Made by a program: the position numbers and the translations under genes. From the NCBI GenBank assembly GCA_017941735.1, contig JAGAVW010000002.1:1-64000 (forward strand): a stretch of DNA of 64,000 nucleotides. Reading direction: 5' to 3'. Below are positions 1-64,000 of this stretch, one piece after another. The notes under the pieces are model-generated. The model had not been told where the DNA came from. It made no database searches and worked only from the letters and a program-made list of their open reading frames with translations. The number at the start of each line of letters is the position of its first letter. The stretch's first letter is position 1. Source of the DNA: Solobacterium sp. Its GTDB lineage: Bacteria; Bacillota_I; Bacilli_A; Erysipelotrichales; Erysipelotrichaceae.

Positions 1-1
1 G

Positions 2-166
2 AAAAAAGAACATCCATGCCATAAATCAAAATTATGGACGATTACACGCATGGGTGCAGATATTAAGATTAAGTGTCATGGGTGTGGCGCAGTCATTATG
101 TTTCCTAGAAGTGAATTTGAGCGGAAATTAAAAAAAGTAATTGAACACCAAGAAGGTGCAGAATAA
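2..166 (+). CDS. DUF951 family protein, C-terminal part
   Basis: The window opens inside an ORF in frame 2 that ends with TAA at 164-166. The 54 visible residues contain HPCHKSKLWTITRMGADIKIKC, broken here as HPC then K-x-W, followed by a CxxC knuckle (C-H-G-C) and a charged tail. This matches the small DUF951 family that commonly lies directly before ychF in Bacillota. The function is unknown; the CxxC pair and upstream Cys suggest a metal-binding knuckle (inference). It sits 12 bases before ychF and is probably co-transcribed with it. The start lies outside the window. Confidence 0.8.
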   Translation, partial: KKEHPCHKSKLWTITRMGADIKIKCHGCGAVIMFPRSEFERKLKKVIEHQEGAE

Positions 167-178
167 GGAGGAGAAACT

Positions 179-1279
179 ATGCCATTAACAGCCGGTATCG
201 TCGGATTGCCTAATGTCGGAAAATCAACGTTATTTAACGCAATCACCAATAGCCAAGTCTTAGCGGAAAACTATCCTTTTGCGACGATCAATCCAAATGT
301 AGGTGTGGTAGAGGTTCCTGATGAAAGAATGGACCATATTGTAGAACTCTTCCACCCAAAGAAAACCATTTATACAACCTTTGAGTTCACCGATATTGCA
401 GGACTAGTCAAAGGGGCATCGCAAGGAGAAGGTTTAGGAAACCAATTCCTATCCCATATTCGGCAAACCGATGCGATTTGTCATGTGGTGCGTTGTTTTG
501 AAGATGAGAATATTACCCATGTTGAAGGAAGCATCGATCCATTACGTGATATTGAAGTCATTAACTTAGAGTTATGTATTGCGGATTTAGATACCGTAAA
601 TAATCGGATTGGGAAAGTGGAACGTAAAGCCCAAACCAAAGAAAAAGACGCGGTCCAAGAATATGAAATTCTAAAGAAACTCAAAGAGGCTTTAGAAGCA
701 GGTACACCTGTTCGTTTATTGAATCTCAATGAGAATGAACTTGATTATTTAAAAGGCTTTTCGTTATTAACAGCTAAGCCAGTTATCTATATTGCGAATA
801 TGAGTGATGAAGAAATCGCAAGTCCAGAAAACAATACTTACTACCAAACCGTACGCGATTTTGCGGAAAAAGAAGGAAGCAGTTGTATTGCGATTTGCGC
901 AAAAATTGAAGAAGAATTATCGGGCATGGAGAAAGAAGAAAAAGAAGCATTCTTAGAAGACTTAGGCATTCATCGCTCGGGCTTAGAAGAAATCATTCAA
1001 GCCGCATACCATTTATTAGGTTTGCGTACATTCTTTACGGTAGGCGAACCAGAATGTCGCGCTTGGACCTTTAAAGAAGGTATGAAAGCCCCACAATGTG
1101 CAGGTATCATTCATACAGATTTTGAAAAAGGATTTATCAAAGCTGAAATCTATAGTTATGAAGATTTGATGGAATATAAAAATGAAGTGGCCCTCAAAGA
1201 ACATGGGAAAATACGATTGGAAGGAAAAGAATATGTGATGCAAGATGGCGATATCGTTTTCTTCCGGTTTAACGTATAA
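179..1279 (+). CDS. ychF: Redox-regulated ATPase/GTPase YchF (Obg family)
   Basis: This is a 366-residue Obg-family P-loop NTPase, the usual length for YchF/OLA1. The Walker A motif GLPNVGKST is at residues 9-17, a switch/DxxG element is seen as DIAGLVKG, and the C-terminal third is a TGS-like domain ending in DIVFFRFNV. YchF proteins prefer ATP and associate with ribosomes; they are implicated in translation and stress responses. The start is ATG 179 after a strong AGGAGG. It follows the DUF951 gene closely and precedes darA by 27 bases, so an operon is likely. Confidence 0.97.
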   Translation: MPLTAGIVGLPNVGKSTLFNAITNSQVLAENYPFATINPNVGVVEVPDERMDHIVELFHPKKTIYTTFEFTDIAGLVKGASQGEGLGNQFLSHIRQTDAICHVVRCFEDENITHVEGSIDPLRDIEVINLELCIADLDTVNNRIGKVERKAQTKEKDAVQEYEILKKLKEALEAGTPVRLLNLNENELDYLKGFSLLTAKPVIYIANMSDEEIASPENNTYYQTVRDFAEKEGSSCIAICAKIEEELSGMEKEEKEAFLEDLGIHRSGLEEIIQAAYHLLGLRTFFTVGEPECRAWTFKEGMKAPQCAGIIHTDFEKGFIKAEIYSYEDLMEYKNEVALKEHGKIRLEGKEYVMQDGDIVFFRFNV

Positions 1280-1306
1280 TGTAGAGGTAGTAAGGAGGAA
1301 CAAAAC

Positions 1307-1630
1307 ATGAAGTTAATCTTTGCGATTGTTTCAAATGATGATGCAGGAGATGTATCGGCAGCGCTAACGGGCGCAAACTATTCGGTTACACGTCTAGCCA
1401 CAACAGGTGGATTCTTAAAAGCAGGTAATACGACCATTATTGTTGGTACGGATGATGATAAAGTAGAACATTGTATTGAAATCATAGGCAATGAATCAAA
1501 GAAGCGTACCGAGATTGTACCATCTACCGCAAGTTATGATATTGGAAGATATGCTTCTTTCCCTGTAGAAGTACAAGTGGGTGGCGCCGTCATTTTTGTC
1601 CTTGATGTAGAGCAGTTCATCAAATTATAA
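1307..1630 (+). CDS. darA: Cyclic-di-AMP receptor DarA/PstA (PII-like)
   Basis: The product is 107 residues, the size of the PII-like c-di-AMP receptor family (DarA/PstA/YaaQ). It begins MKLIFAIVSNDDAG and contains the GGFLKAGNTTI segment and the VGGAVIFVLDVEQF C-terminal strand typical of the family. These proteins are trimers that bind c-di-AMP at subunit interfaces; their effector output is not settled. An AAGGAGG site precedes ATG 1307. It lies at the end of the ychF unit, directly before an intrinsic terminator. No diadenylate cyclase gene is in this window. Confidence 0.95.
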   Translation: MKLIFAIVSNDDAGDVSAALTGANYSVTRLATTGGFLKAGNTTIIVGTDDDKVEHCIEIIGNESKKRTEIVPSTASYDIGRYASFPVEVQVGGAVIFVLDVEQFIKL

Positions 1631-1636
1631 GTAGTG

Positions 1637-1665
1637 ATAAGCGATACAACATCGCTTATTTTTTT
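1637..1665 (+). terminator. Intrinsic terminator after darA
   Basis: A 9-bp perfect stem (ATAAGCGAT / ATCGCTTAT) with a 5-base loop is followed by a T-run. It lies between the darA stop and the next gene, so it should end the ychF-darA transcript. Confidence 0.9.
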
Positions 1666-1674
1666 GAGGTAGAT

Positions 1675-2187
1675 ATGTTAGAAGTACGTAAAACAACCAT
1701 CGAAGATTTAGAAAAAATCATGCCCATTGTCGAAGAGGCAAGGGCATACTTTAAAGCGCATGGGATTGACCAATGGCAAAATGGATACCCAAATTATGAA
1801 GGCTTTTTAGAAGATATTAAAAATAACGGAAGTTATGTATTAGTCGAAGATAAAGATGTCGTTGGCTTTTGTTATATTGGCTTACATGATGATCCAAACT
1901 ATAGCCTCATTGAAGAAGGCGATTGGTTGAATGAGGAAGCGTATGGTGTAATTCATCGCATTGCGATTAAGAATGCGAAAAAAGGAAACAACTATGCCTC
2001 CCTCTTACTTCAATACGCAGAAAAGCTCGCAAAAGAAAAAGGGATTTCGAATTTACGCATCGATACCCATGAAAAGAATACTTCTATGCAAGCCCTTGTG
2101 AAAAAGAATGGATATATATATTGTGGGCGCGTCTATATGGAAGATCATTCCCCACGCATTGCTTTTCAAAAGATTTTAGAAGATTGA
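1675..2187 (+). CDS. GNAT family N-acetyltransferase
   Basis: This 170-residue protein has the GNAT fold signature: an N-terminal MLEVRKTTIEDLEKI strand-helix, a central VHRIAIKNAKKGNNYASLL acetyl-CoA loop (residues about 90-112) and a C-terminal KKNGYIYCGRVYM segment. The substrate cannot be read from sequence. GAGGT precedes ATG 1675, only a few bases after the darA terminator T-run. Its last 22 bases overlap the 3' end of cca on the opposite strand. Confidence 0.85.
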   Translation: MLEVRKTTIEDLEKIMPIVEEARAYFKAHGIDQWQNGYPNYEGFLEDIKNNGSYVLVEDKDVVGFCYIGLHDDPNYSLIEEGDWLNEEAYGVIHRIAIKNAKKGNNYASLLLQYAEKLAKEKGISNLRIDTHEKNTSMQALVKKNGYIYCGRVYMEDHSPRIAFQKILED

Positions 2188-3374
2188 ATGTATTGTAATA
2201 AGGCGTCTTTTTGATTGCGGACTTTGTTTTCCATTACCGCATTGAGACATTCTTGTAATAGGATACCAATTTGTTCATTTTGGTAGCCTATTTTTTTAAG
2301 ATTATCGCCATGAATTGCGAGTTGTTTTAAGGAGATGCAATCTTCATTTTTTATAATACTCATGCATTCTCTTTCGCAAGCCTCTTGGTTAATACGCGAA
2401 TCCAGTAGTGCGCGATAGGTGAAATAGGATGCATAAGGAATCGGTAATTGGCTCAATAATTTACGCATATCGATGCGTGTTTCAATTGGGGCATCTTTAT
2501 ATTTGATATAGGCACGAATTTCATCCGCATTCGCATTAGAAAGACGTAAACGTTGATATAAGGTTTGATAAAAGGAATCTTTAAGAGGAGTATAAAGTAA
2601 GGCAATCCGTAAGTTTCGATTCTGTGGTGCTTTTGCGATTGCGGTTAAGGTTGCATTCCAATCTTCTAAAGAAATCTTTTTTAATTCCGGTAAAAAGACT
2701 TCCAGGATGGTTTTATACTCCAGTAAGACTCTTGGGGCATCGATTCCTTCAATGAGTTTTCCAAATTCTTCTGTAATTCTTTCTAAAGAGATATAAAACA
2801 AGTCTTGCGCATGGGCAAAAATAGCTTGTCTAGTATGGGGCTCAATTTGAAATCCCAATTGCGCGGCAAAACGCAAAGCTCTAAGAATGCGCAAGGCATC
2901 TTCTTCAAAGCGCTCGTTAGGATTTCCAACTGTACGTAAGATTTGGTTTTTTAGATCTTGTTGGCCACCAAAAAAATCACAGATACCAGTACTAGGATGA
3001 TAAGCCAACGCATTAATTGTAAAATCACGCCGTGCACAATCTTCCTTTAAGGAATGGGTAAAGGTGATGGATGATGGATGGCGATGGTTTTGGTAGGTGC
3101 CATCTGTTCGAAATGTTGTGATTTCTACGGGGTGATTTTCGATCACTACGGTAAGTGTTCCGTGTTTAATCCCGGTGGGGATGGTTTTATAGTGTTGGAA
3201 AACAAAACGCATTTGATCTGGCAACGCATCGGTTGTCAAATCATAATCAAAGATTTCGCGTTTTAATAACGAATCACGTACGGCACCACCCACGATATAA
3301 CAGCGATAACCACTGTTCGTGAGTAAGTCCATACAAGTTTTTATATAGGAAGGGAATTGCATTTTTGTATCCAT
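2166..3374 (-). CDS. cca: CCA tRNA nucleotidyltransferase
   Basis: This 402-residue class II nucleotidyltransferase adds or repairs the CCA end of tRNAs. Visible hallmarks are GGAVRD (residues 29-34), the metal-binding DxD (D43, D45), the RRDFTINALAY element and the ERFEEDALRILRALRFA neck. The downstream body is helical as in bacterial CCA enzymes. No Shine-Dalgarno is seen; a consensus TATAAT lies 10 bases before the ATG, so the mRNA is probably leaderless or nearly so. The 3' end overlaps the convergent GNAT gene by 22 bases. The only tRNA in this window already encodes CCA. Confidence 0.96.
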   Translation of the reverse strand: MDTKMQFPSYIKTCMDLLTNSGYRCYIVGGAVRDSLLKREIFDYDLTTDALPDQMRFVFQHYKTIPTGIKHGTLTVVIENHPVEITTFRTDGTYQNHRHPSSITFTHSLKEDCARRDFTINALAYHPSTGICDFFGGQQDLKNQILRTVGNPNERFEEDALRILRALRFAAQLGFQIEPHTRQAIFAHAQDLFYISLERITEEFGKLIEGIDAPRVLLEYKTILEVFLPELKKISLEDWNATLTAIAKAPQNRNLRIALLYTPLKDSFYQTLYQRLRLSNANADEIRAYIKYKDAPIETRIDMRKLLSQLPIPYASYFTYRALLDSRINQEACERECMSIIKNEDCISLKQLAIHGDNLKKIGYQNEQIGILLQECLNAVMENKVRNQKDALLQYIQSSKIF

Positions 3375-3384
3375 CTATGCGAAT

Positions 3385-3390
3385 ATTATA
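3385..3390 (-). promoter_or_regulatory. -10 box of cca, near-leaderless
   Basis: TATAAT on the minus strand ends 10 bases before the cca ATG. No clear -35 or TG extension was found. The predicted 5' UTR is about 4 bases and there is no Shine-Dalgarno. Confidence 0.55.
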
Positions 3391-3429
3391 TCCTAGAACA
3401 ATCGGTTTTAGGTAAACGGAGGCAGGAAG

Positions 3430-3906
3430 ATGCGTATTGGACAATCCACAGATATTCATCGTTTAGTCGAAGGTAGAGATTTAATCCTTGGAGGGGTGTT
3501 AATCCCACATGAAAAGGGATTGTTGGGACATTCCGATGCGGATGCTTTAACGCACGCGGTAGCAGAAGCCATCCTAGGTGCTTTAGCACTTGGGGATTTA
3601 GGTAAATGGTTTCCCGATACCGATGAAAAATGGAAAGGGGTCAATTCGCAAATCATTCTCAAAGAAGTAGGAAGAATGATGAAAGAAAAGGGCTATCGCA
3701 TTGGCAATGTGGATAGTTTAATCTTGATTGAAAAACCAAAGATGGCACCCCACATTGAAGCCATGCGTCAAAACTTTGCGGAAGCACTAGACTGTCCGAT
3801 TTCAAAAATCAGTGTTAAGGCTACACGCGGGGAAGGACTAGGCTTTGTGGGGCGCGAAGAAGGCGTTCTAGCGCAAGCAGTCGTATTATTGGAAGAGTGT
3901 GAATAA
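3430..3906 (+). CDS. ispF: 2-C-methyl-D-erythritol 2,4-cyclodiphosphate synthase
   Basis: The product is 158 residues, standard for IspF, the MEP-pathway enzyme that makes the cyclic diphosphate intermediate of isoprenoid synthesis. It has the metal-binding DIH near the N-terminus (residues 8-10), the GHSDADAL motif with the second metal His, the SLILIEKPK strand and the conserved KATRGEGLGFVGR near the C-terminus. GGAGGCAGGAAG precedes ATG 3430. The gene diverges from cca and its stop overlaps the possible upstream start of the following HD gene. Confidence 0.96.
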   Translation: MRIGQSTDIHRLVEGRDLILGGVLIPHEKGLLGHSDADALTHAVAEAILGALALGDLGKWFPDTDEKWKGVNSQIILKEVGRMMKEKGYRIGNVDSLILIEKPKMAPHIEAMRQNFAEALDCPISKISVKATRGEGLGFVGREEGVLAQAVVLLEECE

Positions 3907-3907
3907 G

Positions 3908-5125
3908 ATGTTTAAAAAAACAAATGAACCGAAAGTATTACGGGATCCAATTCATGGATACATTCATGTCGATTATCAAATTATTTGGGATTGTATCAAT
4001 TCCAAATGGTTTCAACGTCTTCGTCGTATTCGCCAATTAGGTGGAGCTTGTATGGTGTATCATACGGCAGATCATACCCGTTTTGGTCATTCGCTTGGGG
4101 TATATGAAATTGTGCGTCGTATGGTGAATGAAGTGCCAGATTTAAAAGATGCATTAGATGAAAGAGAAAAAGTTACCGTCTTATTAGCGGGCTTATTACA
4201 CGATATTGGTCATGGGCCTTTTTCCCATACCTTTGAAGAAGTGATGAATGGAACACATGAAGAATATACATGTCGCATCATCGAAGAAGATCCAGATTTA
4301 TCTGGATTATTGGAAAAAGAGGCAAAGGGATTATCCAAAGAAGTAGCTGATATCATTCGTCATAAATCGAAAAATCCAATTCTATCCCAACTTGTGAGTG
4401 GACAATTGGATGCGGACCGTATGGATTATCTATTACGGGATGCCTATTTTACAGGTACCAAATATGGAGAATTTGATTTAGAGCGTATCTTACGTACGTT
4501 ACGTGTGGAAAAAGGGAAAGTGGTTGTTAAAGAAAGTGGCATTTATGCGGTAGAAAACTATATCATGGCCCGCTATCACATGTATTGGCAAATCTATTAT
4601 CATCCCGTGGTACGCTCTTATGAAAGCTTGATGGTGAAATTATTTAAGCGTTTAGAAGATTTAGAAAAAGAAGGAAATTTACCAACTCCCATAAAAGAGT
4701 TAACCCCTATCGCTAAGGGAAAGAAGTTAAGTTTAGAAGAATATTATGTCTTAGATGAAAGCACATGTAATTATGCGTTCCAAAAATTGACGCAATGTGA
4801 AGATCCAATTACTTGTGATCTTGCGACAAGGCTTTTGAATCGTCATTTATTTACCTATCAAGAAAATACGCCAGATGCGGTTAAACGTGTCAAAGCCTTA
4901 CTAAAAAAGAATGGCTATGATGTACGCTATTACTTAGGTATGGATGCGGTCAAACAAAGACCTTATGTCCCTTATAACAAAAATGAAGGTATGGGAATTT
5001 GGATTCGTATGCATGGGGGTAAGATACTTGAAATCTCAAGTGCGAGTCCAATTGTTAAGAGTTTAGTAAAGGGACAAATTCTAAAGGATAATCGAATTTA
5101 TTATCCAAAAGAACTAGAAGTTTGA
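3908..5125 (+). CDS. HD-domain phosphohydrolase (YwfO/dGTPase-like)
   Basis: This 405-residue protein of the HD superfamily resembles B. subtilis YwfO and dGTP triphosphohydrolases. It begins with KVLRDPIHGYIHVD, has the H...HD metal motif as TRFGHSLGVYE plus GLLHDIGHGPFSHTFE, and the QLDADRMDYLLRDA segment. It probably hydrolyses a nucleoside triphosphate; the exact substrate is not readable. An upstream in-frame GTG at 3899 would overlap ispF, but its spacing to the GGAAGAG is only a few bases, so ATG 3908 is preferred. Confidence 0.9.
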   Translation: MFKKTNEPKVLRDPIHGYIHVDYQIIWDCINSKWFQRLRRIRQLGGACMVYHTADHTRFGHSLGVYEIVRRMVNEVPDLKDALDEREKVTVLLAGLLHDIGHGPFSHTFEEVMNGTHEEYTCRIIEEDPDLSGLLEKEAKGLSKEVADIIRHKSKNPILSQLVSGQLDADRMDYLLRDAYFTGTKYGEFDLERILRTLRVEKGKVVVKESGIYAVENYIMARYHMYWQIYYHPVVRSYESLMVKLFKRLEDLEKEGNLPTPIKELTPIAKGKKLSLEEYYVLDESTCNYAFQKLTQCEDPITCDLATRLLNRHLFTYQENTPDAVKRVKALLKKNGYDVRYYLGMDAVKQRPYVPYNKNEGMGIWIRMHGGKILEISSASPIVKSLVKGQILKDNRIYYPKELEV

Positions 5126-5132
5126 TAAACAA

Positions 5133-5160
5133 TTGACTTTCAAATAGGCGAATGTATAAT
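5133..5160 (+). promoter_or_regulatory. Sigma-A-type promoter upstream of the DUF1934-argS-rpoE group
   Basis: TTGACT (5133-5138) and TATAAT (5155-5160) are separated by 16 bases, with the -10 preceded by TG. The predicted start leaves a leader of roughly 10 bases before ATG 5177. Confidence 0.8.
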
Positions 5161-5176
5161 GCATACATAAGAGCCT

Positions 5177-5563
5177 ATGGAATGTAATGTAACCTTAAAG
5201 AAGATTGATTTATTAACCGGCGAAGAAACGATTTTATCACAGGGTACAGGTCATCTCAATGGAACCTGTCTTACGTATTTAGAACAAGAAGATCCCAACA
5301 TCCGCCATGAAATTACATTTGAAGAAAACCATGTATTTTTAAAGCGGTTTGCGGATACACTTAGTGAAACGGACTTACGGTTAAAGGAATATAGTATGGC
5401 TCGGGTATTAAGCGCTTATGGGACGATGTTGTTGGAGACATATTTAGAAGAATATGCACGTTTAGAAGATAGTTTTTCCATTATCTATCAAGTTTTACAA
5501 GAGGGAAATATCGTAACCCATCAACAATTAATATGGAGTCTGAAAGGAGTTGCCGATGAGTGA
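5177..5563 (+). CDS. DUF1934 family beta-barrel protein (YwiB-like)
   Basis: This 128-residue protein of unknown function matches the DUF1934/YwiB family by context and features: alternating short strands, a GTGHL turn, an acidic centre and a C-terminal LIYQVL-type strand. YwiB folds as a lipocalin-like barrel in family structures; no ligand is known. The order ywiB-argS-rpoE is the same in B. subtilis, which supports the call. The Shine-Dalgarno is weak (AAGAG) and the leader is short. Its last 8 bases overlap argS. Confidence 0.8.
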   Translation: MECNVTLKKIDLLTGEETILSQGTGHLNGTCLTYLEQEDPNIRHEITFEENHVFLKRFADTLSETDLRLKEYSMARVLSAYGTMLLETYLEEYARLEDSFSIIYQVLQEGNIVTHQQLIWSLKGVADE

Positions 5564-7202
5564 AATAGAAGAAAAACTGAAAGCGCAAATCGCAAAAGCG
5601 GTCAATCAAGTATTGGACGCATCCATTTCAAGTGAAGAAATTGAATTGAGTTTACCAAAAGATAAAGCGCATGGGGATTATGCGACAAACATCGCGATGA
5701 AATATGCAAAAAAAGTAGGAAAGAATCCACGTGATTTCGCAAATGAAATCGTAGCTGCCTTTCCATTGGAAGAAGCAAACGTAGAACGTTTAGAAGTCGC
5801 AGGACCTGGCTTCATCAATGCCTTTATGAAAAGTGACCATCTCGCGAGTGTTATTGGCAAAGTCTTACGTGCAAAAGAAGACTATGGTAAAAGTAACGTT
5901 GGCAATGGGAAAAAGATTAACTTGGAATATGTTTCCGCAAATCCAACTGGTGACTTACATCCAGGGCACGCAAGAGGTGCTGCGATTGGTGATGCGGTTG
6001 CCCGTTTATTAACGATGGCTGGGTATGATGTCACACGTGAATATTACGTCAATGATGCGGGAAACCAAATCAACAATATGGCTTTATCTCTACAAGCACG
6101 TTACCTTCAATTATGTGGAGTGGATGCTGAAATTCCAGAAGATGGCTATCATGCAGAAGATTTGGTGCATATTGCTGAAGCCATCAAAGCTGAAATTGGG
6201 GAACAATACAAAGACACACCGAAAGAAGAAAGCTTACCTTATTTCCGTCAATATGGGCTAAAGGCCGAACTTGATAAACTCAAAGCGGATTTAAAAGAAT
6301 TCCGGGTAGAGTTTGATGTATGGTCTAGCGAACAAGCCATTCGTGATCGTGGGCTTGTGGAAAAGGCGGTCGATACGTTAAAAGCCCAAGGCAATACCTA
6401 TGAATTAGATGGAGCACTCTATCTAAAAACATCCCAACTAGGAGATGAAAAAGACCGTGTTCTCATTAAGAGTGATGGGTCCTATACCTATTTCACTCCC
6501 GATATTGCCTACCATTTAGATAAATTAGACCGTGGCTTTGACCAATTAGTTGATTTCCTTGGGGCAGACCACCATGGCTATATTCCACGCTTAAAAGCAG
6601 GCATTGCGGCCCTTGGCTATCCATCAGAAAAACTTGAAGTGGATATCATTCAAATGGCACGCATGATCAAAGATGGCGAAGAGTTTAAACTCTCAAAGCG
6701 TTCTGGAAAAGCGGTTGCCTTAAGAGACTTAATGGAAGAAGCTGGTGTGGATGCGTTGCGTTATTATTTTGCGAGTCGTGCGAGTGATACGCAGATGGAT
6801 TTTGACCTCGATATGGCCAAAAAGAAGTCCAATGAAAATCCAGTGTATTACGCACAATATGCCCATGCACGGATGACTTCGGTATTAGAAAAAGCAAATG
6901 GTATTGACATGGCAGAAAAATATGATTTAATAACAACTGCTAAAGAAATGACATTGTTAAAACTGATGGATGAATTTGAGAAAGTAGTTGCGGATGCGGC
7001 ACAATCGCGAATGCCACATAAAATGGTCAATTACATCACGAAGTTTGCGCAAGCGTTCCATAGTTATTACAACGATAGCAAAATTATCGATTCCGAGAAG
7101 TTAGAATTGTCCAGCCAAAGACTTGCGCTAGTAAAAGCGTGCGAGATTACAATGAAAAACGCACTAGAGAGTATTGGAGTGAATGCTCCAGAACATATGT
7201 AA
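5556..7202 (+). CDS. argS: Arginyl-tRNA synthetase
   Basis: The 548-residue class I synthetase charges tRNA-Arg. It shows the N-terminal Add1 tRNA D-loop-binding domain (residues 1-100), a HIGH-type HPGHARG motif in ANPTGDLHPGHARGA, the KLSKRSGKAV segment replacing KMSKS as is usual in ArgS, and an alpha-helical anticodon-binding C-terminus ending in the typical PEHM. AAAGGAG precedes ATG 5556 by six bases; a TTG two codons upstream is a poorer start. It overlaps DUF1934 by 8 bases and precedes rpoE. Confidence 0.98.
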   Translation: MSEIEEKLKAQIAKAVNQVLDASISSEEIELSLPKDKAHGDYATNIAMKYAKKVGKNPRDFANEIVAAFPLEEANVERLEVAGPGFINAFMKSDHLASVIGKVLRAKEDYGKSNVGNGKKINLEYVSANPTGDLHPGHARGAAIGDAVARLLTMAGYDVTREYYVNDAGNQINNMALSLQARYLQLCGVDAEIPEDGYHAEDLVHIAEAIKAEIGEQYKDTPKEESLPYFRQYGLKAELDKLKADLKEFRVEFDVWSSEQAIRDRGLVEKAVDTLKAQGNTYELDGALYLKTSQLGDEKDRVLIKSDGSYTYFTPDIAYHLDKLDRGFDQLVDFLGADHHGYIPRLKAGIAALGYPSEKLEVDIIQMARMIKDGEEFKLSKRSGKAVALRDLMEEAGVDALRYYFASRASDTQMDFDLDMAKKKSNENPVYYAQYAHARMTSVLEKANGIDMAEKYDLITTAKEMTLLKLMDEFEKVVADAAQSRMPHKMVNYITKFAQAFHSYYNDSKIIDSEKLELSSQRLALVKACEITMKNALESIGVNAPEHM

Positions 7203-7217
7203 GGGGTGTTAAAGAAA

Positions 7218-7559
7218 ATGTCGTTATCAAACAAAGAAAGCATGACTGATGTTGCTTTCAATTGCATTTCCAAACGGAAAAAAGAAATGGAATTTGCTCG
7301 TTTATGGCAAGAAGTATCCAAAACGATGAAGATGACCGATGAGCAAGTTTCTAGAAAGAAATCTCAATTCTATTCAGAGCTCATGCTCGATAGTCGATTT
7401 GCCCCTTTAAAAGGCAATAAATGGGATTTACGTAATCGTCGTAAATACGAGGAGGTTCATACAGGAAGTCATTTAATCAGTGATTTGGATGACGATGTAG
7501 AAGAACGTGAAATGGACGACGATGAATTAGACCTCCCCAAGGGAGAAGACGAATACTAA
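7218..7559 (+). CDS. rpoE: RNA polymerase delta subunit, short-tailed
   Basis: This 113-residue protein has the N-terminal HARE-HTH domain of RpoE/delta: MTDVAFNCISKRKKEMEFARLW then a SQFYSELMLDSRFAPLKGNKWDLR block at residues about 40-75. The acidic C-terminal tail (DLDDDVEEREMDDDELDL) is only about 25 residues, far shorter than the roughly 80-residue tail of the B. subtilis protein. Delta modulates promoter escape and RNA release from polymerase. ATG 7218 with AAGGGG upstream is chosen over GTG 7206. A strong terminator follows. Confidence 0.92.
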   Translation: MSLSNKESMTDVAFNCISKRKKEMEFARLWQEVSKTMKMTDEQVSRKKSQFYSELMLDSRFAPLKGNKWDLRNRRKYEEVHTGSHLISDLDDDVEEREMDDDELDLPKGEDEY

Positions 7560-7568
7560 GTCGAAAAG

Positions 7569-7600
7569 AAGAACTTGAGAGAATCTCAGGTTCTTTTTTT
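7569..7600 (+). terminator. Intrinsic terminator after rpoE
   Basis: An 11-12 bp stem (AGAACTTGAGA with TCTCAGGTTCT, one wobble) with a GAA loop is followed by seven or more T residues. Confidence 0.92.
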
Positions 7601-7624
7601 AGGGATGCGCAAACAAGGTAAAAG

Positions 7625-7633
7625 TGTTAGAAT
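7625..7633 (+). promoter_or_regulatory. Extended -10 promoter of the aldolase gene
   Basis: TGTTAGAAT is an extended -10 about 26 bases before ATG 7659. The -35 region is weak. An AGGAGGAG ribosome site lies in the leader. Confidence 0.6.
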
Positions 7634-7658
7634 GTCAACGTAGGAGGAGTTTCAGATT

Positions 7659-8525
7659 ATGGCATTAGTATCTGCAACAGAAATGATTAAAAAGGCTTAT
7701 GAAGGCCACTATGCAGTTCCACAATTCAATATTAATAATTTGGAGTGGATTAAAGCAGTTCTAGAAGGCTGCGAAAAAGCACAATCCCCAGTTATGTTAG
7801 GGGTATCCGAAGGTGCTGGTAAGTATATGTGCGGATTTAAGAATGTCGTTGATATGGTTAAAAACGTTCATGACACAATGGGCATTACCGTACCAGTCGC
7901 AATTCATTTAGATCATGGCACATTCGAAGGTGCACAAAAGTGTATTGAAGTTGGATTTACATCTGTTATGTTCGATGGGTCACACTATGACTTTGAAGAG
8001 AACGTAGAAAAATCCAAACAAATCATTGAACTCGCACATTCTAAAGGTATTTCCGTAGAATGTGAAGTCGGTGGTATTGGCGGTACAGAAGATGGTGTTA
8101 CTTCTAATGGGGAATTAGCAGATCCAGAAGAATGTGCAAAGATTGCTGCGCTTGGATGTGATTTCTTAGCAGCTGGAATTGGTAATATCCATGGTGTTTA
8201 TCCAGCAAACTGGGCTGGTCTAAACTTTGATCGTCTTGATGAAATCAACAAAGCAGTTGATGGAAAACCACTCGTATTACATGGTGGTTCCGGTATTCCA
8301 TTTGACCAAGTACACAAAGCAATCACCTTAGGTGTATCGAAAGTTAATGTAAATACCGAATTACAACTTGTCTTCGCAAAAGCAACACGTGAATACATCG
8401 AAGCAGGAAAAGACCAAGAAGGAAAAGGATTCGATCCTCGTAAACTTCTCAAACCTGGATGTGATGCAGTTGTGAACCAAGTTATTGAAATGTGTAAAGC
8501 ATTCGGTTCTGCAGACAAAGCGTAA
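7659..8525 (+). CDS. fbaA: Class II fructose-1,6-bisphosphate aldolase
   Basis: This 288-residue zinc aldolase interconverts fructose 1,6-bisphosphate with DHAP and glyceraldehyde 3-phosphate. Zinc and phosphate site motifs are visible: PVAIHLDHGTFEGAQKCIE (residues about 78-96), GGIGGTEDGV, the second zinc-His region GIGNIHGVY and PLVLHGGSG with a C-terminal GVSKVNVNTELQ. It is a single-gene unit between two intrinsic terminators, with its own promoter and a perfect AGGAGG. The position after rpoE is conserved in Bacillota. Confidence 0.97.
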   Translation: MALVSATEMIKKAYEGHYAVPQFNINNLEWIKAVLEGCEKAQSPVMLGVSEGAGKYMCGFKNVVDMVKNVHDTMGITVPVAIHLDHGTFEGAQKCIEVGFTSVMFDGSHYDFEENVEKSKQIIELAHSKGISVECEVGGIGGTEDGVTSNGELADPEECAKIAALGCDFLAAGIGNIHGVYPANWAGLNFDRLDEINKAVDGKPLVLHGGSGIPFDQVHKAITLGVSKVNVNTELQLVFAKATREYIEAGKDQEGKGFDPRKLLKPGCDAVVNQVIEMCKAFGSADKA

Positions 8526-8532
8526 AAGAAAC

Positions 8533-8574
8533 AAAGAGGCAAACGTGAGGTTTCTCATGAAAGCCTCTTTTTCA
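8533..8574 (+). terminator. Intrinsic terminator after fbaA
   Basis: AAAGAGGC (8533-8540) pairs with GCCTCTTT (8563-8570), with a smaller inner hairpin in the loop, and a T-run follows. Confidence 0.85.
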
Positions 8575-8618
8575 TTTGGTGAAACGCATAGAATCTTGTA
8601 CAATGATTAAGGTGAAAT

Positions 8619-9281
8619 ATGATTAAAGGAATCTTATTTGACATGGATGGAATACTGTTTGATAGTGAAGTATTTTACCATGACGGAAACTATGAAGTGT
8701 TAAAAAGATTAGGCTATGAAGGGCCCAAAGATGCCTTGTTAGAAGGAATTGGCGGGACCATGGATATGATTATGACACTTCATGAAAGATTACTGAATCA
8801 TCGTTACACCAAAGAAGAAATTCTTGCGGAAAGTGACAAGTATTTCCTAGAAGAGCATCCTATTCCCTATAAGGAATATATGTTTAAAGATATTCCTGAA
8901 ACCTTAATGGAACTCAAAAAACGTGGTTATCTTCTTGCGTGTTGTTCGTCTTCTCCTAAGACGACAATTCAAGAGGGATTAACGGAGATGGGAATCCTAG
9001 AATATTTTGATTATCTTGTCTCAAGTGAAGATTTACCACATCCAAAGCCTAGCCCAGATGTTTATTTAGAAGCCGCAAAGGTGTTGGGGTTAAAGGCGGA
9101 AGAATGTGTGGTCTATGAAGATAGTGATATGGGGATTGAATCTGGAAAGCGTGCAGGGATGCTTGTCATAGCACGGGAAGATAAACGATTTCATCAAACA
9201 CAAGAAAAAGCAGATGTTAAGATTCAACATGCGAAAGAGATGTTGGCTTATCTAGATAAGGAGAATGTATGCAGGAAGTAA
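8619..9281 (+). CDS. HAD family hydrolase, beta-phosphoglucomutase-like
   Basis: This 220-residue HAD-superfamily enzyme has motif I DMDGILFDSE (residues 8-17), motif II in ACCSSS, the motif III Lys within HPKPSPDVYLEAA, and motif IV VVYEDSDMGIESGKRAGM. The alpha-helical C1 cap and overall layout match the beta-phosphoglucomutase/GPH subfamily, so the substrate is probably a sugar phosphate. A TACAAT -10 is at 8599-8604 and AAGGTG precedes ATG 8619. It overlaps murA by 13 bases, placing an HAD phosphatase where B. subtilis has ywjH before murA. Confidence 0.85.
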   Translation: MIKGILFDMDGILFDSEVFYHDGNYEVLKRLGYEGPKDALLEGIGGTMDMIMTLHERLLNHRYTKEEILAESDKYFLEEHPIPYKEYMFKDIPETLMELKKRGYLLACCSSSPKTTIQEGLTEMGILEYFDYLVSSEDLPHPKPSPDVYLEAAKVLGLKAEECVVYEDSDMGIESGKRAGMLVIAREDKRFHQTQEKADVKIQHAKEMLAYLDKENVCRK

Positions 9282-10528
9282 TTAAAATTGAAGGTGGAAA
9301 AACATTACATGGCGAAGTGCAAATTTCAGGATCGAAAAATGCGACGGTTGCGCTCATTCCTGCGGCCATTCTTGCGAATGGTCCTGTGACCATTGTTGGG
9401 GTACCAGGGATCGCAGATGTCAGTTCTCTATCGGAAATCTTACGTATTTTAAATGTCGATGTGAATGAAGATAATGACCATCTCATCATTGATCCAACCA
9501 ATATGAAAAATGTGGATTTGGATCAAGATGTTGTGACACGTTTACGTGCATCCTATTACTTTATGGGTGCGCTATTAGGCAAATATGGTCATGTGCGCAT
9601 GAAGATGCCAGGAGGCTGCTATTTAGGGCCTCGTCCAATTGATTTACATATCAAAGGCTTTGAAGCACTTGGTGCACAAGTGGAATATGATCGAGGCTGT
9701 TATACGATTCATGCGGATGAATTAGTAGGCAATAAAATCTTCTTGGATATTGCCTCGGTTGGAGCTACCATCAACATCATGATGGCTGCGGTTTATGCCC
9801 ATGGACGTACAACCATTGAAAACGCAGCGAAAGAACCAGAAATCATTGATGTTGCAACGCTGTTGAATAAAATGGGTGCCAATGTCAAAGGCGCAGGGAC
9901 CAACGTCATTACGATTGATGGGGTCAATCACTTAGGTGGTTGTTTCCATGAAATTATTCCAGATCGTATTGAAGCAGGAACCTTCATCATTATGGCAGCC
10001 GCTTGTGGCGAAGAAATGCGTATCAATAATGTCATTCCCAAGCATATTGAAGCATTGACCTCTAAACTTACTGAAATGGGTGTGGATTTAGAGATTGGTG
10101 TCGACTCCGTTGTGGTACGAAGAAAAGAAATCCTACATGCGATTGATGTTAAGACGAAACCATATCCTGGTTTTGCAACCGACCTCCAACAACCACTTAC
10201 TGCATTATTAACGCAAGTCGAAGGAACAAGTGAGATTGTGGATACGATTTATAGTGAACGCTTCAAACATTGTTTAGAGTTACAACGTATGGGTGCCAAC
10301 ATTGAACTATCGCAAGGCTCTGCCCATATTGTTGGACCAACGAAACTCTATGGCGATAAAGTGACCGCAACGGATTTACGGTGTGGGGCATGTTTATTGA
10401 TTGCAGGATTACTAGCAGAAGGTGTAACAGAAATCCATGATGTCTATCATATTGATCGTGGATATGATGATATTGATGGGAAACTCAAGCGTTTAGGCGT
10501 CAAAGTCTATCGTGAATATATCGATTAA
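9269..10528 (+). CDS. murA: UDP-N-acetylglucosamine 1-carboxyvinyltransferase
   Basis: The 419-residue EPSP-synthase-fold enzyme performs the first committed step of peptidoglycan synthesis, transferring enolpyruvate from PEP to UDP-GlcNAc. It shows the N-terminal [17 protein letters not shown], the catalytic-Cys loop [15 protein letters not shown] (Cys near residue 117, the fosfomycin target in the family), [15 protein letters not shown] and the C-terminal [16 protein letters not shown] precedes ATG 9269. It is followed by rpmE rather than by glpX-rho-rpmE as in B. subtilis. Confidence 0.97.
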
Positions 10529-10534
10529 TTCTGC

Positions 10535-10601
10535 TTGAATTCAGAAATTGGCTGTGATAACATAGGAATGCACTTTCTTTAAGCTCGCATGAGGCTTAAG
10601 G
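10535..10601 (+). promoter_or_regulatory. Promoter and leader hairpin of rpmE (possible L31 leader)
   Basis: TTGAAT (10535-10540) and an extended -10 TGATAACAT (10555-10563) are spaced by 17. The short leader holds an 8-bp hairpin (CTTTAAGC 10577-10584 with GCTTAAGG 10594-10601, 9-base loop) ending just before the GGAAGGAG site. It resembles autoregulatory ribosomal-protein leaders, but the L31 leader consensus could not be tested here. Confidence 0.55.
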
Positions 10602-10619
10602 CAGGAAGGAGAAGAAATT

Positions 10620-10823
10620 ATGAAAAAGGATATTCATCCACAATATTTTACAGCGAAGGTTGTTTGCACAAGCTGTGGCTCCGAATTTGAAACAGGTTCA
10701 ACAATCAAAGAAATCAAAGTTGATACATGTTCCAATTGCCACCCATTCTATACAGGTCGTCAAAGATTTGCGCAAGCACAAGGTCGTGTAGAACGTTTCA
10801 ATAAGAAATACGGTTTAAAATAA
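10620..10823 (+). CDS. rpmE: 50S ribosomal protein L31, zinc-binding form
   Basis: The 67-residue product is bL31 with MKKDIHPQY at the N-terminus and four cysteines arranged as a zinc ribbon (C-T-S-C and C-S-N-C), so it is the zinc-containing (C+) type. It sits at the large-subunit central protuberance and bridges to the small subunit. A GGAAGGAG site precedes ATG 10620. A strong terminator follows directly, making rpmE a monocistronic unit. Confidence 0.97.
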
Positions 10824-10827
10824 CCAC

Positions 10828-10857
10828 AAAAGCCCATGAAATCATGGGCTTTTATTT
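10828..10857 (+). terminator. Intrinsic terminator after rpmE
   Basis: A 12-bp stem around AAGCCCATGA / TCATGGGCTT with a 2-4 base loop runs straight into T residues. Confidence 0.92.
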
Positions 10858-10915
10858 ACAAATCACAAATGTGTCTTTTCTTTTTGAATAGAAGTGCTAC
10901 AATGAAAACGATAAA

Positions 10916-11021
10916 ACTCAGGGCAGGGTGCAATTCCCGACCGGCGGTATACCCCGCGAACTGCGATGCAGAATGAATTGGTGAAATTCCAATGGCGACA
11001 GTACAGTCTGGATGAAAGAGT
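10916..11021 (+). ncRNA. FMN riboswitch (RFN element)
   Basis: The canonical RFN core is present: GGGCAGGGTGCAATTCCCG, then ACCGGCGGTAT, CCCGCGA, GGTGAAATTCCAATGGCGAC and AGTCTGGATGAAAGAG, closed by an ACTC/GAGT P1. An extended -10 TGCTACAAT lies at 10895-10903. FMN binding is expected to reduce expression of the downstream riboflavin transporter through the terminator at 11047-11074. Confidence 0.96.
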
Positions 11022-11046
11022 GACAAGCTTTATATTGTTTTACCCG

Positions 11047-11074
11047 AGGTTTTTATCTAAAGCCTTTTTATTTT
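11047..11074 (+). terminator. Terminator of the FMN riboswitch expression platform
   Basis: AGGTTTT (11047-11053) pairs with AAAGCCT (11059-11065), with one wobble, followed by TTTTATTTT. It ends only a few bases before the AAGGAG of ribU, so the same hairpin could also affect ribosome access. Confidence 0.7.
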
Positions 11075-11093
11075 GAGGCAAGGAGAAAAACAT

Positions 11094-11684
11094 ATGAAAA
11101 ATGTATCTGTTCGTACGCTCGCTAAAATTGCGATTTTAGGAGCCATTGCATTCGTACTCATGTACTTTGATTTCCCACTTCCTTTTGCACCAAGTTTCTA
11201 CAAATTAGATTTCTCAGAAGTCGCAGTCTTAATTGGTGGCTTTGCGATGGGATGGGGGCCAGCGGTTGCCATCGAAGGTTTGAAGATTGTCTTAAGTCTA
11301 TTATTTAAAGGAACAAGTACTGCCTATGTCGGGGAACTTGCGAATTTTGTGGTTGGATGTGCCTTTGCAGTTCCTGCCGCACTCATTTATCACCGCAATA
11401 AAACACGTAAAACCGCAATCACGGGCATTGTGGTTGGCGCATTATGTATGACATTTGTCGGTGTGATTATGAATTATTTTGTCTTATTACCAGCTTATTC
11501 CTATTTCTATCATATGGACATGGAAGTATTAATTGGTATGGGAAGTGCCATCATTCCACTCATCAAAGATCGTCTCAGTTTTGTCTTACTCGCGACGACA
11601 CCATTTAACTTATTTAAGGGTTTGGTAGTCGGTGTTGTGACAAGTTTATTGTATAAACACATTTCACCCCTTCTACATAAATAA
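11094..11684 (+). CDS. ribU: Riboflavin ECF transporter substrate-binding subunit RibU
   Basis: This 196-residue membrane protein is the S-component RibU of an energy-coupling factor importer. It starts with a VSVRTLAKIAILGAIAFVLMY helix and has about six hydrophobic segments; the KLDFSEVAVLIGGFAMGWGPA region is typical for RibU. Control by an FMN riboswitch directly upstream confirms the substrate class. AAGGAG is eight bases before ATG 11094; the TTG at 11073 lies in the terminator and is rejected. The shared EcfA/EcfA'/EcfT module is not in the window. Confidence 0.95.
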   Translation: MKNVSVRTLAKIAILGAIAFVLMYFDFPLPFAPSFYKLDFSEVAVLIGGFAMGWGPAVAIEGLKIVLSLLFKGTSTAYVGELANFVVGCAFAVPAALIYHRNKTRKTAITGIVVGALCMTFVGVIMNYFVLLPAYSYFYHMDMEVLIGMGSAIIPLIKDRLSFVLLATTPFNLFKGLVVGVVTSLLYKHISPLLHK

Positions 11685-11779
11685 CAGGGTACTAGAAAAA
11701 GACTTGAAACATGCATTCATAATGTTTTATTCTATTATTAGTAACCGTTTTAAGAATCAAAGAGAAGGAGAAAATAATT

Positions 11780-12976
11780 ATGTTTGATTGGTTTACAAAT
11801 TTAACAAATGGACTTTCGTCCACAGTTGTAGCGATTCTATTGCTATGCTTAGCTTGGCTCGCTGCAACAATTGCGCGTAATCTTGTGAAAAAGCTCTTAG
11901 GATCACTTTTTGCGACGCGCTTAGCAAATGTGCCTGAAGCAATTACAGGGCAAAAGGATACGACCGTTGAGTTATTAGGCAATATTGTTTATGCGATTGT
12001 ATTCTTGCTTTTCTTACCAGGTGCGCTTGAGAAGTTAGGGTTAAGCAGTGTCACAGCTCCATTAACTAACATGGCTTCCAAATTCATGAACTACTTACCA
12101 AATATTATTGCGGCTGGCTTAGTTCTTGTCTTTGGTTTCTTCTTAGCAAAGCTAGTAAAACAAGTACTCACAATTGGTTTACAAAAAACTCCAATTGATA
12201 AGTTACAAGAAAGAGCTGGAATTCAATCCACTTCTGGAACAGGATTCTCTGATATTCTTGCAAACTTAGCTTATGCAGCAGTTCTTGTTGTATTTGTCAT
12301 TGCTGGACTTCAAGTCTTACAACTCGATGCGATCTCTCGTCCTGCGACGGAAATGGTCAATCAAGTATTCTCTTATGTACCACAATTATTTGCGGCTATT
12401 GTCTTAGTTTCCTTTGGTGTATTCCTCGCAAATCTTGTTTCCAATCTTTTGACAAGTGTATTAAAAGGAACTGGTATTGATAAAACAGCAGAAAGCTTAT
12501 TCCCAACAAAGAGCAATGGCACACCTACAATTACTGCTTCTTGGTTAATTTCTACGATTGTTAAAGTAGTGATTAATGTCTTCTTTGTAGTTTCTGCAGT
12601 CAATATTCTACAAATTGATGTGCTAACACAAATTGGGACCGAAATCATTCATTACTTACCAAATGTCTTAGCATCCTTGATTATCCTTGTTCTCGCATGG
12701 ATTCTTGGTAACCAAGCAGAAAAAGCAATCGTCAAAGCAAATCCAAATGGAGCAGGTATGGCTCTTGGTGCAAAAGCTGCAATCTTTGTCTTAGCTTGCA
12801 TAATGGCATTAACACAACTTGGTATTGCGCCAGGTGTTGTGAACCGTCTCTTCACCATTCTCTTAATTGGTGTAGCAGCAGCATTTGCGGTAGCATTCGG
12901 CATCGGTGGTGCAGATTGGGCAAAAAAGAAACTTGCTAAAATGGATGAAACCGTTGAAAAACAACTAAAGAAATAG
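11780..12976 (+). CDS. TM-helix-repeat membrane protein (mechanosensitive-channel-like)
   Basis: This 398-residue integral membrane protein has about nine hydrophobic segments. Three internal repeats share a Y-x-P-x-x-x-A-x-x-x-L signature: YLPNIIAAGLVLVFGFFLA (about 104), YVPQLFAAIVLVSFGVFLA (about 197) and YLPNVLASLIILVLAWILG (about 290). This is the TM_helix repeat arrangement annotated as CmpX-like mechanosensitive channel. No MscS beta domain follows; the C-terminus is a short Lys-rich tail. GAAGGAG precedes ATG 11780. Ion-channel activity is inferred from the family only. Confidence 0.75.
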   Translation: MFDWFTNLTNGLSSTVVAILLLCLAWLAATIARNLVKKLLGSLFATRLANVPEAITGQKDTTVELLGNIVYAIVFLLFLPGALEKLGLSSVTAPLTNMASKFMNYLPNIIAAGLVLVFGFFLAKLVKQVLTIGLQKTPIDKLQERAGIQSTSGTGFSDILANLAYAAVLVVFVIAGLQVLQLDAISRPATEMVNQVFSYVPQLFAAIVLVSFGVFLANLVSNLLTSVLKGTGIDKTAESLFPTKSNGTPTITASWLISTIVKVVINVFFVVSAVNILQIDVLTQIGTEIIHYLPNVLASLIILVLAWILGNQAEKAIVKANPNGAGMALGAKAAIFVLACIMALTQLGIAPGVVNRLFTILLIGVAAAFAVAFGIGGADWAKKKLAKMDETVEKQLKK

Positions 12977-12992
12977 AAGAACATTCAAAAAG

Positions 12993-13023
12993 AAGTGGAT
13001 AAGGTAACCTTATCCACTTTTCT
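12993..13023 (+). terminator. Intrinsic terminator after the TM-helix-repeat gene
   Basis: A perfect 12-bp stem (AAGTGGATAAGG / CCTTATCCACTT) with a TAA loop is followed by TTTTCTT. Confidence 0.9.
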
Positions 13024-13036
13024 TATGAGGAAAACG

Positions 13037-13059
13037 CCTTATTTTGTTGTAAAATAAGG
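13037..13059 (+). promoter_or_regulatory. Palindrome and -10 box directly before the sigma factor start
   Basis: CCTTATTTT (13037-13045) and AAAATAAGG (13051-13059) form a perfect 9-bp inverted repeat with a 5-base centre. A TAAAAT -10 (13050-13055) lies in its right arm, seven bases before ATG 13063. The AAGG is too close to the ATG to be a normal ribosome site. It could be an operator over a leaderless promoter, or a start-occluding hairpin if transcription begins further upstream. Confidence 0.5.
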
Positions 13060-13062
13060 TAC

Positions 13063-14172
13063 ATGCAAGAGAAAAAATCAAAAACAATCACCTCTTTAGA
13101 AGATATTTATCAAATATTACTGGAACAGCAGAAAAAAGGTGTCGAAATACAAGAAGAAGACCTTTTAACAATGGCCCAAGATGCCAAGTTATCTGAGGAA
13201 GAAATTGATGGGCTCTTTACTTGGTGCCAAGACAATGGCATTGCCGTAGGCGTACCACCAGAAGGATATGATGACTTAGAAGAAGACTTGCCAGATCCTT
13301 ATGTCGAAGAAGCTTCTAAAACCCAATCGCTTGATACGATTGATATTTATCTCAAACAAATCGGTATGTTTCCTTTATTAACGGCTGAAGAAGAAAGAGA
13401 AGTCGCCCGTAAGATAAAAGAGGGCAATGAAGAAGAAAAGAAAGCAGCTAAGGAAGAATTGGCCAATGCGAATTTGCGGCTTGTGGTGTCGATTGCGAAA
13501 AGCTATATGAATCGTGGTCTTAGTATTCAAGATCTCATTCAAGAGGGAAATACAGGGCTCTTACGGGCGGTTGAAAAGTTTGATTATAAACGGGGATTTC
13601 GGTTTAGTACATATGCGACATGGTGGATTAAACAGTCCATGAATCGGGCGATTGCGGACCAATCACGTGACATACGAATTCCTGTGCATATGAATGAGCA
13701 GATTATGCATGTCAAACGTGCTCAACGAAAACTCGTACAGGAGCTAGGGCGTGAGCCAACCAGTAAAGAAATTGCGGATGCCTTAGGTAAAGGCATGACG
13801 GAAAAAGATGTGGAAGACATTTTGAAAATTGCGATGGAACCGGTATCCTTAGAGATGCCATCTGGAGAAGAGGAAAACTCCACACTAAGTGATTTTGTGG
13901 CAGATGATAAAACCATGGATCCAGAAGAGTACACGATGCAGAGTTTCCGCAAAGAGGAGATTCAAAAGATGCTAGCAGAACTCCCCGAAAGGGAGGCAGA
14001 AATCTTAATGATGCGTTATGGATTAGATGATGGAAATCCAAAGACGCTGGAAGAAGTAGGAAAGAAGTTCAATTTAACAAAGGAAAGGATTCGCCAATTA
14101 GAGAATAAAGCGATACGTCGCTTATCGCGGTCCTATGCCTATAAGGAGGACTTCCAAGATTGGAAGGAGTAA
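13063..14172 (+). CDS. Primary-type sigma-70 factor (RpoD/SigA-like)
   Basis: This 369-residue group 1/2 sigma factor has an N-terminal region 1.1-like segment (1-80), region 1.2 ([17 protein letters not shown]), a full region 2 with [12 protein letters not shown] (2.3-2.4), region 3 and a region 4.2 helix-turn-helix ([20 protein letters not shown]). The C-terminus ([20 protein letters not shown]) departs from the usual EAKALRKLRHP ending of SigA. It is next to tdk instead of dnaG. It may be the housekeeping sigma or a group 2 paralogue; the window alone cannot decide. Probably leaderless. Confidence 0.88.
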
Positions 14173-14176
14173 GACG

Positions 14177-14791
14177 ATGAGTGAGATGTATAAACAATAT
14201 CGCAAAGGATGGGTAGAAGTGATTTCTGGCTGCATGTTTGCGGGAAAGACAGAGGAATTAATCCGTCGCATTAAAGTATTGGAATTTGCGAAACAAAAGA
14301 TTCTTGTTTTTAAGCCACGCATTGATAACCGTTATAGTGAATCCAAGGTTGCAAGTCATGCGGGATCGATGGTCGAAAGCATCTTAATTGATAAAGCAAG
14401 TGATATCTTAGATCATGTAACAAGCGATGTCGAAGTCGTAGCCATTGATGAAGTGCAATTCTTAGATGAAGATATCATTGAAGTTTGTAATATTTTAGCG
14501 GATGCGGGGATTCGCGTGATGTGTGCAGGCTTGGATACCGACTTTAAGGGTGAACCTTTTGGGGTTATGCCTACCTTACTTACTGAAGCAGAATTCGTAA
14601 CAAAATTAACGGCAGTTTGCGTCAAATGCGGTGCACCTGCTACACGTACACAACGTATTGTGAATGAAGAACCAGCAAAATGGGATGACCCATTGATTGT
14701 GGTTGGTGCTAAGGAATGTTATGAAGCACGTTGTCGGCATTGTCATGAGGTCATAGGAAAACCAACCCGTTTAAAGAACCCATTCGCGTAG
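14177..14791 (+). CDS. tdk: Thymidine kinase (type II)
   Basis: The 204-residue enzyme phosphorylates thymidine in the pyrimidine salvage pathway. It has the P-loop GCMFAGKTEELIRR (residues about 17-30), the FKPRID segment, DEVQFLDE (Walker B region), the lasso-loop GLDTDFKGEPFG and two zinc-binding pairs (CVKC and CRHC). AAGGAG is eight bases before ATG 14177; an upstream in-frame start inside the sigma gene is not needed. The order tdk-prfA-prmC is as in B. subtilis, and the gene begins 4 bases after the sigma stop. Confidence 0.97.
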   Translation: MSEMYKQYRKGWVEVISGCMFAGKTEELIRRIKVLEFAKQKILVFKPRIDNRYSESKVASHAGSMVESILIDKASDILDHVTSDVEVVAIDEVQFLDEDIIEVCNILADAGIRVMCAGLDTDFKGEPFGVMPTLLTEAEFVTKLTAVCVKCGAPATRTQRIVNEEPAKWDDPLIVVGAKECYEARCRHCHEVIGKPTRLKNPFA

Positions 14792-14834
14792 CGTGTGAAG
14801 TCTTTTGGAAGTCGAATATAAAGGAGGAAGAAAG

Positions 14835-15911
14835 ATGGACGCGATACGAGAAAAATTAAGTGAAATTGAAAAAGAATATGATGCAATTAACGAGCAATTA
14901 GTCAGTGAAGAAGTACTTTCAAACCCAAAGGAATTGACTCGTTTATCAAAACAACAAGCAAAGCTTACTGCTTCCGTGGAAGCTTGGCATACGTTACAGA
15001 CTTTAGACTCACGGATTGAACAAGCAGAAGAGATGTTAAAAGAGAATGATCCTGAGCTAAAGGAAATGGCAGAACAAGAATTAGAAGAATGTAATCCAGA
15101 AAGGGAAGCGTTACTCGAGCATATTCAAAAGCTCCTCATTCCAAAAGACCCGGATGATGATCATGATGTGATTATGGAAATCCGTGGTGGTGCAGGGGGA
15201 GATGAAGGAAACATCTTCGCCGGCGATTTGTATCGTATGTATACAAAGTATGCGGAAGCACAAGGCTGGAAAGTACAAATCTTAGAGGCCAGCCCAAGTG
15301 AAGCGGGTGGCTTTTCCCAAATTATCTTTTCTATTAAAGGAACCGATGTCTATGGCGCTTTGAAGTTTGAATCCGGTGCACATCGCGTACAACGTGTGCC
15401 AAAGACGGAAGCACAAGGACGTATTCATACTTCTACCGCAACCGTTTTATGCCAACCAGAAGCAGAAGAAACGGATATTGAAATTGATGAAAAAGATTTG
15501 ACCATTGAAACCCACCGTGCAAGTGGCGCAGGTGGACAGCACATCAATAAAACGGACTCCGCTGTGCGTATTGTGCATATTCCAACCGGGATTACGGTCA
15601 ACTGCCAAGAAGGCCGAAGCCAAATTGAAAACCGTGAAACCGCCATGCGTTTGATTCGTGCCCGTGTATATGAAGAACTCAAACGCCAACAAGAAGAAAA
15701 AGAAGGTGCGATTCGTCGTCAAAAAATTGGAACTGGTGACCGCAGCGAAAAGATTCGTACCTATAACTACCCACAAAACCGCGTCACCGATCATCGTATT
15801 GGTTTAACCATCACCCAACTTGATCGCATCATGGAAGGGAAACTAGATGATGTGATTGCGGGATTACAAGAAGCAGAAGAGAAGAAGAAACTGGAAGGGA
15901 GTCAACAATGA
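14835..15911 (+). CDS. prfA: Peptide chain release factor 1
   Basis: The 358-residue class I release factor reads UAG and UAA. The peptidyl-hydrolysis loop GGQ is seen in SGAGGQHINKTDSAVRI (about residue 230), preceded by the conserved EIRGGAGGDEGNIFAGDL and followed by QIENRETAMRLIRARV. The strong AAAGGAGG is just before ATG 14835; an in-frame ATG at 14805 lies upstream of it. The stop overlaps prmC by four bases, coupling the factor to the enzyme that modifies its GGQ glutamine. Confidence 0.98.
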   Translation: MDAIREKLSEIEKEYDAINEQLVSEEVLSNPKELTRLSKQQAKLTASVEAWHTLQTLDSRIEQAEEMLKENDPELKEMAEQELEECNPEREALLEHIQKLLIPKDPDDDHDVIMEIRGGAGGDEGNIFAGDLYRMYTKYAEAQGWKVQILEASPSEAGGFSQIIFSIKGTDVYGALKFESGAHRVQRVPKTEAQGRIHTSTATVLCQPEAEETDIEIDEKDLTIETHRASGAGGQHINKTDSAVRIVHIPTGITVNCQEGRSQIENRETAMRLIRARVYEELKRQQEEKEGAIRRQKIGTGDRSEKIRTYNYPQNRVTDHRIGLTITQLDRIMEGKLDDVIAGLQEAEEKKKLEGSQQ

Positions 15912-16759
15912 CATCCTTTTCTTCCATTGTGCGAAAATACGAATCCTTATGTAGAGAAAAGGACATTCCAGAAGAAACGGTCATGGCCTATCTTGTAGAA
16001 TTGAGCCAACAAGAGCGCTACAACCTCTATATGCATTATGAAGAAGAAATGCCTAAAGCTTTAGAAAAACGTTTTGAAGAAGGAATGGCGCGCATACTAC
16101 AAGGGGAACCGATGGCACATGTGGTAGGCTATTCTTGGTTTTATGGTTATCGCATGGTGGTCAATGGAGATGTCTTAATTCCACGTCCTGAAACTGAAGA
16201 GCTTTGCGCGCATGTATTGGCGCGTTTAGATGCGCACTTTCCTTCCCAAGAAGAAGTGGTATGTGCAGATGTAGGCACAGGGAGTGGTGCGATTGCGATT
16301 ACACTAAAAAAAGAAGAAGCACGCGTAAAAATGTATGCGAGTGATATATCCCAAGAGGCCATTGTGGTCGCCAAAGAAAATGCGAAAAATAATGAAGCAG
16401 ATATTACTTTCTTTGTGGGAGACATGTTAAAACCATTTATAGAGGCAGGATGTAAGCTAGATATCCTTGTATGTAATCCACCCTATATTCCACAAGAAGA
16501 AGTCATGGAAGCATCCGTTGTGGATTATGAACCACACGTTGCCTTATTTGGAGGAGAAGATGGATTGAAGTATTACCGTGATGTCTTTTCCAACTGCAAA
16601 CAAATCTTAAAACCACATTCCTTCATGGCCTTTGAAATGGGATGGAATCAAAAAGAAGCAATGGAAGGATTATTAAGGGAGTATTTTGGAGAAATCCGCC
16701 ATGAGATTTTAAAAGATATAAACGGAAAAGATCGTATGTTATTTGTGTACTTTGATTAA
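15908..16759 (+). CDS. prmC: Release factor glutamine methyltransferase
   Basis: The 283-residue SAM-dependent enzyme methylates the GGQ glutamine of release factors. It has an N-terminal helical domain, the GYSWFYGYRMVVNGDVLIPRPETE hinge (split here: GYSWFYG and IPRPETEEL), the SAM loop DVGTGSGAIAI and the catalytic NPPY motif in ILVCNPPYIPQ. The ATGA overlap with prfA implies translational coupling. The usual Sua5 neighbour is displaced downstream here by srtB and threonine aldolase. Confidence 0.97.
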   Translation: MTSFSSIVRKYESLCREKDIPEETVMAYLVELSQQERYNLYMHYEEEMPKALEKRFEEGMARILQGEPMAHVVGYSWFYGYRMVVNGDVLIPRPETEELCAHVLARLDAHFPSQEEVVCADVGTGSGAIAITLKKEEARVKMYASDISQEAIVVAKENAKNNEADITFFVGDMLKPFIEAGCKLDILVCNPPYIPQEEVMEASVVDYEPHVALFGGEDGLKYYRDVFSNCKQILKPHSFMAFEMGWNQKEAMEGLLREYFGEIRHEILKDINGKDRMLFVYFD

Positions 16760-16793
16760 GTTACGTTATAATGGTTAGTCATAGGGGAAAGAA

Positions 16794-17873
16794 ATGAGCG
16801 AACAAGAAAAACACGAATTTACATTAGATGATATTCTCGCTTCTACAGGAACATTCAAGAAGCAAGAGGTCAAAAAAGAAGCGAAAGAAGAAGCACTGGA
16901 AGAAAAAACGGAAAGTGTTGTTTCCTCGTCTGTACAGCCACAAGAAGTCGTAAGCGAACCAGTGGAAGTACAAGAGAATGTGGATGAGGTGGAAAAAGAG
17001 AATCTATTTAATCGAGATTTAGAAAATACCCAAACCATCCAAGTTCAAGATGAAGTCGAAGAAGTCACCCCTCCACCTACACCAAAACGCACAGCCACCG
17101 CCAAGAAGAAAAAGAAGCTTTCCAAGGTTGGTTTATTGGTGATGCGTGGAATTCTTGTGCTTTCTTTAGGGGTTGCGGCTTTTTCAGGTTGGAAGCTCTA
17201 TACCGGTTTAAAAGCCTATCGCGAAGGAAATCAAACCTATGATAACCTTGTGGAATATACCCAAGCAGGAGATACATCAGGCGGAAGCGTAGAAGCGGCA
17301 ATTGATTTTGAAGCATTAAAGCGCATCAATCCAGACTTTGTGGGATGGTTAAAATTAGATGGTACCATCATCAATTATCCAGTTGTCCAAGGGGCAGATA
17401 ATGCGTATTATCTTGAACATCTATTTAATGGGGATGTGAACCATATGGGTTGTATCTTTATGCATTATGGCAACAACAAAGATATGACCGATAAGAATAC
17501 TTGGATTTTTGCCCACCATACAAACAACGGTTCGATGTTCTATACCTTAGAAAACTATAAGAGTCAAAGCTTCTATGATGAACATCCACAATTCACCTTT
17601 GAAACACCGGATGCGTTGTATCTCATTGAACCAGTAGCAGGGACGGTATTAAGTGGTGATGAATTTGGCATTGAAACATTTATGCCAAGTGAGAATTATA
17701 CATACAACTCGCAGGAATTTATGGACTGGGTTCAATTCTTTGTGAATCAATCGACCTTTAAGTCTAATATCACCATTCAAGAAAGTGACCAAATTGTGAC
17801 AATGGTAACGTGTACGGACGACTATCATAACGCACGTTATGCATTGATTTCACGATTAACAAAAGTAAGATAG
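16794..17873 (+). CDS. srtB: Class B sortase with long acidic cytoplasmic extension
   Basis: This 359-residue membrane-anchored transpeptidase has a roughly 110-residue Glu/Val/Lys-rich cytoplasmic N-terminus, a KKKKK stop-transfer patch, one membrane helix (about 112-136) and an extracellular sortase B domain. Catalytic elements are visible: His in FAHHTNNGSMF, Cys in VTMVTCTDDY and Arg in ARYALISRL. INYPVVQGADNAYYL is typical of class B. TATAAT lies at 16767-16772 and AGGGGAAAG before ATG 16794. No protein with an obvious NPQTN-type signal is in the window, so its substrates lie elsewhere. Confidence 0.93.
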   Translation: MSEQEKHEFTLDDILASTGTFKKQEVKKEAKEEALEEKTESVVSSSVQPQEVVSEPVEVQENVDEVEKENLFNRDLENTQTIQVQDEVEEVTPPPTPKRTATAKKKKKLSKVGLLVMRGILVLSLGVAAFSGWKLYTGLKAYREGNQTYDNLVEYTQAGDTSGGSVEAAIDFEALKRINPDFVGWLKLDGTIINYPVVQGADNAYYLEHLFNGDVNHMGCIFMHYGNNKDMTDKNTWIFAHHTNNGSMFYTLENYKSQSFYDEHPQFTFETPDALYLIEPVAGTVLSGDEFGIETFMPSENYTYNSQEFMDWVQFFVNQSTFKSNITIQESDQIVTMVTCTDDYHNARYALISRLTKVR

Positions 17874-17898
17874 CTGTTGAAAATAAATCGATACTTGG

Positions 17899-17946
17899 AC
17901 AGATGTGAATAAGTCTAAATGGACTTAAAAGCATCTGTTTTTATTT
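17899..17946 (+). terminator. Intrinsic terminator after srtB
   Basis: ACAGATG (17899-17905) pairs with CATCTGT (17932-17938), enclosing a second small stem (AAGTC/GACTT), and is followed by TTTTTAT. Confidence 0.8.
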
Positions 17947-17951
17947 CGATT

Positions 17952-17982
17952 AATAGAAAAGCATTATATTTCTATAATGCTT
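17952..17982 (-). terminator. Intrinsic terminator of the threonine aldolase gene
   Basis: On the minus strand AAGCATTATA, a GAAA loop and TATAATGCTT form a perfect 10-bp stem that begins inside the last codons of the gene (the TAG stop is in the stem) and is followed by TTCTATT. Confidence 0.85.
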
Positions 17983-18997
17983 TGATTAGGGCATCAACGT
18001 TTTCATCACTCGTCATAAAGCTAATAACAAAACGTGCCACTTTATGATTTTTATCTATTACCCCAAAGTCGAGGAACGTAAAATTCTTACGTAACGCTTC
18101 GGCTTTTTTGTTGGATAAGATAGGGAATAATTGGTTGCTTTGTGGTTTGTAGTAGAAGTCATATCCTTTTTTCTTAAAGGCAGCGGTTAAACGTTCTGCT
18201 TGGCGCATTGCCTTTTTTGAAATTTCAAAGTAACGATCTTGTTCGAATAGGGTTTCAAACTGAATGCCAAGTAAACGGCCTTTTGCTAACATGCCACCAC
18301 GTTGTTTGATGTTATAACGGAAATCCTTTTTAAGTTGTGGATTCACAATCACAACCGCTTCTCCAAATAACGCACCAACTTTTGTGCCGCCAATATAGAA
18401 GACATCGGAATACTTCACAAAATCATTTAAGGTACAATCATTCTCTTTCGCCATCAAGCCATAACCCATACGTGCGCCATCCACAAATAATGGAACTTGA
18501 TAACGCTTTGCGACTTGGTATAAGTCTTTGAGTTCTTTTTTAGAATAGAGGGTACCGGTTTCGGTAGGGAAGGAAATATAAATCATCCCTGGTTGAACAA
18601 TGTGTTCTTTTGAAGCGTCATACTTTTGTGCCTTAATGACTTCTTCGACTTCTTTTGCGCTGATTTTTCCATCTTTTGAAGGAATTGGAAGACACTTGTG
18701 TCCGGTTGCTTCTACGGCTCCAGTTTCATGGACATTAATGTGTCCACTATCTGCACAGATTACGCCTTGATAAGGACGTAAGCCAGCAGCAATTACCGTG
18801 GCGTTTGCTTGGGTACCACCAACAAGGAAATGGACATCTACTTTGTCGCTCTTGCATGCTTTTTGAATGAACTTGCGTGCTTTTGCGCAATGTTTGTCCA
18901 TTCCATAACCTGGTGTTTGTTCATTGTTTGTGCGATTTAATGCCTCTAATATCTCAGGAATACATCCTTCCGAGTAGTCACTTTCAAATCGAATCAT
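17972..18997 (-). CDS. ltaE: Low-specificity L-threonine aldolase
   Basis: This 341-residue fold type I PLP enzyme of the beta-eliminating lyase family cleaves threonine or allo-threonine to glycine and acetaldehyde. Features are FESDYSEGCIPEIL at the N-terminus, the Gly-rich VGGTQANATVIAA turn, FVDGARMGYGL with the PLP-binding Asp, and the PLP lysine in FYIGGTKVGALFG (about residue 205). GGAGG precedes ATG 18997; a TTG four codons upstream is less likely. Its nearness to glyA suggests a link to glycine and one-carbon supply. Confidence 0.93.
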   Translation of the reverse strand: MIRFESDYSEGCIPEILEALNRTNNEQTPGYGMDKHCAKARKFIQKACKSDKVDVHFLVGGTQANATVIAAGLRPYQGVICADSGHINVHETGAVEATGHKCLPIPSKDGKISAKEVEEVIKAQKYDASKEHIVQPGMIYISFPTETGTLYSKKELKDLYQVAKRYQVPLFVDGARMGYGLMAKENDCTLNDFVKYSDVFYIGGTKVGALFGEAVVIVNPQLKKDFRYNIKQRGGMLAKGRLLGIQFETLFEQDRYFEISKKAMRQAERLTAAFKKKGYDFYYKPQSNQLFPILSNKKAEALRKNFTFLDFGVIDKNHKVARFVISFMTSDENVDALIKAL

Positions 18998-19036
18998 AGA
19001 AACCTCCAAATATTGTAAATATCATAACGCATTCAA

Positions 19037-19045
19037 TGGTAAAAT
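19037..19045 (+). promoter_or_regulatory. Leaderless extended -10 promoter of sua5
   Basis: TGGTAAAAT (19037-19045) is followed by exactly six bases and then ATG 19052, so +1 should be the A of the start codon. There is no Shine-Dalgarno. Confidence 0.75.
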
Positions 19046-19051
19046 AATAGA

Positions 19052-19657
19052 ATGATTAGAAGATATCACGAAACAGAAATTGAAGTATTGGCAAATTTGT
19101 TAATGGAAGATGGTGTCATTGCGGTACCGACAGATACCGTCTTTGGGGTATGTGCAAAGATGGCTTCCCAAAACGCACAAGAACGTTTGCGCATTGTGAA
19201 AAACCGCCCAAAGGATAAAGCCTTTCCAATCATGTGCGCAAATCTTGAACAAATCGAAGCGTTATGTGTAGTTAATGAAAAAACACGTAAGATGATTCGT
19301 GCTTTTATGCCAGGCCCAATCACCCTTGTCTTACAAAAGAAAGAAGAGGTTCCTTCCTTTGTGAATGGGGGATTAGAAACGATTGCGATTCGCATGGCTA
19401 CAAGTGAAACTCTGGAAGCATTAATCCAGAAAACTGGACCCTTATATATGACAAGTGCCAATCAATCTGGACAACCGGTTGCGACAACGATTGAAGAAAT
19501 TGAAGAGAGTTGTCCACTGCTCGATGGTATCTTAATTGGAAAACCTTCCTTTGGACAAGCGAGTACGATTGTTGCTTGTGGGGAAGAGTTAAAGGTATTG
19601 CGTGAAGGCCCAATCACGCTAGAAGAATTAAAGAAAGTGTGGGAGGATATAAAATGA
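19052..19657 (+). CDS. tsaC: Threonylcarbamoyl-AMP synthase (Sua5/YrdC/YwlC)
   Basis: The 201-residue YrdC-domain enzyme makes threonylcarbamoyl-AMP from threonine, bicarbonate and ATP for the t6A37 tRNA modification. It shows [15 protein letters not shown] near the N-terminus, [11 protein letters not shown], the PGPITLVL strand and [12 protein letters not shown]. It lacks the extra C-terminal Sua5 domain, so it is the short TsaC-like form. It is predicted leaderless and its TGA overlaps the glyA ATG (ATGA), so the two genes are coupled. Confidence 0.94.
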
Positions 19658-20874
19658 AAGATTTAGAATTACAACAAGCAATTGACCGCGAACAACAACG
19701 TCAAAAGAATAATATTGAACTCATCGCTTCTGAAAACTTCTGTTCGAAAGAAGTACGTGAAGCAGTTGGCTCCGTTTTAACAAACAAATATGCAGAAGGC
19801 TATCCTGGACATCGTTATTATGGTGGATGTACTTATGTGGATGAAGTGGAAGAGTTAGCACGTAAGCGTGCTTGTGAACTATTTGGTGCGGAACATGCGA
19901 ATGTACAACCACATTCTGGTTCCCAAGCAAACATGGCTGTCTATTTTACTTGTTTAAAACCAGGTGATACCGTTCTTGGGATGGACTTAGCAGCTGGAGG
20001 ACATTTAACGCATGGCGCTAAAGTTTCTTTTTCCGGTATGTTATATCATTTTGAATCCTATGGCGTGGATCCAAAAACGGAATGCTTAGATTATGATGCG
20101 ATTCGTAAACTTGCGAAAGAAATCAAACCAAAGCTTATCGTAACTGGGGCAAGTGCGTATGCGCGTGAAATTGATTTTAAAGAATTCCGTTCCATTGCGG
20201 ATGATTGTGGAGCGCTATTGATGGCAGATATGGCACATATTGCGGGGCTAGTCGCAACCGGATATCATATGAGCCCAATTCCCTATGCTGACTTTGTCAC
20301 AACGACAACCCATAAAACACTGCGTGGGCCACGTGGTGGAATGGTACTTTGTAAAGAAGAATACGCCAAAGGAATTGATAAAGCCCTTTTCCCAGGTATC
20401 CAAGGTGGACCACTTTGTCATGTTGTTGCAGGAAAAGCGGTATGTTTCTATGAAGCATTACAACCTGAATATAAAACCTATATTAAACAGTTAATGGATA
20501 ACTGTGTTGTTTTAGGCGAAACACTTGAAAAGGGTGGTCTTCGTTTGGTCAGTGGCGGTACGGATAACCATCTTTTACTCGTTGATACTTTAAATAGCAT
20601 TGGTATTAGTGGGCGTGATGCCGAAGTGGTATTGGATGAAGTGAATATCACAGCGAATAAAAATGCGATTCCATTTGATAAAGAAAAACCAAGTGTAACA
20701 AGTGGAATTCGCTTAGGTACAGCTGCGATGACAACCAAAGGTTTCAAAGAAGAAGAATTTAGACAAGTGGGCGAAATGATTCTTGCGGTCTTAAAGAATC
20801 CACAAGATGCGGAATTAAAAAATAAGATCAAAGCCGAAGTCATTGATCTTACCAATCGTTTTCCATTTGAATAA
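19654..20874 (+). CDS. glyA: Serine hydroxymethyltransferase
   Basis: The 406-residue PLP enzyme converts serine and tetrahydrofolate to glycine and methylene-tetrahydrofolate. It has [17 protein letters not shown] at the N-terminus, [25 protein letters not shown] and the PLP lysine in [14 protein letters not shown] (about residue 222). ATG 19654 has GGGAGG seven bases upstream. The stop is one base away from the stop of the convergent glycosyltransferase gene, and its likely terminator lies inside that neighbour. Confidence 0.98.
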
Positions 20875-20875
20875 A

Positions 20876-21964
20876 TTAGAGTAAACGTAAGAATTCAGAT
20901 AAATCACCTAGAGCAATCAAATCATTTTTTAAGAGGATTGCTCTATTTTTGTAATAGTCATCTGTCACAATTCTGCGATATGTTTCATAAAGCGTTTGAA
21001 CAGATAGTTCTTTTTCAGGGATAGCTAAACCAACACCATTACGACTAACAGCAGAGGCATTCCAACTGCGTAAATAACTTCCATCATTCACAACAATCTG
21101 TGGAATCGCCAACATAAAACAAAGATTCATGAGATAGTCATTCCCATCATGAATACAAATCGAATTTCCAAGTAAAGAATCAACCTTGATGGAAGACATA
21201 TACTTCATATTTTGTTCATGCGATAATTGTGCGCCACGATATAGAACATTGACATCATAGGGTGCATTTAAGAAAGAACTATCAATGATCTCTTTTATAA
21301 CCGATGGTTTTTGTAAGGTGTCCGTAATTGAAATAGATACAGTTACATCGGAGGTATCATTTTCGACAATCGGTGCAATGGAACCAAAGCGCTCGACTTC
21401 CACATCTTCTGGAAATGGTTGTAAAAGAAGAGAACCAAAGGTGAAACGACGATCGGCATAATTGTATAAATCGGTAATGGCTAAAACTTGTTCGGTTTTG
21501 TAATGAGAAAGAACTTCATTTAATTCCTTTAATTCTTTCTTTTGTAAGTTGTGATTACGATACATCGCGCCACTTACATAAGAAAAAAGAGGAATGTTTT
21601 TCATATGCGCAACAATGGGTGCTGCTAGACGACCTAAATCAATGATTAAATCAGGATGGTATTGTTCGATTGCCTGCAAGAGCATTTCGATATCTTCTTT
21701 TAAATAAGAAAAGCTTGATTGCTTAGTTGTATAAAGATAAGATTCGTAAGTTTTATAATCGTCTCTTCCTTTAAAGAAGTTTAAAAAGGAAGAAGGAAGG
21801 GGTGCGGCATTATAAAAAGTTGCCCGCTTGATACCGGAATCTCCTGGACAAGAAATTGCACAATCATGTCCTGCTTGGCGGAGTAAATCAATTAAGTTTT
21901 GGGCAATATAATAGGCCGCATTGTCCTCTTTTTGGCCTAATTTGGGAATAAGAAAAACCTTCAT
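20876..21964 (-). CDS. Putative GT-B fold glycosyltransferase
   Basis: This 362-residue protein looks like a GT-B glycosyltransferase of the UGT/MGT type, but no family signature is strong. It opens with [11 protein letters not shown], has [20 protein letters not shown] (a Rossmann-type first helix), [15 protein letters not shown], and a C-terminal half with [15 protein letters not shown] and [12 protein letters not shown], similar to the acceptor-side and nucleotide-sugar loops of such enzymes. No signal peptide or membrane helix is seen. The promoter is an extended -10 six bases from the ATG. Confidence 0.55.
20909..20950 (+). terminator. Terminator of glyA located inside the convergent gene
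   Basis: TAGAGCAATC (20909-20918) pairs perfectly with GATTGCTCTA (20936-20945), followed by TTTTTG. It lies 35 bases past the glyA stop, within the antisense 3' coding region of the neighbour. Confidence 0.75.
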
Positions 21965-21970
21965 GAAATA

Positions 21971-21979
21971 AGTATAGCA
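21971..21979 (-). promoter_or_regulatory. Leaderless extended -10 promoter of the glycosyltransferase-like gene
   Basis: On the minus strand TGCTATACT ends exactly six bases before the ATG at 21964. TTGCAA lies 19 bases upstream of the hexamer. No Shine-Dalgarno is present. Confidence 0.7.
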
Positions 21980-22051
21980 TTTTCTTTTGATTTGGTTGCA
22001 ATCTACCCATTAGTTTTATATCATGATTCAAGAAAGAAGGAGGAACTCTCC

Positions 22052-22672
22052 ATGTTAGAGGTCTTAAATCATCCACTGATTACACACAAATTAACGCAAA
22101 TGCGTAAGAAAGAAACGGGCACCAAAGATTTCAGAGAGAATCTCGATGAAATCGCAGAACTCATGGCATATGAAGTCTGTCGTGATTTGCCTACCAATGA
22201 AATTAAGATTGAAACACCAATGGGGGCATGCATTGGCCAAGAATTATCGAAAGAAGTTGTCATCATTCCAATCTTAAGAGCGGGGATTGGCTTATTAGAT
22301 GGCATTCGCCGTTTGGTACCAACAGCGAAAGTTGGGTTTATGGGTTTATATCGTGATGAAGAAACGTTAGAACCACATGAATACTTCGTTAAATTCCCTA
22401 AGAATTTGGATGAAGCGATTGTGCTTGTTGTTGATCCAATGTTAGCAACAGGAGGCAGTGCCGTGGCTGCCTTAGATAGTGTAAAAGCAAGGGGCGCTAA
22501 GAATATTAAACTTGTATGTTTGGTTGGCGTACCTGAAGGGGTGAAAGCAGTACAAGATGCACACCCAGATGTGGATATTTATTTAGCAGCGATGGATGAC
22601 CATTTAAATGAAATTGGTTATATCGTACCAGGACTAGGAGATGCAGGAGATCGAATCTTCGGCACAAAATAA
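22052..22672 (+). CDS. upp: Uracil phosphoribosyltransferase
   Basis: The 206-residue enzyme converts uracil and PRPP to UMP in pyrimidine salvage. Visible features are [15 protein letters not shown] at the N-terminus, [12 protein letters not shown], the PRPP-binding [15 protein letters not shown] (residues about 128-142) and the C-terminal [12 protein letters not shown] uracil loop. GGAGG precedes ATG 22052; the longer in-frame extension to 21992 has no ribosome site. The glyA-upp neighbourhood is conserved in Bacillota, here interrupted by the minus-strand glycosyltransferase-like gene. Confidence 0.98.
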
Positions 22673-22875
22673 TGGAATTATCTGTGTTTTATTTAAGAGC
22701 AGGCATCTACATTGCATGCTTGCTTCTTTCTTTTTTCGCAATGTCGAGTCTTAATTTTGAAAAATGGATTAAAGCAAATCACATTTGGCAAGCCCAACTG
22801 TTATATGCCTTATGTGTGATGGCGCTAGCTTATTTAAGTGCACAATTCATTTTAGCTTTTTTGTTTCGTCTCTAA
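22672..22875 (+). CDS. DUF1146 family membrane protein (YwzB-like)
   Basis: A 67-residue protein with two hydrophobic helices (about 8-25 and 43-65) separated by the FEKWIKANHIWQAQLLY segment, typical of the small DUF1146/YwzB family. Its function is unknown. The ATG overlaps the upp TAA by one base (TAATG), so it is read by coupled translation. In related genomes it lies near upp and the ATP synthase operon, but no atp genes follow here. Confidence 0.75.
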   Translation: MELSVFYLRAGIYIACLLLSFFAMSSLNFEKWIKANHIWQAQLLYALCVMALAYLSAQFILAFLFRL

Positions 22876-22890
22876 TACCTATTTTGCGCA

Positions 22891-22899
22891 TGGTATAAT
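22891..22899 (+). promoter_or_regulatory. Extended -10 promoter of tagO, near-leaderless
   Basis: TGGTATAAT (22891-22899), a perfect extended -10, ends nine bases before ATG 22909. The predicted leader is 2-3 bases with no Shine-Dalgarno. Confidence 0.75.
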
Positions 22900-22908
22900 A
22901 TTTAAGAT

Positions 22909-24036
22909 ATGAATTTAGTAATTGGTGCGATTCCTTATTTCGCAATTCCATTTTTGTTATCGCTTATATTTGTACCCATCGCAAAACGAATTGGTTTTGC
23001 GCTAGGTATTTATGCGCAAGAGAATACACGTACGGTACACCATGGAAAGATTGTTCGAATTGGTGGTGTTGCGATTTATCTCGCGTTTTTAATCGCCATT
23101 ACTTTATTGTGGTCTGCAGATGATACGATCAATGGTATTTTAATTGGTGGTAGTATCATCTTTTTTGGTGGCTTATTAGATGATATGTATGACTTGTCAC
23201 CAAAGATTAAATTGTTATTTCAAATTGTAGGAACTATCCTTGTGATGGTGCTTGGGAATATCTATTTAACAGATTTCCATATTTTATCTTTTGATATTTC
23301 AAATCCAGTTATTACGATCTTGATTTCATTTTTCTGGATTGTAGGAATTACGAATGCGATTAACTTGATTGATGGATTAGATGGTTTATCTAGTGGGATT
23401 ACAACCATTGTCACCTTAACCATTGGCCTATTAGGTTTCTTTATGGGAAGGCGTGATGTTTGTATTTTGGCGCTTTGTTTATCGGGTGCAATTTTAGGGT
23501 TTCTTCCTTATAATTTCCATCCTGCTAGTATCTTCGTTGGCGACTGTGGGGCGCAATTTATGGGCTTTACAATTGCGTGTATGTCGCTTTTAGGTTTTAA
23601 GACAACTGCTATCATCACATTGGGGTTACCCATCCTAGTGTTGTTTATTCCAATTGGGGATACGCTGATTGCTATTTTAAGAAGACGTTTAAAAGGACAA
23701 AAGATTTCAGAAGCAGACCGTGGGCATTTGCATCATATCTTGATGATTAAACTGCAACTAGGCCATCGTAGAACGGTTATCATTCTTTATATTGTCACAG
23801 CTTTATTTGCCTTAGCTGCAATCTTAACTTACTTTGATCCACGTAAAGGAATTTGGATGATTTTAGCTCTTGTGATAGGTACAGAATTCTTCATTGAATA
23901 TACAGGCATGTTAAATCCGAAGTGGCATCCAGTTTTAAGTGTATTAAACCGTCTTACAGGATGGCCAAAAATGTTAGATGGGGAAGACCCAGTTGATACG
24001 AAGTATTTGGAGCAAGAAAAGGAACATGAGTCTTAA
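22909..24036 (+). CDS. tagO: Undecaprenyl-phosphate N-acetylglucosaminyl-1-phosphate transferase (TagO/WecA type)
   Basis: The 375-residue polytopic enzyme of the MraY/WecA family moves GlcNAc-1-P (or a related sugar) onto undecaprenyl phosphate, starting wall teichoic acid or capsule synthesis. It has about ten or eleven membrane helices, the first cytoplasmic DD motif in GGLLDDMYDLSPK, NLIDGLDGLSSG, FVGDCGAQFMGF and the HLHH loop in DRGHLHHILM. It is predicted near-leaderless. Its last 11 bases overlap the DUF4299 gene. Confidence 0.92.
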   Translation: MNLVIGAIPYFAIPFLLSLIFVPIAKRIGFALGIYAQENTRTVHHGKIVRIGGVAIYLAFLIAITLLWSADDTINGILIGGSIIFFGGLLDDMYDLSPKIKLLFQIVGTILVMVLGNIYLTDFHILSFDISNPVITILISFFWIVGITNAINLIDGLDGLSSGITTIVTLTIGLLGFFMGRRDVCILALCLSGAILGFLPYNFHPASIFVGDCGAQFMGFTIACMSLLGFKTTAIITLGLPILVLFIPIGDTLIAILRRRLKGQKISEADRGHLHHILMIKLQLGHRRTVIILYIVTALFALAAILTYFDPRKGIWMILALVIGTEFFIEYTGMLNPKWHPVLSVLNRLTGWPKMLDGEDPVDTKYLEQEKEHES

Positions 24037-24928
24037 CATACGTATTACCCAGGAAAAAGGATTCTTTAAAAAAGAAATAAATATAAAAGATTTAATACAA
24101 TCGGATTATGAATGTGGATTTCGCGATGTTTTTGGGCGTTTGCGTCACGAGAACTATTCTTATGGCACGCTTGTGGTCTATCATCCAGAACACATTGGCA
24201 AAGGGGTCATCATTCCTTGGAAGAGTTCGCGGCGCGAAGAAATCGAATTAAATGTGGAATTCCCTGCTACAATCTATGACATCGAAGTATTGTATGAGCT
24301 CACAAAGCGTATTTGTGCAAAGTGGAAAACAGAGATGTTTTACCAAAATGAAGAAGCATATACCTTAGTTAATATTGAAGAACTATGTGCCATTGCGAAA
24401 ATGAATAATATGAATCACTTGGCATGGAACCAAGGGGAAGATGTTGAAGAAGGGATTGTACGCTTACAAGGCGTCATGTGGCCACTTTATCTAAAAGAAG
24501 AACAAATCGAGTCCTTCTCCCTTCAACAAGATGCGGAAGGATTTGCGCAATTCTTACATAATTACCAAAAAGAAGATTTGTATTATGCTTCACCGATTGT
24601 TTATCGTTTACCAGAAGATTTGGGTTATGTTGGAATCTTTGCGATTACAGCTACTACCGAATCCATCATCCCAATGGAACCATTCCGTCCTATGCATAGT
24701 GAAGCTTATCCACTAAATCTCTTTGTGGTATCTTTGGTATCTTTAGAAGAACAACGCATCGTTGGACGTATTTCGTTTGCGGATTTTTTAGAAAGTGTAG
24801 ATGCGAAGCACTTAGAAAAATATGATGAAAAACATTATCTTCTACCTCCTTTAAGTGAAGAAGAGATTCATACCATGGCTCGTTTAGAAGATCCATTAAA
24901 AGATTTTGAAATCAGTAGGGAACGATAA
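24026..24928 (+). CDS. DUF4299 family protein
   Basis: This 300-residue soluble protein is assigned to DUF4299 from general resemblance; no catalytic motif is evident. It has an N-terminal domain (MSLNIRITQEKGFFKKEINIK), a mixed centre with a conserved-looking YELTKRICAKWKT segment, and a C-terminal half rich in hydrophobic strands. The start is ATG 24026 after AAAAGGAAC, inside the tagO 3' end, so it is probably translated from the tagO transcript. Function unknown. Confidence 0.55.
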   Translation: MSLNIRITQEKGFFKKEINIKDLIQSDYECGFRDVFGRLRHENYSYGTLVVYHPEHIGKGVIIPWKSSRREEIELNVEFPATIYDIEVLYELTKRICAKWKTEMFYQNEEAYTLVNIEELCAIAKMNNMNHLAWNQGEDVEEGIVRLQGVMWPLYLKEEQIESFSLQQDAEGFAQFLHNYQKEDLYYASPIVYRLPEDLGYVGIFAITATTESIIPMEPFRPMHSEAYPLNLFVVSLVSLEEQRIVGRISFADFLESVDAKHLEKYDEKHYLLPPLSEEEIHTMARLEDPLKDFEISRER

Positions 24929-24959
24929 GGAATTTTCGAATGATAGGTTGGAGGAAAAC

Positions 24960-25514
24960 ATGTCATTCGATTATTTTCAAGTACAAGAATTATTAGAACA
25001 TGGCAATGGAGATAAACGGTGGAAAGAATATTTCCGCTTTCGCCGTGCACTCTATCAGCCCTATGCAGCGAAAAACTTACAACCTAATTTAGTCTCAGAG
25101 GCAAACTGGCTTTTGCGTAGTCAATATGCGAGTGCTTCAGAGATTGGCATCTTTGTGGATGTGGGTGATATTTGTTATATCGATTTTGGACAAGCGTATT
25201 TAAATGAAGCAGGGTATCAACATTTTGGCATCATCATGGCAAAGTGTAGAGGTAAAGTATTGGTGATTCCTATGTCGAGTAATGTGGCCCAATATCGTAA
25301 TGCCTTTGATGATAAAAAGAATCCAACTGGAAAGATGCATCTCATGCAGTTAGAGGGACAAGAAGGGCTCATCAAACCGAGTGTCTTATTCTTAAATGAT
25401 TTGAAATATATCAACAGTGCGCGCGTCATTGATGTAAAAGGGCATATGGACCCAAATGGTGACACATTTAAAGAAATCCAAAGAAGAATGTTTATTATAT
25501 TAAATCAATCCTAA
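24960..25514 (+). CDS. PemK/MazF-fold protein, no antitoxin partner
   Basis: The 184-residue protein has a helical N-terminus (1-60) and a C-terminal domain resembling PemK/MazF: VGDICYIDFGQAYL, HFGIIMAK, VLVIPMSSN, SVLFLNDLKYINSARVIDVKG and a closing helix. MazF-family toxins cut mRNA, but some chromosomal members are not toxins. No small antitoxin-like gene is adjacent; the neighbours are DUF4299 and tilS. GGAGG precedes ATG 24960. The family call is from motif order only. Confidence 0.55.
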   Translation: MSFDYFQVQELLEHGNGDKRWKEYFRFRRALYQPYAAKNLQPNLVSEANWLLRSQYASASEIGIFVDVGDICYIDFGQAYLNEAGYQHFGIIMAKCRGKVLVIPMSSNVAQYRNAFDDKKNPTGKMHLMQLEGQEGLIKPSVLFLNDLKYINSARVIDVKGHMDPNGDTFKEIQRRMFIILNQS

Positions 25515-25516
25515 GA

Positions 25517-25525
25517 TGATAAGAT
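25517..25525 (+). promoter_or_regulatory. Leaderless extended -10 promoter of tilS
   Basis: TGATAAGAT (25517-25525) ends exactly six bases before ATG 25532. No Shine-Dalgarno and no clear -35. Confidence 0.65.
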
Positions 25526-25531
25526 AAATAT

Positions 25532-26782
25532 ATGTTGCCAAAAGAAGGAAAATGGTTAGTGGCAGTATCAAGTGGCCCAGATTCCATGGCACTTTTTACT
25601 ATGTGTCTAAAAGAAGGATTGGAAATTGGGGTTGCGTTTGTGAATTATCACCAACGCAAACAAGCCGCTAACGAACAACAATACATAGAAGCTTTATGTA
25701 AAGAAAAAGAGATTCCACTTTATATCAAAGATGATCCTTTCACCTATACAGGAAACTTTGAAGCAGAAGCTCGTAAATATCGCTATCGCTTTTTTGCGGA
25801 AGTGGTAAAGGAATATGGCTATCAAGGGGTTTTATTGGGTCACCAACAAGATGACCACATTGAAACCTATTTGATGCAGAAGGAGAAAAACCTTTGTCCG
25901 CTTACTTATGGCTTACAAGAAGAGGCAGATTTATATGGTGTGCATTGTTTAAGACCACTTCTTAGGTATACAAAACAAGAATTACAGGATTATTGCGATA
26001 ATAACGGGGTACGATACTTTGTAGATCATACAAACGCGGAAAACCAATATACAAGAAATCGGATTCGCAATGAAGTATTAAGCAGCTATTCAAAGGAAGA
26101 TCGAGACACTATTCTCCGGGAAATAGAGGAAAAAAACGAAGAATTACGTGAAAATCGGGGAAAAGCACGCCATTTGATTCAAAATAACAGGGTACATATC
26201 GACGAATATCGCAAACAAGATGAAGTAATCCGTTCTTTTGTTTTACGCGAGCTTTTAGAAGAAAAAGAAAAACATCTTAGTTTAGATCATATCCAAGCAA
26301 TTGATGAAAATATTCTTAATCATCCTGATTTTGTGATTGAAGTGGATGATAAGGCAATTGTTCAAGAAAATGGCACCTTCTTTGTGCATCAATTTTTAGG
26401 TGCTTATGCCTATCAAGTAGAAAGTTTAGATGCGTTATATGCCCTTAAAGATCCACATTTTCTAGTAGAGGAAGGTCGCTTAGGTTTATATGGTGTGACA
26501 ATCGAAGCATCTGACTATCCTTTAACAGTGCGTAGTGTAAAAGAGGGGGATGAAATCTTAATGCGCTATGGCACAAAAAAAGTACATCGTTTCTTTGTGG
26601 ACCGGCATATTCCTTTATATTTACGCAAGGAATGGCCAGTGGTAGAAAACGCAAAAGGGGATATTATTCTGGTGCCTGGGCTTGGTTGTGATTGTTATCA
26701 TTTTTCTATTAAGCCTACCGTATCTGTGATACAATATCCTAATAGCGAAGGAGGGGCCAACGATGCTAGAAAAGGATATTAA
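25532..26782 (+). CDS. tilS: tRNA(Ile)-lysidine synthetase
   Basis: The 416-residue N-type ATP pyrophosphatase attaches lysine to C34 of the CAU-anticodon tRNA-Ile. The PP-loop is seen as VSSGPDSMALF (residues about 12-22), a variant of the common SGGxDS, followed by GHQQDDHIET and RPLLRYTKQELQDY, NQYTRNRIRNEVL and a C-terminal domain. The start is leaderless. Its 3' end overlaps hpt by 20 bases; tilS-hpt-ftsH is a conserved Bacillota cluster. Confidence 0.95.
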   Translation: MLPKEGKWLVAVSSGPDSMALFTMCLKEGLEIGVAFVNYHQRKQAANEQQYIEALCKEKEIPLYIKDDPFTYTGNFEAEARKYRYRFFAEVVKEYGYQGVLLGHQQDDHIETYLMQKEKNLCPLTYGLQEEADLYGVHCLRPLLRYTKQELQDYCDNNGVRYFVDHTNAENQYTRNRIRNEVLSSYSKEDRDTILREIEEKNEELRENRGKARHLIQNNRVHIDEYRKQDEVIRSFVLRELLEEKEKHLSLDHIQAIDENILNHPDFVIEVDDKAIVQENGTFFVHQFLGAYAYQVESLDALYALKDPHFLVEEGRLGLYGVTIEASDYPLTVRSVKEGDEILMRYGTKKVHRFFVDRHIPLYLRKEWPVVENAKGDIILVPGLGCDCYHFSIKPTVSVIQYPNSEGGANDARKGY

Positions 26783-27308
26783 AAAGGTACTCGTATCACA
26801 TGAAGAAATCGTGAAGCGTTGTGAAGAAATGGGAAAACAAATAACGCAAGATTATCAAGAGAATCCCCCACTTCTCGTTGGTTTATTAAGAGGGTCGGTG
26901 CCATTTTTGGCAGAACTCATCCAACATATTGATTTGGATGCACAATATGACTTCATGGATGTCACAAGCTATGAAGGAACGGAATCAATTGGTGATATCC
27001 GTATCCTTAAGGACTTGGATAGTTCGATTCAAGATAGAGATATTCTTCTTGTTGAAGATATTGTCGATACAGGAAAAACACTAAAAACCGTTTGTAAGAC
27101 ACTTTTAAATAAGGGTGCTAAATCGGTAAAGATTGCGACACTTTTGGATAAACCATCTCGTCGCGTCAATGAAATGAAAGCTGATTATATTGGCTTTACT
27201 GTAGAAAATGAATTCGTCGTAGGATACGGTATGGATTTTAATCAAAGATATCGTCTCTTACCTTACATAGGTGTATTAAAAGATGAATGTTATCAAGTAG
27301 TAGAATAA
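26763..27308 (+). CDS. hpt: Hypoxanthine phosphoribosyltransferase
   Basis: The 181-residue purine-salvage enzyme converts hypoxanthine (and usually guanine) to the nucleotide with PRPP. It has LLVGLLRGSVPFLAEL, the flexible-loop region VTSYEGT, the PRPP motif VEDIVDTGKTL (residues about 99-109) and the YIGFTVENEFVVGYGMD purine-binding segment. GGAGGGG lies before ATG 26763, which is inside the tilS coding sequence, so translation is likely coupled. ftsH follows after 11 bases. Confidence 0.97.
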   Translation: MLEKDIKKVLVSHEEIVKRCEEMGKQITQDYQENPPLLVGLLRGSVPFLAELIQHIDLDAQYDFMDVTSYEGTESIGDIRILKDLDSSIQDRDILLVEDIVDTGKTLKTVCKTLLNKGAKSVKIATLLDKPSRRVNEMKADYIGFTVENEFVVGYGMDFNQRYRLLPYIGVLKDECYQVVE

Positions 27309-27319
27309 GGAGTTAAACG

Positions 27320-29218
27320 ATGCAACAAAACAGAAGGGTTATTAACATCTTGCCTTATTTAATGGTTGTGCTTGCGTTAATCCTATTATTTGGAATGCAA
27401 AGCCCAACCGCATCTAAGGCATTAAGTTATACAGAACTACAAGAAGTCATTGCGGAAAAGGATGTCAAAGAATCCTTGATTTCCATTGGCTCTAATGTGG
27501 TATCTGTAAGTGGGAAGTACGAAGAAGGAGAAGGAGTTGTCCAATTCTCTTCAACCGTACCAGCAACCGAAAAAGAAATTGAATCTTTATTAACCAAATT
27601 AGAAAAATCAAAAATTAGTGTGGTCGATACGGATGAATCCAATCTCTTTTTGAACACATTAATTTCCTTAATTCCATTCGTATTTGTGGTTCTGATTGGC
27701 TTATGGATGATGAACCGTATGAGTGGAGCAGGAAGTGCCAACGCGCGTGCCTTTGAATTTGGAAAATCACGTGCACATCTAGAGACAAAGTCAAAAGTAC
27801 GGTTTACGGATGTAGCAGGGTGCGATGAAGAAAAGCAAGAAATGCAAGAAATCATCGACTACTTAAAATATCCAAAGAAATTCCAAACCATGGGTGCACG
27901 TATTCCTAAGGGTATCTTACTCGTAGGACATCCTGGTACCGGTAAAACCTTATTAGCAAAAGCGGTAGCGGGTGAAGCAAATGTTCCGTTCTATAGCATT
28001 TCCGGTTCCGACTTCGTTGAAATGTTTGTCGGTGTCGGGGCAAGCCGTGTACGTGACATGTTTAAGAAAGCCCAACAAACGGCACCTTGCATTATCTTCA
28101 TTGATGAAATTGATGCGGTTGGTCGTCAACGTGGTGCTGGTTTTGGTGGTGGTCACGATGAACGTGAGCAAACCTTAAACCAATTATTAGTAGAAATGGA
28201 TGGTATGCAGGAAAATAACGGTGTCGTTGTGATTGCTGCAAGTAACCGTCCAGACGTATTAGATCCTGCTTTATTACGTGCAGGCCGTTTCGATCGTCAA
28301 ATCACCGTTGCTTTACCAGACCGTAAAGGACGTAAAGCAATCTTGGAAGTACATGCACGCAATAAGCATTTAGCAAGCGATGTCGATTTAGATGGTTTAG
28401 CAAAACGCACACCTGGCTTTAGTGGGGCCGATTTAGAAAACGTATTAAATGAAGCAGCTATCTTAGCCGTGCGTGAAGGATTAAGTGAAATTCATACAGC
28501 ACAAGTCGATGAAGCAATTGATCGTGTCATGATGGGACCAGCAAAAACTAGTCGCACCTATGATGAAAAGACAAAGAAACTTGTGGCGTATCATGAATCT
28601 GGACATGCGATTATTGGCTTATATTTAGACAATGCAGTCGTGGTTCAAAAAGTAACCATCATCCCACGTGGACAAGCAGGTGGTTATAACCTCATGACAC
28701 CAAAAGATGAAAAGATGTTGAATACAAAGAATGATTTACTTGCGTCTATTACTTCTTATATGGGTGGACGTACAGCGGAAGAATTATTCTTTGATGATGT
28801 CACAACAGGCGCTGTGAATGACTTTGAAAGAGCCACAAACATTGCGCGTGATATGGTTACCCTTTATGGAATGAGTGATCTTGGTCCAATTAAATATGAT
28901 TCCGGTAGTGGAAACGTATTCTTAGGTCGTGATTATAATTCACCAAGTAATGTCTCTGGACAAGTCGCATTTGAGATTGACCAAGAAGTTCGTAAGATTG
29001 TGAATGAGTGTCATGCGAAAGCACGTGAGATTCTAGAAACACACCGTGTAGAATTAGAACGAATTGCGACGGCACTGATGGAATATGAAACATTAACGGC
29101 AGAACAAATCGAACGCGTCGTTAAAGGAGAAAGCATTGCGGAAGATTTTGTGGAGAAACAAAATCCTACACCAGTTGCTGAAGAAAAAGAAGAAGATACT
29201 CCAGCACAAGAAGCTTAA
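27320..29218 (+). CDS. ftsH: ATP-dependent zinc metalloprotease FtsH
   Basis: The 632-residue membrane AAA+ protease has two membrane helices (about 10-28 and 112-132), an extracytoplasmic domain between them, the AAA module and an M41 peptidase domain. Walker A reads GHPGTGKT, with His where most FtsH proteins have a second Pro; Walker B is [13 protein letters not shown] and the SRH is [11 protein letters not shown]. The zinc site is HESGH (about residue 425). The acidic C-terminal tail is typical. It degrades membrane and short-lived proteins. Confidence 0.98.
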
Positions 29219-29224
29219 AGAAAA

Positions 29225-29252
29225 GAAGGACGCAGATGCGTTCTTCCTTTTG
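29225..29252 (+). terminator. Intrinsic terminator after ftsH
   Basis: GAAGGACGCA (29225-29234) pairs with TGCGTTCTTC (29237-29246), with one wobble, followed by CTTTTG. It ends about ten bases before the next gene, so read-through may occur. Confidence 0.65.
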
Positions 29253-29263
29253 TAAGGAAGACA

Positions 29264-29656
29264 ATGGAAGACGAGAAAAAACAACTACGAGAGTTATTGA
29301 CGAGTATTTTTGCAGGACTTGCGGCCGGCATTTTTATGGCGACTATTTTGCTGTTTGTGATGAATCATTTTCAAATCTATTCCTTTTCTTCCCTTGCGTG
29401 GATTTTACTCGTCATCATTGGAATGCTTTTACCATGGTGTCTTGATTTCTTAAAAGACCGTGGCTTTTCTATATTGCGCATGGAACTAATCACGGTTGTG
29501 GTTTCCTTTGTGATAACATTTTTATATGTAGAAACCATCAGTCGTAATGCCCTAGCAAAGCAGAATTTAACGAATCTCATGTTAGTAGTACATGCATGCA
29601 GTTTTGTGGTTACCCTGGTGCGCACATGGTTCCTTGAAAGAAAGGATAGACAATGA
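29264..29656 (+). CDS. Small four-helix membrane protein, unknown function
   Basis: A 130-residue hydrophobic protein with about four membrane helices (about 12-33, 40-60, 70-92, 102-122) and charged ends (MEDEKKQLREL and LERKDRQ). No family was recognised. AAGGAAG precedes ATG 29264. Its stop overlaps the ATG of the GH2 gene by four bases (ATGA), so the two are translationally coupled. Confidence 0.7.
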   Translation: MEDEKKQLRELLTSIFAGLAAGIFMATILLFVMNHFQIYSFSSLAWILLVIIGMLLPWCLDFLKDRGFSILRMELITVVVSFVITFLYVETISRNALAKQNLTNLMLVVHACSFVVTLVRTWFLERKDRQ

Positions 29657-31380
29657 CATTGTTGAGTCCATGGGGTGAAACCCTCGATCCAAAAAATATC
29701 AAAACAGAATATCCTCGTATGCAATTACAACGAGATTCTTTTTTCTGTTTGAATGGGGAGTGGGAATTTCAAATCACCGATGGAAGTCAACCAGATCGTA
29801 ATACTGGTTGGGAGCGTATCCTTGTTCCTTTTGCATTAGGCTCAAAATTATCCGGTACAGATAAAACATTAAAACCAAATGAAACCTTATGGTATCGAAA
29901 AAAGTTTAACTATTACTTAACCAAAAACCGTGTCATTCTAAATTTTGAAGCAGTCGATCAATGTTGCACGGTTTATCTAAATGGATTACTTGTCGGAGGG
30001 CATGAAGGTGGATATGCACCATTTGAAATTGATATCAGTAATGCGATTAAACAAGAGAATGAATTGATTGTGCGTGTCACGGACCAAAGTGATCAAGGCA
30101 ATTATGCCTATGGAAAACAAAAGATGGAACATGGAGGAATGTGGTATACACCAAGCGCTGGAATCTGGCAAACGGTATGGATTGAAGAACTCAAACCAGC
30201 ATCCGTCATGGATATTAAAATCACACCGGATTTAGATACGAAAAAAGTATATGTACATATGACCGGTGGATTTACCCAAGCCGTCTTATCGGTTTTTGAA
30301 AATCGGAAGCTCGTGCATCGAGGCATTACGGTTGAAAAAGAATATGTCATTCCACTTGATGAAGTCCATGAATGGTCACCAGAAGATCCTTTTCTTTATG
30401 ACCTCTATGTGGAAACAGAAGAAGAAACCATTAAGAGTTATTTTGGGATGCGTAAAGTATCCATTCATACAAGCTACGATGGACATGCGCGTTTCTTACT
30501 AAACAATCGTCCTTACTTCTTAAGTGGCTTATTAGACCAAGGGTATAGTGTGGATGGCTTATTGACTTATCCTAGTGAAGAAGCGATGGAATATGAAATT
30601 CAGACCATCAAAGAAATGGGCTTCAATTGTTTAAGAAAACATGTGAAACAAGAAGCACGGCGATGGTATTACCTTTGTGATAAATATGGAATTTTGGTTA
30701 TGCAGGATATGCCAAATGGAGGAGGACCCTATGCGTTCCCATTTGTGGCAGTCAAACCTAATCTTGGGTTTAAAAAAGCAAAGGATTCGGATTATGAAAA
30801 ATTTGGGCGTAGTAATGCGGAAGGAAGAGAAATCTATTATCGCGAACTTGACCAAATGTTAGATACACTTTATAACAATCCATGCATTTTTGCCTGGGTA
30901 CCATTCAATGAAGGATGGGGACAGTTTGATAGTGCGGAAGTCACAAAGCATATTAAGAACTATGATACAACGCGCTTAGTGGATTCTGCGAGTGGTTGGT
31001 ATGACCAAGGAGCAGGCGATTTTAATAGCCAACATGTCTACTTCACTCCATTTAAAGTAAAAAAGGAAGACCATCGTCCCTTATTACTGAGCGAGTTTGG
31101 TGGTTATGCCTATTTAGAGTGGGGTCATAGTGAAGCGGAGAAACTCTATGGTTATAAAAAATATACGGATAAGATTGAACTCAATGATGCAATCTTCCGT
31201 GCTTATGAACAACAAATCCTACCAGCTATTGAAAAGGGACTTTGTGGGTGTATCTATACCCAAGTAAGTGATGTGGAAGATGAATGCAACGGGCTTTTTA
31301 CTGCCGACCGACGCATTCTAAAAATTGATGCGAAAAAGATGAAAAAGATAAATGCGAAATGCATTGGGAGTTTGAAATGA
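29653..31380 (+). CDS. Glycoside hydrolase family 2 protein
   Basis: The 575-residue intracellular GH2 enzyme has an N-terminal sugar-binding jelly roll (LNGEWEFQITDG, LWYRKKF), an immunoglobulin-like middle domain and a C-terminal TIM barrel. The acid/base Glu is E420 in WVPFNEGWG and the nucleophile E481 in LLLSEFGGYA. There is no signal peptide. The family includes beta-galactosidases, glucuronidases and mannosidases; the shortness and barrel loops do not identify the substrate. It overlaps both neighbours by four bases, inside a housekeeping cluster. Confidence 0.88.
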   Translation: MTLLSPWGETLDPKNIKTEYPRMQLQRDSFFCLNGEWEFQITDGSQPDRNTGWERILVPFALGSKLSGTDKTLKPNETLWYRKKFNYYLTKNRVILNFEAVDQCCTVYLNGLLVGGHEGGYAPFEIDISNAIKQENELIVRVTDQSDQGNYAYGKQKMEHGGMWYTPSAGIWQTVWIEELKPASVMDIKITPDLDTKKVYVHMTGGFTQAVLSVFENRKLVHRGITVEKEYVIPLDEVHEWSPEDPFLYDLYVETEEETIKSYFGMRKVSIHTSYDGHARFLLNNRPYFLSGLLDQGYSVDGLLTYPSEEAMEYEIQTIKEMGFNCLRKHVKQEARRWYYLCDKYGILVMQDMPNGGGPYAFPFVAVKPNLGFKKAKDSDYEKFGRSNAEGREIYYRELDQMLDTLYNNPCIFAWVPFNEGWGQFDSAEVTKHIKNYDTTRLVDSASGWYDQGAGDFNSQHVYFTPFKVKKEDHRPLLLSEFGGYAYLEWGHSEAEKLYGYKKYTDKIELNDAIFRAYEQQILPAIEKGLCGCIYTQVSDVEDECNGLFTADRRILKIDAKKMKKINAKCIGSLK

Positions 31381-32288
31381 GTCAAGATAAAGTGGTCATT
31401 GCAGAAGCACTTAACGGAAATGTACGGATTCGAATTGCCTCCACAACTAATCTTGTTGAAAAGGCACGACAAGTCCATGATTGTTTTCCAACAAGTTGTG
31501 CAGCATTAGGTCGTGTGTTAACAGCCAATGCGATTATGGCAAGTGAATTAAAAGATGAAAACGCAAGATGTGTTTCAACGGTAAACGGAAGAGGGCCAGC
31601 AGGTACGATTGTTGCCCAAGCCAATGGGAAATTAGAAGTGCGTGGTTTTATTGGCGATCCTTCTTTGTATTATTTAAACCAAGAAACACAAAAATTAGAT
31701 GTGGGTCGTATTGTCGGGACAAATGGAACATTAACCGTCACAAAAGACTTAGGCTTAAAAGAACCTTTTACAGGTGTTGTTGAATTGCAAAGTGGAGAAA
31801 TTGGCGAAGACTATGCCTATTACTTTGCGATAAGTGAACAGATACCTTCTCTAGTCTCAGTAGGCGTATTAGTGAATCCAGATTATTCTGTGCGTGCTGC
31901 AGGTGGACTTGTGATTCAACTTTTACCAAATGCTTCTGAAGAAGTCATTGAAAAGGTAGAAGCGATTAGAAAAAATATGAAACCAATATCCACCTATATT
32001 GATGAAGGCAAAACACCAGAAGAAATTATTCATACATTATTCCAAGATGCCAATGTCTTAGATGAAAGAGAAATCCAATGGCATTGTGATTGTTCGAAAG
32101 ATCATTTCGCACGTGCACTTACTCTCATTCAAAAAGAAGAGATTGAAGCGATGATTGAAGAAGACCATGGGGCAGAAGTGACATGCCAATATTGTGGGAA
32201 CCAATATCAATTTAATGAAGAGGAACTCAAAGAAATATTAGAGAAAGCAAAACATGTTGAAAATCGGAAACGTCTTACTCAAGAATAA
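31377..32288 (+). CDS. hslO: Redox-regulated chaperone Hsp33
   Basis: The 303-residue chaperone is activated by oxidative unfolding. The C-terminal zinc switch has the four cysteines as CDC (about residue 238) and CQYC (about residue 271), and the N-terminal domain has ASTTNLVEKARQVHDCFPTS (split: STTNLVEKAR) and VNGRGPAGTIVAQA. ATG 31377 overlaps the GH2 TGA. The dusB start lies inside its 3' end. ftsH-hslO-dusB order is conserved in Bacillota; the GH2 pair is an insertion into it. Confidence 0.97.
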   Translation: MSQDKVVIAEALNGNVRIRIASTTNLVEKARQVHDCFPTSCAALGRVLTANAIMASELKDENARCVSTVNGRGPAGTIVAQANGKLEVRGFIGDPSLYYLNQETQKLDVGRIVGTNGTLTVTKDLGLKEPFTGVVELQSGEIGEDYAYYFAISEQIPSLVSVGVLVNPDYSVRAAGGLVIQLLPNASEEVIEKVEAIRKNMKPISTYIDEGKTPEEIIHTLFQDANVLDEREIQWHCDCSKDHFARALTLIQKEEIEAMIEEDHGAEVTCQYCGNQYQFNEEELKEILEKAKHVENRKRLTQE

Positions 32289-33243
32289 AGTGATTGCGGC
32301 GCCTCTAGCAGGCATCTCAAATCCTGTGTATCGAAAAATGTGCCATGATTATGGCGCATCTTTATGTGTGTCAGAAATGATTAGTGATAAAGCATTGCAC
32401 TATCAAAATAGAAAGACACAAGATATGTGTGCAGTATTAGAACAAGAGCATCCAGTTTCCTTACAATTGTTTGGCGCAGATACGGAAACGATGGGGGAGG
32501 CAAGTGCGTACCTAAGTACGCATACGACATGCGATATCATTGATATTAATATGGGATGTCCGGTTACCAAGGTGATTAAAGCCCATGCGGGTAGTGATTT
32601 ATTGCGAAATCCAGATTTAGCAATTGCCATCGCAAAAAGTGTTGTCGAACATACCGATCGGCCTGTTACCGTTAAGATGCGAGCAGGATGGGATCAAGCA
32701 CATATCAACTGTGTTGAAATTGCAAAAGGATTAGAAGCAGTTGGCGTATCAGCAATTGCGATTCATGGACGTACAAAAAACCAAATGTATGAAGGACAAG
32801 TGAATTTAGAATATATCAAAATGGTAAAAGAAGCAGTTAATATACCTGTCATTGGCAATGGGGATATTCGTAGTGTAGAAGACGCAAAACGCATGTTAAA
32901 GGAAACGGGTTGTGATGCAATTATGGTAGGTAGAGGTTTATTAGGCCGACCCTTCTTTATCCAAGAACTTGTTGCGGGTTTAGAAGGAAAAGCTTATGAA
33001 GAACCGAATTATCAAACACGTATTATGCTCGCTAAACAATACGCAAAAGAGCTATGTGATTACGAAGGGGAATATCCAGGAATTCATATGATGCGTAGTA
33101 TGGGAACGTGGTATATTGCTGGCTTACCACATTCTGCAAAATATAAAAATAAACTCTCGCAAGTGGAGAGTTTAGAAGAATTCAACGGGCTATTAGATAC
33201 CTATCAAACACTCCTCAATTCTTTAGAGGATGATGGTAGATAA
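32254..33243 (+). CDS. dusB: tRNA-dihydrouridine synthase (DusB type)
   Basis: The 329-residue FMN enzyme reduces uridines in the tRNA D-loop. It has VIAAPLAGISNPVYRKM, the active-site Cys in DINMGCPVTKV (about residue 101), the HGRTKNQMYEG loop and the FMN phosphate site IPVIGNGDIRS with GCDAIMVGRGLLGRPF. ATG 32254 lies 35 bases inside hslO. The last 21 bases overlap the convergent AEC transporter gene. A decayed second dusB copy lies at 35752-36258. Confidence 0.96.
   Translation: MLKIGNVLLKNKVIAAPLAGISNPVYRKMCHDYGASLCVSEMISDKALHYQNRKTQDMCAVLEQEHPVSLQLFGADTETMGEASAYLSTHTTCDIIDINMGCPVTKVIKAHAGSDLLRNPDLAIAIAKSVVEHTDRPVTVKMRAGWDQAHINCVEIAKGLEAVGVSAIAIHGRTKNQMYEGQVNLEYIKMVKEAVNIPVIGNGDIRSVEDAKRMLKETGCDAIMVGRGLLGRPFFIQELVAGLEGKAYEEPNYQTRIMLAKQYAKELCDYEGEYPGIHMMRSMGTWYIAGLPHSAKYKNKLSQVESLEEFNGLLDTYQTLLNSLEDDGR
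33138..33172 (-). terminator. Terminator of the AEC transporter located inside dusB
   Basis: Read on the minus strand, AACTCTC (33172-33166) pairs with GAGAGTT (33158-33152) around a 7-base loop and is followed by TATTTTTATATTTT. It is about 50 bases past the transporter stop, within dusB coding sequence. Confidence 0.7.
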
Positions 33244-34137
33244 ATAAAGAATAAAAGGTAATGTTAATAAACACAGCAGTGTACTAATACAAACTGTTTC
33301 TACAGCGAGTTTATAATCCGAGTCATAATAGCTCGCTAGTATCGCAATATTAGAACCAACCGGACAAGCCGTCGTTAAGAAGATGGCTTGTTTCATTAAT
33401 GTATTACCAATGGGAATAAAGCGGAACAAAACAAGGGTGACAAGTGGAATCAATAATAAACGAACCACACATAAGAAATATAAGGAAGGTTTTTTAATCA
33501 TCGCAATGACATCGCTTTGAGCAAGATATACACCACAAAGAATTAAGGCAAGCGGAAGATTGAGGCCTGTAGTTGCTTCAAAGATGGAGTCAATTAAAGG
33601 GACGCGAGGAATGTTTAAAAAGAATAAAAGTAAGCCAATAATTACCGCAATCACAACAGGGTTATGAATAACCTTTTTTAAAGACATCGTACTTGCATCC
33701 CCCGTCAACATATAAACCCCTAAAGTAAACTGCAAGGTATTCACAAAAATTAACATCATTGAGATATAGAATACGGCTCCATCTCCAAAGGTTGCTTGAA
33801 TCATAGGAATACCAATGACCCCAATGTTTCCAAATGTAGCCGCAAAACGCATGATGGGATTATTCTTTTTATAGATAAGCATCGAAACAATAATGGCAAC
33901 ACACATACCAACTATCGTGAGCAATGTAGAGTGCAATAAGTCTTGAACATTCTCAGGGGTGCGCTTTAGCCAAAGAGAACTAATCACGAGTAAAGGCAGA
34001 ATCAAATGCACAATAATTTGCTTGATATCTTCTGCTCCTTGATCTGTAATATAGCCTCTTTTATAGAATACAAACCCAATGACCATCATCACAAACATGA
34101 TGATAATTTGTCGTAACAATAACAATACGATTTCCAT
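33223..34137 (-). CDS. AEC family transporter (copy 1)
   Basis: This 304-residue auxin-efflux-carrier family protein has about ten membrane helices in two inverted halves. Family hallmarks are the GFVFYKRGYIT N-terminal loop, FAATFGNIGVIGIPMI in helix 4 (the broken-helix site) and TACPVGSNIAILA in helix 9. Members move organic acids or other small anions; no substrate is evident. It is predicted leaderless and diverges from the small HD gene. It is a distant paralogue of the transporter at 36260. Confidence 0.87.
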   Translation of the reverse strand: MEIVLLLLRQIIIMFVMMVIGFVFYKRGYITDQGAEDIKQIIVHLILPLLVISSLWLKRTPENVQDLLHSTLLTIVGMCVAIIVSMLIYKKNNPIMRFAATFGNIGVIGIPMIQATFGDGAVFYISMMLIFVNTLQFTLGVYMLTGDASTMSLKKVIHNPVVIAVIIGLLLFFLNIPRVPLIDSIFEATTGLNLPLALILCGVYLAQSDVIAMIKKPSLYFLCVVRLLLIPLVTLVLFRFIPIGNTLMKQAIFLTTACPVGSNIAILASYYDSDYKLAVETVCISTLLCLLTLPFILYLSTIIL

Positions 34138-34143
34138 AGTTTC

Positions 34144-34149
34144 ATCATA
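34144..34149 (-). promoter_or_regulatory. Leaderless -10 box of AEC transporter 1
   Basis: TATGAT on the minus strand ends exactly six bases before the ATG at 34137. No Shine-Dalgarno is seen; the -35 is weak. Confidence 0.6.
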
Positions 34150-34180
34150 AGCGAAACGAATTGAAAAGGGAAGAATGCGT

Positions 34181-34186
34181 TATAAT
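34181..34186 (+). promoter_or_regulatory. Leaderless -10 box of the small HD gene
   Basis: A perfect TATAAT ends seven bases before ATG 34194. No Shine-Dalgarno is present, and an upstream in-frame start at 34161 would lie before the promoter. Confidence 0.7.
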
Positions 34187-34193
34187 AGAAACG

Positions 34194-34634
34194 ATGATTT
34201 ATACCAAACAAATTAAAAAGGCAATCAAGATCGCCTTTGATGCCCATGAAAAGCAAAAAGATAAAGCAGGTTTGCCTTATATTCTGCACCCCATTCACTT
34301 AGCAGAACAAATGGATACAGAAGAAGAAATCATCGTGGCATTCCTACATGATGTAGTTGAAGATTCTTCTTATACATTCGAAGATTTAGAAAGTTTTGGC
34401 TTTTCGAAAGAAGTGATGGATGCTTTGAAATTATTGACACATGCGGAGAGTATTCCGTATAGAAAGTATATAGAGGAGATCAAAACAAACCCCTTAGCAC
34501 GCAAGGTCAAATTAGCAGATCTTGCCCATAACAGTGAGATCTCGCGTATTGAAAATCCAACCCAAAAAGATTATGAACGGATTCAAAAATATGCAGAAGC
34601 TATACAGGTATTACAAGGAGAAAAAGAAGTATGA
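34194..34634 (+). CDS. Small HD-domain hydrolase (SpoT/MESH1-like)
   Basis: The 146-residue protein consists of a single HD domain of the RelA/SpoT hydrolase type: AFDAHEKQKDKAGLPYILHPIHLA, the HD pair in VAFLHDVVEDS (about residues 54-64) and VKLADLAHNSE (about 105-115). It has no synthetase or ACT domain. It may hydrolyse (p)ppGpp or a related nucleotide, as small alarmone hydrolases do, but this is inferred. It is predicted leaderless and overlaps the next gene by four bases (ATGA). Confidence 0.82.
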   Translation: MIYTKQIKKAIKIAFDAHEKQKDKAGLPYILHPIHLAEQMDTEEEIIVAFLHDVVEDSSYTFEDLESFGFSKEVMDALKLLTHAESIPYRKYIEEIKTNPLARKVKLADLAHNSEISRIENPTQKDYERIQKYAEAIQVLQGEKEV

Positions 34635-35350
34635 AAAAGGCAACTGTAAAACGATTAGCTAGTATTGTAGGACTATCGATCTTATTGGTAGGCTGTACAA
34701 CCAAACCAAGCACAGAAACACAAGAAGCAGGAACAGGCACTGCCAATGTAGTAGGTGGTTGGACTGTTTATGAAGACAACGCCCCACAACTTACAAGTGA
34801 CGAACAAAAACGTTTTGAAGAAGCACTGGAAGGCTTAACGGGTGTAGGCTATACACCAATCCAAGTGCTTGCAAGTCAACTAGTTTCTGGAAATAACTAT
34901 GCTTATCTAGCAAAAGGTACCACCGTTACGGCACAACCAAAGACAAGCTACTATGTGGTTGTAATTTATGAAGATTTACAAGGCAAAAAAGAATTAAAGA
35001 CGATTAAAGAAATAGATTTAGCAGATATCAAAGTATTAGACAACAAGGCAGAAGGGCTTCTTGGTGGATGGCAAGTACCAGCAGATCGAAAGGGAAGTTT
35101 ACCACAAGAAGCTAGTGCTTCCTTTGAAAAGGCAACCCAAAAACTCATGGGTGTAAGTTTGAACCCACTTGCGTTATTAGGAACACAAGTTGTATCTGGC
35201 ACAAACTACATCGCTATCTGTGAAGGAACCACCACAACGCAAAATCCAACTCCAGCACTCTATGTATTGAAGTGGTATGAAGATTTACAGAAGAACGTTG
35301 AGGTATTAGATAATTCGATTCTCGATTTAGAGTATTACGTAACAGAATAA
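34631..35350 (+). CDS. Lipoprotein with two cystatin-like repeats
   Basis: The 239-residue protein has a lipoprotein signal (SILLVGC, Cys22 as the lipid site), a short Thr/Glu linker and two repeats of about 95 residues beginning GGW at 42 and 145. Each repeat has a helix with FE-x-A, then a QxVxG hairpin (QLVSG 83-87, QVVSG 186-190) followed by N-Y, and ends in Y-E-D-L-Q strands. QxVxG is the papain-binding loop of cystatins. It is coupled to the HD gene (ATGA) and ends at a terminator. Protease inhibition is inferred. Confidence 0.75.
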   Translation: MKKATVKRLASIVGLSILLVGCTTKPSTETQEAGTGTANVVGGWTVYEDNAPQLTSDEQKRFEEALEGLTGVGYTPIQVLASQLVSGNNYAYLAKGTTVTAQPKTSYYVVVIYEDLQGKKELKTIKEIDLADIKVLDNKAEGLLGGWQVPADRKGSLPQEASASFEKATQKLMGVSLNPLALLGTQVVSGTNYIAICEGTTTTQNPTPALYVLKWYEDLQKNVEVLDNSILDLEYYVTE

Positions 35351-35354
35351 TGAA

Positions 35355-35376
35355 AACGAGCTACGGCTCGTTTTTT
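35355..35376 (+). terminator. Intrinsic terminator after the cystatin-like lipoprotein
   Basis: AACGAGC (35355-35361), a TACG loop and GCTCGTT (35366-35372) are followed by T residues to 35376. Confidence 0.9.
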
Positions 35377-35377
35377 A

Positions 35378-35539
35378 TTATTGCATTGTTTTTGTGAGTG
35401 CCTCTTCGACGTGGGTGAGGTGCTCATTCATCATTTTGGCAGCTTCATCTGCGTCATGATTTTGAATCGCTTTTACAATTTCGGCATGATACATGGAAGT
35501 ATGCCGACGTGTTTCATCACTTGCGGAATAGGTTTGGTG
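35378..35539 (-). pseudogene. gntR remnant, C-terminal piece
   Basis: The minus strand encodes 53 residues then TAA that match residues 180-233 of the intact GntR protein at 37297-38001: HQTYSASDETRRHTSMYHAE against HQSTSASEETSRNTSLYHEE, continuing through DHD/NHD and HLTHVEEAL. There is no start codon and the preceding part of the gene is missing. It abuts, head to head, a plus-strand piece of the same gene, which shows that an internal segment was inverted. Confidence 0.85.
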
Positions 35540-35751
35540 AAGGGACAGTCGTGAATGAATACAATTCCAACATGTATGCGGAGACCCTTGATAACCTTTT
35601 ATTATTGAGTGATTAATCGGTTATTGAAACGATGCAGTTGAGAAAGATTATGGAAGTCGAAGCGGCACGCCTTTGTGCGCAAAATGCAACGGAAGAAGAA
35701 ATCAAAGAGATACAAATGTATATGGAACAACGGGAAGAATATGCAAAAGCA
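35536..35751 (+). pseudogene. gntR remnant, inverted middle piece
   Basis: The plus strand encodes a segment matching residues 65-136 of the intact GntR: GEGTVVN, AETLDNLLLLSD, a TAA stop at 35614-35616, then MQLRKIMEVEAARLCAQNAT and MYMEQREEYAKA. The last stretch is nearly identical to the intact copy at DNA level. It is in the opposite orientation to the C-terminal piece and runs in frame into a dusB remnant through a shared GCAAAAGCAAT. Confidence 0.85.
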
Positions 35752-36258
35752 ATGGAAGAAGTGGGTGTATCTGCAATTGCTGTTCATGGTCGAACAAGAG
35801 CGCAAATGTATGAAGGTAAATCCAATAATGCTTATAGCAAGATGGTAAAATAAAATGTATTGATACCTGTTATTGGAAACGGAGATATTCGTAGTTATGA
35901 AGATATGCAACGAATGTTAGAGGAAACAGGTTGCGATGCTGTGATGATTGGGCGCGGCCTATTAGGAAAACCATTTTTTCTAGATGAATTAGTTGCACGT
36001 TCTAAAGGAGAAACTTATACGTTACCAACTTATTTTGAACGTATTGAATTATCTTATGCTTATGCCCAAAAATTATGTGCGTATATTGGTGAAGTACGTG
36101 GTATGAAAATGATGCGTGGTATGGCAATCTGGTACATTGTAGGAATGCCAAATAGTGCAGAATGTAGAAGAGAATTATCGATGATGAAAGAATTGCAAGA
36201 GATGCATGAAATCTTAGATGATTTTAAGAAACAACTTAGTGAACAGGAGGCTTTATAA
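35752..36258 (+). pseudogene. dusB remnant, C-terminal half
   Basis: About 168 codons match the second half of DusB at 32254: EEVGVSAIAVHGRTRAQMYEG, then an in-frame TAA at 35851-35853 where the intact gene has a Glu codon, then IPVIGNGDIRSYEDMQRML and GCDAVMIGRGLLGKPFF to the end. The N-terminal half with the catalytic Cys is missing. Divergence from the intact dusB is substantial, so it is an old or imported paralogue. Its end supplies the ribosome site of the next gene. Confidence 0.88.
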
Positions 36259-36259
36259 T

Positions 36260-37171
36260 ATGACAGTTGGAACATTACTTTTAAGACAAATTAGTATCAT
36301 GGCAATTCTAGTGGTGATTGGTTATATCATCAGTTGGAAAGGTCTTGTGACTTATCAAGGATCCAAAGATATTGGTAAAATAATACAATTTATTGTTTTA
36401 CCTTTAATTGTTATTCGTAACTTTAATGTCGCAAGAACACCAGAGATGAATCATCTATTATTAGAATCTTTATTAATTGCGATTATTACCATTTCAGTTT
36501 CTATTTTGATTGCGCGTCTTGTTTATCCAAAAGATCAAGTCTCCCAATTTAGTAGTGCTTTTTGTAATACGGGTGGTTTAGCTGTACCACTTATTTCTGC
36601 TTTATTTGGTAATGATCAAATCATTTACATCACGATGTTATTGGTACTTGTGATTGTCTTACAATGGACCTATGGCATTGTCTTAATGACTGGGGATACC
36701 AAAGCTATGCAGCCAAAAGAAATAATTAAAAACCCGATTGTCATCGCAATGGTCATTGGTATTCTAGTTTATTTTATACAAATCAAATTTCCACCATTAA
36801 TGGAAGAAACGATTTCACATATTACTGCTTTGAATACACCAGTCGGCATGTTTCTGTGTGGTATTTACCTCCAACAAAATGATCTACTAAAAGTATTAAA
36901 AGATAAAAGTGTCTATACCGTTTCCTTTGTGCGTTTAGTCTTAATACCACTTGTCGTTATTCTATTATTTAAATTTTTACCATTTGGTTCTTATACTTTA
37001 AAGATGTATCACATCATTGCGATTTCTGTAGCGGTAGGGGGTAATGTTGCATATATCGCTCAAATTTATGAAAAGGATTATGGGAAAGCAGTAGGCCAAT
37101 ATTGTATTTCAACGATACTTTGTTTGATAACCTTACCACTTATTGTTACTTTGGCAGAACATATTTTATAA
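36260..37171 (+). CDS. AEC family transporter (copy 2)
   Basis: The 303-residue AEC transporter has about ten membrane helices; the helix-4 motif reads FSSAFCNTGGLAVPLISALFG and helix 9 AVGGNVAYIA. AGGAGG in the tail of the dusB remnant precedes ATG 36260. It lies beside the gntR-ulaG locus, convergent with gntR, and is a candidate importer for that pathway, which lacks a PTS. The link is by position only. It shares a dusB-neighbour context with copy 1 although sequence identity is low. Confidence 0.87.
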   Translation: MTVGTLLLRQISIMAILVVIGYIISWKGLVTYQGSKDIGKIIQFIVLPLIVIRNFNVARTPEMNHLLLESLLIAIITISVSILIARLVYPKDQVSQFSSAFCNTGGLAVPLISALFGNDQIIYITMLLVLVIVLQWTYGIVLMTGDTKAMQPKEIIKNPIVIAMVIGILVYFIQIKFPPLMEETISHITALNTPVGMFLCGIYLQQNDLLKVLKDKSVYTVSFVRLVLIPLVVILLFKFLPFGSYTLKMYHIIAISVAVGGNVAYIAQIYEKDYGKAVGQYCISTILCLITLPLIVTLAEHIL

Positions 37172-37202
37172 AAATAAATAAATGGAACTTCAATCACATA
37201 AC

Positions 37203-37229
37203 AAAAGGTAAGAGTAATCTTGCCTTTTA
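37203..37229. terminator. Bidirectional terminator between AEC transporter 2 and gntR
   Basis: AAAAGGTAAGA pairs with TCTTGCCTTTT around a short GTAA loop, with T-runs on both strands. It lies between two convergent genes. Confidence 0.75.
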
Positions 37230-37296
37230 TCATGGATAATAGGAATCATTTATTTTACACCCACACGTTCGTTCAACCTGGGAAAGTAAATTTACA

Positions 37297-38001
37297 TTAC
37301 TCGATTGTTGAATGTTTAATGATTGCTTCTTCTACTCTTTTTAAATGGGCGTTCATCATATCTGCTGCGCGATCACTATCATGGTCCATAATTGCTTTCA
37401 TAATTTCTTCGTGGTAGAGAGAAGTATTACGACTGGTTTCTTCACTTGCGGAAGTACTTTGATGCATTGCCATAGTTTTTTGAATGGTTTGGATAAATTG
37501 AACAAATAATTCATTATGACTACCTTTGGCAATCGCTAAGTGGAAATTACGATCGGCATCATATTTCTTTTGTATATTTTCTGGGGTTTGTATTGCTTTT
37601 GCGTATTCTTCCCGTTGTTCCATATACATTTGTATTTCTTTGATTTCTTCATCTGTCGCATTTTGCGCACATAAACGGGTTGCTTCGGTCTCCATTAACT
37701 TGCGTAATTGCATCATTTCTAAATTTGTATTATCGCTTAATAAAAATAAGGTATCTAAAGTATCAGCGATAATACTTGTATTTAATGTATTGATAAAAGA
37801 ACCTTCCCCATGCTTGGTAATGACTAAACCTTTGGCAGTAAGAATCTTTAATGCTTCCCGTACAGCCATTCTTGAGCAATGATACGTCTCGGATAATTCA
37901 TATTCATTAGGAAGCTTATCACCAGATAAAAGTTCTTTCTTACGTATCTGTTCAATGATATCTTCGACGATTTGTTCACTTTTACTTATATGATCACTCA
38001 T
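37297..38001 (-). CDS. GntR family regulator (FadR/FCD subfamily)
   Basis: The 234-residue regulator has a winged-helix N-terminus (LPNEYELSETYHCSRMAVREALKILTAKG split around SRMAVREA; GEGSFI wing) and an FCD effector domain (about 95-230). FCD proteins often bind a small organic acid or sugar acid with a metal. It starts at ATG 38001 after GAGGT. Two GTTGTnnnACAAC palindromes lie in the region shared with the ulaG operon, one beside its own start, so it probably represses both itself and that operon. A shattered paralogue lies at 35378-35751. Confidence 0.92.
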   Translation of the reverse strand: MSDHISKSEQIVEDIIEQIRKKELLSGDKLPNEYELSETYHCSRMAVREALKILTAKGLVITKHGEGSFINTLNTSIIADTLDTLFLLSDNTNLEMMQLRKLMETEATRLCAQNATDEEIKEIQMYMEQREEYAKAIQTPENIQKKYDADRNFHLAIAKGSHNELFVQFIQTIQKTMAMHQSTSASEETSRNTSLYHEEIMKAIMDHDSDRAADMMNAHLKRVEEAIIKHSTIE

Positions 38002-38011
38002 AATTACCTCG

Positions 38012-38024
38012 GTTGTAAGACAAC
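38012..38024. promoter_or_regulatory. GntR operator O1
   Basis: GTTGTAAGACAAC is a perfect 5-bp-arm palindrome of the TTGTnnnACAA type bound by FadR-subfamily GntR proteins. It lies about ten bases upstream of the gntR ATG and should mediate autoregulation. Confidence 0.8.
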
Positions 38025-38066
38025 TTACACATATATTTTGCCATTTATGCCAAAAAAAAGCAACTA

Positions 38067-38095
38067 TTGACAAATATATGGGCTTAATATAGGAT
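38067..38095 (+). promoter_or_regulatory. Promoter of the ulaG-like operon
   Basis: TTGACA (38067-38072), a 17-base spacer and TAGGAT (38090-38095). The predicted +1 near 38102 falls inside operator O2. Confidence 0.85.
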
Positions 38096-38096
38096 G

Positions 38097-38113
38097 TAGT
38101 TGTCAGACAACTA
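38097..38113. promoter_or_regulatory. GntR operator O2 at the operon start site
   Basis: TAGTTGTCAGACAACTA is a perfect palindrome with 7-bp arms and a CAG centre, sharing the GTTGTnnnACAAC core with O1. It begins just after the -10 box, a position suited to repression. Confidence 0.85.
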
Positions 38114-38132
38114 AAACGAAAGGAGAGTTGCT

Positions 38133-39218
38133 ATGAAAAATGATGTCAACATTAAAGACTTAGATCGACAAGCTTGGATTAACGACATTTTCCCAGAATG
38201 GGGAACCTATTTAAACGAACTCATTGAAGAAACAAAAGTACCTAAAGGTAATATTGCGATGTGGTGGATGGGTTGTTGTGGTATTTATTTAAAATCTCCA
38301 AAAGATTGTAATATTATCGTCGACCTATGGTTAGATACTGGAAAACGGACAAGAAAGTTTCCTAAACATCCAGAATGGGGCCAAGGTAAAGATTTCCAAA
38401 TGGCACGTATGGTTGGCTCACGTCAATTCCAACCCAATTGCCGTGCTGTTCCAATGGTGATTGACCCTTATGAAATTAAGAAGATGGATGCGGTATTATC
38501 AACCCACTTCCATCGTGATCATATTGATCCTTATGTTGCTGCGGCAATTGTAAAAAATACAAAGGCGCCATTCATTGGGCCAAAATACAGTTGTGATATT
38601 TGGCGTAAATGGGGTGTTCCAGAAAAGAGAATCAAAGAAGTTAGACCTGGTGACTCCATCAAAATTAAAGATATTGAAATCATTGCGACAGATTCCTTTG
38701 ACCGGACCGCTTTAATTACTGCGCCACCAGCAGGCGATATTCGTGGACGTTTACCAGATGATATGGATGATCGTGCTGTGAACTTTGTGTTTAAGACACC
38801 TGGTGGCACCATCTATCATAGTGGCGACTCCCATATGTCAAATTACTATGTGAAACATGGTAAGATGTGGGATATTGATGTTGCCTTTGTATCCTATGGA
38901 GAAAACCCAATTGGATGTACAGATAAAGTGACAAGTGTGGACTGCTTACGTATGGCCGAAGATTTAAATACAAAAGTCATTATTCCAATTCACTATGACA
39001 TTTGGACAAACATGTTGGCAGACCCAATGGAAATCTTATATCTTTACTACTATCGTAAAGACCGTTTGGATTACAAATTCCACCCATTCATTTGGCAAGT
39101 TGGTGGAGGTTATATGTATCCACGTGATAAAGACAAGAAAGTCTTTATGTTTGAAAGAGGCTTCAGTGATGCCTTTGACTTGGATGAACCAAACGTTCCA
39201 TTCAAAGCATTCTTATAA
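38133..39218 (+). CDS. ulaG: UlaG-like lactonase (L-ascorbate-6-phosphate lactonase family)
   Basis: The 361-residue metallo-beta-lactamase-fold enzyme closely follows UlaG, which opens the lactone of L-ascorbate 6-phosphate. It has the metal site HFHRDH (H125, H127, D129, H130), YHSGDSHMSNYY, FVSYGENPIG and IIPIHYDIW. AAAGGAG precedes ATG 38133. It heads an operon of five genes behind a GntR-controlled promoter. UlaABC PTS genes are absent here, so the real substrate may be another lactone, or uptake genes may be elsewhere. Confidence 0.9.
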   Translation: MKNDVNIKDLDRQAWINDIFPEWGTYLNELIEETKVPKGNIAMWWMGCCGIYLKSPKDCNIIVDLWLDTGKRTRKFPKHPEWGQGKDFQMARMVGSRQFQPNCRAVPMVIDPYEIKKMDAVLSTHFHRDHIDPYVAAAIVKNTKAPFIGPKYSCDIWRKWGVPEKRIKEVRPGDSIKIKDIEIIATDSFDRTALITAPPAGDIRGRLPDDMDDRAVNFVFKTPGGTIYHSGDSHMSNYYVKHGKMWDIDVAFVSYGENPIGCTDKVTSVDCLRMAEDLNTKVIIPIHYDIWTNMLADPMEILYLYYYRKDRLDYKFHPFIWQVGGGYMYPRDKDKKVFMFERGFSDAFDLDEPNVPFKAFL

Positions 39219-39258
39219 TTCAGCGCACATTGTAAATGCTTAACGAGCAGGAGGGAAC

Positions 39259-39963
39259 ATGGAACTTACAGAAATGAAACAACGTGTATATGATACTAAC
39301 ATCGAACTTGTAAAGCGAGGGCTAGTCATTTATACATGGGGCAACGTGAGTATGATTGACCGTGAAAAAGGCATTGTCGTCATTAAACCACGTGGGGTGG
39401 AATATGACGATCTTGGTCCAGAAAATATGTCCGTGACCGATTTAGAGGGAAACCAATTAGAAGGGGATTTACTTCCTTCCGTCGATTTAGATATTCACCT
39501 TGCGATTTATAAACAATTTAAAGAGGTGGGTGGGATTGCGCATACCCACTCCACCTACGCAACATCTTGGGCGCAAGCGCGTTGTGATTTACCTGTTTAT
39601 GGAACAACCCATGGGGATCATTTCTTTGGGAATATCCCATGCACAAGACAACTGAACGAAGAAGAGACAGCTTCCGGCTATGAAAAACATACCGGTGATG
39701 TGATTGTTGAAACATTTCATGAGCGAGGCATTGACCCTATGCAGATGGGGGCAGTACTTGTAGCAGGACATGGTCCATTTACTTGGGGAAAGACACCCGA
39801 AGAAGCAGTTGAGCATAGTGTAATTCTTGAAGAGCTTTCCCATATGGCCTTATTGACTAGAGAAATCAACATGGAAGCACCACAGTTAGAAAAACATATT
39901 CTTGAAAAGCATTATTTGCGTAAGTATGGAAAAGATGCCTACTTCTACCAGGAGAAAAAATGA
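39259..39963 (+). CDS. L-ribulose-5-phosphate 4-epimerase (AraD/UlaF family)
   Basis: The 234-residue class II aldolase-fold enzyme has TWGNVSMIDRE, PRGVEYDDL, SVDLDIHLAIY, the zinc His pair in IAHTHSTYATSWAQ (about residues 94-96) and AGHGPFTWGK. These match AraD/UlaF/SgbE, which interconvert L-ribulose 5-phosphate and D-xylulose 5-phosphate. In the ula pathway this is the last step. AGGAGGG precedes ATG 39259. An aldolase role cannot be excluded from sequence. It overlaps the next gene by four bases. Confidence 0.9.
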   Translation: MELTEMKQRVYDTNIELVKRGLVIYTWGNVSMIDREKGIVVIKPRGVEYDDLGPENMSVTDLEGNQLEGDLLPSVDLDIHLAIYKQFKEVGGIAHTHSTYATSWAQARCDLPVYGTTHGDHFFGNIPCTRQLNEEETASGYEKHTGDVIVETFHERGIDPMQMGAVLVAGHGPFTWGKTPEEAVEHSVILEELSHMALLTREINMEAPQLEKHILEKHYLRKYGKDAYFYQEKK

Positions 39964-40778
39964 AGACCGGTGTATCATTATCCGCATTTCCTGCGCGTAA
40001 AGGGATGCCAGTCTTATTCTCCGAAGCAACCAAAGAGAATCTTGAAACTATTAAACGTTTAGGCTTTGATGGGGTTGACTTATTTGTGCGTGACCCCGAA
40101 TCAAAAGAAACAAGAGATGCGTTACTTGGCTTAGAAAAGTATGGTCTAGGTATTGGCGTAATTATGCCAGCAGCTTTAGCCAGAGAAGGATTATTTCTAG
40201 GCTCCAGCATGCATGTGATACGCGAAGAAGCTTTACGCAAGATTAAAGATATCATCAAGCTTGCGGGAACGTGTGGGGCTATGGTTTCGCTTGGGCTTGT
40301 GCGTGGCTCGAAAGAGGAAGAAGAAGCGCTCGCATCATTTTATACACGCTTTACGGATTCTTGTTTAGAATTATTAAAAGAGGCACAACCCATTGGGGTG
40401 AATCTTGTGATTGAACCAATCAATCGCTATGAGATTAATACCATCAACTCTTTACAAGAATGTATTACCTATATTAAAGACAACAACTTACCAATACATA
40501 TCATGGCAGACACATTCCATATGAATATCGAAGATATTGATTTAACGCAAACACTAAGAGAATCTCTACTCTATACCAAACACATTCATTTTGTTGATTC
40601 GAACCGTTTAGCACCTTCCATGGGACATATGGATTTAGAATCCATGTATCAAATGTTGGTAGAAGAGAATTATCAAGGTTATTTATGTATGGAAGTCATG
40701 CCATTTCCAGATCCTATTACAAACGCAACAATCGGTTCAAACTTTTTTCAAGCGATGAAAGAGAAATATGGAGGGTAA
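39960..40778 (+). CDS. TIM-barrel sugar epimerase/isomerase (UlaE/tagatose-3-epimerase-like)
   Basis: The 272-residue protein belongs to the AP endonuclease 2-like TIM-barrel family. Metal-ligand positions are visible: LVIEPINRYEIN (Glu), IMADTFHMN (Asp, His), IHFVDSNR (His) and CMEVMPFPDP (Glu). It resembles ketose 3-epimerases and L-xylulose-5-phosphate 3-epimerase (UlaE). By position after UlaG- and UlaF-like genes it probably epimerises a pentulose or hexulose (phosphate). The ATGA overlap with the previous gene shows coupling. Confidence 0.82.
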   Translation: MKTGVSLSAFPARKGMPVLFSEATKENLETIKRLGFDGVDLFVRDPESKETRDALLGLEKYGLGIGVIMPAALAREGLFLGSSMHVIREEALRKIKDIIKLAGTCGAMVSLGLVRGSKEEEEALASFYTRFTDSCLELLKEAQPIGVNLVIEPINRYEINTINSLQECITYIKDNNLPIHIMADTFHMNIEDIDLTQTLRESLLYTKHIHFVDSNRLAPSMGHMDLESMYQMLVEENYQGYLCMEVMPFPDPITNATIGSNFFQAMKEKYGG

Positions 40779-40779
40779 C

Positions 40780-42261
40780 ATGAAACAATTTGAATTTGAA
40801 TATGGGCAAGGGACTTTAAGCGCAAATTTACCAGACAGTACCGATGTGTTTATTCCGGGTGAAACCGTAAAAGATCCCGCATACATTAAAGAAAAAGATT
40901 TAGAAAAAGCATACAAAGAAAGTTTGGCACATCCAATTGGTATGAAGCCAATCGCTAAGCTTGTGAAAAAGAACAGTAAGGTTGTTTTTGTTGTTCCAGA
41001 TCGTGTTAAAGGAGGAGAACAAGAAACAAGCCATCGCAAGTTGAGTGTTAAGTACATTTTAGAAGAACTCTACCAAGCAGGTGTCCAAAAGAAAAACATT
41101 CTCTTTATCATATCGAATGGCTTACATCCAAAAAGTAAAGAATCCGATATCAAAGCTATTTTTGGAGAAGCGTTGTTTAATGAATTTTATCCTTCTGGCC
41201 AAATGATTTCCCATGATAGTGAAGATGAAGAACACATGGTAGATCTTGGTTATACCAAACATGGAGATCCTGTATTCATGAATAAATATGTTTATGAAGC
41301 AGACTTACCAATCTTAATTGGCCATGTACAAGGAAACCCTTATGGTGGTTATTCAGGTGGTTATAAACATAGCGCAACTGGGATTACCAATTGGCGTTGT
41401 ATCGCAAGTCACCATGTACCAAGTGTCATGCATCGTGCCGATTTTACACCCGTTAATAATGGCAGTTTGATGCGTGATAAGTTTGATGAAATAAGTATGC
41501 ATATGGAAAAGAAAATGGGACATCCATTCTTCTGTTGCGATGCGGTGCTAGATACGCAATCTCGTCAAATTGCGATTTTCTCAGGCTATGCGAAAAAGAT
41601 GATGCCTGAAAGTTGGAAGGTTGCAGATCAAAGAACCTATGTCCATTGGGCAAAGAAAAAATATGATGTTTTGGTTTTCGGTATGCCCCAAAAATTCCAT
41701 TATGGCGATGGCATGGGTACCAATCCGATTATGATGATGCAGGCTTTATCTGCACAGGTATTGCGTTATAAGCGTATTATGAGTGAACGTTGTGTTATCA
41801 TTTGTGCTTCGACTTGTAATGGGTATTTCCATGATGAATTATGGCCATACTTAAGAGAACAATATGAATTATTCCAAAAAGACCATATGGATACGCTTCC
41901 CGATATGAATCGGTATGGCGAATACTTTTCGACAAATGAAGAATACATTCGTAAATATCGCTACTGCAATGCCTTCCATCCATTCCATGGTTTCTCGATG
42001 ATGAGTTGTGGCCACATTGCGGAAATGAATACAAGTGCGATTTATATCGTTGGGGCACAAGAACCAGGTTATGCGCGTGGCATGGGCTTAAAAACACGTG
42101 CGACCTTTGAAGAAGCATTAGAAGATGCGAAAAAGAAATTTGTTGGCGAGAATCCAAATATTCTTGCTTTACCAATGACCTTTAAGAAAGCAGCTGTCCA
42201 TCTTTGTATGGAAAATCCAGATGAAGATGAAATGGATGCGTATGGGCATAGAAGGAAATAA
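40780..42261 (+). CDS. LarA-like nickel-pincer racemase/epimerase
   Basis: The 493-residue protein matches the lactate racemase (LarA/DUF2088) family, whose members use a nickel-pincer nucleotide to move a hydride at a 2-hydroxy acid. Seen are VPDRVKGG (73-79), ISNGLHPKS (H116, aligned to LarA His108), GGYSGGYKHS (K196, aligned to the cofactor-binding Lys184) and ASHH (211-212). The position of LarA His174 appears to be Asn186. In this operon an epimerase of a sugar acid is more likely than lactate racemase. GGAGGG precedes ATG 40780. The cofactor genes larB, larC and larE are not in the window. Confidence 0.82.
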   Translation: MKQFEFEYGQGTLSANLPDSTDVFIPGETVKDPAYIKEKDLEKAYKESLAHPIGMKPIAKLVKKNSKVVFVVPDRVKGGEQETSHRKLSVKYILEELYQAGVQKKNILFIISNGLHPKSKESDIKAIFGEALFNEFYPSGQMISHDSEDEEHMVDLGYTKHGDPVFMNKYVYEADLPILIGHVQGNPYGGYSGGYKHSATGITNWRCIASHHVPSVMHRADFTPVNNGSLMRDKFDEISMHMEKKMGHPFFCCDAVLDTQSRQIAIFSGYAKKMMPESWKVADQRTYVHWAKKKYDVLVFGMPQKFHYGDGMGTNPIMMMQALSAQVLRYKRIMSERCVIICASTCNGYFHDELWPYLREQYELFQKDHMDTLPDMNRYGEYFSTNEEYIRKYRYCNAFHPFHGFSMMSCGHIAEMNTSAIYIVGAQEPGYARGMGLKTRATFEEALEDAKKKFVGENPNILALPMTFKKAAVHLCMENPDEDEMDAYGHRRK

Positions 42262-42265
42262 GAAG

Positions 42266-43096
42266 ATGAAACATATTTATGTCAATTTAAAACGTTTCGA
42301 TATCCCAAAGGAGTTGGGTGGTGTGAATTCGTTAGCCCCTTTAAAGAGTTGGGGTGAAACGATTGTTAAAAATATTCAAGATGACATTGAAAGCTATCAA
42401 GATACAGATTTCACTATCTTCTTTCCAGAAGCCCATCTTCTAGCCGCAAAGGAAGCTTTAAAAGATAAGAGTCGATTAGAAATTGGGTGCCAATCGGTTT
42501 ATCGTGAAGATACAGCAATAGGTGGTAACTTTGGTGCGTTTACTTCTAACCGCACCGCCAATGCGATGAAAGCTCTTGGCGTAACTGCAACGATCATAGG
42601 CCATTGTGAAGAAAGAAAAGATAAGACTGGTGTATTGGCACAAGCAGGTATTCAAAATCCCAAAGCCGTCAATGAGATTTTGAATCAAGAAATCATATCT
42701 GCAACGAAAGCTGGATTAAAAGTGCTTTACTGTATTGGGGAAAGTACAGAAGAGCAAGATCATTGGCAAGAAGTATTAAAAGAACAATTAGAGATTGGTT
42801 TAAAAGAGGTCAACCGTGATTTTGTTTGTATTGCGTATGAACCAGTATGGGCAATTGGCCCTGGTAAAACACCACCAGATAAAGATTACATTCAAATGGT
42901 CGCTCGCTACATCAAAGATCTCACAAATGGCTTAGATGTTGTGTATGGAGGTGGGCTAAAGAGTGATAATGCGAAAATGTTAGCATCCATACCAGAAGTG
43001 GATGGGGGACTCATTGCTTTAACGCGTTTTCAAGGAGAGATTGGTTTCTATCTCGAAGAGTATCTTGAAATTGTTCGCCTGTATCTAGGACAATAA
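42266..43096 (+). CDS. Second triosephosphate isomerase-like protein
   Basis: The 276-residue TIM-family protein has the catalytic His in ATIIGHCEERKD (about residue 112), the catalytic Glu in IAYEPVWAIGPGKTP (about residue 186, with loop 6) and a YGGGLKS phosphate site. The N-terminus has VNLKRFD where glycolytic enzymes have GNWKM. It is about 25 residues longer than typical TpiA. Such operon-borne paralogues can isomerise tetrulose phosphates (as in erythritol pathways) or handle DHAP from a pathway aldolase. It ends the operon. Confidence 0.85.
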   Translation: MKHIYVNLKRFDIPKELGGVNSLAPLKSWGETIVKNIQDDIESYQDTDFTIFFPEAHLLAAKEALKDKSRLEIGCQSVYREDTAIGGNFGAFTSNRTANAMKALGVTATIIGHCEERKDKTGVLAQAGIQNPKAVNEILNQEIISATKAGLKVLYCIGESTEEQDHWQEVLKEQLEIGLKEVNRDFVCIAYEPVWAIGPGKTPPDKDYIQMVARYIKDLTNGLDVVYGGGLKSDNAKMLASIPEVDGGLIALTRFQGEIGFYLEEYLEIVRLYLGQ

Positions 43097-43162
43097 AACA
43101 TTTAAAGAACACACATAAAAACACAGAATCATTTCTGCAATTGGAAAGAGAATGTCAAATCT

Positions 43163-43711
43163 TTAGTCATTCACAAAAGCTTCTAAATCACGAATCTTTT
43201 GAGCGGGGACGCCTGCTACAAGTGTATTATCGGGAACGCTCTTAGTGACGACGGCACCTGCTGCTACGACAACATTGTTTCCGATTGTTACGCCAGGAAG
43301 AATGACAGCATTTGCGCCTATCCATACGTCATTCCCAATTGTGATAGGGCTTGCGATTCCAATGGAATCTCTACGCATACGTAAATCAAATGGATGATTT
43401 GAAGTGGTAATTACAACATTAGGCGCAAGTAAAATGTTGTCGCCAATGGTAACCATACCACGATCCATAATCGATACATTGTAATTAATAAACGCATGGT
43501 TTCCAATTTTAATATGCTTTCCATTATCACAATGAAAACCAGGATAAATCGTACAATCGTTTCCGATTTCTAAAAATAATTCCTGTATTATTTCAAGACG
43601 TTCTTCTTTCTGTGTTACAGAAAGTGCATTTAGCTTTTCACATAAAAGGATTGCTCGCTCTTTTTCTTTTGCGGTAATTGGATCTTTCATATCGTAAACT
43701 ATTTCATTCAT
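43163..43711 (-). CDS. Maltose/galactoside-type sugar O-acetyltransferase
   Basis: The 182-residue left-handed beta-helix acetyltransferase of the LacA/Maa type has hexapeptide repeats from about residue 55 on, the catalytic-His region in VVITTSNHPFDLRMR (His about 109), IGNDVWIGANAVILPGVTIG and the C-terminal VAGVPAQKIR. The N-terminal Maa helix region is present. It acetylates a sugar with acetyl-CoA, probably as detoxification. AGGAG precedes the ATG. It is a single gene, convergent with the operon before it. Confidence 0.9.
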   Translation of the reverse strand: MNEIVYDMKDPITAKEKERAILLCEKLNALSVTQKEERLEIIQELFLEIGNDCTIYPGFHCDNGKHIKIGNHAFINYNVSIMDRGMVTIGDNILLAPNVVITTSNHPFDLRMRRDSIGIASPITIGNDVWIGANAVILPGVTIGNNVVVAAGAVVTKSVPDNTLVAGVPAQKIRDLEAFVND

Positions 43712-43788
43712 AAAAACTTTGACTCCTAACTAAATCATAAATACTTATTATCTTATAGTATAAGCTTTTTCTTTCAAACGGATGCATG

Positions 43789-43819
43789 GATGATCTTGAA
43801 ACAGAAGATTAAGATCATC
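43789..43819. other. Intergenic hairpin of unknown role
   Basis: GATGATCTT (43789-43797) and AAGATCATC (43811-43819) form a perfect 9-bp stem with a 13-base loop. It is about 80 bases upstream of the acetyltransferase start and has no T-run, so it is not an obvious terminator. The rest of the 43712-43865 gap holds no gene. Confidence 0.4.
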
Positions 43820-43865
43820 TAGAAAAATATTATAGTATGGATTCTTTATTGGTTGTTAATAATAT

Positions 43866-43896
43866 AAAAAAGTGTGATTCCTCATTGAATCACACT
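43866..43896 (-). terminator. Intrinsic terminator of tRNA-Val
   Basis: On the minus strand AGTGTGATTC, a six-base loop and GAATCACACT are followed by six T residues. Confidence 0.9.
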
Positions 43897-43906
43897 ATTT
43901 CTTTAA

Positions 43907-43982
43907 TGGTGAGCGATAAGGGACTCGAACCCATGACCCCTTCCACGTCAAGGAAGTGCTCTCCCAACTGAGCTAATCACTC
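43907..43982 (-). tRNA. tRNA-Val (GAC)
   Basis: The minus strand folds as a 76-base tRNA with acceptor GAGTGAT/ATCGCTC (one wobble), D-arm GCTC/GAGC, anticodon stem CTTCC/GGAAG around TTGACGT (anticodon GAC), T-loop TTCGAGT and encoded CCA. The T-stem has one apparent T-T mismatch. It is an isolated single tRNA followed by its own terminator. Confidence 0.93.
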
Positions 43983-44030
43983 GTGCCTAGTTATAGTAAC
44001 ATAGTTTTATATAAAATTACAGAATATCTA

Positions 44031-44039
44031 TGCTAAAAT
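44031..44039 (+). promoter_or_regulatory. Extended -10 promoter of the coiled-coil membrane protein gene
   Basis: TGCTAAAAT lies 24 bases before ATG 44064. The predicted +1 falls at or after an upstream in-frame ATG at 44043, which therefore is not the start; AAGGGG precedes 44064. Confidence 0.6.
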
Positions 44040-44063
44040 AAAATGCGATTAAGGGGAAAGAAA

Positions 44064-44492
44064 ATGAGAATTGGAAGAAAGGTATTAAATTGGTTGTCAT
44101 TGGTCTTGTTGGTAGCAGGCGTTTGTTGCATTGCATTTGGATATTTGACCAATCGTTCTTTTTTAACCTATATTGAAAAATTATTGGCTGATGCGGAATT
44201 TGGGAAAACATTAAAACTCATTCTATTGGGCGTTGGATTAATTCTAGTATCTTTGATTCTCTTCAGCTTCTCATTACGTTTAGGAAGTCGTATTCGTAAG
44301 ATTGATAAAGCTAAGAAAGAAGAAGAGGAACACCAAAGAAGTTTAGAAGAAGAATTGCATCAAAGAACAAAAGCAGAAGCAGAAACAGCTAGAGCAGAGG
44401 CCGATCGCTTCCGCCAAGAAGCCGACCAAGCCAAAGCAGAACTTGCGGCAATGCAGACATCCGAAATACAAACCGAAGAGGAACCGGAATAG
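44064..44492 (+). CDS. Membrane protein with C-terminal coiled coil, unknown function
   Basis: A 142-residue protein with two membrane helices (about 8-28 and 50-75) and a highly charged Glu/Lys/Ala-rich C-terminal helix (about 85-130) with heptad character that should form a coiled coil facing the cytoplasm. No family was recognised. The start is ATG 44064 after AAGGGGAAAG. It stands alone between tRNA-Val and an oxidoreductase gene. Confidence 0.7.
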   Translation: MRIGRKVLNWLSLVLLVAGVCCIAFGYLTNRSFLTYIEKLLADAEFGKTLKLILLGVGLILVSLILFSFSLRLGSRIRKIDKAKKEEEEHQRSLEEELHQRTKAEAETARAEADRFRQEADQAKAELAAMQTSEIQTEEEPE

Positions 44493-44531
44493 GTTTCTCT
44501 TTTGTTATAATGAAGAAAATGGAGAACAGAT

Positions 44532-45152
44532 ATGAAGGTCTTATTAATTAATGGAAGTCCACATCAGCATGGTGCGACCGATGTGGCATTAAATGAAGTC
44601 GCTAATAAACTTAAGGAACATAAAATTGAAACGGAGATTTTGTGGTTAGGAACCAAGGCTATGCAAGGATGCATTGCGTGCGGTAACTGCTCTAAAACAG
44701 GAAAATGTGTATTTAATGATTTGGTCAATGAAACCAATGCCCGTGCAGCGGAGTTTGATGCGATGGTTGTTGGTGGACCTGTTTATTATGGTGGCATTTG
44801 TGGACAATTAACCGCATTTTTAGATCGTTTGTTCTATTGTTCGCATGGTGCATGGAAGCATAAACTTGGAGCAAGTGTGGTCACTTGTCGTAGGGCAGGC
44901 AATACCGCTGCATACCAAAGATTGAATCAATATTTTGGAATTAGTAATATGCCAATTGTAACCTCACGCTATTGGAATCTTATTCATGGCAACAGTGCAG
45001 AAGAAGCACGCCAAGACGAAGAAGGCTTACAAACCATGCGTGTATTAGGTGAGAATATGGCATGGCTATTGAAATGCATTCAAGCTGGTAAAGAAAACGG
45101 AGTCCAAGACCCCGTTTATGAAAAAGCCGTCTTTACGAATTTCATTCGCTAG
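44532..45152 (+). CDS. Flavodoxin-fold NAD(P)H-dependent FMN reductase
   Basis: The 206-residue flavoprotein begins MKVLLINGSPHQHGATDVAL, the FMN phosphate loop of the NADPH-dependent FMN reductase family, and has a GCIACGNCSKTGKC cysteine segment and VVGGPVYYGGICGQL. It resembles iron-sulfur flavoprotein-like reductases of anaerobes, though the Cys spacing (C-x-x-C-x-x-C-x4-C) would be needed for a cluster and is not proven here. TATAAT-like bases and AGAACAG precede ATG 44532. Its substrate is unknown. Confidence 0.85.
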   Translation: MKVLLINGSPHQHGATDVALNEVANKLKEHKIETEILWLGTKAMQGCIACGNCSKTGKCVFNDLVNETNARAAEFDAMVVGGPVYYGGICGQLTAFLDRLFYCSHGAWKHKLGASVVTCRRAGNTAAYQRLNQYFGISNMPIVTSRYWNLIHGNSAEEARQDEEGLQTMRVLGENMAWLLKCIQAGKENGVQDPVYEKAVFTNFIR

Positions 45153-45164
45153 ATTTTACAAATT

Positions 45165-45190
45165 AAAAGTGCGATAGTTCGCACTTTTTT
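45165..45190. terminator. Bidirectional terminator between the reductase and citrate synthase genes
   Basis: AAAAGTGCGA (45165-45174) pairs with TCGCACTTTT (45179-45188), with a strong T-run on the plus strand and TTTTAATTT on the minus strand. Confidence 0.85.
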
Positions 45191-45213
45191 GTGTTTTTAA
45201 GCTTCCAATAAGC

Positions 45214-46587
45214 TTATTTACGGTTGCTTAAAGAAACATATTCTTGGGTTTCACCAATATATTTATAAGCAGGACGAATGATGCGATTTGCGAATTCGAC
45301 TTCTTCCATGCGGTGTGCACACCATCCAGCAACACGGGAAATCGCAAAGATAGGAGTATATAACTCTTCTGAAATCCCTAAGATTCGGTAGACAAGACCA
45401 GAGAATAAATCAACATTTGCACAAACGTTCTTTGTTTTCTTAGTCTCTTCCGCAAATACAATTGGTGCATTCTTTTCAATGTTACAGAGTAAGGTATATT
45501 CTTTTTCAAATCCTTTTTCGTAAGCTAAATCTTTTAATTGTTCTTTTAACATGAGTGCACGGGGGTCAGATTTGGTATAAACCGCGTGTCCAACTCCATA
45601 GATGAGGCCACTTTTGTCATAAGCTTCTTTGCGTAAGATTTTGCGCAATGCATCTTTTACTTCTCCATCATTCTCTGGATGCTTAATTTGTCCTAGTAAA
45701 TAATCCATTTGATGCATTACTTTAATATTTGCGCCACCATGTTTTGGACCTTTTAAAGCACCAATGGCAGATGCGATACTCGAATAGGTATCTGATCCAG
45801 AAGAAGAGACAACGCGGTCTACAAAGGTACTATTGTTTCCACCACCATGGTCAGCGTGCGCAATGAGACATAAGTCTAAGAGTTTTGCTTCTTCATGCGT
45901 GAATGCTTGATCCGGTCGATAGGTAGAAAGTATATGCTCGGCAATCGAATACCCTTTTTTTGGATAATGGAAATATAACGAGCCATGATTATAGGCATGT
46001 TTTTTTGCTTGGTAGGCATAAACCATCATCGTAGGAAGTTGGGCAATGAGGTTGATGGATTGTTGGATGATGTTTTCTAAACTTGTATCTTCCGCGTCTT
46101 CATCATAGCTATACATGGCTAAAACAGAACGTGCCATTTTGTTCATGACATTTGGAGAAGGGGCACTGAGAATCATCGTTTCTACAAAGCCATCTGGTAA
46201 TTGTCGATGCTCTTCTAACACATTACAAAATTTCTGTAGGTTTTCTTCGGATGGTAACGTACCAAATAATAAAAGCCATACAAGTTCTTCATATAGAAAG
46301 CGATCTTTTGTGATAGCTTCATTCACAATGTCTAAAAAATCAATGCCACGATAGATGAGTTTCCCATCAATCGGTAACACATTTCCTTCTAAATCTTTTT
46401 TATAACCAATGACATCACAAATATTGGTGAGACCCGCAAGAACACCGGTTCCATCGGGGTTACGTAAACCACGCTTAACGCCTAGTTGTTCACTGGTTTC
46501 AGGGTCAATAAAATTATGGTTGCGATATTCATCACATAGGAGTGTAATTTCGTCTTTTGTTAAACTTGGGACATCTGGATAAATCAT
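45214..46587 (-). CDS. gltA: Citrate synthase
   Basis: The 457-residue enzyme condenses oxaloacetate and acetyl-CoA. It has the IDGKLIYRGIDFLDI segment, the first catalytic His in CLIAHADHGGGNNSTF, the second in GPKHGGANIKVM, the GVGHAVYTKSDPRA loop with catalytic residues and FAISRVAGWCAHRMEE near the end. GAGGTG precedes the ATG. It is divergent from the isocitrate dehydrogenase and aconitase-like genes across a 110-base shared promoter region, forming an oxidative half-cycle that would make 2-oxoglutarate for glutamate. Confidence 0.96.
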   Translation of the reverse strand: MIYPDVPSLTKDEITLLCDEYRNHNFIDPETSEQLGVKRGLRNPDGTGVLAGLTNICDVIGYKKDLEGNVLPIDGKLIYRGIDFLDIVNEAITKDRFLYEELVWLLLFGTLPSEENLQKFCNVLEEHRQLPDGFVETMILSAPSPNVMNKMARSVLAMYSYDEDAEDTSLENIIQQSINLIAQLPTMMVYAYQAKKHAYNHGSLYFHYPKKGYSIAEHILSTYRPDQAFTHEEAKLLDLCLIAHADHGGGNNSTFVDRVVSSSGSDTYSSIASAIGALKGPKHGGANIKVMHQMDYLLGQIKHPENDGEVKDALRKILRKEAYDKSGLIYGVGHAVYTKSDPRALMLKEQLKDLAYEKGFEKEYTLLCNIEKNAPIVFAEETKKTKNVCANVDLFSGLVYRILGISEELYTPIFAISRVAGWCAHRMEEVEFANRIIRPAYKYIGETQEYVSLSNRK

Positions 46588-46697
46588 AAAACACCTCTAG
46601 TATTGGAATTATAGTAATTGTTTTTTTCAATGGATGCAATGAAAATAGAGAAAAACACATAACTTCGTGTACAATATTAATCAATAAGGTAGTAGTT

Positions 46698-47705
46698 ATG
46701 AAAGTTGTATTAATTCCAGGAGATGGAATCGGAAAAGAGATTTCCACAAGTTTATTAAAAGTAGCAGAAGCTTTGAAGTGCCCAATGGAATGGCAAGTAT
46801 TTGAAGCGGGCGCCGAGCATTATGAAGAGAGTGGTGTGTTGTATGAAGAAGGCTTATTAGAGGCGATTCGTCATACCGGAATCGCTATTAAAGGCCCAAC
46901 CGCTACACCAATTGGAACAGGCTTTCGTTCCCTCAATGTCCAATTGCGCAAAGAATTCGATGCCTATGCGAATATTCGTCCAATTCAATCCATCCCTGGA
47001 ATTGAAACACCATATAAGAATGTTAATTTAGTGATTTTCCGTGAGAATACGGAAGATTTATATAGTGGTGTAGAAGAAGTCATCTCCGAAGAGGAAGTGC
47101 ACGCACTTAAGATCATTACACGAAGAGCGAGTGAACGTATTATACGTGCGGCTTTTGAATATGCGCAAAAAGAAGGGCGTAAAAAAGTCACGGCTGTACA
47201 TAAAGCAAATATCATCAAACAAGCAGATGGGTTATTTTTATCTGTGTTTGATGAAGTCGCAAAGGAATATCCAAGGATTAAAACGGAAAAGATTATTGTG
47301 GATGCGGCTTGTATGAAACTCGTGATGAATCCAAATCAATTTGATGTTCTTGTGACCATGAATCTCTATGGGGATATCCTTAGTGATTTGTGTGCAGGGC
47401 TTGTGGGTGGACTTGGTTTTGCGCCAAGTGTGAATCGGGGCGAAGAAGTATCCATCTATGAAGCGGTCCATGGTTCTGCCCCTGATATCGCAGGGAAAAA
47501 CTTGGCCAATCCGACCGCATTATTAATGGCATTTGAAATGTTGTTGAAAGATTATGGTTATTCGAAAGAAGCAAAGATTCTTCATAATTCTTTACGCGAA
47601 GTGATTGAAGAAGGATTATCTTTAACCCCAGATCAAGGTGGACAAGCAACTTGTACAGAATATACAAACGCAATCATACAGAGGATTCAAGATGCGCTTC
47701 ATTAA
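46698..47705 (+). CDS. icd: Isocitrate dehydrogenase (NAD-type, isocitrate/isopropylmalate family)
   Basis: The 335-residue enzyme is of the short homoisocitrate/NAD-IDH clade. It has VVLIPGDGIGKEI, the substrate segment TGFRSLNVQLRKEFDAYANIRP (split around S-x-N-x-x-L-R), RENTEDLYSGVE, VHKANIIK, the metal-binding NLYGDILSDL and the coenzyme motif EAVHGSAPDIAGKNLANPTA. The coenzyme motif suggests NAD, by family rule. AAGGTAG precedes ATG 46698 and TACAAT lies upstream. Its 3' end overlaps the hydratase gene by 14 bases. Confidence 0.92.
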   Translation: MKVVLIPGDGIGKEISTSLLKVAEALKCPMEWQVFEAGAEHYEESGVLYEEGLLEAIRHTGIAIKGPTATPIGTGFRSLNVQLRKEFDAYANIRPIQSIPGIETPYKNVNLVIFRENTEDLYSGVEEVISEEEVHALKIITRRASERIIRAAFEYAQKEGRKKVTAVHKANIIKQADGLFLSVFDEVAKEYPRIKTEKIIVDAACMKLVMNPNQFDVLVTMNLYGDILSDLCAGLVGGLGFAPSVNRGEEVSIYEAVHGSAPDIAGKNLANPTALLMAFEMLLKDYGYSKEAKILHNSLREVIEEGLSLTPDQGGQATCTEYTNAIIQRIQDALH

Positions 47706-49902
47706 TCAACCGGTACAATATCAAAATGGAAGGGTTGCCCTTGCACCAGACAAATCAACTGGTAAAGATAAAACATTAACCAGTCGTATTTTAAATGCGC
47801 ACCAACAGGATCAAAAGGATTCTCTTTTCCATCTTAAATTTGATTCCTTGACTTCACACGATATTACGTATGTAGGGATTATTCAAAGCGCACGTGCTTC
47901 CGGATTAGAAGAGTTTCCTATGCCTTATGTGTTAACGAATTGTCATAATACGCTATGTGCAGTAGGTGGGACAATTAATGAAGACGATCATCAATTTGCC
48001 TTATCTGCTGCCCATAAGTATGGGGGCATTTATGTGCCCGCAAATATGGCTGTCATACATAGCTATAATCGTGAGATGATGACAGGTTGTGGGCGCATGA
48101 TACTTGGCTCCGATTCGCATACACGCTATGGTGCTTTAGGAACGATGGGAATTGGAGAAGGTGGTGGCGAATTAGTGAAACAACTACTTGGTCGCACCTA
48201 CGATATTGCCTATCCTAAAGTGATTTTGGTGTATGTAACAGGAAGCGTTAAACCTGGAGTTGGTCCACAAGATGTCGCTTTAACGCTGATTAAAGAAACC
48301 TATCCAAAGGGACTTGTGAAGAACGCGGTCTTAGAGTTTGTGGGGCCTGGTATTCATAATTTATCGCAAGATTTTCGTAATGGTATCGATGTCATGACTA
48401 CAGAAACCGCATGCTTATCTTCGATTTGGGAAACAGATGAAATCACAAAACAATATTATGAAAACCATAAACGAAGCGATGCCTATTGCCCACTCATTGT
48501 CGAAGAGGGTGCGGTATATGATGCATGCATTGAACTTGATTTAAGTGAAATTGAATGCATGATGGCGATGCCCATGCATCCCATGTATGCTTTATCCATT
48601 CATGAATTCTTAGCTCGTCCAGAAGAAATTCTAAAAGAAACACAAGCACGTATTGAAGAAAGTTTAAAACGTCCTTTAGAACAAGATCTCACAAAGAAAT
48701 TAGTAGATGGGAACTTTCAAGTTGAGCAAGGAATTATCGCAGGTTGTTCGGGTGGCATTTATGAGAATATCATGGCTGCTAGAGATATCTTGAAGGGTGG
48801 TTCCATTGGGAATGGGCGTTTCCGTATGAGCGTTTATCCAGATTCCATGCCGATTCATAAAGCACTTGTAGAAAATGGATGTGTGAGTGATCTGTTAGAA
48901 AGTGGTGTTATTTTCCGAGAAGCTTTTTGTGGGCCATGTTTTGGGGCTGGTGATACGCCTGCTAATGGGGAATTTTCCATTCGCCATACAACGCGTAATT
49001 TTCCAAATCGCGAAGGATCGAAACCAAATGAAGGCCAACAAGCTTTTGTGGCTCTCATGGATGCGCGCTCTATTGCAGCAACCGCAAAAAATGGTGGCAT
49101 CTTAACTGCCGCTAGTGATTTGATGCAAAAAGACAATCTGATTCAACCTTATGTTTTTGATGCTTCCATTTATGAAAAACGTGTATATGATGGCTATCAA
49201 AAAGCGGATAAGGAATATGAATTACTACAAGGGCCAAACATTAAAGATTGGCCATCTATCCCTTCACTCAAAGATACGATGCTTGTGAAAGTTGTGAGTT
49301 ATTTGGATGATCCAGTGACGACAACAGATGAATTGATTCCTTCCGGTGAAACATCAAGCTATCGCTCCAATCCACTACGCCTAGCAGAATTTACATTGTC
49401 TAGACGTGATCCAAACTATGTAACATACGCAAAACAAGTGCAGGCATTAACAAAAGACGATAAAGAAATACAAAGTCTTCAATCTTTCTTAGCATCACAA
49501 GGTCAAAGGATTGATTGGGAAGATATCGCTATTGTTTCTGCCATCTATGCAAATCAGCCAGGAGATGGTTCCGCACGTGAGCAAGCAGCTTCTTGTCAAC
49601 GTGTACTTGGGGCAGGGGTGAATTTTGCGTTAAGCTATGCGACTAAGCGCTATCGTTCCAATTGTATAAACTGGGGCATTTTGCCCTTTATCGTAGAAAA
49701 TAAAAACAATATCCAACCGATGGATTGGATTTATATCAAGAATAGCAAACAGGCAATAAAAGAAGATGCCCCCTTTGAAGCTTATGTCGTAAAAGAAAAA
49801 CTCGAGCCAATTTCATTATCTGTTGGTCAGTTAAGCAAAGAAGAGCGAGAAGTATTACTTGCGGGTTGTCTGATTAATTATTATCGAAATGGAGAAATGT
49901 AG
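47692..49902 (+). CDS. Aconitase-superfamily hydratase (YbhJ-like)
   Basis: The 736-residue protein has aconitase-type domains: an N-terminal SDSHTRYGALGTMGIGEGGGEL (split around SDSHTRYGALG), Fe-S cluster cysteines in REAFCGPCFGAGDTPANGE and TACLSS, RHTTRNFPNREG and a C-terminal swivel domain with IVSAIYANQPGDGSAREQA. It is shorter than AcnA (about 890) and nearest in size to the uncharacterised YbhJ group. Sitting between citrate synthase and IDH genes it is the obvious candidate for citrate to isocitrate. GAGG precedes ATG 47692. Confidence 0.85.
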   Translation: MRFINQPVQYQNGRVALAPDKSTGKDKTLTSRILNAHQQDQKDSLFHLKFDSLTSHDITYVGIIQSARASGLEEFPMPYVLTNCHNTLCAVGGTINEDDHQFALSAAHKYGGIYVPANMAVIHSYNREMMTGCGRMILGSDSHTRYGALGTMGIGEGGGELVKQLLGRTYDIAYPKVILVYVTGSVKPGVGPQDVALTLIKETYPKGLVKNAVLEFVGPGIHNLSQDFRNGIDVMTTETACLSSIWETDEITKQYYENHKRSDAYCPLIVEEGAVYDACIELDLSEIECMMAMPMHPMYALSIHEFLARPEEILKETQARIEESLKRPLEQDLTKKLVDGNFQVEQGIIAGCSGGIYENIMAARDILKGGSIGNGRFRMSVYPDSMPIHKALVENGCVSDLLESGVIFREAFCGPCFGAGDTPANGEFSIRHTTRNFPNREGSKPNEGQQAFVALMDARSIAATAKNGGILTAASDLMQKDNLIQPYVFDASIYEKRVYDGYQKADKEYELLQGPNIKDWPSIPSLKDTMLVKVVSYLDDPVTTTDELIPSGETSSYRSNPLRLAEFTLSRRDPNYVTYAKQVQALTKDDKEIQSLQSFLASQGQRIDWEDIAIVSAIYANQPGDGSAREQAASCQRVLGAGVNFALSYATKRYRSNCINWGILPFIVENKNNIQPMDWIYIKNSKQAIKEDAPFEAYVVKEKLEPISLSVGQLSKEEREVLLAGCLINYYRNGEM

Positions 49903-49903
49903 T

Positions 49904-50236
49904 ATGCAAGAAGAAACATTTGAATTATATGATTTAAAAGTGGAAGTGGTAGAAGGGGAAAAACCTTTTGTGTGTAGTCATCATGTGGGAGATTCTTTCT
50001 TAGTGGAAGGAGAAAACTTAATCTTTGAAGAAGGAACTTCTTTTTCCATGTATGCATTAGCCGCAATTTTACCACTTTTACCCGCAAAACAGCGCATAAC
50101 AAGTGCAGCTGATTGGATGGAGACAGATGGTGAAATTGCGTGTCCTGATCCAAATTGTGGGGCTCGGTTTAAAATTATTAGGATTGGAAAACGGAGTTTT
50201 AAACATAGTGATGTAACTGTTGTTCCAATGAAATAG
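49904..50236 (+). CDS. TIGR04076 family small protein
   Basis: The 110-residue protein has YDLKVEVVEGEKPF, HHVGDSFLVEGENL, a SMYALAAILPLLPAKQR helix and CPDPNCGARFKIIRI, which is the layout of the TIGR04076 family often found beside reductases in anaerobes. Its function is unknown; the C-x4-C pair may bind metal. The ATG is two bases after the hydratase stop and the aldo/keto reductase follows 12 bases after it, so all three are probably co-transcribed. Confidence 0.75.
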   Translation: MQEETFELYDLKVEVVEGEKPFVCSHHVGDSFLVEGENLIFEEGTSFSMYALAAILPLLPAKQRITSAADWMETDGEIACPDPNCGARFKIIRIGKRSFKHSDVTVVPMK

Positions 50237-50248
50237 AAGTGAGGTTTT

Positions 50249-51313
50249 ATGGCAGTAGAGAAGTTTACATTAGCACCTGGGTATGAGATTAGTCGTGTAT
50301 TAAATGGGTGCTGGCAATTGTCCTATGGACATAGTTTAAATGGACCATTGGATTTAGAAGATGTGAAGAAGGCGTTTTATGAATTGACGGATGCTGGATT
50401 TACAACCTTTGATTGTGCGGATATTTATACCGGTGCAGAAGAGTTTATTGGGGAATTTGTGAAAGAGAAAAAACAAAACCCCAATTATAAAGAATCAGAC
50501 TTACAAATTCACACAAAATATGTGCCAGACTTAGAATACTTAAGTGAAGTGGATGAAGCCTTTACCGAAAGTATTATTGACCGTAGTTTAGCGCGTTTGA
50601 ATCGTGAATGCTTAGATGTGGTGCAGTTCCATTGGTGGGATTATGAAGTGCCAGGCATGATTGAAACCGCAGGATATTTAAAGAAGTTGAAAGAAAAAGG
50701 AAAGATTCGTTGTGTTTCCGTTACCAACTTTGATACCGATCATTTAGCGATGTTAGTGGATGCGGGAATTCCTGTGACCTCCATTCAGATTCAATATTCC
50801 ATTTTTGATCGACGCGTAGAAAAACGCCTACAAGAATATTGTAAGAAGAATGGCATTCATATGATTTGTTATGGAACGTTAGCGGGTGGTTTTTTGGCAG
50901 AGCGCTACATTGGCATAAAGCGCGAAGATATTATTCCTGAAACCCGTTCACAAATTAAGTACCTACAAGTCATTGATGATTCTTTAGGATGGGAAGGTTA
51001 TCAAAAGGCATTACTTGTGTTACAAGATATCGCCCAAAAACACAGTGTTAAGATTTCACAAGTCGCTTCACGCTATATCTTAAGTCGCGATGCGGTGGCT
51101 GCGGTCATTATTGGCGTACGTAATAGTAAACATGTGAAAGATAATGAGAAAATCTTTGATTTCCAATTGGATGAAGAAGATTTGAACCGTATTCAAGAAG
51201 TGGAAGAAACCTATCCCGATTTAGAAGGAGAACCATTTGTCTTAGAGCGTACACCAGGCTCAAAATTCCGTAATATTATGCATATGAACATAAATGAAAT
51301 GGAACAAAAGTAG
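50249..51313 (+). CDS. Aldo/keto reductase
   Basis: The 354-residue (beta/alpha)8 oxidoreductase has the catalytic Tyr in TTFDCADIYTGAEEFIGEF (about residue 54), a Lys in LQIHTKYVP, His in VVQFHWWDYE, and the C-terminal cofactor segment AAVIIGVRNSKHVKDN. It is longer than the typical 280-320 residue AKR. The substrate is unknown. GTGAGGTTTT precedes ATG 50249 and the gene follows the TIGR04076 gene closely. Confidence 0.9.
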   Translation: MAVEKFTLAPGYEISRVLNGCWQLSYGHSLNGPLDLEDVKKAFYELTDAGFTTFDCADIYTGAEEFIGEFVKEKKQNPNYKESDLQIHTKYVPDLEYLSEVDEAFTESIIDRSLARLNRECLDVVQFHWWDYEVPGMIETAGYLKKLKEKGKIRCVSVTNFDTDHLAMLVDAGIPVTSIQIQYSIFDRRVEKRLQEYCKKNGIHMICYGTLAGGFLAERYIGIKREDIIPETRSQIKYLQVIDDSLGWEGYQKALLVLQDIAQKHSVKISQVASRYILSRDAVAAVIIGVRNSKHVKDNEKIFDFQLDEEDLNRIQEVEETYPDLEGEPFVLERTPGSKFRNIMHMNINEMEQK

Positions 51314-51353
51314 TTTGAGTGATAAGATAAATACGCAATAAGGAGAAGACAGT

Positions 51354-52790
51354 ATGAGTAATAGTGCACATGTATTTAAAAAGACAAAAGTCATTTGTAC
51401 AATTGGGCCGGCATCAGAAGACAAAGAAACATTGATTAAGTTAGCTGATGCAGGTATGAATATTGCACGTTTGAACTTTAGTCATGGTACGCACGAAGAA
51501 CACTTGGCACGAATCAATTTGATTCGAAAAGTTTCGGAAGAGACCGGACATAACTTAGCGATTGCCTTAGATACAAAAGGACCAGAAATTCGCTTAGGAA
51601 CGTTTGCGAATGATGAAGAAAACTATGAAATTGGTGAAATTGTATATTTAACAAAAGCAGAAATTCAGGGAACCCATGAGCGCTTCCATATTCAGTGCCC
51701 AGAACTCTTTGATGATATGCATCAAGGAAACTTCATCTTGATTAATGATGGAAAGATGAAGTTAACCGTGTTGGAGAATGATGGCCAAGAAATGAAGTGT
51801 CGTGTTGATGTAGCAGGTCCAATTTCCTCGAAAAAAGGATGTAATGTACCTGGCGTAAAATTATCCATGCCATTCCTATCCAAAAAGGATGAAGAGGATA
51901 TTCGTTTTGGATGTCGCAATGATATCGATTTTATCTTCGCATCCTTTGTGCGTAGAACTGCAGATGTCAATGCGATTCGTAGAATCTGTATAGAAGAAGG
52001 AAAACCACGTATTAATATCATTGCCAAAATTGAAAACCAAGAAGGATATGACAATGTTTCTTCTATTCTAGAAGCAGCTGATGGTGTCATGGTTGCGCGT
52101 GGAGATTTAGGCGTAGAAATTCCAACCATGTTAGTACCGGTATATCAAAAACATATTATCCGTGAAGCAAACATTATTGGTAAACCAGCCATCACCGCAA
52201 CCCATATGCTCGATTCGATGACGCACAATCCACGCTGTACACGTGCCGAAGCAGCGGATGTATGTAATGCGGTATTGGATGGATCTGATGGCGTTATGTT
52301 ATCAGCAGAAAGTGCAGCTGGGGATTATCCAGTGGAAGCTTGTGAGACGTTATCTTCGATTGCGGAAGAAGCAGAAAAGATTCTTCCTTATAGAGAGCGT
52401 TTAGACTGGTTACGTACAACAAGTGAACATACGGTTCAAGATGCCGTATCCCAAGCAATTGCGGATGCGACCTTAAACTTGGATAACATTGGAGCGATTG
52501 TTGTCTTCACCCAAGGAGGTACCACGGCACGTCGTATTTCAAAATTCCGTCCAAAGGTTCCAATTCTAGCCGTCACCTTCACCAAAGATACCCAACATAA
52601 ATTAGAGAGTTATTGGGGTGTCATTCCTATCTTCTCTGAAGTACAAAACTTAATGACAAACGATGACGATCTCGCAAGTTTGTTTGCGAAAGAATACGGC
52701 ATTAAGAAAGGTTCATTGATTATCATCTCTGCAGGTTATCCTACTGGCGAAGGGTCAGCGAATATGATGAAAATCGTCGAAGTAAAATAG
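51354..52790 (+). CDS. pyk: Pyruvate kinase
   Basis: The 478-residue glycolytic enzyme converts PEP and ADP to pyruvate and ATP. It has KTKVICTIGPASEDKE, GMNIARLNFSHG, LDTKGPEIRLG, IIAKIENQEGYDN (catalytic Lys region), MVARGDLGVEIP and ITATHMLDSM. The C-terminal domain ends with the standard GSANMMKIVEV; the extra PEP-utiliser domain of bacillus pyruvate kinases is absent. AAGGAG precedes ATG 51354. A terminator overlaps the stop codon. Confidence 0.98.
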   Translation: MSNSAHVFKKTKVICTIGPASEDKETLIKLADAGMNIARLNFSHGTHEEHLARINLIRKVSEETGHNLAIALDTKGPEIRLGTFANDEENYEIGEIVYLTKAEIQGTHERFHIQCPELFDDMHQGNFILINDGKMKLTVLENDGQEMKCRVDVAGPISSKKGCNVPGVKLSMPFLSKKDEEDIRFGCRNDIDFIFASFVRRTADVNAIRRICIEEGKPRINIIAKIENQEGYDNVSSILEAADGVMVARGDLGVEIPTMLVPVYQKHIIREANIIGKPAITATHMLDSMTHNPRCTRAEAADVCNAVLDGSDGVMLSAESAAGDYPVEACETLSSIAEEAEKILPYRERLDWLRTTSEHTVQDAVSQAIADATLNLDNIGAIVVFTQGGTTARRISKFRPKVPILAVTFTKDTQHKLESYWGVIPIFSEVQNLMTNDDDLASLFAKEYGIKKGSLIIISAGYPTGEGSANMMKIVEVK

Positions 52791-52809
52791 GGTTTATCCC
52801 TATTTTTTT
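52784..52809 (+). terminator. Intrinsic terminator after pyk
   Basis: AAAATAGGG (52784-52792) pairs with CCCTATTTT (52798-52806) around TTTAT and runs into T residues. The stem includes the TAG stop codon. Confidence 0.88.
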
Positions 52810-52836
52810 GACAGGTGCTAGTAAAATCGATACGCT
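52808..52836 (+). promoter_or_regulatory. Candidate leaderless promoter of the esterase gene
   Basis: TTGACA (52808-52813), 17 bases, then TACGCT (52831-52836), exactly six bases before ATG 52843. The -10 match is poor, but the -35 is perfect and overlaps the pyk terminator T-run. No Shine-Dalgarno is seen. Confidence 0.5.
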
Positions 52837-52842
52837 AAACAT

Positions 52843-53946
52843 ATGGATTTACAGTTGTTGTTATATAGTATGGTGTTACTTAGTTTGCTTCACCTAGGAA
52901 CTTTATTTCCAAAATTTCCTGTTTTTTCTTCATTTGCTCCAGGCATTGTGGTGCCACGAAACTACATTCTCGTACCATTGCAAATAATCCTAATTGGTTA
53001 TGCTTTCCTTACCTACCAACAAAGTTGGTTATGGATTTTAATCGCAATCGTTTTGCTTGCAAATATTTGTATCCATGTCTATCTATCTTATCGAGTTCGA
53101 AAAGCATTTGAAGCCTATGGGGCAAGTGTTTCTTTGTTGCGATGCTATCAAAGGCATACTTTTTCAAATGTGAAAAAGATTGTTCAACCGTATCATAAAA
53201 CAACCTATGGGAATCTCTATTTAAATATCTATCAAAATGAAAACCAAAATACATTGCGACCTGTTATTGTTTATATCCATGGTGGAGGATGGATTTTAGG
53301 AAGTAAAGATAATCATGAATATGATTCAAAGATGTATGCGAAACATGGCTTTGTCGTTGTTAGTGTAGATTATACATTGTCCAACGCAAAGCGACACTTA
53401 TACAAAGAAACAGAAAAAGAAATTGCAGTGGCTTTAAACTGGGTGTATGAACATATTGCTCAATACGGTGGAAATAAAGAATGCATGTACTTAATAGGGG
53501 ATTCAGCAGGAGGAAATTTAGCACTGGAAGTAGCCTTTCGTGAGGACTTGAAGATTCCAAACATTAAGGCGATTAGTGTGTTATATCCAGCTATTGATCT
53601 AATTCATTTTTATCATAATTCAGATTGGCTACATTCGCGCATAGCGAAAAAAATGGCGTTTTCTTATATTGGAAAAACGCCACAAGAGGATCAAGAGGCT
53701 TACAATCTTTTAAACCCTTGTTATAAAATTAGAAATTCTCTTCCTCCAATAAATATCATTGTGGGGATGCGCGATACTTTAGTACCTCCTATGCCAACTT
53801 ATGAATTTGCGAAACAATTACAAGATAATCATTGTGAGGTACAACTTGTAAAAGTTCCTTATATGGCACATATCTTAGACCATCCACATGAAAGTTATGG
53901 ACACCAAGGCGCAACCCAAATTACCATCCAATGGTTTCAAAAATAA
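52843..53946 (+). CDS. Alpha/beta hydrolase (esterase) with N-terminal membrane helices
   Basis: The 367-residue protein has two or three N-terminal hydrophobic segments (about 1-20, 40-85) and a hormone-sensitive-lipase-type hydrolase domain. The oxyanion motif is HGGGW (about residue 146), the nucleophile Ser is in GDSAGGN (about residue 222), an acid in IVGMRDTLVPP and the catalytic His in MAHILDHP. It is probably a membrane-bound carboxylesterase facing outside or inside; topology is not certain. It converges on the 5'-nucleotidase gene with a 6-base gap. Confidence 0.87.
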   Translation: MDLQLLLYSMVLLSLLHLGTLFPKFPVFSSFAPGIVVPRNYILVPLQIILIGYAFLTYQQSWLWILIAIVLLANICIHVYLSYRVRKAFEAYGASVSLLRCYQRHTFSNVKKIVQPYHKTTYGNLYLNIYQNENQNTLRPVIVYIHGGGWILGSKDNHEYDSKMYAKHGFVVVSVDYTLSNAKRHLYKETEKEIAVALNWVYEHIAQYGGNKECMYLIGDSAGGNLALEVAFREDLKIPNIKAISVLYPAIDLIHFYHNSDWLHSRIAKKMAFSYIGKTPQEDQEAYNLLNPCYKIRNSLPPINIIVGMRDTLVPPMPTYEFAKQLQDNHCEVQLVKVPYMAHILDHPHESYGHQGATQITIQWFQK

Positions 53947-53952
53947 CAATCA

Positions 53953-55629
53953 TTATTTTACGGTAATACGTCCTTCTGGAGCCTTATATTGGTCACTTAT
54001 TCCATTAGAATCAAGAATATATTGTTTAAAGACATCTAAATCCATTGGTCCATTTTCGATAATTGATGTACTTCCATTAAATGCGGTATTCCCATCGCCG
54101 TTTCGGAACAAGACATAACTGACACTACTTACGGTATACATCGCGTTTGGATCAATTGGCACATATGTTCCATCATCTTGGAGAACTTGTACATCTTTTA
54201 CTCTTCTTTCTCCAACAATTTCCTTCATCATATTATTGTCATCTAGTACAACACCAGAAGGGATAGAGGTATCAATCGTGTATTTTAATCCAGATACCTG
54301 TAAGAAAGCACCATTTTCGCCAGCTGGATTTTCATCGACTACCGTTAGTGCTTCGGTTTTGCTGGCACCAAATTCTAAAGCATCTAAAATTTGCTGGCCA
54401 CTTGCTTTACAAGAACCAAGTTCATTTTGGAAAGGTAAGACATTAAAGAGTTCTTTTAGCGTCACTTCACCTTGTGGGATGGTGGCACGTATTCCGCCTC
54501 CATTTACAATTGTCACATCGGTTTGCATGGCATGTCGAATGCTATCTGCAACAAGATTAGCAAGCGGCACTTCTCTTGAGCGAACAATGCGATAGCCATC
54601 TTGATTGGTAATTGGTAAATCGAAAGAAAGATCTGTAATGTGTTCGGATAGAAGGGTTTCTAATGTTTTGTTTGCTTCATCAATCTTTTTTTGTATGCTT
54701 TCATCTTTTTGATTATATTCAGAAATTAAAGAGGTAGATATTTTTCCGTTTGGTTCAATAATGAGTTCCCCTACGTTTTGTAGTTTTGTGCCAGTAGAAG
54801 TCAAGATAACATCTTTCCCATCCTTGTTTGGATAAGGGGTGCCAACGATGACCGAATGCGAATGGCCATCGATGAAAACATCAATGCCGCTTGTATTATG
54901 TATTAAGGCAATGGAATCAAATGGAACATTTTCTGCAGAGGACCCTAAATGTGATAAGGCAATCACATAATCCGCACCATCTGCACGCGCTTTGTCAACA
55001 AGGGACTGGACGCGATTTGCTAGTTCCTTTCCATCTTGTCCAGAATAAAAATCATAGACAAATTTGTCATCTTCCATAAAGAAAGTTGGGGTCGAATCCG
55101 TTATGGAAGATGGAGTTAAAATGCCTAAAAAAGCTACTTTTGTATTTCCATAATCTTTGATGATATATTCCTTGGCTCTCCCTTCAAAGATATTGGTTTT
55201 TGAACCTGTATATTTTACATTGCTTGCGATGATATCAAATCTTGCCTGGTCTAATAAGGAACCTAATTGTTCCATACCGTAATCAAACTCATGGTTCCCG
55301 ATGGTCGCAATATCATACTGCATGGCATTCATGATATCAATGATGGCTGTTCCTTTTGTCAGAGAACCAAGTGTACCACCTTGTATATAATCGCCTGTAT
55401 CAACCAATGTGACAAAAGGATGTGTCTCTTTTTCATGTTGAATTAATGCTTTTACAGCAGGATAGCCTAAATTCTCTTCTACCCCACAATGGACATCACC
55501 GGTGTAAAAAATATATATATTATCGGATTGTTTTGAAAGGGTATCTCCAATGATTCTTTGGCTATTGTAAATGCTTAACGTGAAGGCGAGAACAAAACTC
55601 AACAGTATTTTCGTTATTAATTTAAACAT
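53953..55629 (-). CDS. Secreted 5'-nucleotidase/2',3'-cyclic phosphodiesterase (UshA-like)
   Basis: The 558-residue exported metallophosphatase has a signal peptide (about 1-30) and a calcineurin-type domain with GDVHCG, LVDTGDYIQGG, IGNHEFDYG and DVFIDGHSHS. A C-terminal 5'-nucleotidase domain has VNGGGIRATIPQGEVT and the YTVSSVSYVLFRNGDGN substrate loop. It releases nucleosides and phosphate from external nucleotides. No LPxTG, lipobox or clear anchor is seen, so it may be secreted or held by its signal helix. AAGGAG precedes the ATG. Confidence 0.93.
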   Translation of the reverse strand: MFKLITKILLSFVLAFTLSIYNSQRIIGDTLSKQSDNIYIFYTGDVHCGVEENLGYPAVKALIQHEKETHPFVTLVDTGDYIQGGTLGSLTKGTAIIDIMNAMQYDIATIGNHEFDYGMEQLGSLLDQARFDIIASNVKYTGSKTNIFEGRAKEYIIKDYGNTKVAFLGILTPSSITDSTPTFFMEDDKFVYDFYSGQDGKELANRVQSLVDKARADGADYVIALSHLGSSAENVPFDSIALIHNTSGIDVFIDGHSHSVIVGTPYPNKDGKDVILTSTGTKLQNVGELIIEPNGKISTSLISEYNQKDESIQKKIDEANKTLETLLSEHITDLSFDLPITNQDGYRIVRSREVPLANLVADSIRHAMQTDVTIVNGGGIRATIPQGEVTLKELFNVLPFQNELGSCKASGQQILDALEFGASKTEALTVVDENPAGENGAFLQVSGLKYTIDTSIPSGVVLDDNNMMKEIVGERRVKDVQVLQDDGTYVPIDPNAMYTVSSVSYVLFRNGDGNTAFNGSTSIIENGPMDLDVFKQYILDSNGISDQYKAPEGRITVK

Positions 55630-55684
55630 CGCAATTTCTCCTTATGAATATTGTATCGTGTTTTTTTGAAATTGATGCAGCTCA

Positions 55685-55713
55685 TTTTCACAATTTTCTT
55701 CGTATGATACAAT
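55685..55713 (+). promoter_or_regulatory. Leaderless promoter of the fucosyltransferase gene
   Basis: TTTTCA (55685-55690), 17 bases, and the extended -10 TGATACAAT (55705-55713), exactly six bases before ATG 55720. No Shine-Dalgarno. Confidence 0.75.
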
Positions 55714-55719
55714 TCTTTC

Positions 55720-56709
55720 ATGGATAAAAAAATTAAAATAAATTATGTAGGTTTTTGGAAAACATATAATTATGAAAATTTAACTATTCATCAGATTTTA
55801 AAAAAGCATTATGACCTCGAAATCAGCGACAATCCAGATTATCTTATTTGTTCGTGTTTTGACAATCGGCATTACAATTATCCAAATACCGTAAAGATTT
55901 TTTATACGGGTGAGAATATTTCTACCGACTTTAACACCTATGATTATGGTCTTGATTTTGATGATTATGAATTCTTCGATCGCCATTATCGCATGCCTGT
56001 TTATATTATTAATTCAGAACAAATAGAGATTATGCACAAGATGTTGGAGAAACACTTACATGCGGAAGAATCCTTTAAAGAAAAAGATGCTTTCTGTAGT
56101 TTTGTATATAGCCATGATGTACAATTTCGTAATGAATTCTTTGATGAATTATCGAAATACAAACAGGTCGATGCCGGTGGCAAGTCAAGAAATAATGTTC
56201 AAATAGGACCAGGGCAACAGGACAAAGTCATATTTGAAAAGAGACATAAGTTTGCGATTGCGTTTGAAAACATGTCGCGTCGAGGCTATATTACCGAAAA
56301 ATTAGTCAATTCCTTTGCGACTGGGACCATACCGATTTATTGGGGCGCGGTGAATGTGGATAAATACTTTAATCCAAAAGCAATGATTCACATCAAGTCA
56401 CCAGACGATATTCCACAAGCCATTGCGCGTATTAAAGAGCTCGATCAGAATGATGACTTGTATATGGAAATGTTAAAACAGCCGGCGTGTTTGCCAGAAC
56501 AACAAAAGTATCATGAAGAACTCGTACCAAATTTAGAAAAGTTCTTATGTCATATTTTTGATCAGCCTTTAAATAAGGCGGGAAGACGGAATTATAATCA
56601 AAATTATGTTGATATTTTAAAAAAACCCCCTGTCCCAGTTGAGGTGAAACAGGGGGAAACGCGCGGTTTATTTACTCGAATCAAAGTTTTTCTCAAATCG
56701 TTCCATTAA
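55720..56709 (+). CDS. GT10 family fucosyltransferase
   Basis: The 329-residue protein has the two GT10 signatures: FYTGENISTDF at 61-71 and the alpha1,3-fucosyl motif HKFAIAFENM with GYITEKLVNSF and GTIPIYWGA at 176-210. GT10 enzymes move fucose from GDP-fucose to GlcNAc or glucose, giving Lewis-type epitopes. It is a lone gene without GDP-fucose or other glycan genes nearby. The last 42 bases overlap the convergent HAD gene, and the last 30 residues are encoded across that gene's terminator, so this tail is probably recent. Predicted leaderless. Confidence 0.88.
   Translation: MDKKIKINYVGFWKTYNYENLTIHQILKKHYDLEISDNPDYLICSCFDNRHYNYPNTVKIFYTGENISTDFNTYDYGLDFDDYEFFDRHYRMPVYIINSEQIEIMHKMLEKHLHAEESFKEKDAFCSFVYSHDVQFRNEFFDELSKYKQVDAGGKSRNNVQIGPGQQDKVIFEKRHKFAIAFENMSRRGYITEKLVNSFATGTIPIYWGAVNVDKYFNPKAMIHIKSPDDIPQAIARIKELDQNDDLYMEMLKQPACLPEQQKYHEELVPNLEKFLCHIFDQPLNKAGRRNYNQNYVDILKKPPVPVEVKQGETRGLFTRIKVFLKSFH
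56619..56656 (-). terminator. Terminator of the HAD gene, inside the fucosyltransferase gene
   Basis: On the minus strand CCCCCTGT (56656-56649) pairs with ACAGGGGG (56633-56626) around a 15-base loop, followed by seven T residues. It begins 12 bases after the HAD stop and lies within the plus-strand coding sequence. Confidence 0.9.
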
Positions 56710-57519
56710 TTCTTGTTGGCATTCGTTGTATCTTCCTTCTAGGAAGGCATCGAAATATTGATTGATGAATGCTTGCCAACTTTCACCTTCATGGCGTGTG
56801 AGGATTGGATAATACCATACGCCATTTTCATTTGATGCATCCACATCTGGATATGCATCCCCAATCATGAGGATATCTTCTTTGGAGTAGCCTTTTGTTA
56901 GCATTCGTGCTAAACACTCGCCTTTTGTGCCAACTTCTTGAGAAGTGATGACATCCACATATTTGATTAAGTCATGCGCTTTCCATTCTTCTACAATTGC
57001 GGCCATATTGGAACTACTGATAATCGCAATATCCGCTTTACCTAAAGCATATTCAAGTGCTTCTTTTCCATTTGGATAAGGAGGTTTATCCGTTGGGGTT
57101 AAGCTTGCGATACGTTTATTTAAATCTAAGGACCAAGCATGAATTTTTTCTAATAAAGGGGTTGGATTAACTTTCAATTCTTCTTCTAATGCAGCATTGG
57201 AAAGACTTCCTTTATCGACCCAAGCACTGAATTTGTCGAATTGTTCTTGATCCACATCAAGATAGGTTCCATTGATACGCTTAAACATTTCGCGTAGTGC
57301 TAAAAAACGGTTGATGCCTCTACTTTTTTCATAAAGGTTAATGGAATCCCAGATTTCATGAATCTCTTTTGCATGGTCTTGTAGGCCCCAAGTTTCAATA
57401 AAGCTTTGCCCATGACATTTGTCGTGTTTTACATTCATCGCATCAATCATGGTTCCATCGGAATCGATGCAAATGACTTTGTCGTGCTTTCTAACAAAAT
57501 TATCTAACGAGTAGTCCAT
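56668..57519 (-). CDS. HAD family hydrolase
   Basis: The 283-residue HAD protein has motif I CIDSDGTMIDAM (residues about 17-28), motif II in AIISSSNMAAI, the motif III Lys in VGTKGECLARML and motif IV ILMIGDAYPDVDASNENG. A large helical cap lies between motifs I and II. It is a phosphatase of the phosphoglycolate/phosphonatase-like subgroup, with unknown substrate. GGAGAATATC precedes the ATG. It is divergent from uxaC across a 160-base region. Confidence 0.87.
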   Translation of the reverse strand: MDYSLDNFVRKHDKVICIDSDGTMIDAMNVKHDKCHGQSFIETWGLQDHAKEIHEIWDSINLYEKSRGINRFLALREMFKRINGTYLDVDQEQFDKFSAWVDKGSLSNAALEEELKVNPTPLLEKIHAWSLDLNKRIASLTPTDKPPYPNGKEALEYALGKADIAIISSSNMAAIVEEWKAHDLIKYVDVITSQEVGTKGECLARMLTKGYSKEDILMIGDAYPDVDASNENGVWYYPILTRHEGESWQAFINQYFDAFLEGRYNECQQELMERFEKNFDSSK

Positions 57520-57681
57520 AATGATATTCTCCTGTTCATTTACAACATAATGAATAACCTATTTCTGGAAAAAACGCAAGGAAAATGTAAAAAGTTTGTA
57601 ATTTTTGTACTAGGGTTTGATTAAAGTGTGCTATGCTTGAGGCGAGTTGAGTATCAAAACATAAACATTGGAGGAAGACTT

Positions 57682-59076
57682 ATGAAAAAGTTTATGGATC
57701 AAGATTTTTTGTTGCAAACAGAAACCGCAAAACATTTGTACCATGATTATGCAAAAGTGATGCCAATCATTGATTATCACTGTCACTTGAGCCCACAAGA
57801 GATTTATGAAGATAAGAAGTTTGATAATATTACCCAAGTGTGGCTTTATGGCGATCACTACAAATGGCGTATCATGCGTGCCCATGGTGTAGAAGAAAAA
57901 TACATCACAGGAGATGCGAGTGATCGGGAAAAATTCCAGAAATGGGCAGAGACGCTAGGAATGGCCATCGGCAATCCACTCTATCACTGGAGCCATTTAG
58001 AGTTGCGCAATTATTTTGGATATGAAGGAACGTTGAATGGAGAAAGTGCAGAAGAGGTTTGGAATCTTTGTAATGAAAAACTCAAAGAGTTATCTGCACG
58101 TAAAATGATTGAAGTATCCAATGTAACCCATATTTGTACAACGGATGATCCAGCAGATGATTTGCATTTCCATGAATTAATGGCTAAAGATGAAACGCTG
58201 AAAACAAAAGTCATGCCTGCATGGCGACCAGATAAGGCGATGAATCTACAAACAAAAGATTATTTAGATTATTTGAAACGTCTAGAAGATGCTTCTAGCA
58301 AGACGATTGATTCCTATGATGCTTTACTTGCGGTATTAAGTGATCGCTTAGATTACTTTGCAGATAGAGGTTGCACAGTTTCAGATCATGGCCTTGATTA
58401 TGTCATGTATGAGCCGGCAACGGCAGAAGAAGTAAGTGATATCTTCGCAAAACGTTTAGCAGGGAAAGATTTAGATCTAACGGAAATCCGCAAGTTTAAA
58501 ACGGCGTTCCTTCTTGAAATGGGAAAGGAATATGCCAAACGCAATTGGGTGATGCAGTTACATTATGGTGTCATCCGTGACAACAATACAAAGGTCTTTG
58601 AAAAACTAGGACCGGATGCAGGAGTAGATTCGATTGGAAGTTCTGCGCCTACCAATGAGCTTGCGTATTTCTTAAATGCACTTGAAAACGAGGATGCATT
58701 ACCAAAGACAATTATTTATTCTTTAAATCCAATTGATAATACGGCAATTGAAACCATCATGGCTTGTTTCCAAAAAGGACCAACGGTTTCGAAAATGCAA
58801 CATGGTTCTGCATGGTGGTTTAATGATCATAAAGTAGGAATGACAGAGCAACTCACAAGTTTGGCAAATGAAGGCATGTTAGCTGACTTTGTGGGGATGT
58901 TAACCGATTCAAGATCGTTCTTGTCTTATGCGCGTCATGAATATTTCCGTCGTGTATTATGCAATGTCATAGGCACATGGGTAGAAAATGGCGAATATCC
59001 AAATGATGAAAAAACCCTTGAAACAATAATCAAGGGAATATCTTACAATAATGCCAAAGCGTATTTTGAATATTAA
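57682..59076 (+). CDS. uxaC: Glucuronate isomerase
   Basis: The 464-residue UxaC enzyme of the amidohydrolase fold isomerises D-glucuronate to fructuronate (and galacturonate to tagaturonate). It has IIDYHCHLSPQEIYEDK, TTDDPADDLHFHE, MPAWRPDKAMNL, WVMQLHYGVIRDNN and the FVGMLTDSRSFLSYARHEYFRR end (split around TDSRSFLSY). GGAGG precedes ATG 57682 and an extended -10 TGCTATGCT lies at 57629-57637. No uxuA, uxuB, kdgK or kdgA is in the window, so the rest of the uronate pathway is elsewhere. It is adjacent to, and convergent with, araC. Confidence 0.96.
   Translation: MKKFMDQDFLLQTETAKHLYHDYAKVMPIIDYHCHLSPQEIYEDKKFDNITQVWLYGDHYKWRIMRAHGVEEKYITGDASDREKFQKWAETLGMAIGNPLYHWSHLELRNYFGYEGTLNGESAEEVWNLCNEKLKELSARKMIEVSNVTHICTTDDPADDLHFHELMAKDETLKTKVMPAWRPDKAMNLQTKDYLDYLKRLEDASSKTIDSYDALLAVLSDRLDYFADRGCTVSDHGLDYVMYEPATAEEVSDIFAKRLAGKDLDLTEIRKFKTAFLLEMGKEYAKRNWVMQLHYGVIRDNNTKVFEKLGPDAGVDSIGSSAPTNELAYFLNALENEDALPKTIIYSLNPIDNTAIETIMACFQKGPTVSKMQHGSAWWFNDHKVGMTEQLTSLANEGMLADFVGMLTDSRSFLSYARHEYFRRVLCNVIGTWVENGEYPNDEKTLETIIKGISYNNAKAYFEY
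59009..59036 (-). terminator. Terminator of the AraC gene, inside uxaC
   Basis: On the minus strand CCCTTGA (59036-59030) pairs with TCAAGGG (59021-59015) and is followed by six T residues. It lies 41 bases past the araC stop in uxaC coding sequence. Confidence 0.8.
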
Positions 59077-59868
59077 TTATTCACGATTCTTTCCACTTGG
59101 AGATTCATTGAATATTTTATAGTAATCACGATAAAACGATGAGTAGTGATTGAAACCTAAACGCAAGGAAACTTCCGTTGCGGGGATTCCTTCATTAATC
59201 ATCGTTTTTGCAAGCATGATTTTTTGTGTACGTACATAAGACATAATAGGTGTATCAAATTGTTCATGGAAGATTTTATAGACGGAAGATTTGGAAAGAT
59301 GCAATGCTTTTGCAATATCATCAACCGATTGAATCTCTGTTAAATGATTTGAAATATAATCAATAATTGGCATCAATTCTTCGTTTACCAAATCGGCTTG
59401 TTGAATTAATTCGTCAGAAGAGATGAGGTAAGCTAAGATGATATTCAACGAAGAAATGAAGGTCGATAAAATCATATCGTTTCGAACCGAGGAATAATGA
59501 GAGTCTAAATGACTCAATTCCGCACTTAATGGGGTATTCTGAATAAAATAGACATCATCGAGTTTTGACAAGAAGCGGCGGGTATGTGGGTGAATATCAA
59601 AGGGATCAAAACGTAAGACCATTCTTTCGTAAGGGGTTTGAGAGTTAAGAATAATATTATGATGCTCACCAGGTTGTACGACAATCAAATCTCCAGATTT
59701 CAGAGAATACTGTGTATTACGAACACGGAAAGAAGCATCTCCCTTGATGAAATATAAAAGTTCATAGAGCACATGGTAGTGTTCCTTAAATCGCTCTTCA
59801 TTCAAATCAGGTTTTTGCGTTAAAGTATGCTTAAACGTATAATTCCCAGACCGAACATCAAATTCCAT
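59077..59868 (-). CDS. AraC family transcriptional regulator
   Basis: The 263-residue regulator has an N-terminal cupin sensor (about 1-140; YELLYFIKGDASFRV, SGDLIVVQPGEHH) and a C-terminal double helix-turn-helix (about 165-263; SVDDIAKALHLSKSSVYKIF and PATEVSLRLGFNHYSSFYRDY). It probably senses a sugar. Its promoter and that of the divergent sulfatase share the region 59869-59981, which holds a 22-bp-spaced pair of AATGCAATAT repeats; a like pair precedes the ABC importer. Leaderless start. Its stop touches the uxaC stop. Confidence 0.93.
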   Translation of the reverse strand: MEFDVRSGNYTFKHTLTQKPDLNEERFKEHYHVLYELLYFIKGDASFRVRNTQYSLKSGDLIVVQPGEHHNIILNSQTPYERMVLRFDPFDIHPHTRRFLSKLDDVYFIQNTPLSAELSHLDSHYSSVRNDMILSTFISSLNIILAYLISSDELIQQADLVNEELMPIIDYISNHLTEIQSVDDIAKALHLSKSSVYKIFHEQFDTPIMSYVRTQKIMLAKTMINEGIPATEVSLRLGFNHYSSFYRDYYKIFNESPSGKNRE

Positions 59869-59874
59869 ATCTTT

Positions 59875-59903
59875 ATTCTAAAAGAAATAATGCAATATAG
59901 CAA
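59875..59903 (-). promoter_or_regulatory. Leaderless promoter of araC, overlapping its operator
   Basis: On the minus strand TTGCTA (59903-59898), 17 bases, TAGAAT (59880-59875), then exactly six bases to the ATG. The first AATGCAATAT repeat lies in the spacer and -35, so the regulator can occlude its own promoter. Confidence 0.8.
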
Positions 59904-59920
59904 TGGAAGAAATGCAATAT
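59889..59920. promoter_or_regulatory. AraC operator pair, sulfatase/araC region
   Basis: Two direct copies of AATGCAATAT (59889-59898 and 59911-59920) are spaced 22 bp start to start, about two helical turns, as expected for an AraC dimer. The second copy starts 41 bp before the sulfatase -10 (TATAAT, 59952-59957), which lacks a good -35, so activation is likely. Confidence 0.75.
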
Positions 59921-59981
59921 TTCATCGCAATCTTGTTTTATCTTGCTATACTATAATCAATAAGAAATGAGAGAAATACCT

Positions 59982-61625
59982 ATGTCAAATGAGAAAAAAC
60001 CAAACATTATCATATTCAATCCAGATGAAATGCGTGTCGATGCGATGCGGCATATGGGAAATCCTGCCGCTTTGACACCTTTTTTGGATTCGTTTGCACA
60101 AACCGATGCGGTTTCTTTCCGAAATGCAGTTTGTCAAAACCCCGTTTGTGTTCCATCGCGTTGTAGTTTCTTTACGGGATTATATCCACATGTGAATGGC
60201 CATCGCACAATGTCTTATCTTTTAAGACCTGGCGAAAATACCTTGTTTAATGAATTAAAAAAGGCGGGTTATTACGTTTGGATGAATGCACGTAATGACT
60301 TATATGCAGGACAGTATGAAAACTGGTTTGAAGCAAGCGCAGATGAAATTGAGTATGGGGAGAATTATAAACAAACCGAAATCCCAAAAGGACAAAGAGA
60401 AGAAGGCGATAAAGATTATTATTCGCACTATGAAGGGAAAATTGAAGTACAGGGAGAAGAAGCTTATTACAGCAAAGACGATGCCGATGTCGATGCATGT
60501 ATCGAACGCATTAAGAATAAAAAAACGGATCAACCTTTCTGTATGTTTTTAGGATTGTATTATCCGCATGTCCCATACAAAGTGGAAGAACCCTATTATT
60601 CGATGATTGATCGCACAAAACTATTACCACGGATCCTTCCAGAAGCTTGTAGCAACAAACCACGTATTGAAGAAATGATTCGTACCAATCAAAATATGCA
60701 AGCCTATACAGAAGAAGATTGGAATGAATTACGCGCAGTCTACCTAGCGATGTGCACAAAGGTCGATACGCAATTTAAAAAAGTGTGTGATGCATTAAAG
60801 GAGGCAGGCGAATATGACAATACCGCAATTTTCTTCTTTAGTGATCATGGCGACTTTACAGGGGATTATGGTCTTAGCGAAAAAGCGCAAAATTGTTTTG
60901 AAGATTGTCTAGTGAAAGTGCCATTCTTAGTCAAGCCACCAAAAGGATATGAAATCCAACCTGGTATCTCCGATTCTTTGGTAGAACTCGTTGATTTCTA
61001 TGCGACCGCGATGGAATTTGCGAATGTAGAACCAGACCACACGCATTTTGGGAAGAGTGTGGTGCCGATTCTAAAAGATCCAACCTTTGAGCAACGTACA
61101 TTTGTGTATTGTGAAGGGGGAAGAATGCCTGGGGAAGAACATTGTGATGAGTTTCATGCGAATGGGAAAAACGGGACTCCAAAGAATCATCTGTATTGGC
61201 CACGCCATTTTGCCCAAACAGATGATGATGCACATACAAAAGGAACGATGATTCGAAATCATAAATATAAATATATTTTGCGAAATAATGGCAAAGATGA
61301 ATTTTATGATTTAGAAAAAGATCATGGAGAAACAACGAACTGTATTGCTTCAAAAGAATACGAGAATACCATTCGCGACATGCAAATAGAATTATTGCGT
61401 TGGTACCAAGCGACATGTGATATTGTCCCTAAAGACTATGACAAGCGTTTTAATAAAAAGATGTTAAAAAGTATGATGTATAACGCTTGTGAAAACGAAG
61501 AAGAAAAAGCGTTTGTAGACCAATGTATAGAAGAAGGAGATACAATGGGTGCCATTTTTGGAAAGCTACGCGCTTATCGAAATAATGCAAGTAAAGAAGG
61601 AACGAGTACATCTAAAACTCTTTGA
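59982..61625 (+). CDS. Cytoplasmic Cys-type sulfatase
   Basis: The 547-residue alkaline-phosphatase-superfamily sulfatase has the full maturation motif C56-V-P-S-R60 then T65-G66, needed for conversion of Cys to formylglycine, an N-terminal metal Asp region (FNPDEMRVD) and FFFSDHGDFTGDYGL. There is no signal peptide, so it must act on a sulfated compound inside the cell. ATG 59982 has GAGAG upstream; ATG 59967 is an alternative close to the -10. Its 3' end overlaps by 52 bases the convergent maturase gene that would activate it. Confidence 0.92.
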   Translation: MSNEKKPNIIIFNPDEMRVDAMRHMGNPAALTPFLDSFAQTDAVSFRNAVCQNPVCVPSRCSFFTGLYPHVNGHRTMSYLLRPGENTLFNELKKAGYYVWMNARNDLYAGQYENWFEASADEIEYGENYKQTEIPKGQREEGDKDYYSHYEGKIEVQGEEAYYSKDDADVDACIERIKNKKTDQPFCMFLGLYYPHVPYKVEEPYYSMIDRTKLLPRILPEACSNKPRIEEMIRTNQNMQAYTEEDWNELRAVYLAMCTKVDTQFKKVCDALKEAGEYDNTAIFFFSDHGDFTGDYGLSEKAQNCFEDCLVKVPFLVKPPKGYEIQPGISDSLVELVDFYATAMEFANVEPDHTHFGKSVVPILKDPTFEQRTFVYCEGGRMPGEEHCDEFHANGKNGTPKNHLYWPRHFAQTDDDAHTKGTMIRNHKYKYILRNNGKDEFYDLEKDHGETTNCIASKEYENTIRDMQIELLRWYQATCDIVPKDYDKRFNKKMLKSMMYNACENEEEKAFVDQCIEEGDTMGAIFGKLRAYRNNASKEGTSTSKTL

Positions 61626-62656
61626 TGTGCGCAATAATCATTTTCTAAATAACAAACATTTTGTCGCCGACACCCACCATGACAGATTTTTTGATAAGGA
61701 CAGGTTTGGCAGATTTCCTTTTGACAGGAACCTTCTTGGATAAACTTTTTGGCGACATTTGTCTTTGCGAGTTGTGCAAATGTGTGTGCAGAAATATTTC
61801 CTAGGCAATAAGAATCCGTGCAATAAAAATCACAAGGATAAACATCCCCGTTTGCTTCGACGATATACTGAATTTGACAATTGCCAAGCATCCCACATTG
61901 ATAAGGCGCATAACCCTGTAACATGCCCGCAATCTGGTCAAAGAGATTGATACTCATTTGGCCACCTTTCTTAAGGTCAGATAGAAACGCTTGAAAGAAT
62001 GAAAGGTAGAAGGATTCATACAAACGCGGGGTCAATGACATCGCGTTTTCCTTTTCATTAAGAAAGGGCAGACAAGGAATGAGTTGAATAAATTGAAAAT
62101 GATGTGCTTGATAAAATGCAAATAACGCTTTTGGATGTTCTGCCAAAGATTTGGTTAAAACAGTAAGGATATTATAGGGCACATCAAATTTTTCTAGTAA
62201 AGCAATCGCAGCCAAAACGGAATTAAAGACCCCATTCCCATTTTGATCGATGCGATACTGATTTGTTATAGTTTCATAACCATCTAAACTCATGCCAATT
62301 AAAAAATGATGCTTTTTAAAGAAAGTACACCAAGCTTCATCAATTTGGATTCCATTTGTTTGTAAGGAGTAGTTCGCTTGAATGGTTGGATATTGTGCTA
62401 ATAAATCAACGAAGGTTTGAAAATAGGATAAACCAGCTGATGTGGGTTCGCCACCTTGAAAGCTAATATTTACCGTACCTTCTTCTTCTAGCGCTTCCGC
62501 AATGCGCTCAATAAGAGTCACAACGACTTCCTGTTTCATGATTCCGTGATTGGTGCTTCTTCTTTGTTGGCTAATATCGTGATAAAAACAATAGGTACAA
62601 TTTAAGTTACAAGAAGAAGATGCGGGTTTTACTAAGATTGAAATTGTTTTTGACAT
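61574..62656 (-). CDS. Anaerobic sulfatase-maturating radical SAM enzyme
   Basis: The 360-residue enzyme converts the sulfatase Cys to formylglycine without oxygen. The radical SAM site is C16-x3-C20-x2-C23 (CNLNCTYC), followed by FQGGEPTSAGL. The C-terminal SPASM domain has Cys clusters for two auxiliary Fe-S centres (YQCGMLGNC, YPCDFYC, CQTCPYQKICHGGC). ATG 62656 is chosen because an extended -10 sits exactly six bases upstream; the longer ORF start at 62752 lies before that promoter. Its partner sulfatase is the convergent neighbour. Confidence 0.95.
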   Translation of the reverse strand: MSKTISILVKPASSSCNLNCTYCFYHDISQQRRSTNHGIMKQEVVVTLIERIAEALEEEGTVNISFQGGEPTSAGLSYFQTFVDLLAQYPTIQANYSLQTNGIQIDEAWCTFFKKHHFLIGMSLDGYETITNQYRIDQNGNGVFNSVLAAIALLEKFDVPYNILTVLTKSLAEHPKALFAFYQAHHFQFIQLIPCLPFLNEKENAMSLTPRLYESFYLSFFQAFLSDLKKGGQMSINLFDQIAGMLQGYAPYQCGMLGNCQIQYIVEANGDVYPCDFYCTDSYCLGNISAHTFAQLAKTNVAKKFIQEGSCQKEICQTCPYQKICHGGCRRQNVCYLENDYCAHQRVLDVLVPSLLALFR

Positions 62657-62662
62657 AAATCG

Positions 62663-62671
62663 ATTATAACA
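62663..62671 (-). promoter_or_regulatory. Leaderless extended -10 promoter of the maturase gene
   Basis: On the minus strand TGTTATAAT, a perfect extended -10, ends exactly six bases before the ATG at 62656. No Shine-Dalgarno. Confidence 0.8.
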
Positions 62672-62772
62672 AAAAGATGCTACTTTGCTTTCTAAGAGAA
62701 AAATATGGAATAAAATAATCGATTTAAACAAAATAGCATAAATGTCTAACAAAAAAGAAAGTAGGGAAGATT

Positions 62773-63666
62773 ATGACACAACCAAGAAAGTATTTTGAAA
62801 TACCAGTAAAGCGATTGGACATCCATGTGCATCTAGGTATAGAAGGCAACAAAAGAGGATGCTTTACCGCCGAAGAAAGAATGCAGTTTGACAAAATGAT
62901 GGGAATTGATCGCGCGGTGATTCTTCCTTATCCAACTGGAAATGATGAACCAGATGAAGGAATGCTCGATACCGAACAATCCATAAAAATTGTCCAACAA
63001 TATCCAGAACATTATTCTTTTTTCTGTAATGTAAATCCAAAAGAAGAGAAAAGTGAAGAAAAAATCAAAGCGTATAAAGACTTAGGGGCCTTAGGGGTAG
63101 GAGAGTTTGGCATAAAGATTCCATTTGATGATGAACGCATGGATAATATCTTTCAAACTTGCGCAAAATTGGAATTACCATTTCTTTTCCATATTAGTCC
63201 GGGTGGAAAGAGCTTATATGGAATTATTGACTATCCAGGTTTGCCCCTGCTAGAAAAAGTGTTAAGCAAATATCCAGATACGATATTCATTGGCCATTCC
63301 CAACCTTTTTGGTATGAAATGGGCGTTTACGATACCAATCTTCCAGTTGAAGCATTAAACGGGTTCCCTTTTACAAAAATCAAAGAAGAAGGACGTGTCA
63401 TTGAATTAATGCGGAAATATCCAAATTTATATGCAGATTTGTCCGCAAATAGCGGAAGCAATGCAATCTTGCGGGATACAGATTACGGCATTCATTTTTT
63501 AAAGGAGTTCCAAGATCGGCTATTTTTCGGGACGGATCTATTGAATACAGAAATGATCTACCCAATCGGACAAATGCTAGACTATTACCTACTAAGTGGA
63601 AAAATCGATGAATCGTGTTATAGCAAGATTTGTCGAAGAAATGCGGAACAAATTTTAAAACTATAA
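62773..63666 (+). CDS. Amidohydrolase family 2 metal-dependent hydrolase
   Basis: The 297-residue TIM-barrel protein of the amidohydrolase_2 (ACMSD-like) family has HxH in LDIHVHLG (residues about 16-23), a His in LFHISPGG, a second in FIGHSQPF and the metal Asp in FFGTDLLN. Members include sugar-lactone hydrolases and decarboxylases. Beside a sulfatase, a glucuronate isomerase and a sugar importer, a lactonase or sugar-acid hydrolase is plausible but not shown. AGGGAAG precedes ATG 62773. The AraC-type sites follow its stop. Confidence 0.8.
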   Translation: MTQPRKYFEIPVKRLDIHVHLGIEGNKRGCFTAEERMQFDKMMGIDRAVILPYPTGNDEPDEGMLDTEQSIKIVQQYPEHYSFFCNVNPKEEKSEEKIKAYKDLGALGVGEFGIKIPFDDERMDNIFQTCAKLELPFLFHISPGGKSLYGIIDYPGLPLLEKVLSKYPDTIFIGHSQPFWYEMGVYDTNLPVEALNGFPFTKIKEEGRVIELMRKYPNLYADLSANSGSNAILRDTDYGIHFLKEFQDRLFFGTDLLNTEMIYPIGQMLDYYLLSGKIDESCYSKICRRNAEQILKL

Positions 63667-63676
63667 TCGCGGAAAA

Positions 63677-63708
63677 AATGCAATATAAATTCAAAAGCAT
63701 TGCAATAG
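63677..63708. promoter_or_regulatory. AraC operator pair upstream of the ABC importer
   Basis: AATGCAATAT (63677-63686) and ATTGCAATAG (63699-63708) are again 22 bp apart start to start. The second copy begins 30 bp before the -10, one helical turn nearer than at the sulfatase promoter. Confidence 0.75.
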
Positions 63709-63725
63709 ACTTCGTTATTCATTAT

Positions 63726-63734
63726 TGTTATATT
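63726..63734 (+). promoter_or_regulatory. Extended -10 promoter of the ABC importer
   Basis: TGTTATATT with no good -35; the -35 position is occupied by the second AraC repeat, which fits activation. Confidence 0.65.
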
Positions 63735-63740
63735 GTTTGC

Positions 63741-63756
63741 AAGAAAACGCTTACAT
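63741..63756 (+). promoter_or_regulatory. Candidate cre (CcpA) site
   Basis: AAGAAAACGCTTACAT matches the consensus WTGNNARCGNWWWCAW at all but the second position. It begins at the predicted +1 of the importer promoter, suited to roadblock by CcpA. Confidence 0.6.
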
Positions 63757-63782
63757 AAAAAATGTTTGAAAGGAGAGTCAAC

Positions 63783-64000
63783 ATGGCAGATCAAAATCCG
63801 ATTTTGGAAGTGAAGCACATGGATAAGAACTTCGGTGTGACAATCGCTTTGAATGATGTGTCTTTTACTCTTGAAAGAGGAAATGTTTACGGCTTGATTG
63901 GTGAAAACGGAAGTGGCAAGTCCACCGTCAGCTCCATCATTGCCGGAATGCAGCAACCAACCAAAGGGGAAATGGTTTACAAAGGCGAACCATGGAAACC
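63783..64000 (+). CDS. Sugar ABC importer ATP-binding protein, N-terminal part
   Basis: The 72 visible residues are the start of an ABC ATPase with ILEVKHMDKNFGVTIALNDVS and Walker A GENGSGKST (about residues 41-49). The wording fits the double-ATPase sugar class (RbsA/MglA/XylG), which imports monosaccharides with a permease and a lipoprotein. GAAAGGAGAG precedes ATG 63783. The promoter carries the AraC repeat pair and a cre box, so it probably imports the compound handled by the sulfatase locus. The rest is outside the window. Confidence 0.85.
   Translation, partial: MADQNPILEVKHMDKNFGVTIALNDVSFTLERGNVYGLIGENGSGKSTVSSIIAGMQQPTKGEMVYKGEPWK

Follow-up and report, generated by a model that had tools for sequence, protein, structure and literature searches.

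Gene, modules and genomic neighborhood

The window (the whole stretch of DNA analyzed, 64,000 nucleotides) harbors an open reading frame on its forward strand that starts with ATG and encodes a protein of 239 residues (34631..35350). On the basis of the reading frame, family profiles compared with the PDB, and AlphaFold2 models, it is described as the gene for a tandem cystatin (stefin-like) lipoprotein; all features of the gene given below lie on the same strand. The protein begins with a signal sequence (34631..34696, assigned by sequence pattern) that ends in the lipobox LVGC (residues 19–22), the last residue of which is Cys22 (34694–34696). An earlier note on this DNA had proposed a lipoprotein attached through this cysteine, and at the level of sequence the proposal is borne out.

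Two modules of 96 residues each, 36% identical to each other, make up most of the protein. Module 1 (residues 36–131, 34736..35023) was delineated by repeat comparison and an AlphaFold2 model of the module alone, and module 2 (residues 139–234, 35045..35332) by repeat comparison and the full-length model. In both, GGW precedes a short helix, after which come the motif QLVSG or QVVSG, extended by x-N-Y, and then a YEDLQ hairpin. In module 1, GGW provides the N-terminal trunk glycines (residues 42–44, 34754..34762), QLVSG forms the first hairpin loop, L1 (residues 83–87, 34877..34891), and EDLQG, with a stefin-type central leucine, the second, L2 (residues 114–118, 34970..34984). The corresponding elements of module 2 are GGW (residues 145–147, 35063..35071), QVVSG (residues 186–190, 35186..35200), and EDLQK (residues 217–221, 35279..35293). 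Module 1 has no cysteine and module 2 has one, leaving no within-module cysteine pair. The two tandem QxVxG repeats claimed beforehand are thus present; YEDLQ likewise occurs in each repeat, but it does not end the repeat as had been stated, since it belongs to the second hairpin loop and the last strand follows.

A terminator-like stem-loop with a T run lies directly 3′ of the stop codon (35352..35375). Beside the cystatin gene, positions 35673–35938 hold a chimeric remnant, in which 80 bp that are 94% identical to part of a GntR-type regulator on the other strand (37592–37671) run into approximately 200 bp that share 75% identity with the dihydrouridine synthase gene (32718–32918). The remnant, after which come an incomplete second dus frame and another AEC-type transporter (named by eye), looks like the product of a local duplication and rearrangement.

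On the 5′ side, a gene for an HD-domain hydrolase (34161..34634, forward strand) shares an ATGA overlap with the cystatin gene. Residues 21–103 of this SpoT-like protein match the RelA/SpoT model TIGR00691 with an E-value of 1.2e-14. The earlier note regarded the two genes as coupled, which holds for their overlap; functional coupling as a general feature is rejected because the HD gene is absent beside relatives. Among 130 loci searched with phmmer (E ≤ 1e-3), an HD-like frame was found only at the window’s own locus, present three times in this set (L001, L045, and L048), and at L055, where it lies on the opposite strand and does not adjoin the cystatin gene. None of the 12 tandem loci of the genus (L002–L013) has such a frame, and at least 500 nt of upstream DNA were covered for 81 of the 84 named-locus proteins. 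The HD gene is probably an incidental operon partner. No general neighbor family was found across 94 loci (L001–L014 and L051–L130), the widest being an ABC ATPase (assigned by eye) at 11 of them.

Relationship to cystatins

Taken alone, the window protein is given no name by any Pfam or NCBIfam model. Two single-sequence matches were discarded: one to the Pfam family UDG-inhib_P56 (E = 0.0028), which is under the cut-off of that family, and an uninformative OmpA-lipoprotein match over residues 3–66. Comparisons with the PDB were made with profiles built from 23 relatives (A1), 40 domains (A2), and 115 domains (A5), as well as with a smaller and wider profile (A6) that also includes four modules found by tblastn on plasmids of Bradyrhizobium, Aureibacter, and Persicobacter. 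L020 and L023 were excluded as overlapping fragments of proteins that were already in the set; A1 was built without L026, and A2 without L025 and L026. For A5, 163 of 173 domains were within the score and length limits, and the 109 of these kept at less than 70% identity were joined by two window domains and four genus domains.

Cystatins are top-ranked in all four profile searches. They account for 11 of the 12 matches of A1 at E ≤ 10 (best 1.9e-4), for the 13 best of 24 matches of A5 (best 2.5e-4), and for the 17 best of 24 matches of A6, which reaches 1.2e-6 with the secreted Fasciola stefin 6i1m; the best cystatin match of A2 has an E-value of 1.7e-4. Chorismate mutase AroH is also among the matches, at 0.033 with A5 (next after the cystatins) and 0.19 with A6. 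The same Fasciola stefin is reached over a bridge of two legs, from the window to a Bradyrhizobium protein (tblastn, E = 3e-7) and from the latter alone to 6i1m (phmmer, E = 0.0011).

The family remains below the cut-off of the Pfam Cystatin model PF00031, which gave weak fragments at most in 40 genomes and no match above cut-off in any of them; the best score of a related protein is 19.2 bits, against a cut-off of 22.2. PF00031 is also absent among the 25 families listed, of 44, in a Pfam scan of the 115 domains. This cut-off is a detection rule and not a biological feature. In the scan, SQAPI, a cystatin relative, matches 10 of the 115 domains (best 1.3e-4) and is the sole family in more than two domains among the matches listed.

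The AlphaFold2 model of module 1 alone (115 sequences; pLDDT 91.8, pTM 0.83) has a strand, a helix, and four strands, which is the cystatin order. The full-length model (18 sequences) has an overall pLDDT of 84, with most 10-residue blocks of both modules above 90 and values of 77–88 around the inter-module linker. The predicted fold is that of a cystatin, a helix wrapped by an antiparallel sheet, although in both models the helix is short (10–12 residues) and shorter than usual.

In a Foldseek search with module 1, the best PDB matches are cystatins (best E = 0.0034), with no PDB match at E ≤ 0.001. VIA-align, run over the 1000 best Foldseek candidates, places module 1 closest to tarocystatin of the papain complex 3ima (Z 9.4, rmsd 2.3, 78 aligned), CsStefin-1 (Z 9.3, rmsd 2.3, 82 aligned), potato multicystatin (Z 9.1 and 8.8 for 4lzi and 2w9p), Dictyostelium cystatin A2 (Z 8.7), and stefin B of the papain complex 1stf (Z 8.4, rmsd 2.9, 82 aligned). 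Monellin and Affimers, which share the cystatin fold, are interspersed lower in the ranking. For the full-length model, the best VIA match is again potato multicystatin (Z 8.4). Its TM-scores in the structure search are low, and it aligns to single cystatins over a range that spans both modules (42..233); in the model, this could reflect an exchange of N-terminal strands between the modules or an artefact of modelling tandem repeats.

Structure prediction against cystatin folds had been set beforehand as the test on which the proposal could fail; a cystatin fold was predicted, and cystatins are its best matches. The reading of the fold is upheld because prediction and the independent sequence-profile comparison both give cystatins. 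The window protein is thus very probably a member of the cystatin superfamily (MEROPS I25).

The residues expected of a protease-binding wedge are strongly conserved. Gly52 and Asn54 are present in 115/115 domains, Gln48 and Val50 in 114/115, Gly7 in 111/114, and Trp9 in 107/115. The second loop contains Leu in 87/115 domains and Gly in 105/115, module 2 of the window protein carrying Lys where most domains have Gly. In the cystatin wedge, the conserved glycine belongs to the trunk and QxVxG to the first loop. Because the genome collection was scanned with a seed pattern containing QxVxG, conservation was counted apart on the 91 of 173 domains that do not match the seed, which is the fair count; QxVxGxN is kept in 88 of these and GG[WYF] in 82. 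A convergent or accidental resemblance, in which a short QxVxG match falls within an unrelated beta-rich repeat, is highly improbable. QxVxG is indeed short by itself, and single-sequence searches are uninformative, but four profiles and two structure models indicate cystatins, and the motif is beyond chance because its place in the fold is that of the cystatin motif and 88/91 non-seed domains retain it.

Beyond homology and fold, the protein shares with the superfamily the N-terminal trunk glycine and, in both modules, QxVxG in the first hairpin loop. Like type 1 stefins (I25A), it has a central leucine in L2 and no disulfides; stefins are intracellular and devoid of a signal peptide, whereas this protein carries the lipobox LVGC. 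Type 2 true cystatins (I25B) have a tryptophan in L2 and two disulfides, in contrast to EDLQG and EDLQK here, and type 3 kininogens (I25C) have tandem modules that are type 2-like, while those of the window protein are tandem but not type 2-like. The conserved leucine of the stefin L2 is described as a difference from true cystatins in the part of PMC9986714 drawn on. The protein falls outside all three classical types because its export and lipidation signal separates it from stefins and the lack of an L2 tryptophan and disulfides separates it from types 2 and 3. Judged by its sequence, the most fitting description is that of a lipidated tandem stefin-like cystatin.

Distribution and history of the family

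Matches were obtained in 17 of 40 genomes. These are the window’s own genome and 16 of the 23 further genomes of its genus; the 16 genomes sampled from other families of the order gave none. In wider samples, 3/395 genomes of the class and 2/392 of the phylum match, the window’s own genome being included in each count. A scan of a named genome collection confirmed 161 stretches, and the loci described are the best 80 of these, labelled Solobacterium, Erysipelotrichaceae, Lachnospiraceae, Oscillospiraceae, Clostridia, Coriobacteria, and others. According to their titles, 57 of the best 80 of 161 are from the ruminant gut (34 name a ruminant host and 23 bear the label RUG, which we take to mean rumen uncultured genome), one is from horse through its species name, and 22 are silent; title labels were shortened by hand, and the ruminant share is a raw count with no background rate, not an enrichment.

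The tandem arrangement predominates, with two modules in 78 of the 84 named-locus proteins, three in one (L055), four in three (L070, L075, and L101), and one in two; 66 of the 84 match the lipobox pattern. Several variants accompany these forms. Four sister-genome members (L015, L016, L022, and L025) are single-module proteins of 114–120 residues with no lipobox match, and contig 50 of the sister genome G013 holds three matches within approximately 6.5 kb. Fusions among the 23 members of A1 involve Lipocalin_4 in two, DUF4367 in two, and DUF4430 in one; by eye, the fused relatives are L004 and L008 (in their C-terminal parts), L021 and L024, and L006.

The domain tree is built on few columns, and 40 of its 108 inner branches are well supported. 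Of the 25 rows in the set that contains module 1 of the window protein, 22 are first modules; of the 22 rows in the set with its module 2, 20 are second modules. Both sets mix Erysipelotrichaceae, Lachnospiraceae, and Coriobacteria. Over the whole tree, first and second modules do not form two clean clades (14 and 12 changes). This pattern fits an old tandem duplication, subsequent spread from lineage to lineage, and additional rounds of duplication.

No phage-borne copies were found in the phage collection, while tblastn identified distant relatives in three plasmid records. One locus (L134:2986–3255) encodes a single-module stefin-like protein with no signal peptide on a Bradyrhizobium plasmid typed as conjugative and is flanked on both sides by transposase genes.

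Putative target and comparison with known systems

It is proposed that the protein is exported and lipidated at Cys22, which would hold it at the outer face of the membrane, where a linker (residues 23–40) would carry the two stefin-like modules. In each module, the wedge would combine a Gly-Gly trunk at the N-terminal end with the QxVxG loop and the stefin-type second loop with its central leucine, and would block the active-site cleft of C1A (papain-family) cysteine proteases outside the cell. Candidate targets are rumen ciliate or host cathepsins, forage proteases, and proteases of other microbes. The anatomy of the protein would suit a lipid anchor on Cys22 and a role facing proteases. It is probably an inhibitor of external papain-like proteases and would in this way shield the cell from them; modules of this kind serve animals, plants, and parasites as inhibitors of papain-like enzymes.

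The retention of a cystatin fold for another use, such as a binding scaffold, adhesion, or action on another protease class, as in fetuin-B, latexin, and monellin, is quite unlikely. Those three proteins and Affimers are among the structural matches, and some relatives are fused to Lipocalin_4, DUF4367, or DUF4430, but in the window family few residues are as constant as those of the wedge, and none of fetuin-B, latexin, monellin, and Affimers is known to retain the full wedge.

The argument for an external protease target draws on the peptidases of the bacterium itself. The window’s own genome (94% complete) contains no C1 papain (PF00112) above the Pfam cut-off, its C1-type gene encoding a PF03051 (PepC-type) protein of 450 codons. 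Among 23 other genomes of the genus, presence of the cystatin does not track presence of a C1 match: the cystatin is found without a C1 match (E ≤ 0.001) in G001, G004, G006, G007, G012, G017, G018, G019, and G020, and a C1 match without the cystatin in G008, G011, G014, and G022. An exogenous target is suggested because PF00112 above cut-off is lacking in the assembly, and this lack, together with the uncoupling of C1 and cystatin within the genus, would make a protease outside the bacterium the more likely target.

Control of self-proteolysis, in which the protein would inhibit surface cysteine peptidases (C11, or C1 of sisters) of its own cell or of close relatives, is improbable against this background, although the genome does encode two clostripain-like C11 proteins of membrane type (E = 7.0e-42 and 1.9e-36 for frames of 865 and 875 codons, respectively), whose N-terminal parts resemble membrane segments by eye. 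C11 belongs to another clan and is not known as a target of QxVxG inhibitors. Also in favor of an endogenous target are sister genomes with C1 matches above cut-off, among them G003, G009, G013, and G021, and the fluke inhibitor FhCyLS-2, which acts on both host cathepsins and those of the fluke, as stated in the portion of PMC9986714 consulted.

With an external protease as the preferred reading, rumen ciliates are one possible source, alongside other microbes, the host, and plants. In the sections of PMC6925433 used here, the Entodinium transcriptome is rich in transcripts of cathepsins B and F and includes a C01A subfamily with high expression, for which a role in degrading the protein of microbial prey is proposed. 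A rumen-fluid study argues that cysteine peptidases are of greater importance than serine peptidases for protozoal ammonia formation and cites others for cysteine peptidases as the major bacterial type in the rumen; of the three inhibitors compared there, the one against cysteine proteases lowered protozoa the least (PMC6908469, in part). Putative action against ciliate cathepsins in particular is rather doubtful. Equally tentative is the broader picture in which herbivore-gut Erysipelotrichaceae, Clostridia, and Coriobacteria would have spread lipidated tandem stefins as an anti-digestion surface shield against the papain-type cathepsins of grazing ciliates; the shield as a bacterial counterpart of plant phytocystatins, aimed at a protozoan predator, is a similarly doubtful proposition. 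Should a cathepsin of ciliates or of the host prove to be the target, the family would bear on bacterial survival of predation and on ruminant nitrogen turnover; if not, the cystatin wedge has been retained for another purpose. The family is unnamed in the annotation libraries searched and offers a testable case, with high-confidence modules, an intact wedge, and many gut bacteria that carry it.

Cystatin modules like those of the window protein occur in plant multicystatin (4lzi and 2w9p) and tarocystatin (3ima), and multicystatin is also tandem; plant multicystatin and phytocystatins have more repeats, no known lipid anchor, and a longer helix. Chagasin (I42), a bacterial cysteine-protease inhibitor, has the same kind of target but a different fold. 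Also comparable with the window protein are a single-module protein of the Bradyrhizobium plasmid pNK6d, 40% identical to module 1 and 24% to module 2, and a two-module protein of Aureibacter tunicatorum. Both share GGW and a first loop of the form QVVNG/QVVAG-x-N, whereas no signal peptide or lipobox is seen in their translations.

Stefins and cystatins were described in a few bacteria, with a patchy distribution, by Kordis and Turk in 2009, who named stefins in Clostridium, Oribacterium, and Eggerthella and a triplicated cystatin domain in Polaribacter and proposed that bacterial cystatins are emergency inhibitors or a defense against host proteases (PMC2784779, in part). In the portion of that paper drawn on, Firmicutes stefins are confined to Clostridia, in contrast to the tandem lipoprotein of Erysipelotrichaceae and others, and the words lipoprotein and tandem are absent from the corresponding main text. 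A 2012 review asks for more experimental data on bacterial cystatins (PMC3594739, in part), and in what was consulted of these two sources the bacterial proteins are known in silico, with a function only proposed. Searches of the open-licence PMC literature turned up no publication on a bacterial cystatin that is both lipidated and tandem; bacterial stefins were already reported in 2009 (PMC2784779), and it is the lipidated tandem form that is new.

The best PDB match of the widest profile, FhCyLS-2 of Fasciola hepatica (6i1m), has in common with the window protein a stefin-type module, a signal peptide, the Gly-Gly trunk, and the central leucine of L2, its first loop being QVVAG (PMC9986714, in part). 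According to the same portion of that source, FhCyLS-2 consists of one module with two disulfides and is freely secreted. In contrast, the window protein lacks a within-module cysteine pair and combines two modules with a predicted lipid anchor.

Follow-up and report, generated by a model that had tools for sequence, protein, structure and literature searches.

AraC of Escherichia coli combines a cupin domain with a double helix-turn-helix (HTH) and controls sugar catabolism (araBAD) from the two proximal sites araI1 and araI2, of which the site nearer to the promoter recruits RNA polymerase (PMC4760080). In class II activators of the AraC-XylS type, such as AggR, the element ends 21-22 bp before the -10 and overlaps the -35, and the strongest activation by AggR was obtained experimentally with 22 bp between the site and the -10 (PMC6392122). 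Comparative genomics has also predicted AraC-family rhamnose regulators (RhaR) in Bacillales, Bacteroides and Enterococcus, with sites that are direct repeats recurring every 21 bp ahead of operons for sugar catabolism (PMC3870299). No relevant literature was found on TGCAATA in connection with AraC, or on an AraC regulon in the genus Solobacterium.

The putative regulon described here is a clean but ordinary case of a known type of gene switch. The window, i.e., the whole analyzed stretch of 64,000 nucleotides from a Solobacterium sp. contig, includes the following features.

56668-57519, minus strand: HAD-type hydrolase; an 81% orthologue lies beside araC in the nearest relative (G041) and a 36% homologue in the G032 locus
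57682-59076, plus strand: glucuronate isomerase UxaC (Pfam UxaC, 2.3e-207), same pathway
59077-59868, minus strand: AraC/XylS-family regulator, 263 aa, N-terminal cupin/AraC_binding and C-terminal double HTH (Pfam)
59889-59898, plus strand: pair 1, distal half-site AATGCAATAT, kept in G041; overlaps the araC extended -10 on the opposite strand
59894-59902, minus strand: putative araC extended -10 TGCTATATT (hexamer 59899-59894), from consensus, overlapping half-site 1; G041 has TGTTATATT
59911-59920, plus strand: pair 1, half-site nearer the sulfatase, AATGCAATAT, kept in G041
59939-59957, plus strand: candidate sulfatase -10s, namely TATCTT (59939-59944), TATACT with extended TG (59947-59952) and TATAAT (59952-59957)
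59982-61625, plus strand: S1-type sulfatase, 547 aa (Pfam Sulfatase, 1e-37), start placed by alignment to homologues
61574-62662, minus strand: anaerobic sulfatase-maturase-like radical SAM/SPASM protein (TIGR03942, 9.6e-97)
62773-63666, plus strand: Amidohydro_2 family TIM-barrel hydrolase (PF04909, 2.1e-12), ending ~10 bp before pair 2
63677-63686, plus strand: pair 2, distal half-site AATGCAATAT
63699-63708, plus strand: pair 2, proximal half-site ATTGCAATAG, overlapping the importer -35 region; 28 bp from TGCAAT start to -10 start
63726-63734, plus strand: predicted importer extended -10 TGTTATATT, the same element at equal distance in G041
63742-63755, plus strand: cre-like CcpA site AGAAAACGCTTACA, one mismatch to TGWAANCGNTNWCA, just past the predicted start point
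63784-64000, plus strand: first part of the ATPase gene of the importer, whose operon runs past the window (63762-71902 of contig C44)

The initial annotation had noticed two TGCAATA pairs, each with a 22-bp spacing, and both are exact (59889-59920 and 63677-63708) and in the same orientation. The genome scan for such repeats that it proposed as a check returned only two perfect copies of TGCAATA-N15-TGCAATA in the 1.95-Mb genome, both at the araC locus: pairs 1 and 2. The pairs, their uniqueness in the genome, their conservation and their geometry are read directly from the DNA. We consider it very probable (roughly 0.85) that the AraC/XylS regulator encoded beside the pairs binds the DNA at them, and it would govern a regulon for sugar uptake, glucuronate and sulfated sugars.

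The regulator matches Pfam AraC_binding (2.3e-13), the N-terminal cupin-like ligand and dimerisation domain of the sugar-responsive subgroup, and HTH_18 (residues 185-258, E 2.7e-15) together with HTH_AraC, so that the C-terminal double HTH is present. Its predicted structure is of low confidence (mean pLDDT 68); in this model the sensor domain matches the fold of its counterpart in E. coli AraC and, weakly, that of the lactose-sensing AraC-family regulator BgaR (6nx3, 6nwo). The locus resembles the E. coli system in protein architecture, in the two proximal sites and in the control of sugar catabolism, but the motif differs, pair 1 sits on the promoter of araC itself, and a CcpA-type cre is found instead of a CRP site. 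No sign of a distal looping site, such as E. coli AraC uses with its ligand as the switch, was seen; the two pairs are 3.8 kb apart here and ~80 bp apart in G041. AggR shares the distance to the -10 and the overlap with the -35 (PMC6392122), but it uses a single element and controls a virulence regulon, whereas here a conserved 22-bp tandem pair serves a putative metabolic regulon. The predicted RhaR regulators are alike in the direct repeats upstream of sugar catabolic operons and in the comparative approach (PMC3870299); their motif and sugar pathway are different, and they are not known to be orthologues of the present AraC.

Conservation was assessed in 272 genomes of the family, i.e., the present genome and 271 others. 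An orthologue of the regulator was found in five of the 271, all within the genus (48-81% identity), and in all five a perfect TGCAAT-N16-TGCAAT lies beside araC; a second perfect pair precedes the uxuA operon in three of them. These relatives comprise the isolate NK3D112 and Solobacterium MAGs that were recovered from the gut of sheep and roe deer. Twelve pairs of tandem half-sites, at the preset spacing of 22 bp, are situated at the expected promoters of seven species. Both TGCAAT and the spacing were fixed in the search, and the invariance of TGCAAT in the aligned pairs is therefore by construction; independent evidence is provided by the pairs at the expected places in all six araC genomes and by the conserved flanks (A at -6 in 20 and T at -1 in 18 of 22 aligned half-sites). 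As the relatives belong to one genus, several of the pairs are orthologues of each other and do not count as independent events. With this reservation, the attribution of the pairs to the neighboring AraC is supported: they co-occur with its orthologue, and their sequence, spacing and position are kept across the genus. No pair was seen at six sulfatase loci without the present araC or at the uxuA genes of G032, and uxuA, considered as a further target in the present genome, was not found there.

The distance to the promoter is conserved as well. The -10 starts 27-28 bp past the start of the proximal TGCAAT (a gap of 21-22 bp) in nine of 11 aligned pairs, the exceptions being the araC-proximal pairs of the present genome and of its nearest relative. 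Across the 272 genomes the combined pattern TGCAAT-N16-TGCAAT-N21,22-TANNNT has 17 matches: nine fall on the regulon sites of the six genomes with araC, one on the promoter of the orthologous importer in G035, and the other seven are scattered, six of them within ORFs. In G035, the seventh species, the araC orthologue was not detected in an assembly of ~340 contigs that is ~70% complete.

The importer promoter has class II geometry, with the proximal site overlapping the -35 and a gap of 22 to the -10, and the importer, uxuA and GH3 promoters of the relatives have gaps of 21-22. The downstream promoters had been described as lacking a good -35, which applies to the sulfatase promoter; the importer, however, has a partial one (TAGACT, 4/6, 17-bp spacer), and some activator-independent transcription is therefore possible. 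Together with the conservation of the pairs, this geometry strongly supports the regulon and the predicted activation of the importer by the AraC-type regulator. Each site would be a tandem of half-sites, roughly RNANNAWTGCAAT, at a distance of two helical turns, which would let the two subunits of a dimer contact one repeat each from one face of the helix. At the importer, where the proximal TGCAAT ends 22 bp before the extended -10 and its half-site overlaps the weak -35, the regulator with a sugar in its cupin domain would most likely work as a class II activator that recruits RNA polymerase. Catabolite repression would come in addition from CcpA at the cre just past the predicted start point; the cre is kept in the importer promoters of six species, and the genome encodes a CcpA-like LacI protein that scores below the ccpA cut-off.

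Past the ATPase, the importer operon encodes a permease, a lipoprotein binding protein, another permease, GH3, an esterase and GH2. The structure of the binding protein resembles sugar-binding proteins in general and does not narrow the ligand. UxaC also closes the importer gene run in G041. The regulon would allow the cell to import and degrade a small glycoside that contains glucuronate and is sulfated at least in some cases. Its members would be the importer, GH3, the esterase, the GH2 beta-glucuronidase-like enzyme and the sulfatase, joined by uxuA/fructuronate reductase in a part of the relatives. Binding, ligand, direction of control and substrate are what we infer here. This gives a concrete operator motif and a putative regulon for an uncharacterised AraC-type regulator of gut Erysipelotrichaceae, and would connect the uptake and catabolism of a glucuronide with a sulfatase and its putative maturase. 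The HAD-type hydrolase, too, remains near araC in the relatives.

Pair 1 had been said to overlap the regulator's own promoter, and indeed half-site 1 overlaps the putative araC extended -10, also in G041; on the araC strand it reads TTGCTATATTGCATT, and the corresponding place in G041 reads TTGTTATATTGCATT. Pair 1 lies 22 bp before the araC start in both genomes and in both overlaps the conserved TGNTATATT, and it therefore looks like the operator of araC itself. By covering the extended -10 it would most likely let the regulator limit its own synthesis, and autorepression is plausible because of this overlap. The initial annotation predicted activation of importer and sulfatase together with autorepression. 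The importer part is strongly supported. That pair 1 activates the sulfatase is not established, because this pair is, by its conservation, the operator next to araC, and the candidate sulfatase -10s fall off the 21-22 bp distance. Measured from the TGCAAT start, the extended -10 TGCTATACT (hexamer at 59947) is at offset 34 (gap 28), TATAAT at 59952 is at offset 39 (gap 33), compared with 28 at the importer, and the weaker TATCTT (4/6) at 59939 is at offset 26 (gap 20). Class II geometry is thus not seen at the sulfatase promoter, where the good -10 hexamers have gaps of 28 and 33 and the one with a gap of 20 matches at only 4/6 positions. The proposed difference of one helical turn between the two promoters holds for TATAAT (39 vs. 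28 bp) and not for the others (34 and 26).

Extended -10 promoters can function without a -35 or an activator, and TGCTATACT may be of this kind. Pair 1 could then serve only the autoregulation of araC, as its constant 22 bp to the araC ATG in both species and its overlap with TGNTATATT suggest, and the sulfatase would be constitutive. The odds of this fall not far short of even; degenerate half-sites near the sulfatase promoter, e.g., CGCAAT 20 bp before TATAAT, argue against it, as does the position of the sulfatase in G015 and G036 inside an operon headed by a canonical pair. Because of that position the sulfatase is a likely regulon member in these two species.

In view of these two species, regulon membership of the sulfatase is natural, and this suits another reading, in which pair 1 would activate it from a position one helical turn farther from the promoter (class I-like) while repressing araC, with pair 2 activating the importer. 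The 11-bp difference obtained with TATAAT and the lack of a good -35 agree with such an arrangement, but TGCTATACT, at 34 bp, is shifted in phase by roughly half a turn, TATCTT leaves a gap of 20, and AggR responds at 21-23 bp (PMC6392122). Moreover, G041 has the pair 1 orthologue at equal distance from araC and no sulfatase was found there. We regard this arrangement as tentative and its odds as below even.

In G041 both operators stand together between araC and the importer, ~80 bp apart, whereas in the present genome the sulfatase/maturase/amidohydrolase block parts them by 3.8 kb. Since this block separates operators that adjoin in the nearest relative, the sulfatase might have captured the autoregulatory operator, one 29-bp site then repressing araC and activating the sulfatase, with the pairs possibly communicating over 3.8 kb; we find this unlikely. 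G041 offers a natural comparison for the effect of an intervening gene block on promoter wiring. Within the block, the sulfatase carries the Cys-type signature C-V-P-S-R (C-x-P-S-R), invariant in six homologues. The maturase-like gene is convergent with it, overlaps its 3' end and encodes the only TIGR03942 match in the genome (324 bits vs. a cut-off of 349; radical SAM motif CNLNCTYC present). An orthologue of the amidohydrolase precedes the importer in G035 too, and the block may thus have been either gained here or lost in G041.

Binding of the pairs by another regulator, their closeness to araC being incidental, is very improbable: they lie beside araC in all six genomes that have it, paralogous importer and sulfatase loci without it have no pairs, and tandem half-sites of 21-22 bp overlapping the -35 are typical of the AraC family. 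It is hardly credible that the repeats arose by chance or reflect simple sequence in AT-rich DNA, for although single TGCAATA is not enriched in the window (11 observed vs. 17.9 expected), dinucleotide shuffles of the window gave a mean of 0.003 22-bp-spaced pairs and never two pairs sharing one spacing (0/300), and the genome count, the cross-species conservation and the out-of-sample match in G035 contradict it as well. TGCAATA alone was dropped as evidence for want of enrichment. The sole one-mismatch copy of TGCAATA-N15-TGCAATA in the genome is within a DUF262-like gene. There are 26 further near-matches (up to two mismatches), and none of the 18 examined, one of which is pair 1 read on the opposite strand, resembles a regulon promoter; a 4/6 hexamer at offset 27 or 28 occurs in only two (TATTAG and AATATT), both without the key T-A---T positions. 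When the 71.9-kb contig was scanned with a weight matrix trained without the present genome, both pairs took the top ranks.

The initial annotation described two pairs of TGCAATA repeats, one between araC and the sulfatase gene (pair 1) and one before the ABC importer (pair 2), and their coordinates and 22-bp spacing match the sequence exactly. All four half-sites are oriented in the sulfatase/importer direction.

59077-59868, minus strand: araC (263 residues; cupin/AraC_binding domain and AraC-type double HTH)
59889-59898 and 59911-59920: pair 1, both half-sites AATGCAATAT
59982-61625: Cys-type sulfatase gene, right of araC
61574-62662, minus strand: radical SAM sulfatase-maturase-like gene, convergent
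62773-63666: amidohydrolase gene, right of the maturase-like gene
63677-63686 and 63699-63708: pair 2, half-sites AATGCAATAT and ATTGCAATAG

By itself the heptamer shows no enrichment in the window (11 observed, 17.9 expected), and two pairs sharing one spacing appeared in none of 300 dinucleotide shuffles of the window. The genome scan proposed in the initial annotation found perfect pairs (TGCAATA-N15-TGCAATA) to be rare, the only two in the 1.95-Mb assembly being those of this locus; the single one-mismatch copy lies within a DUF262-like gene.

Orthologues of AraC are present in five of the 271 other family genomes, all of the same genus (G041, 81% identity; G015, 53%; G043 and G036, 51% each; G032, 48%). 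The matching contigs are named as Solobacterium sp. MAGs (sheep and roe deer gut) and Erysipelotrichaceae bacterium NK3D112. In all five a perfect TGCAAT-N16-TGCAAT adjoins araC. In G041, G015, G043 and G036 araC is divergent from the orthologous importer, and in G032 from GH3, which HAD and GH2 genes follow. A second pair in G015, G043 and G036 precedes an operon that begins, as read, with uxuA (a reading supported by 47-49% identity to PF03786 members from G032) and fructuronate reductase (named from the start of its sequence alone); the sulfatase comes after these genes in G015, where it is split in the assembly, and in G036. No pairs occur at six loci that have sulfatase homologues (60-67%) without this araC next to them; the importers there are mostly paralogous. 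A paralogous importer cassette recurs within the genus, in G019, G028, G036, G049 and G068 (loci L105-L109); one or two sulfatase-like genes accompany it, with neither this araC nor TGCAAT pairs.

As the search string was TGCAAT itself, its invariance across the aligned pairs is partly built in. Two facts do not depend on the search: every araC genome has pairs where they were predicted, and flanking positions outside the search string are conserved (A at -6 in 20/22 half-sites, T at -1 in 18/22). A matrix trained without the genome under study (G000) placed that genome's two pairs at the top of the 71.9-kb contig, with 25.4 and 23.2 bits; next came their own reverse strands (17.2 and 15.7) and then, at 15.4, the best unrelated site. 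The pair plus -10 pattern has 17 matches across 272 genomes: nine known sites of the six araC genomes, seven scattered (six within ORFs) and a new one in G035, between the orthologous amidohydrolase (67%) and importer (ATPase 91%). No araC orthologue was seen in the G035 assembly, which is about 70% complete.

In nine of the 11 aligned pairs the best -10 starts 27-28 bp past the start of the promoter-proximal TGCAAT, or 21-22 bp past its end; the G035 site shares this distance but was selected by it. Base shuffling gives such geometry by chance in 3-8% of cases per promoter, and there are about four independent promoter lineages. The AraC/XylS activator AggR is reported to function when its site lies 21-22 bp before the -10, 22 bp being optimal, a distance like that of pair 2 (PMC6392122), and predicted AraC-family rhamnose regulators have direct repeats with 21-bp periodicity, against 22-bp spacing here (PMC3870299). 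Pair 2 is therefore arranged as expected for a class II activator. From sequence we infer binding, a ligand and the sign of regulation: most likely, a ligand-bound AraC dimer on pair 2 would recruit polymerase to the importer promoter.

A cre with one or two mismatches is also present 41-47 bp past the proximal TGCAAT start in this importer promoter and in five orthologous promoters, and the G035 site has the same cre. G000 encodes a CcpA-like protein, below the curated cut-off. Because one-mismatch cre matches also occur elsewhere in the window (8 strand-wise in 64 kb), it is the conservation and position of the importer cre that count. At the uxuA promoters of G015 (L091:3438-3465) and G036 (C20:179418-179445) the 16-bp spacer between half-sites reads cre-like (TGTAAGCGCATACA and TGTAAACGCATACA, respectively), raising the possibility of competition between CcpA and AraC for a single site.

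A canonical -10 is missing at two of the aligned pairs, pair 1 and its araC-proximal counterpart in G041. Their alignment has no gaps, and each lies 22 bp upstream of the araC ATG and overlaps, on the araC strand, a conserved TGNTATATT, which upholds the proposed overlap of pair 1 with the regulator's own promoter. Both are best read as araC's own putative operator, where AraC binding would most likely limit araC expression. Both pairs of G041 lie between araC and the importer, about 80 bp from each other, and no sulfatase gene intervenes; in G000 a 3.8-kb block separates the two pairs. The sulfatase promoter offers three candidate -10 elements (20, 28 and 33 bp past the proximal TGCAAT), and thus the suggested offset of one helical turn is possible, not established.

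The importer operon extends past the window end and reads, on contig C44, ATPase, permease, binding lipoprotein, permease, GH3, esterase and GH2. The fold of the binding protein is that of sugar-binding proteins, nearest to monosaccharide-type binders, the top PDB match of the GH3 enzyme is a GH3 beta-glucoside phosphorylase, and the GH2 enzyme is nearest to beta-glucuronidase LacZ4. Glucuronate isomerase UxaC and a HAD hydrolase are encoded on the left side of araC. No UxuA homologue was detected in the 94%-complete G000 assembly, so with UxaC present the usual glucuronate route looks incomplete. G000 carries a single S1-type sulfatase gene and a single maturase-like gene; its other three PF00884 matches (frames of 634-731 residues) are, judging from length, probably lipoteichoic-acid-synthase-like. 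The predicted substrate is a small glycoside that contains glucuronate and is sometimes sulfated. The predicted regulon is new, of a well-known type.

Elsewhere in the window, an FMN riboswitch (10910-11027, 97.6 bits) immediately precedes a gene (11073-11684) for an ECF-type transporter, probably of riboflavin. Named by eye were a stand-alone GH2 enzyme (29653-31380), flanked by ftsH and hslO-like genes and distant from the carbohydrate locus; a GntR-type regulator with a divergent run of sugar-acid type genes (37297-42261; UlaG-like lactonase, aldolase/epimerase-like, TIM-barrel isomerase and LarA-like protein); and a cluster of citrate synthase, isocitrate dehydrogenase and aconitase-like genes (45214-49902), a short oxidative TCA branch.
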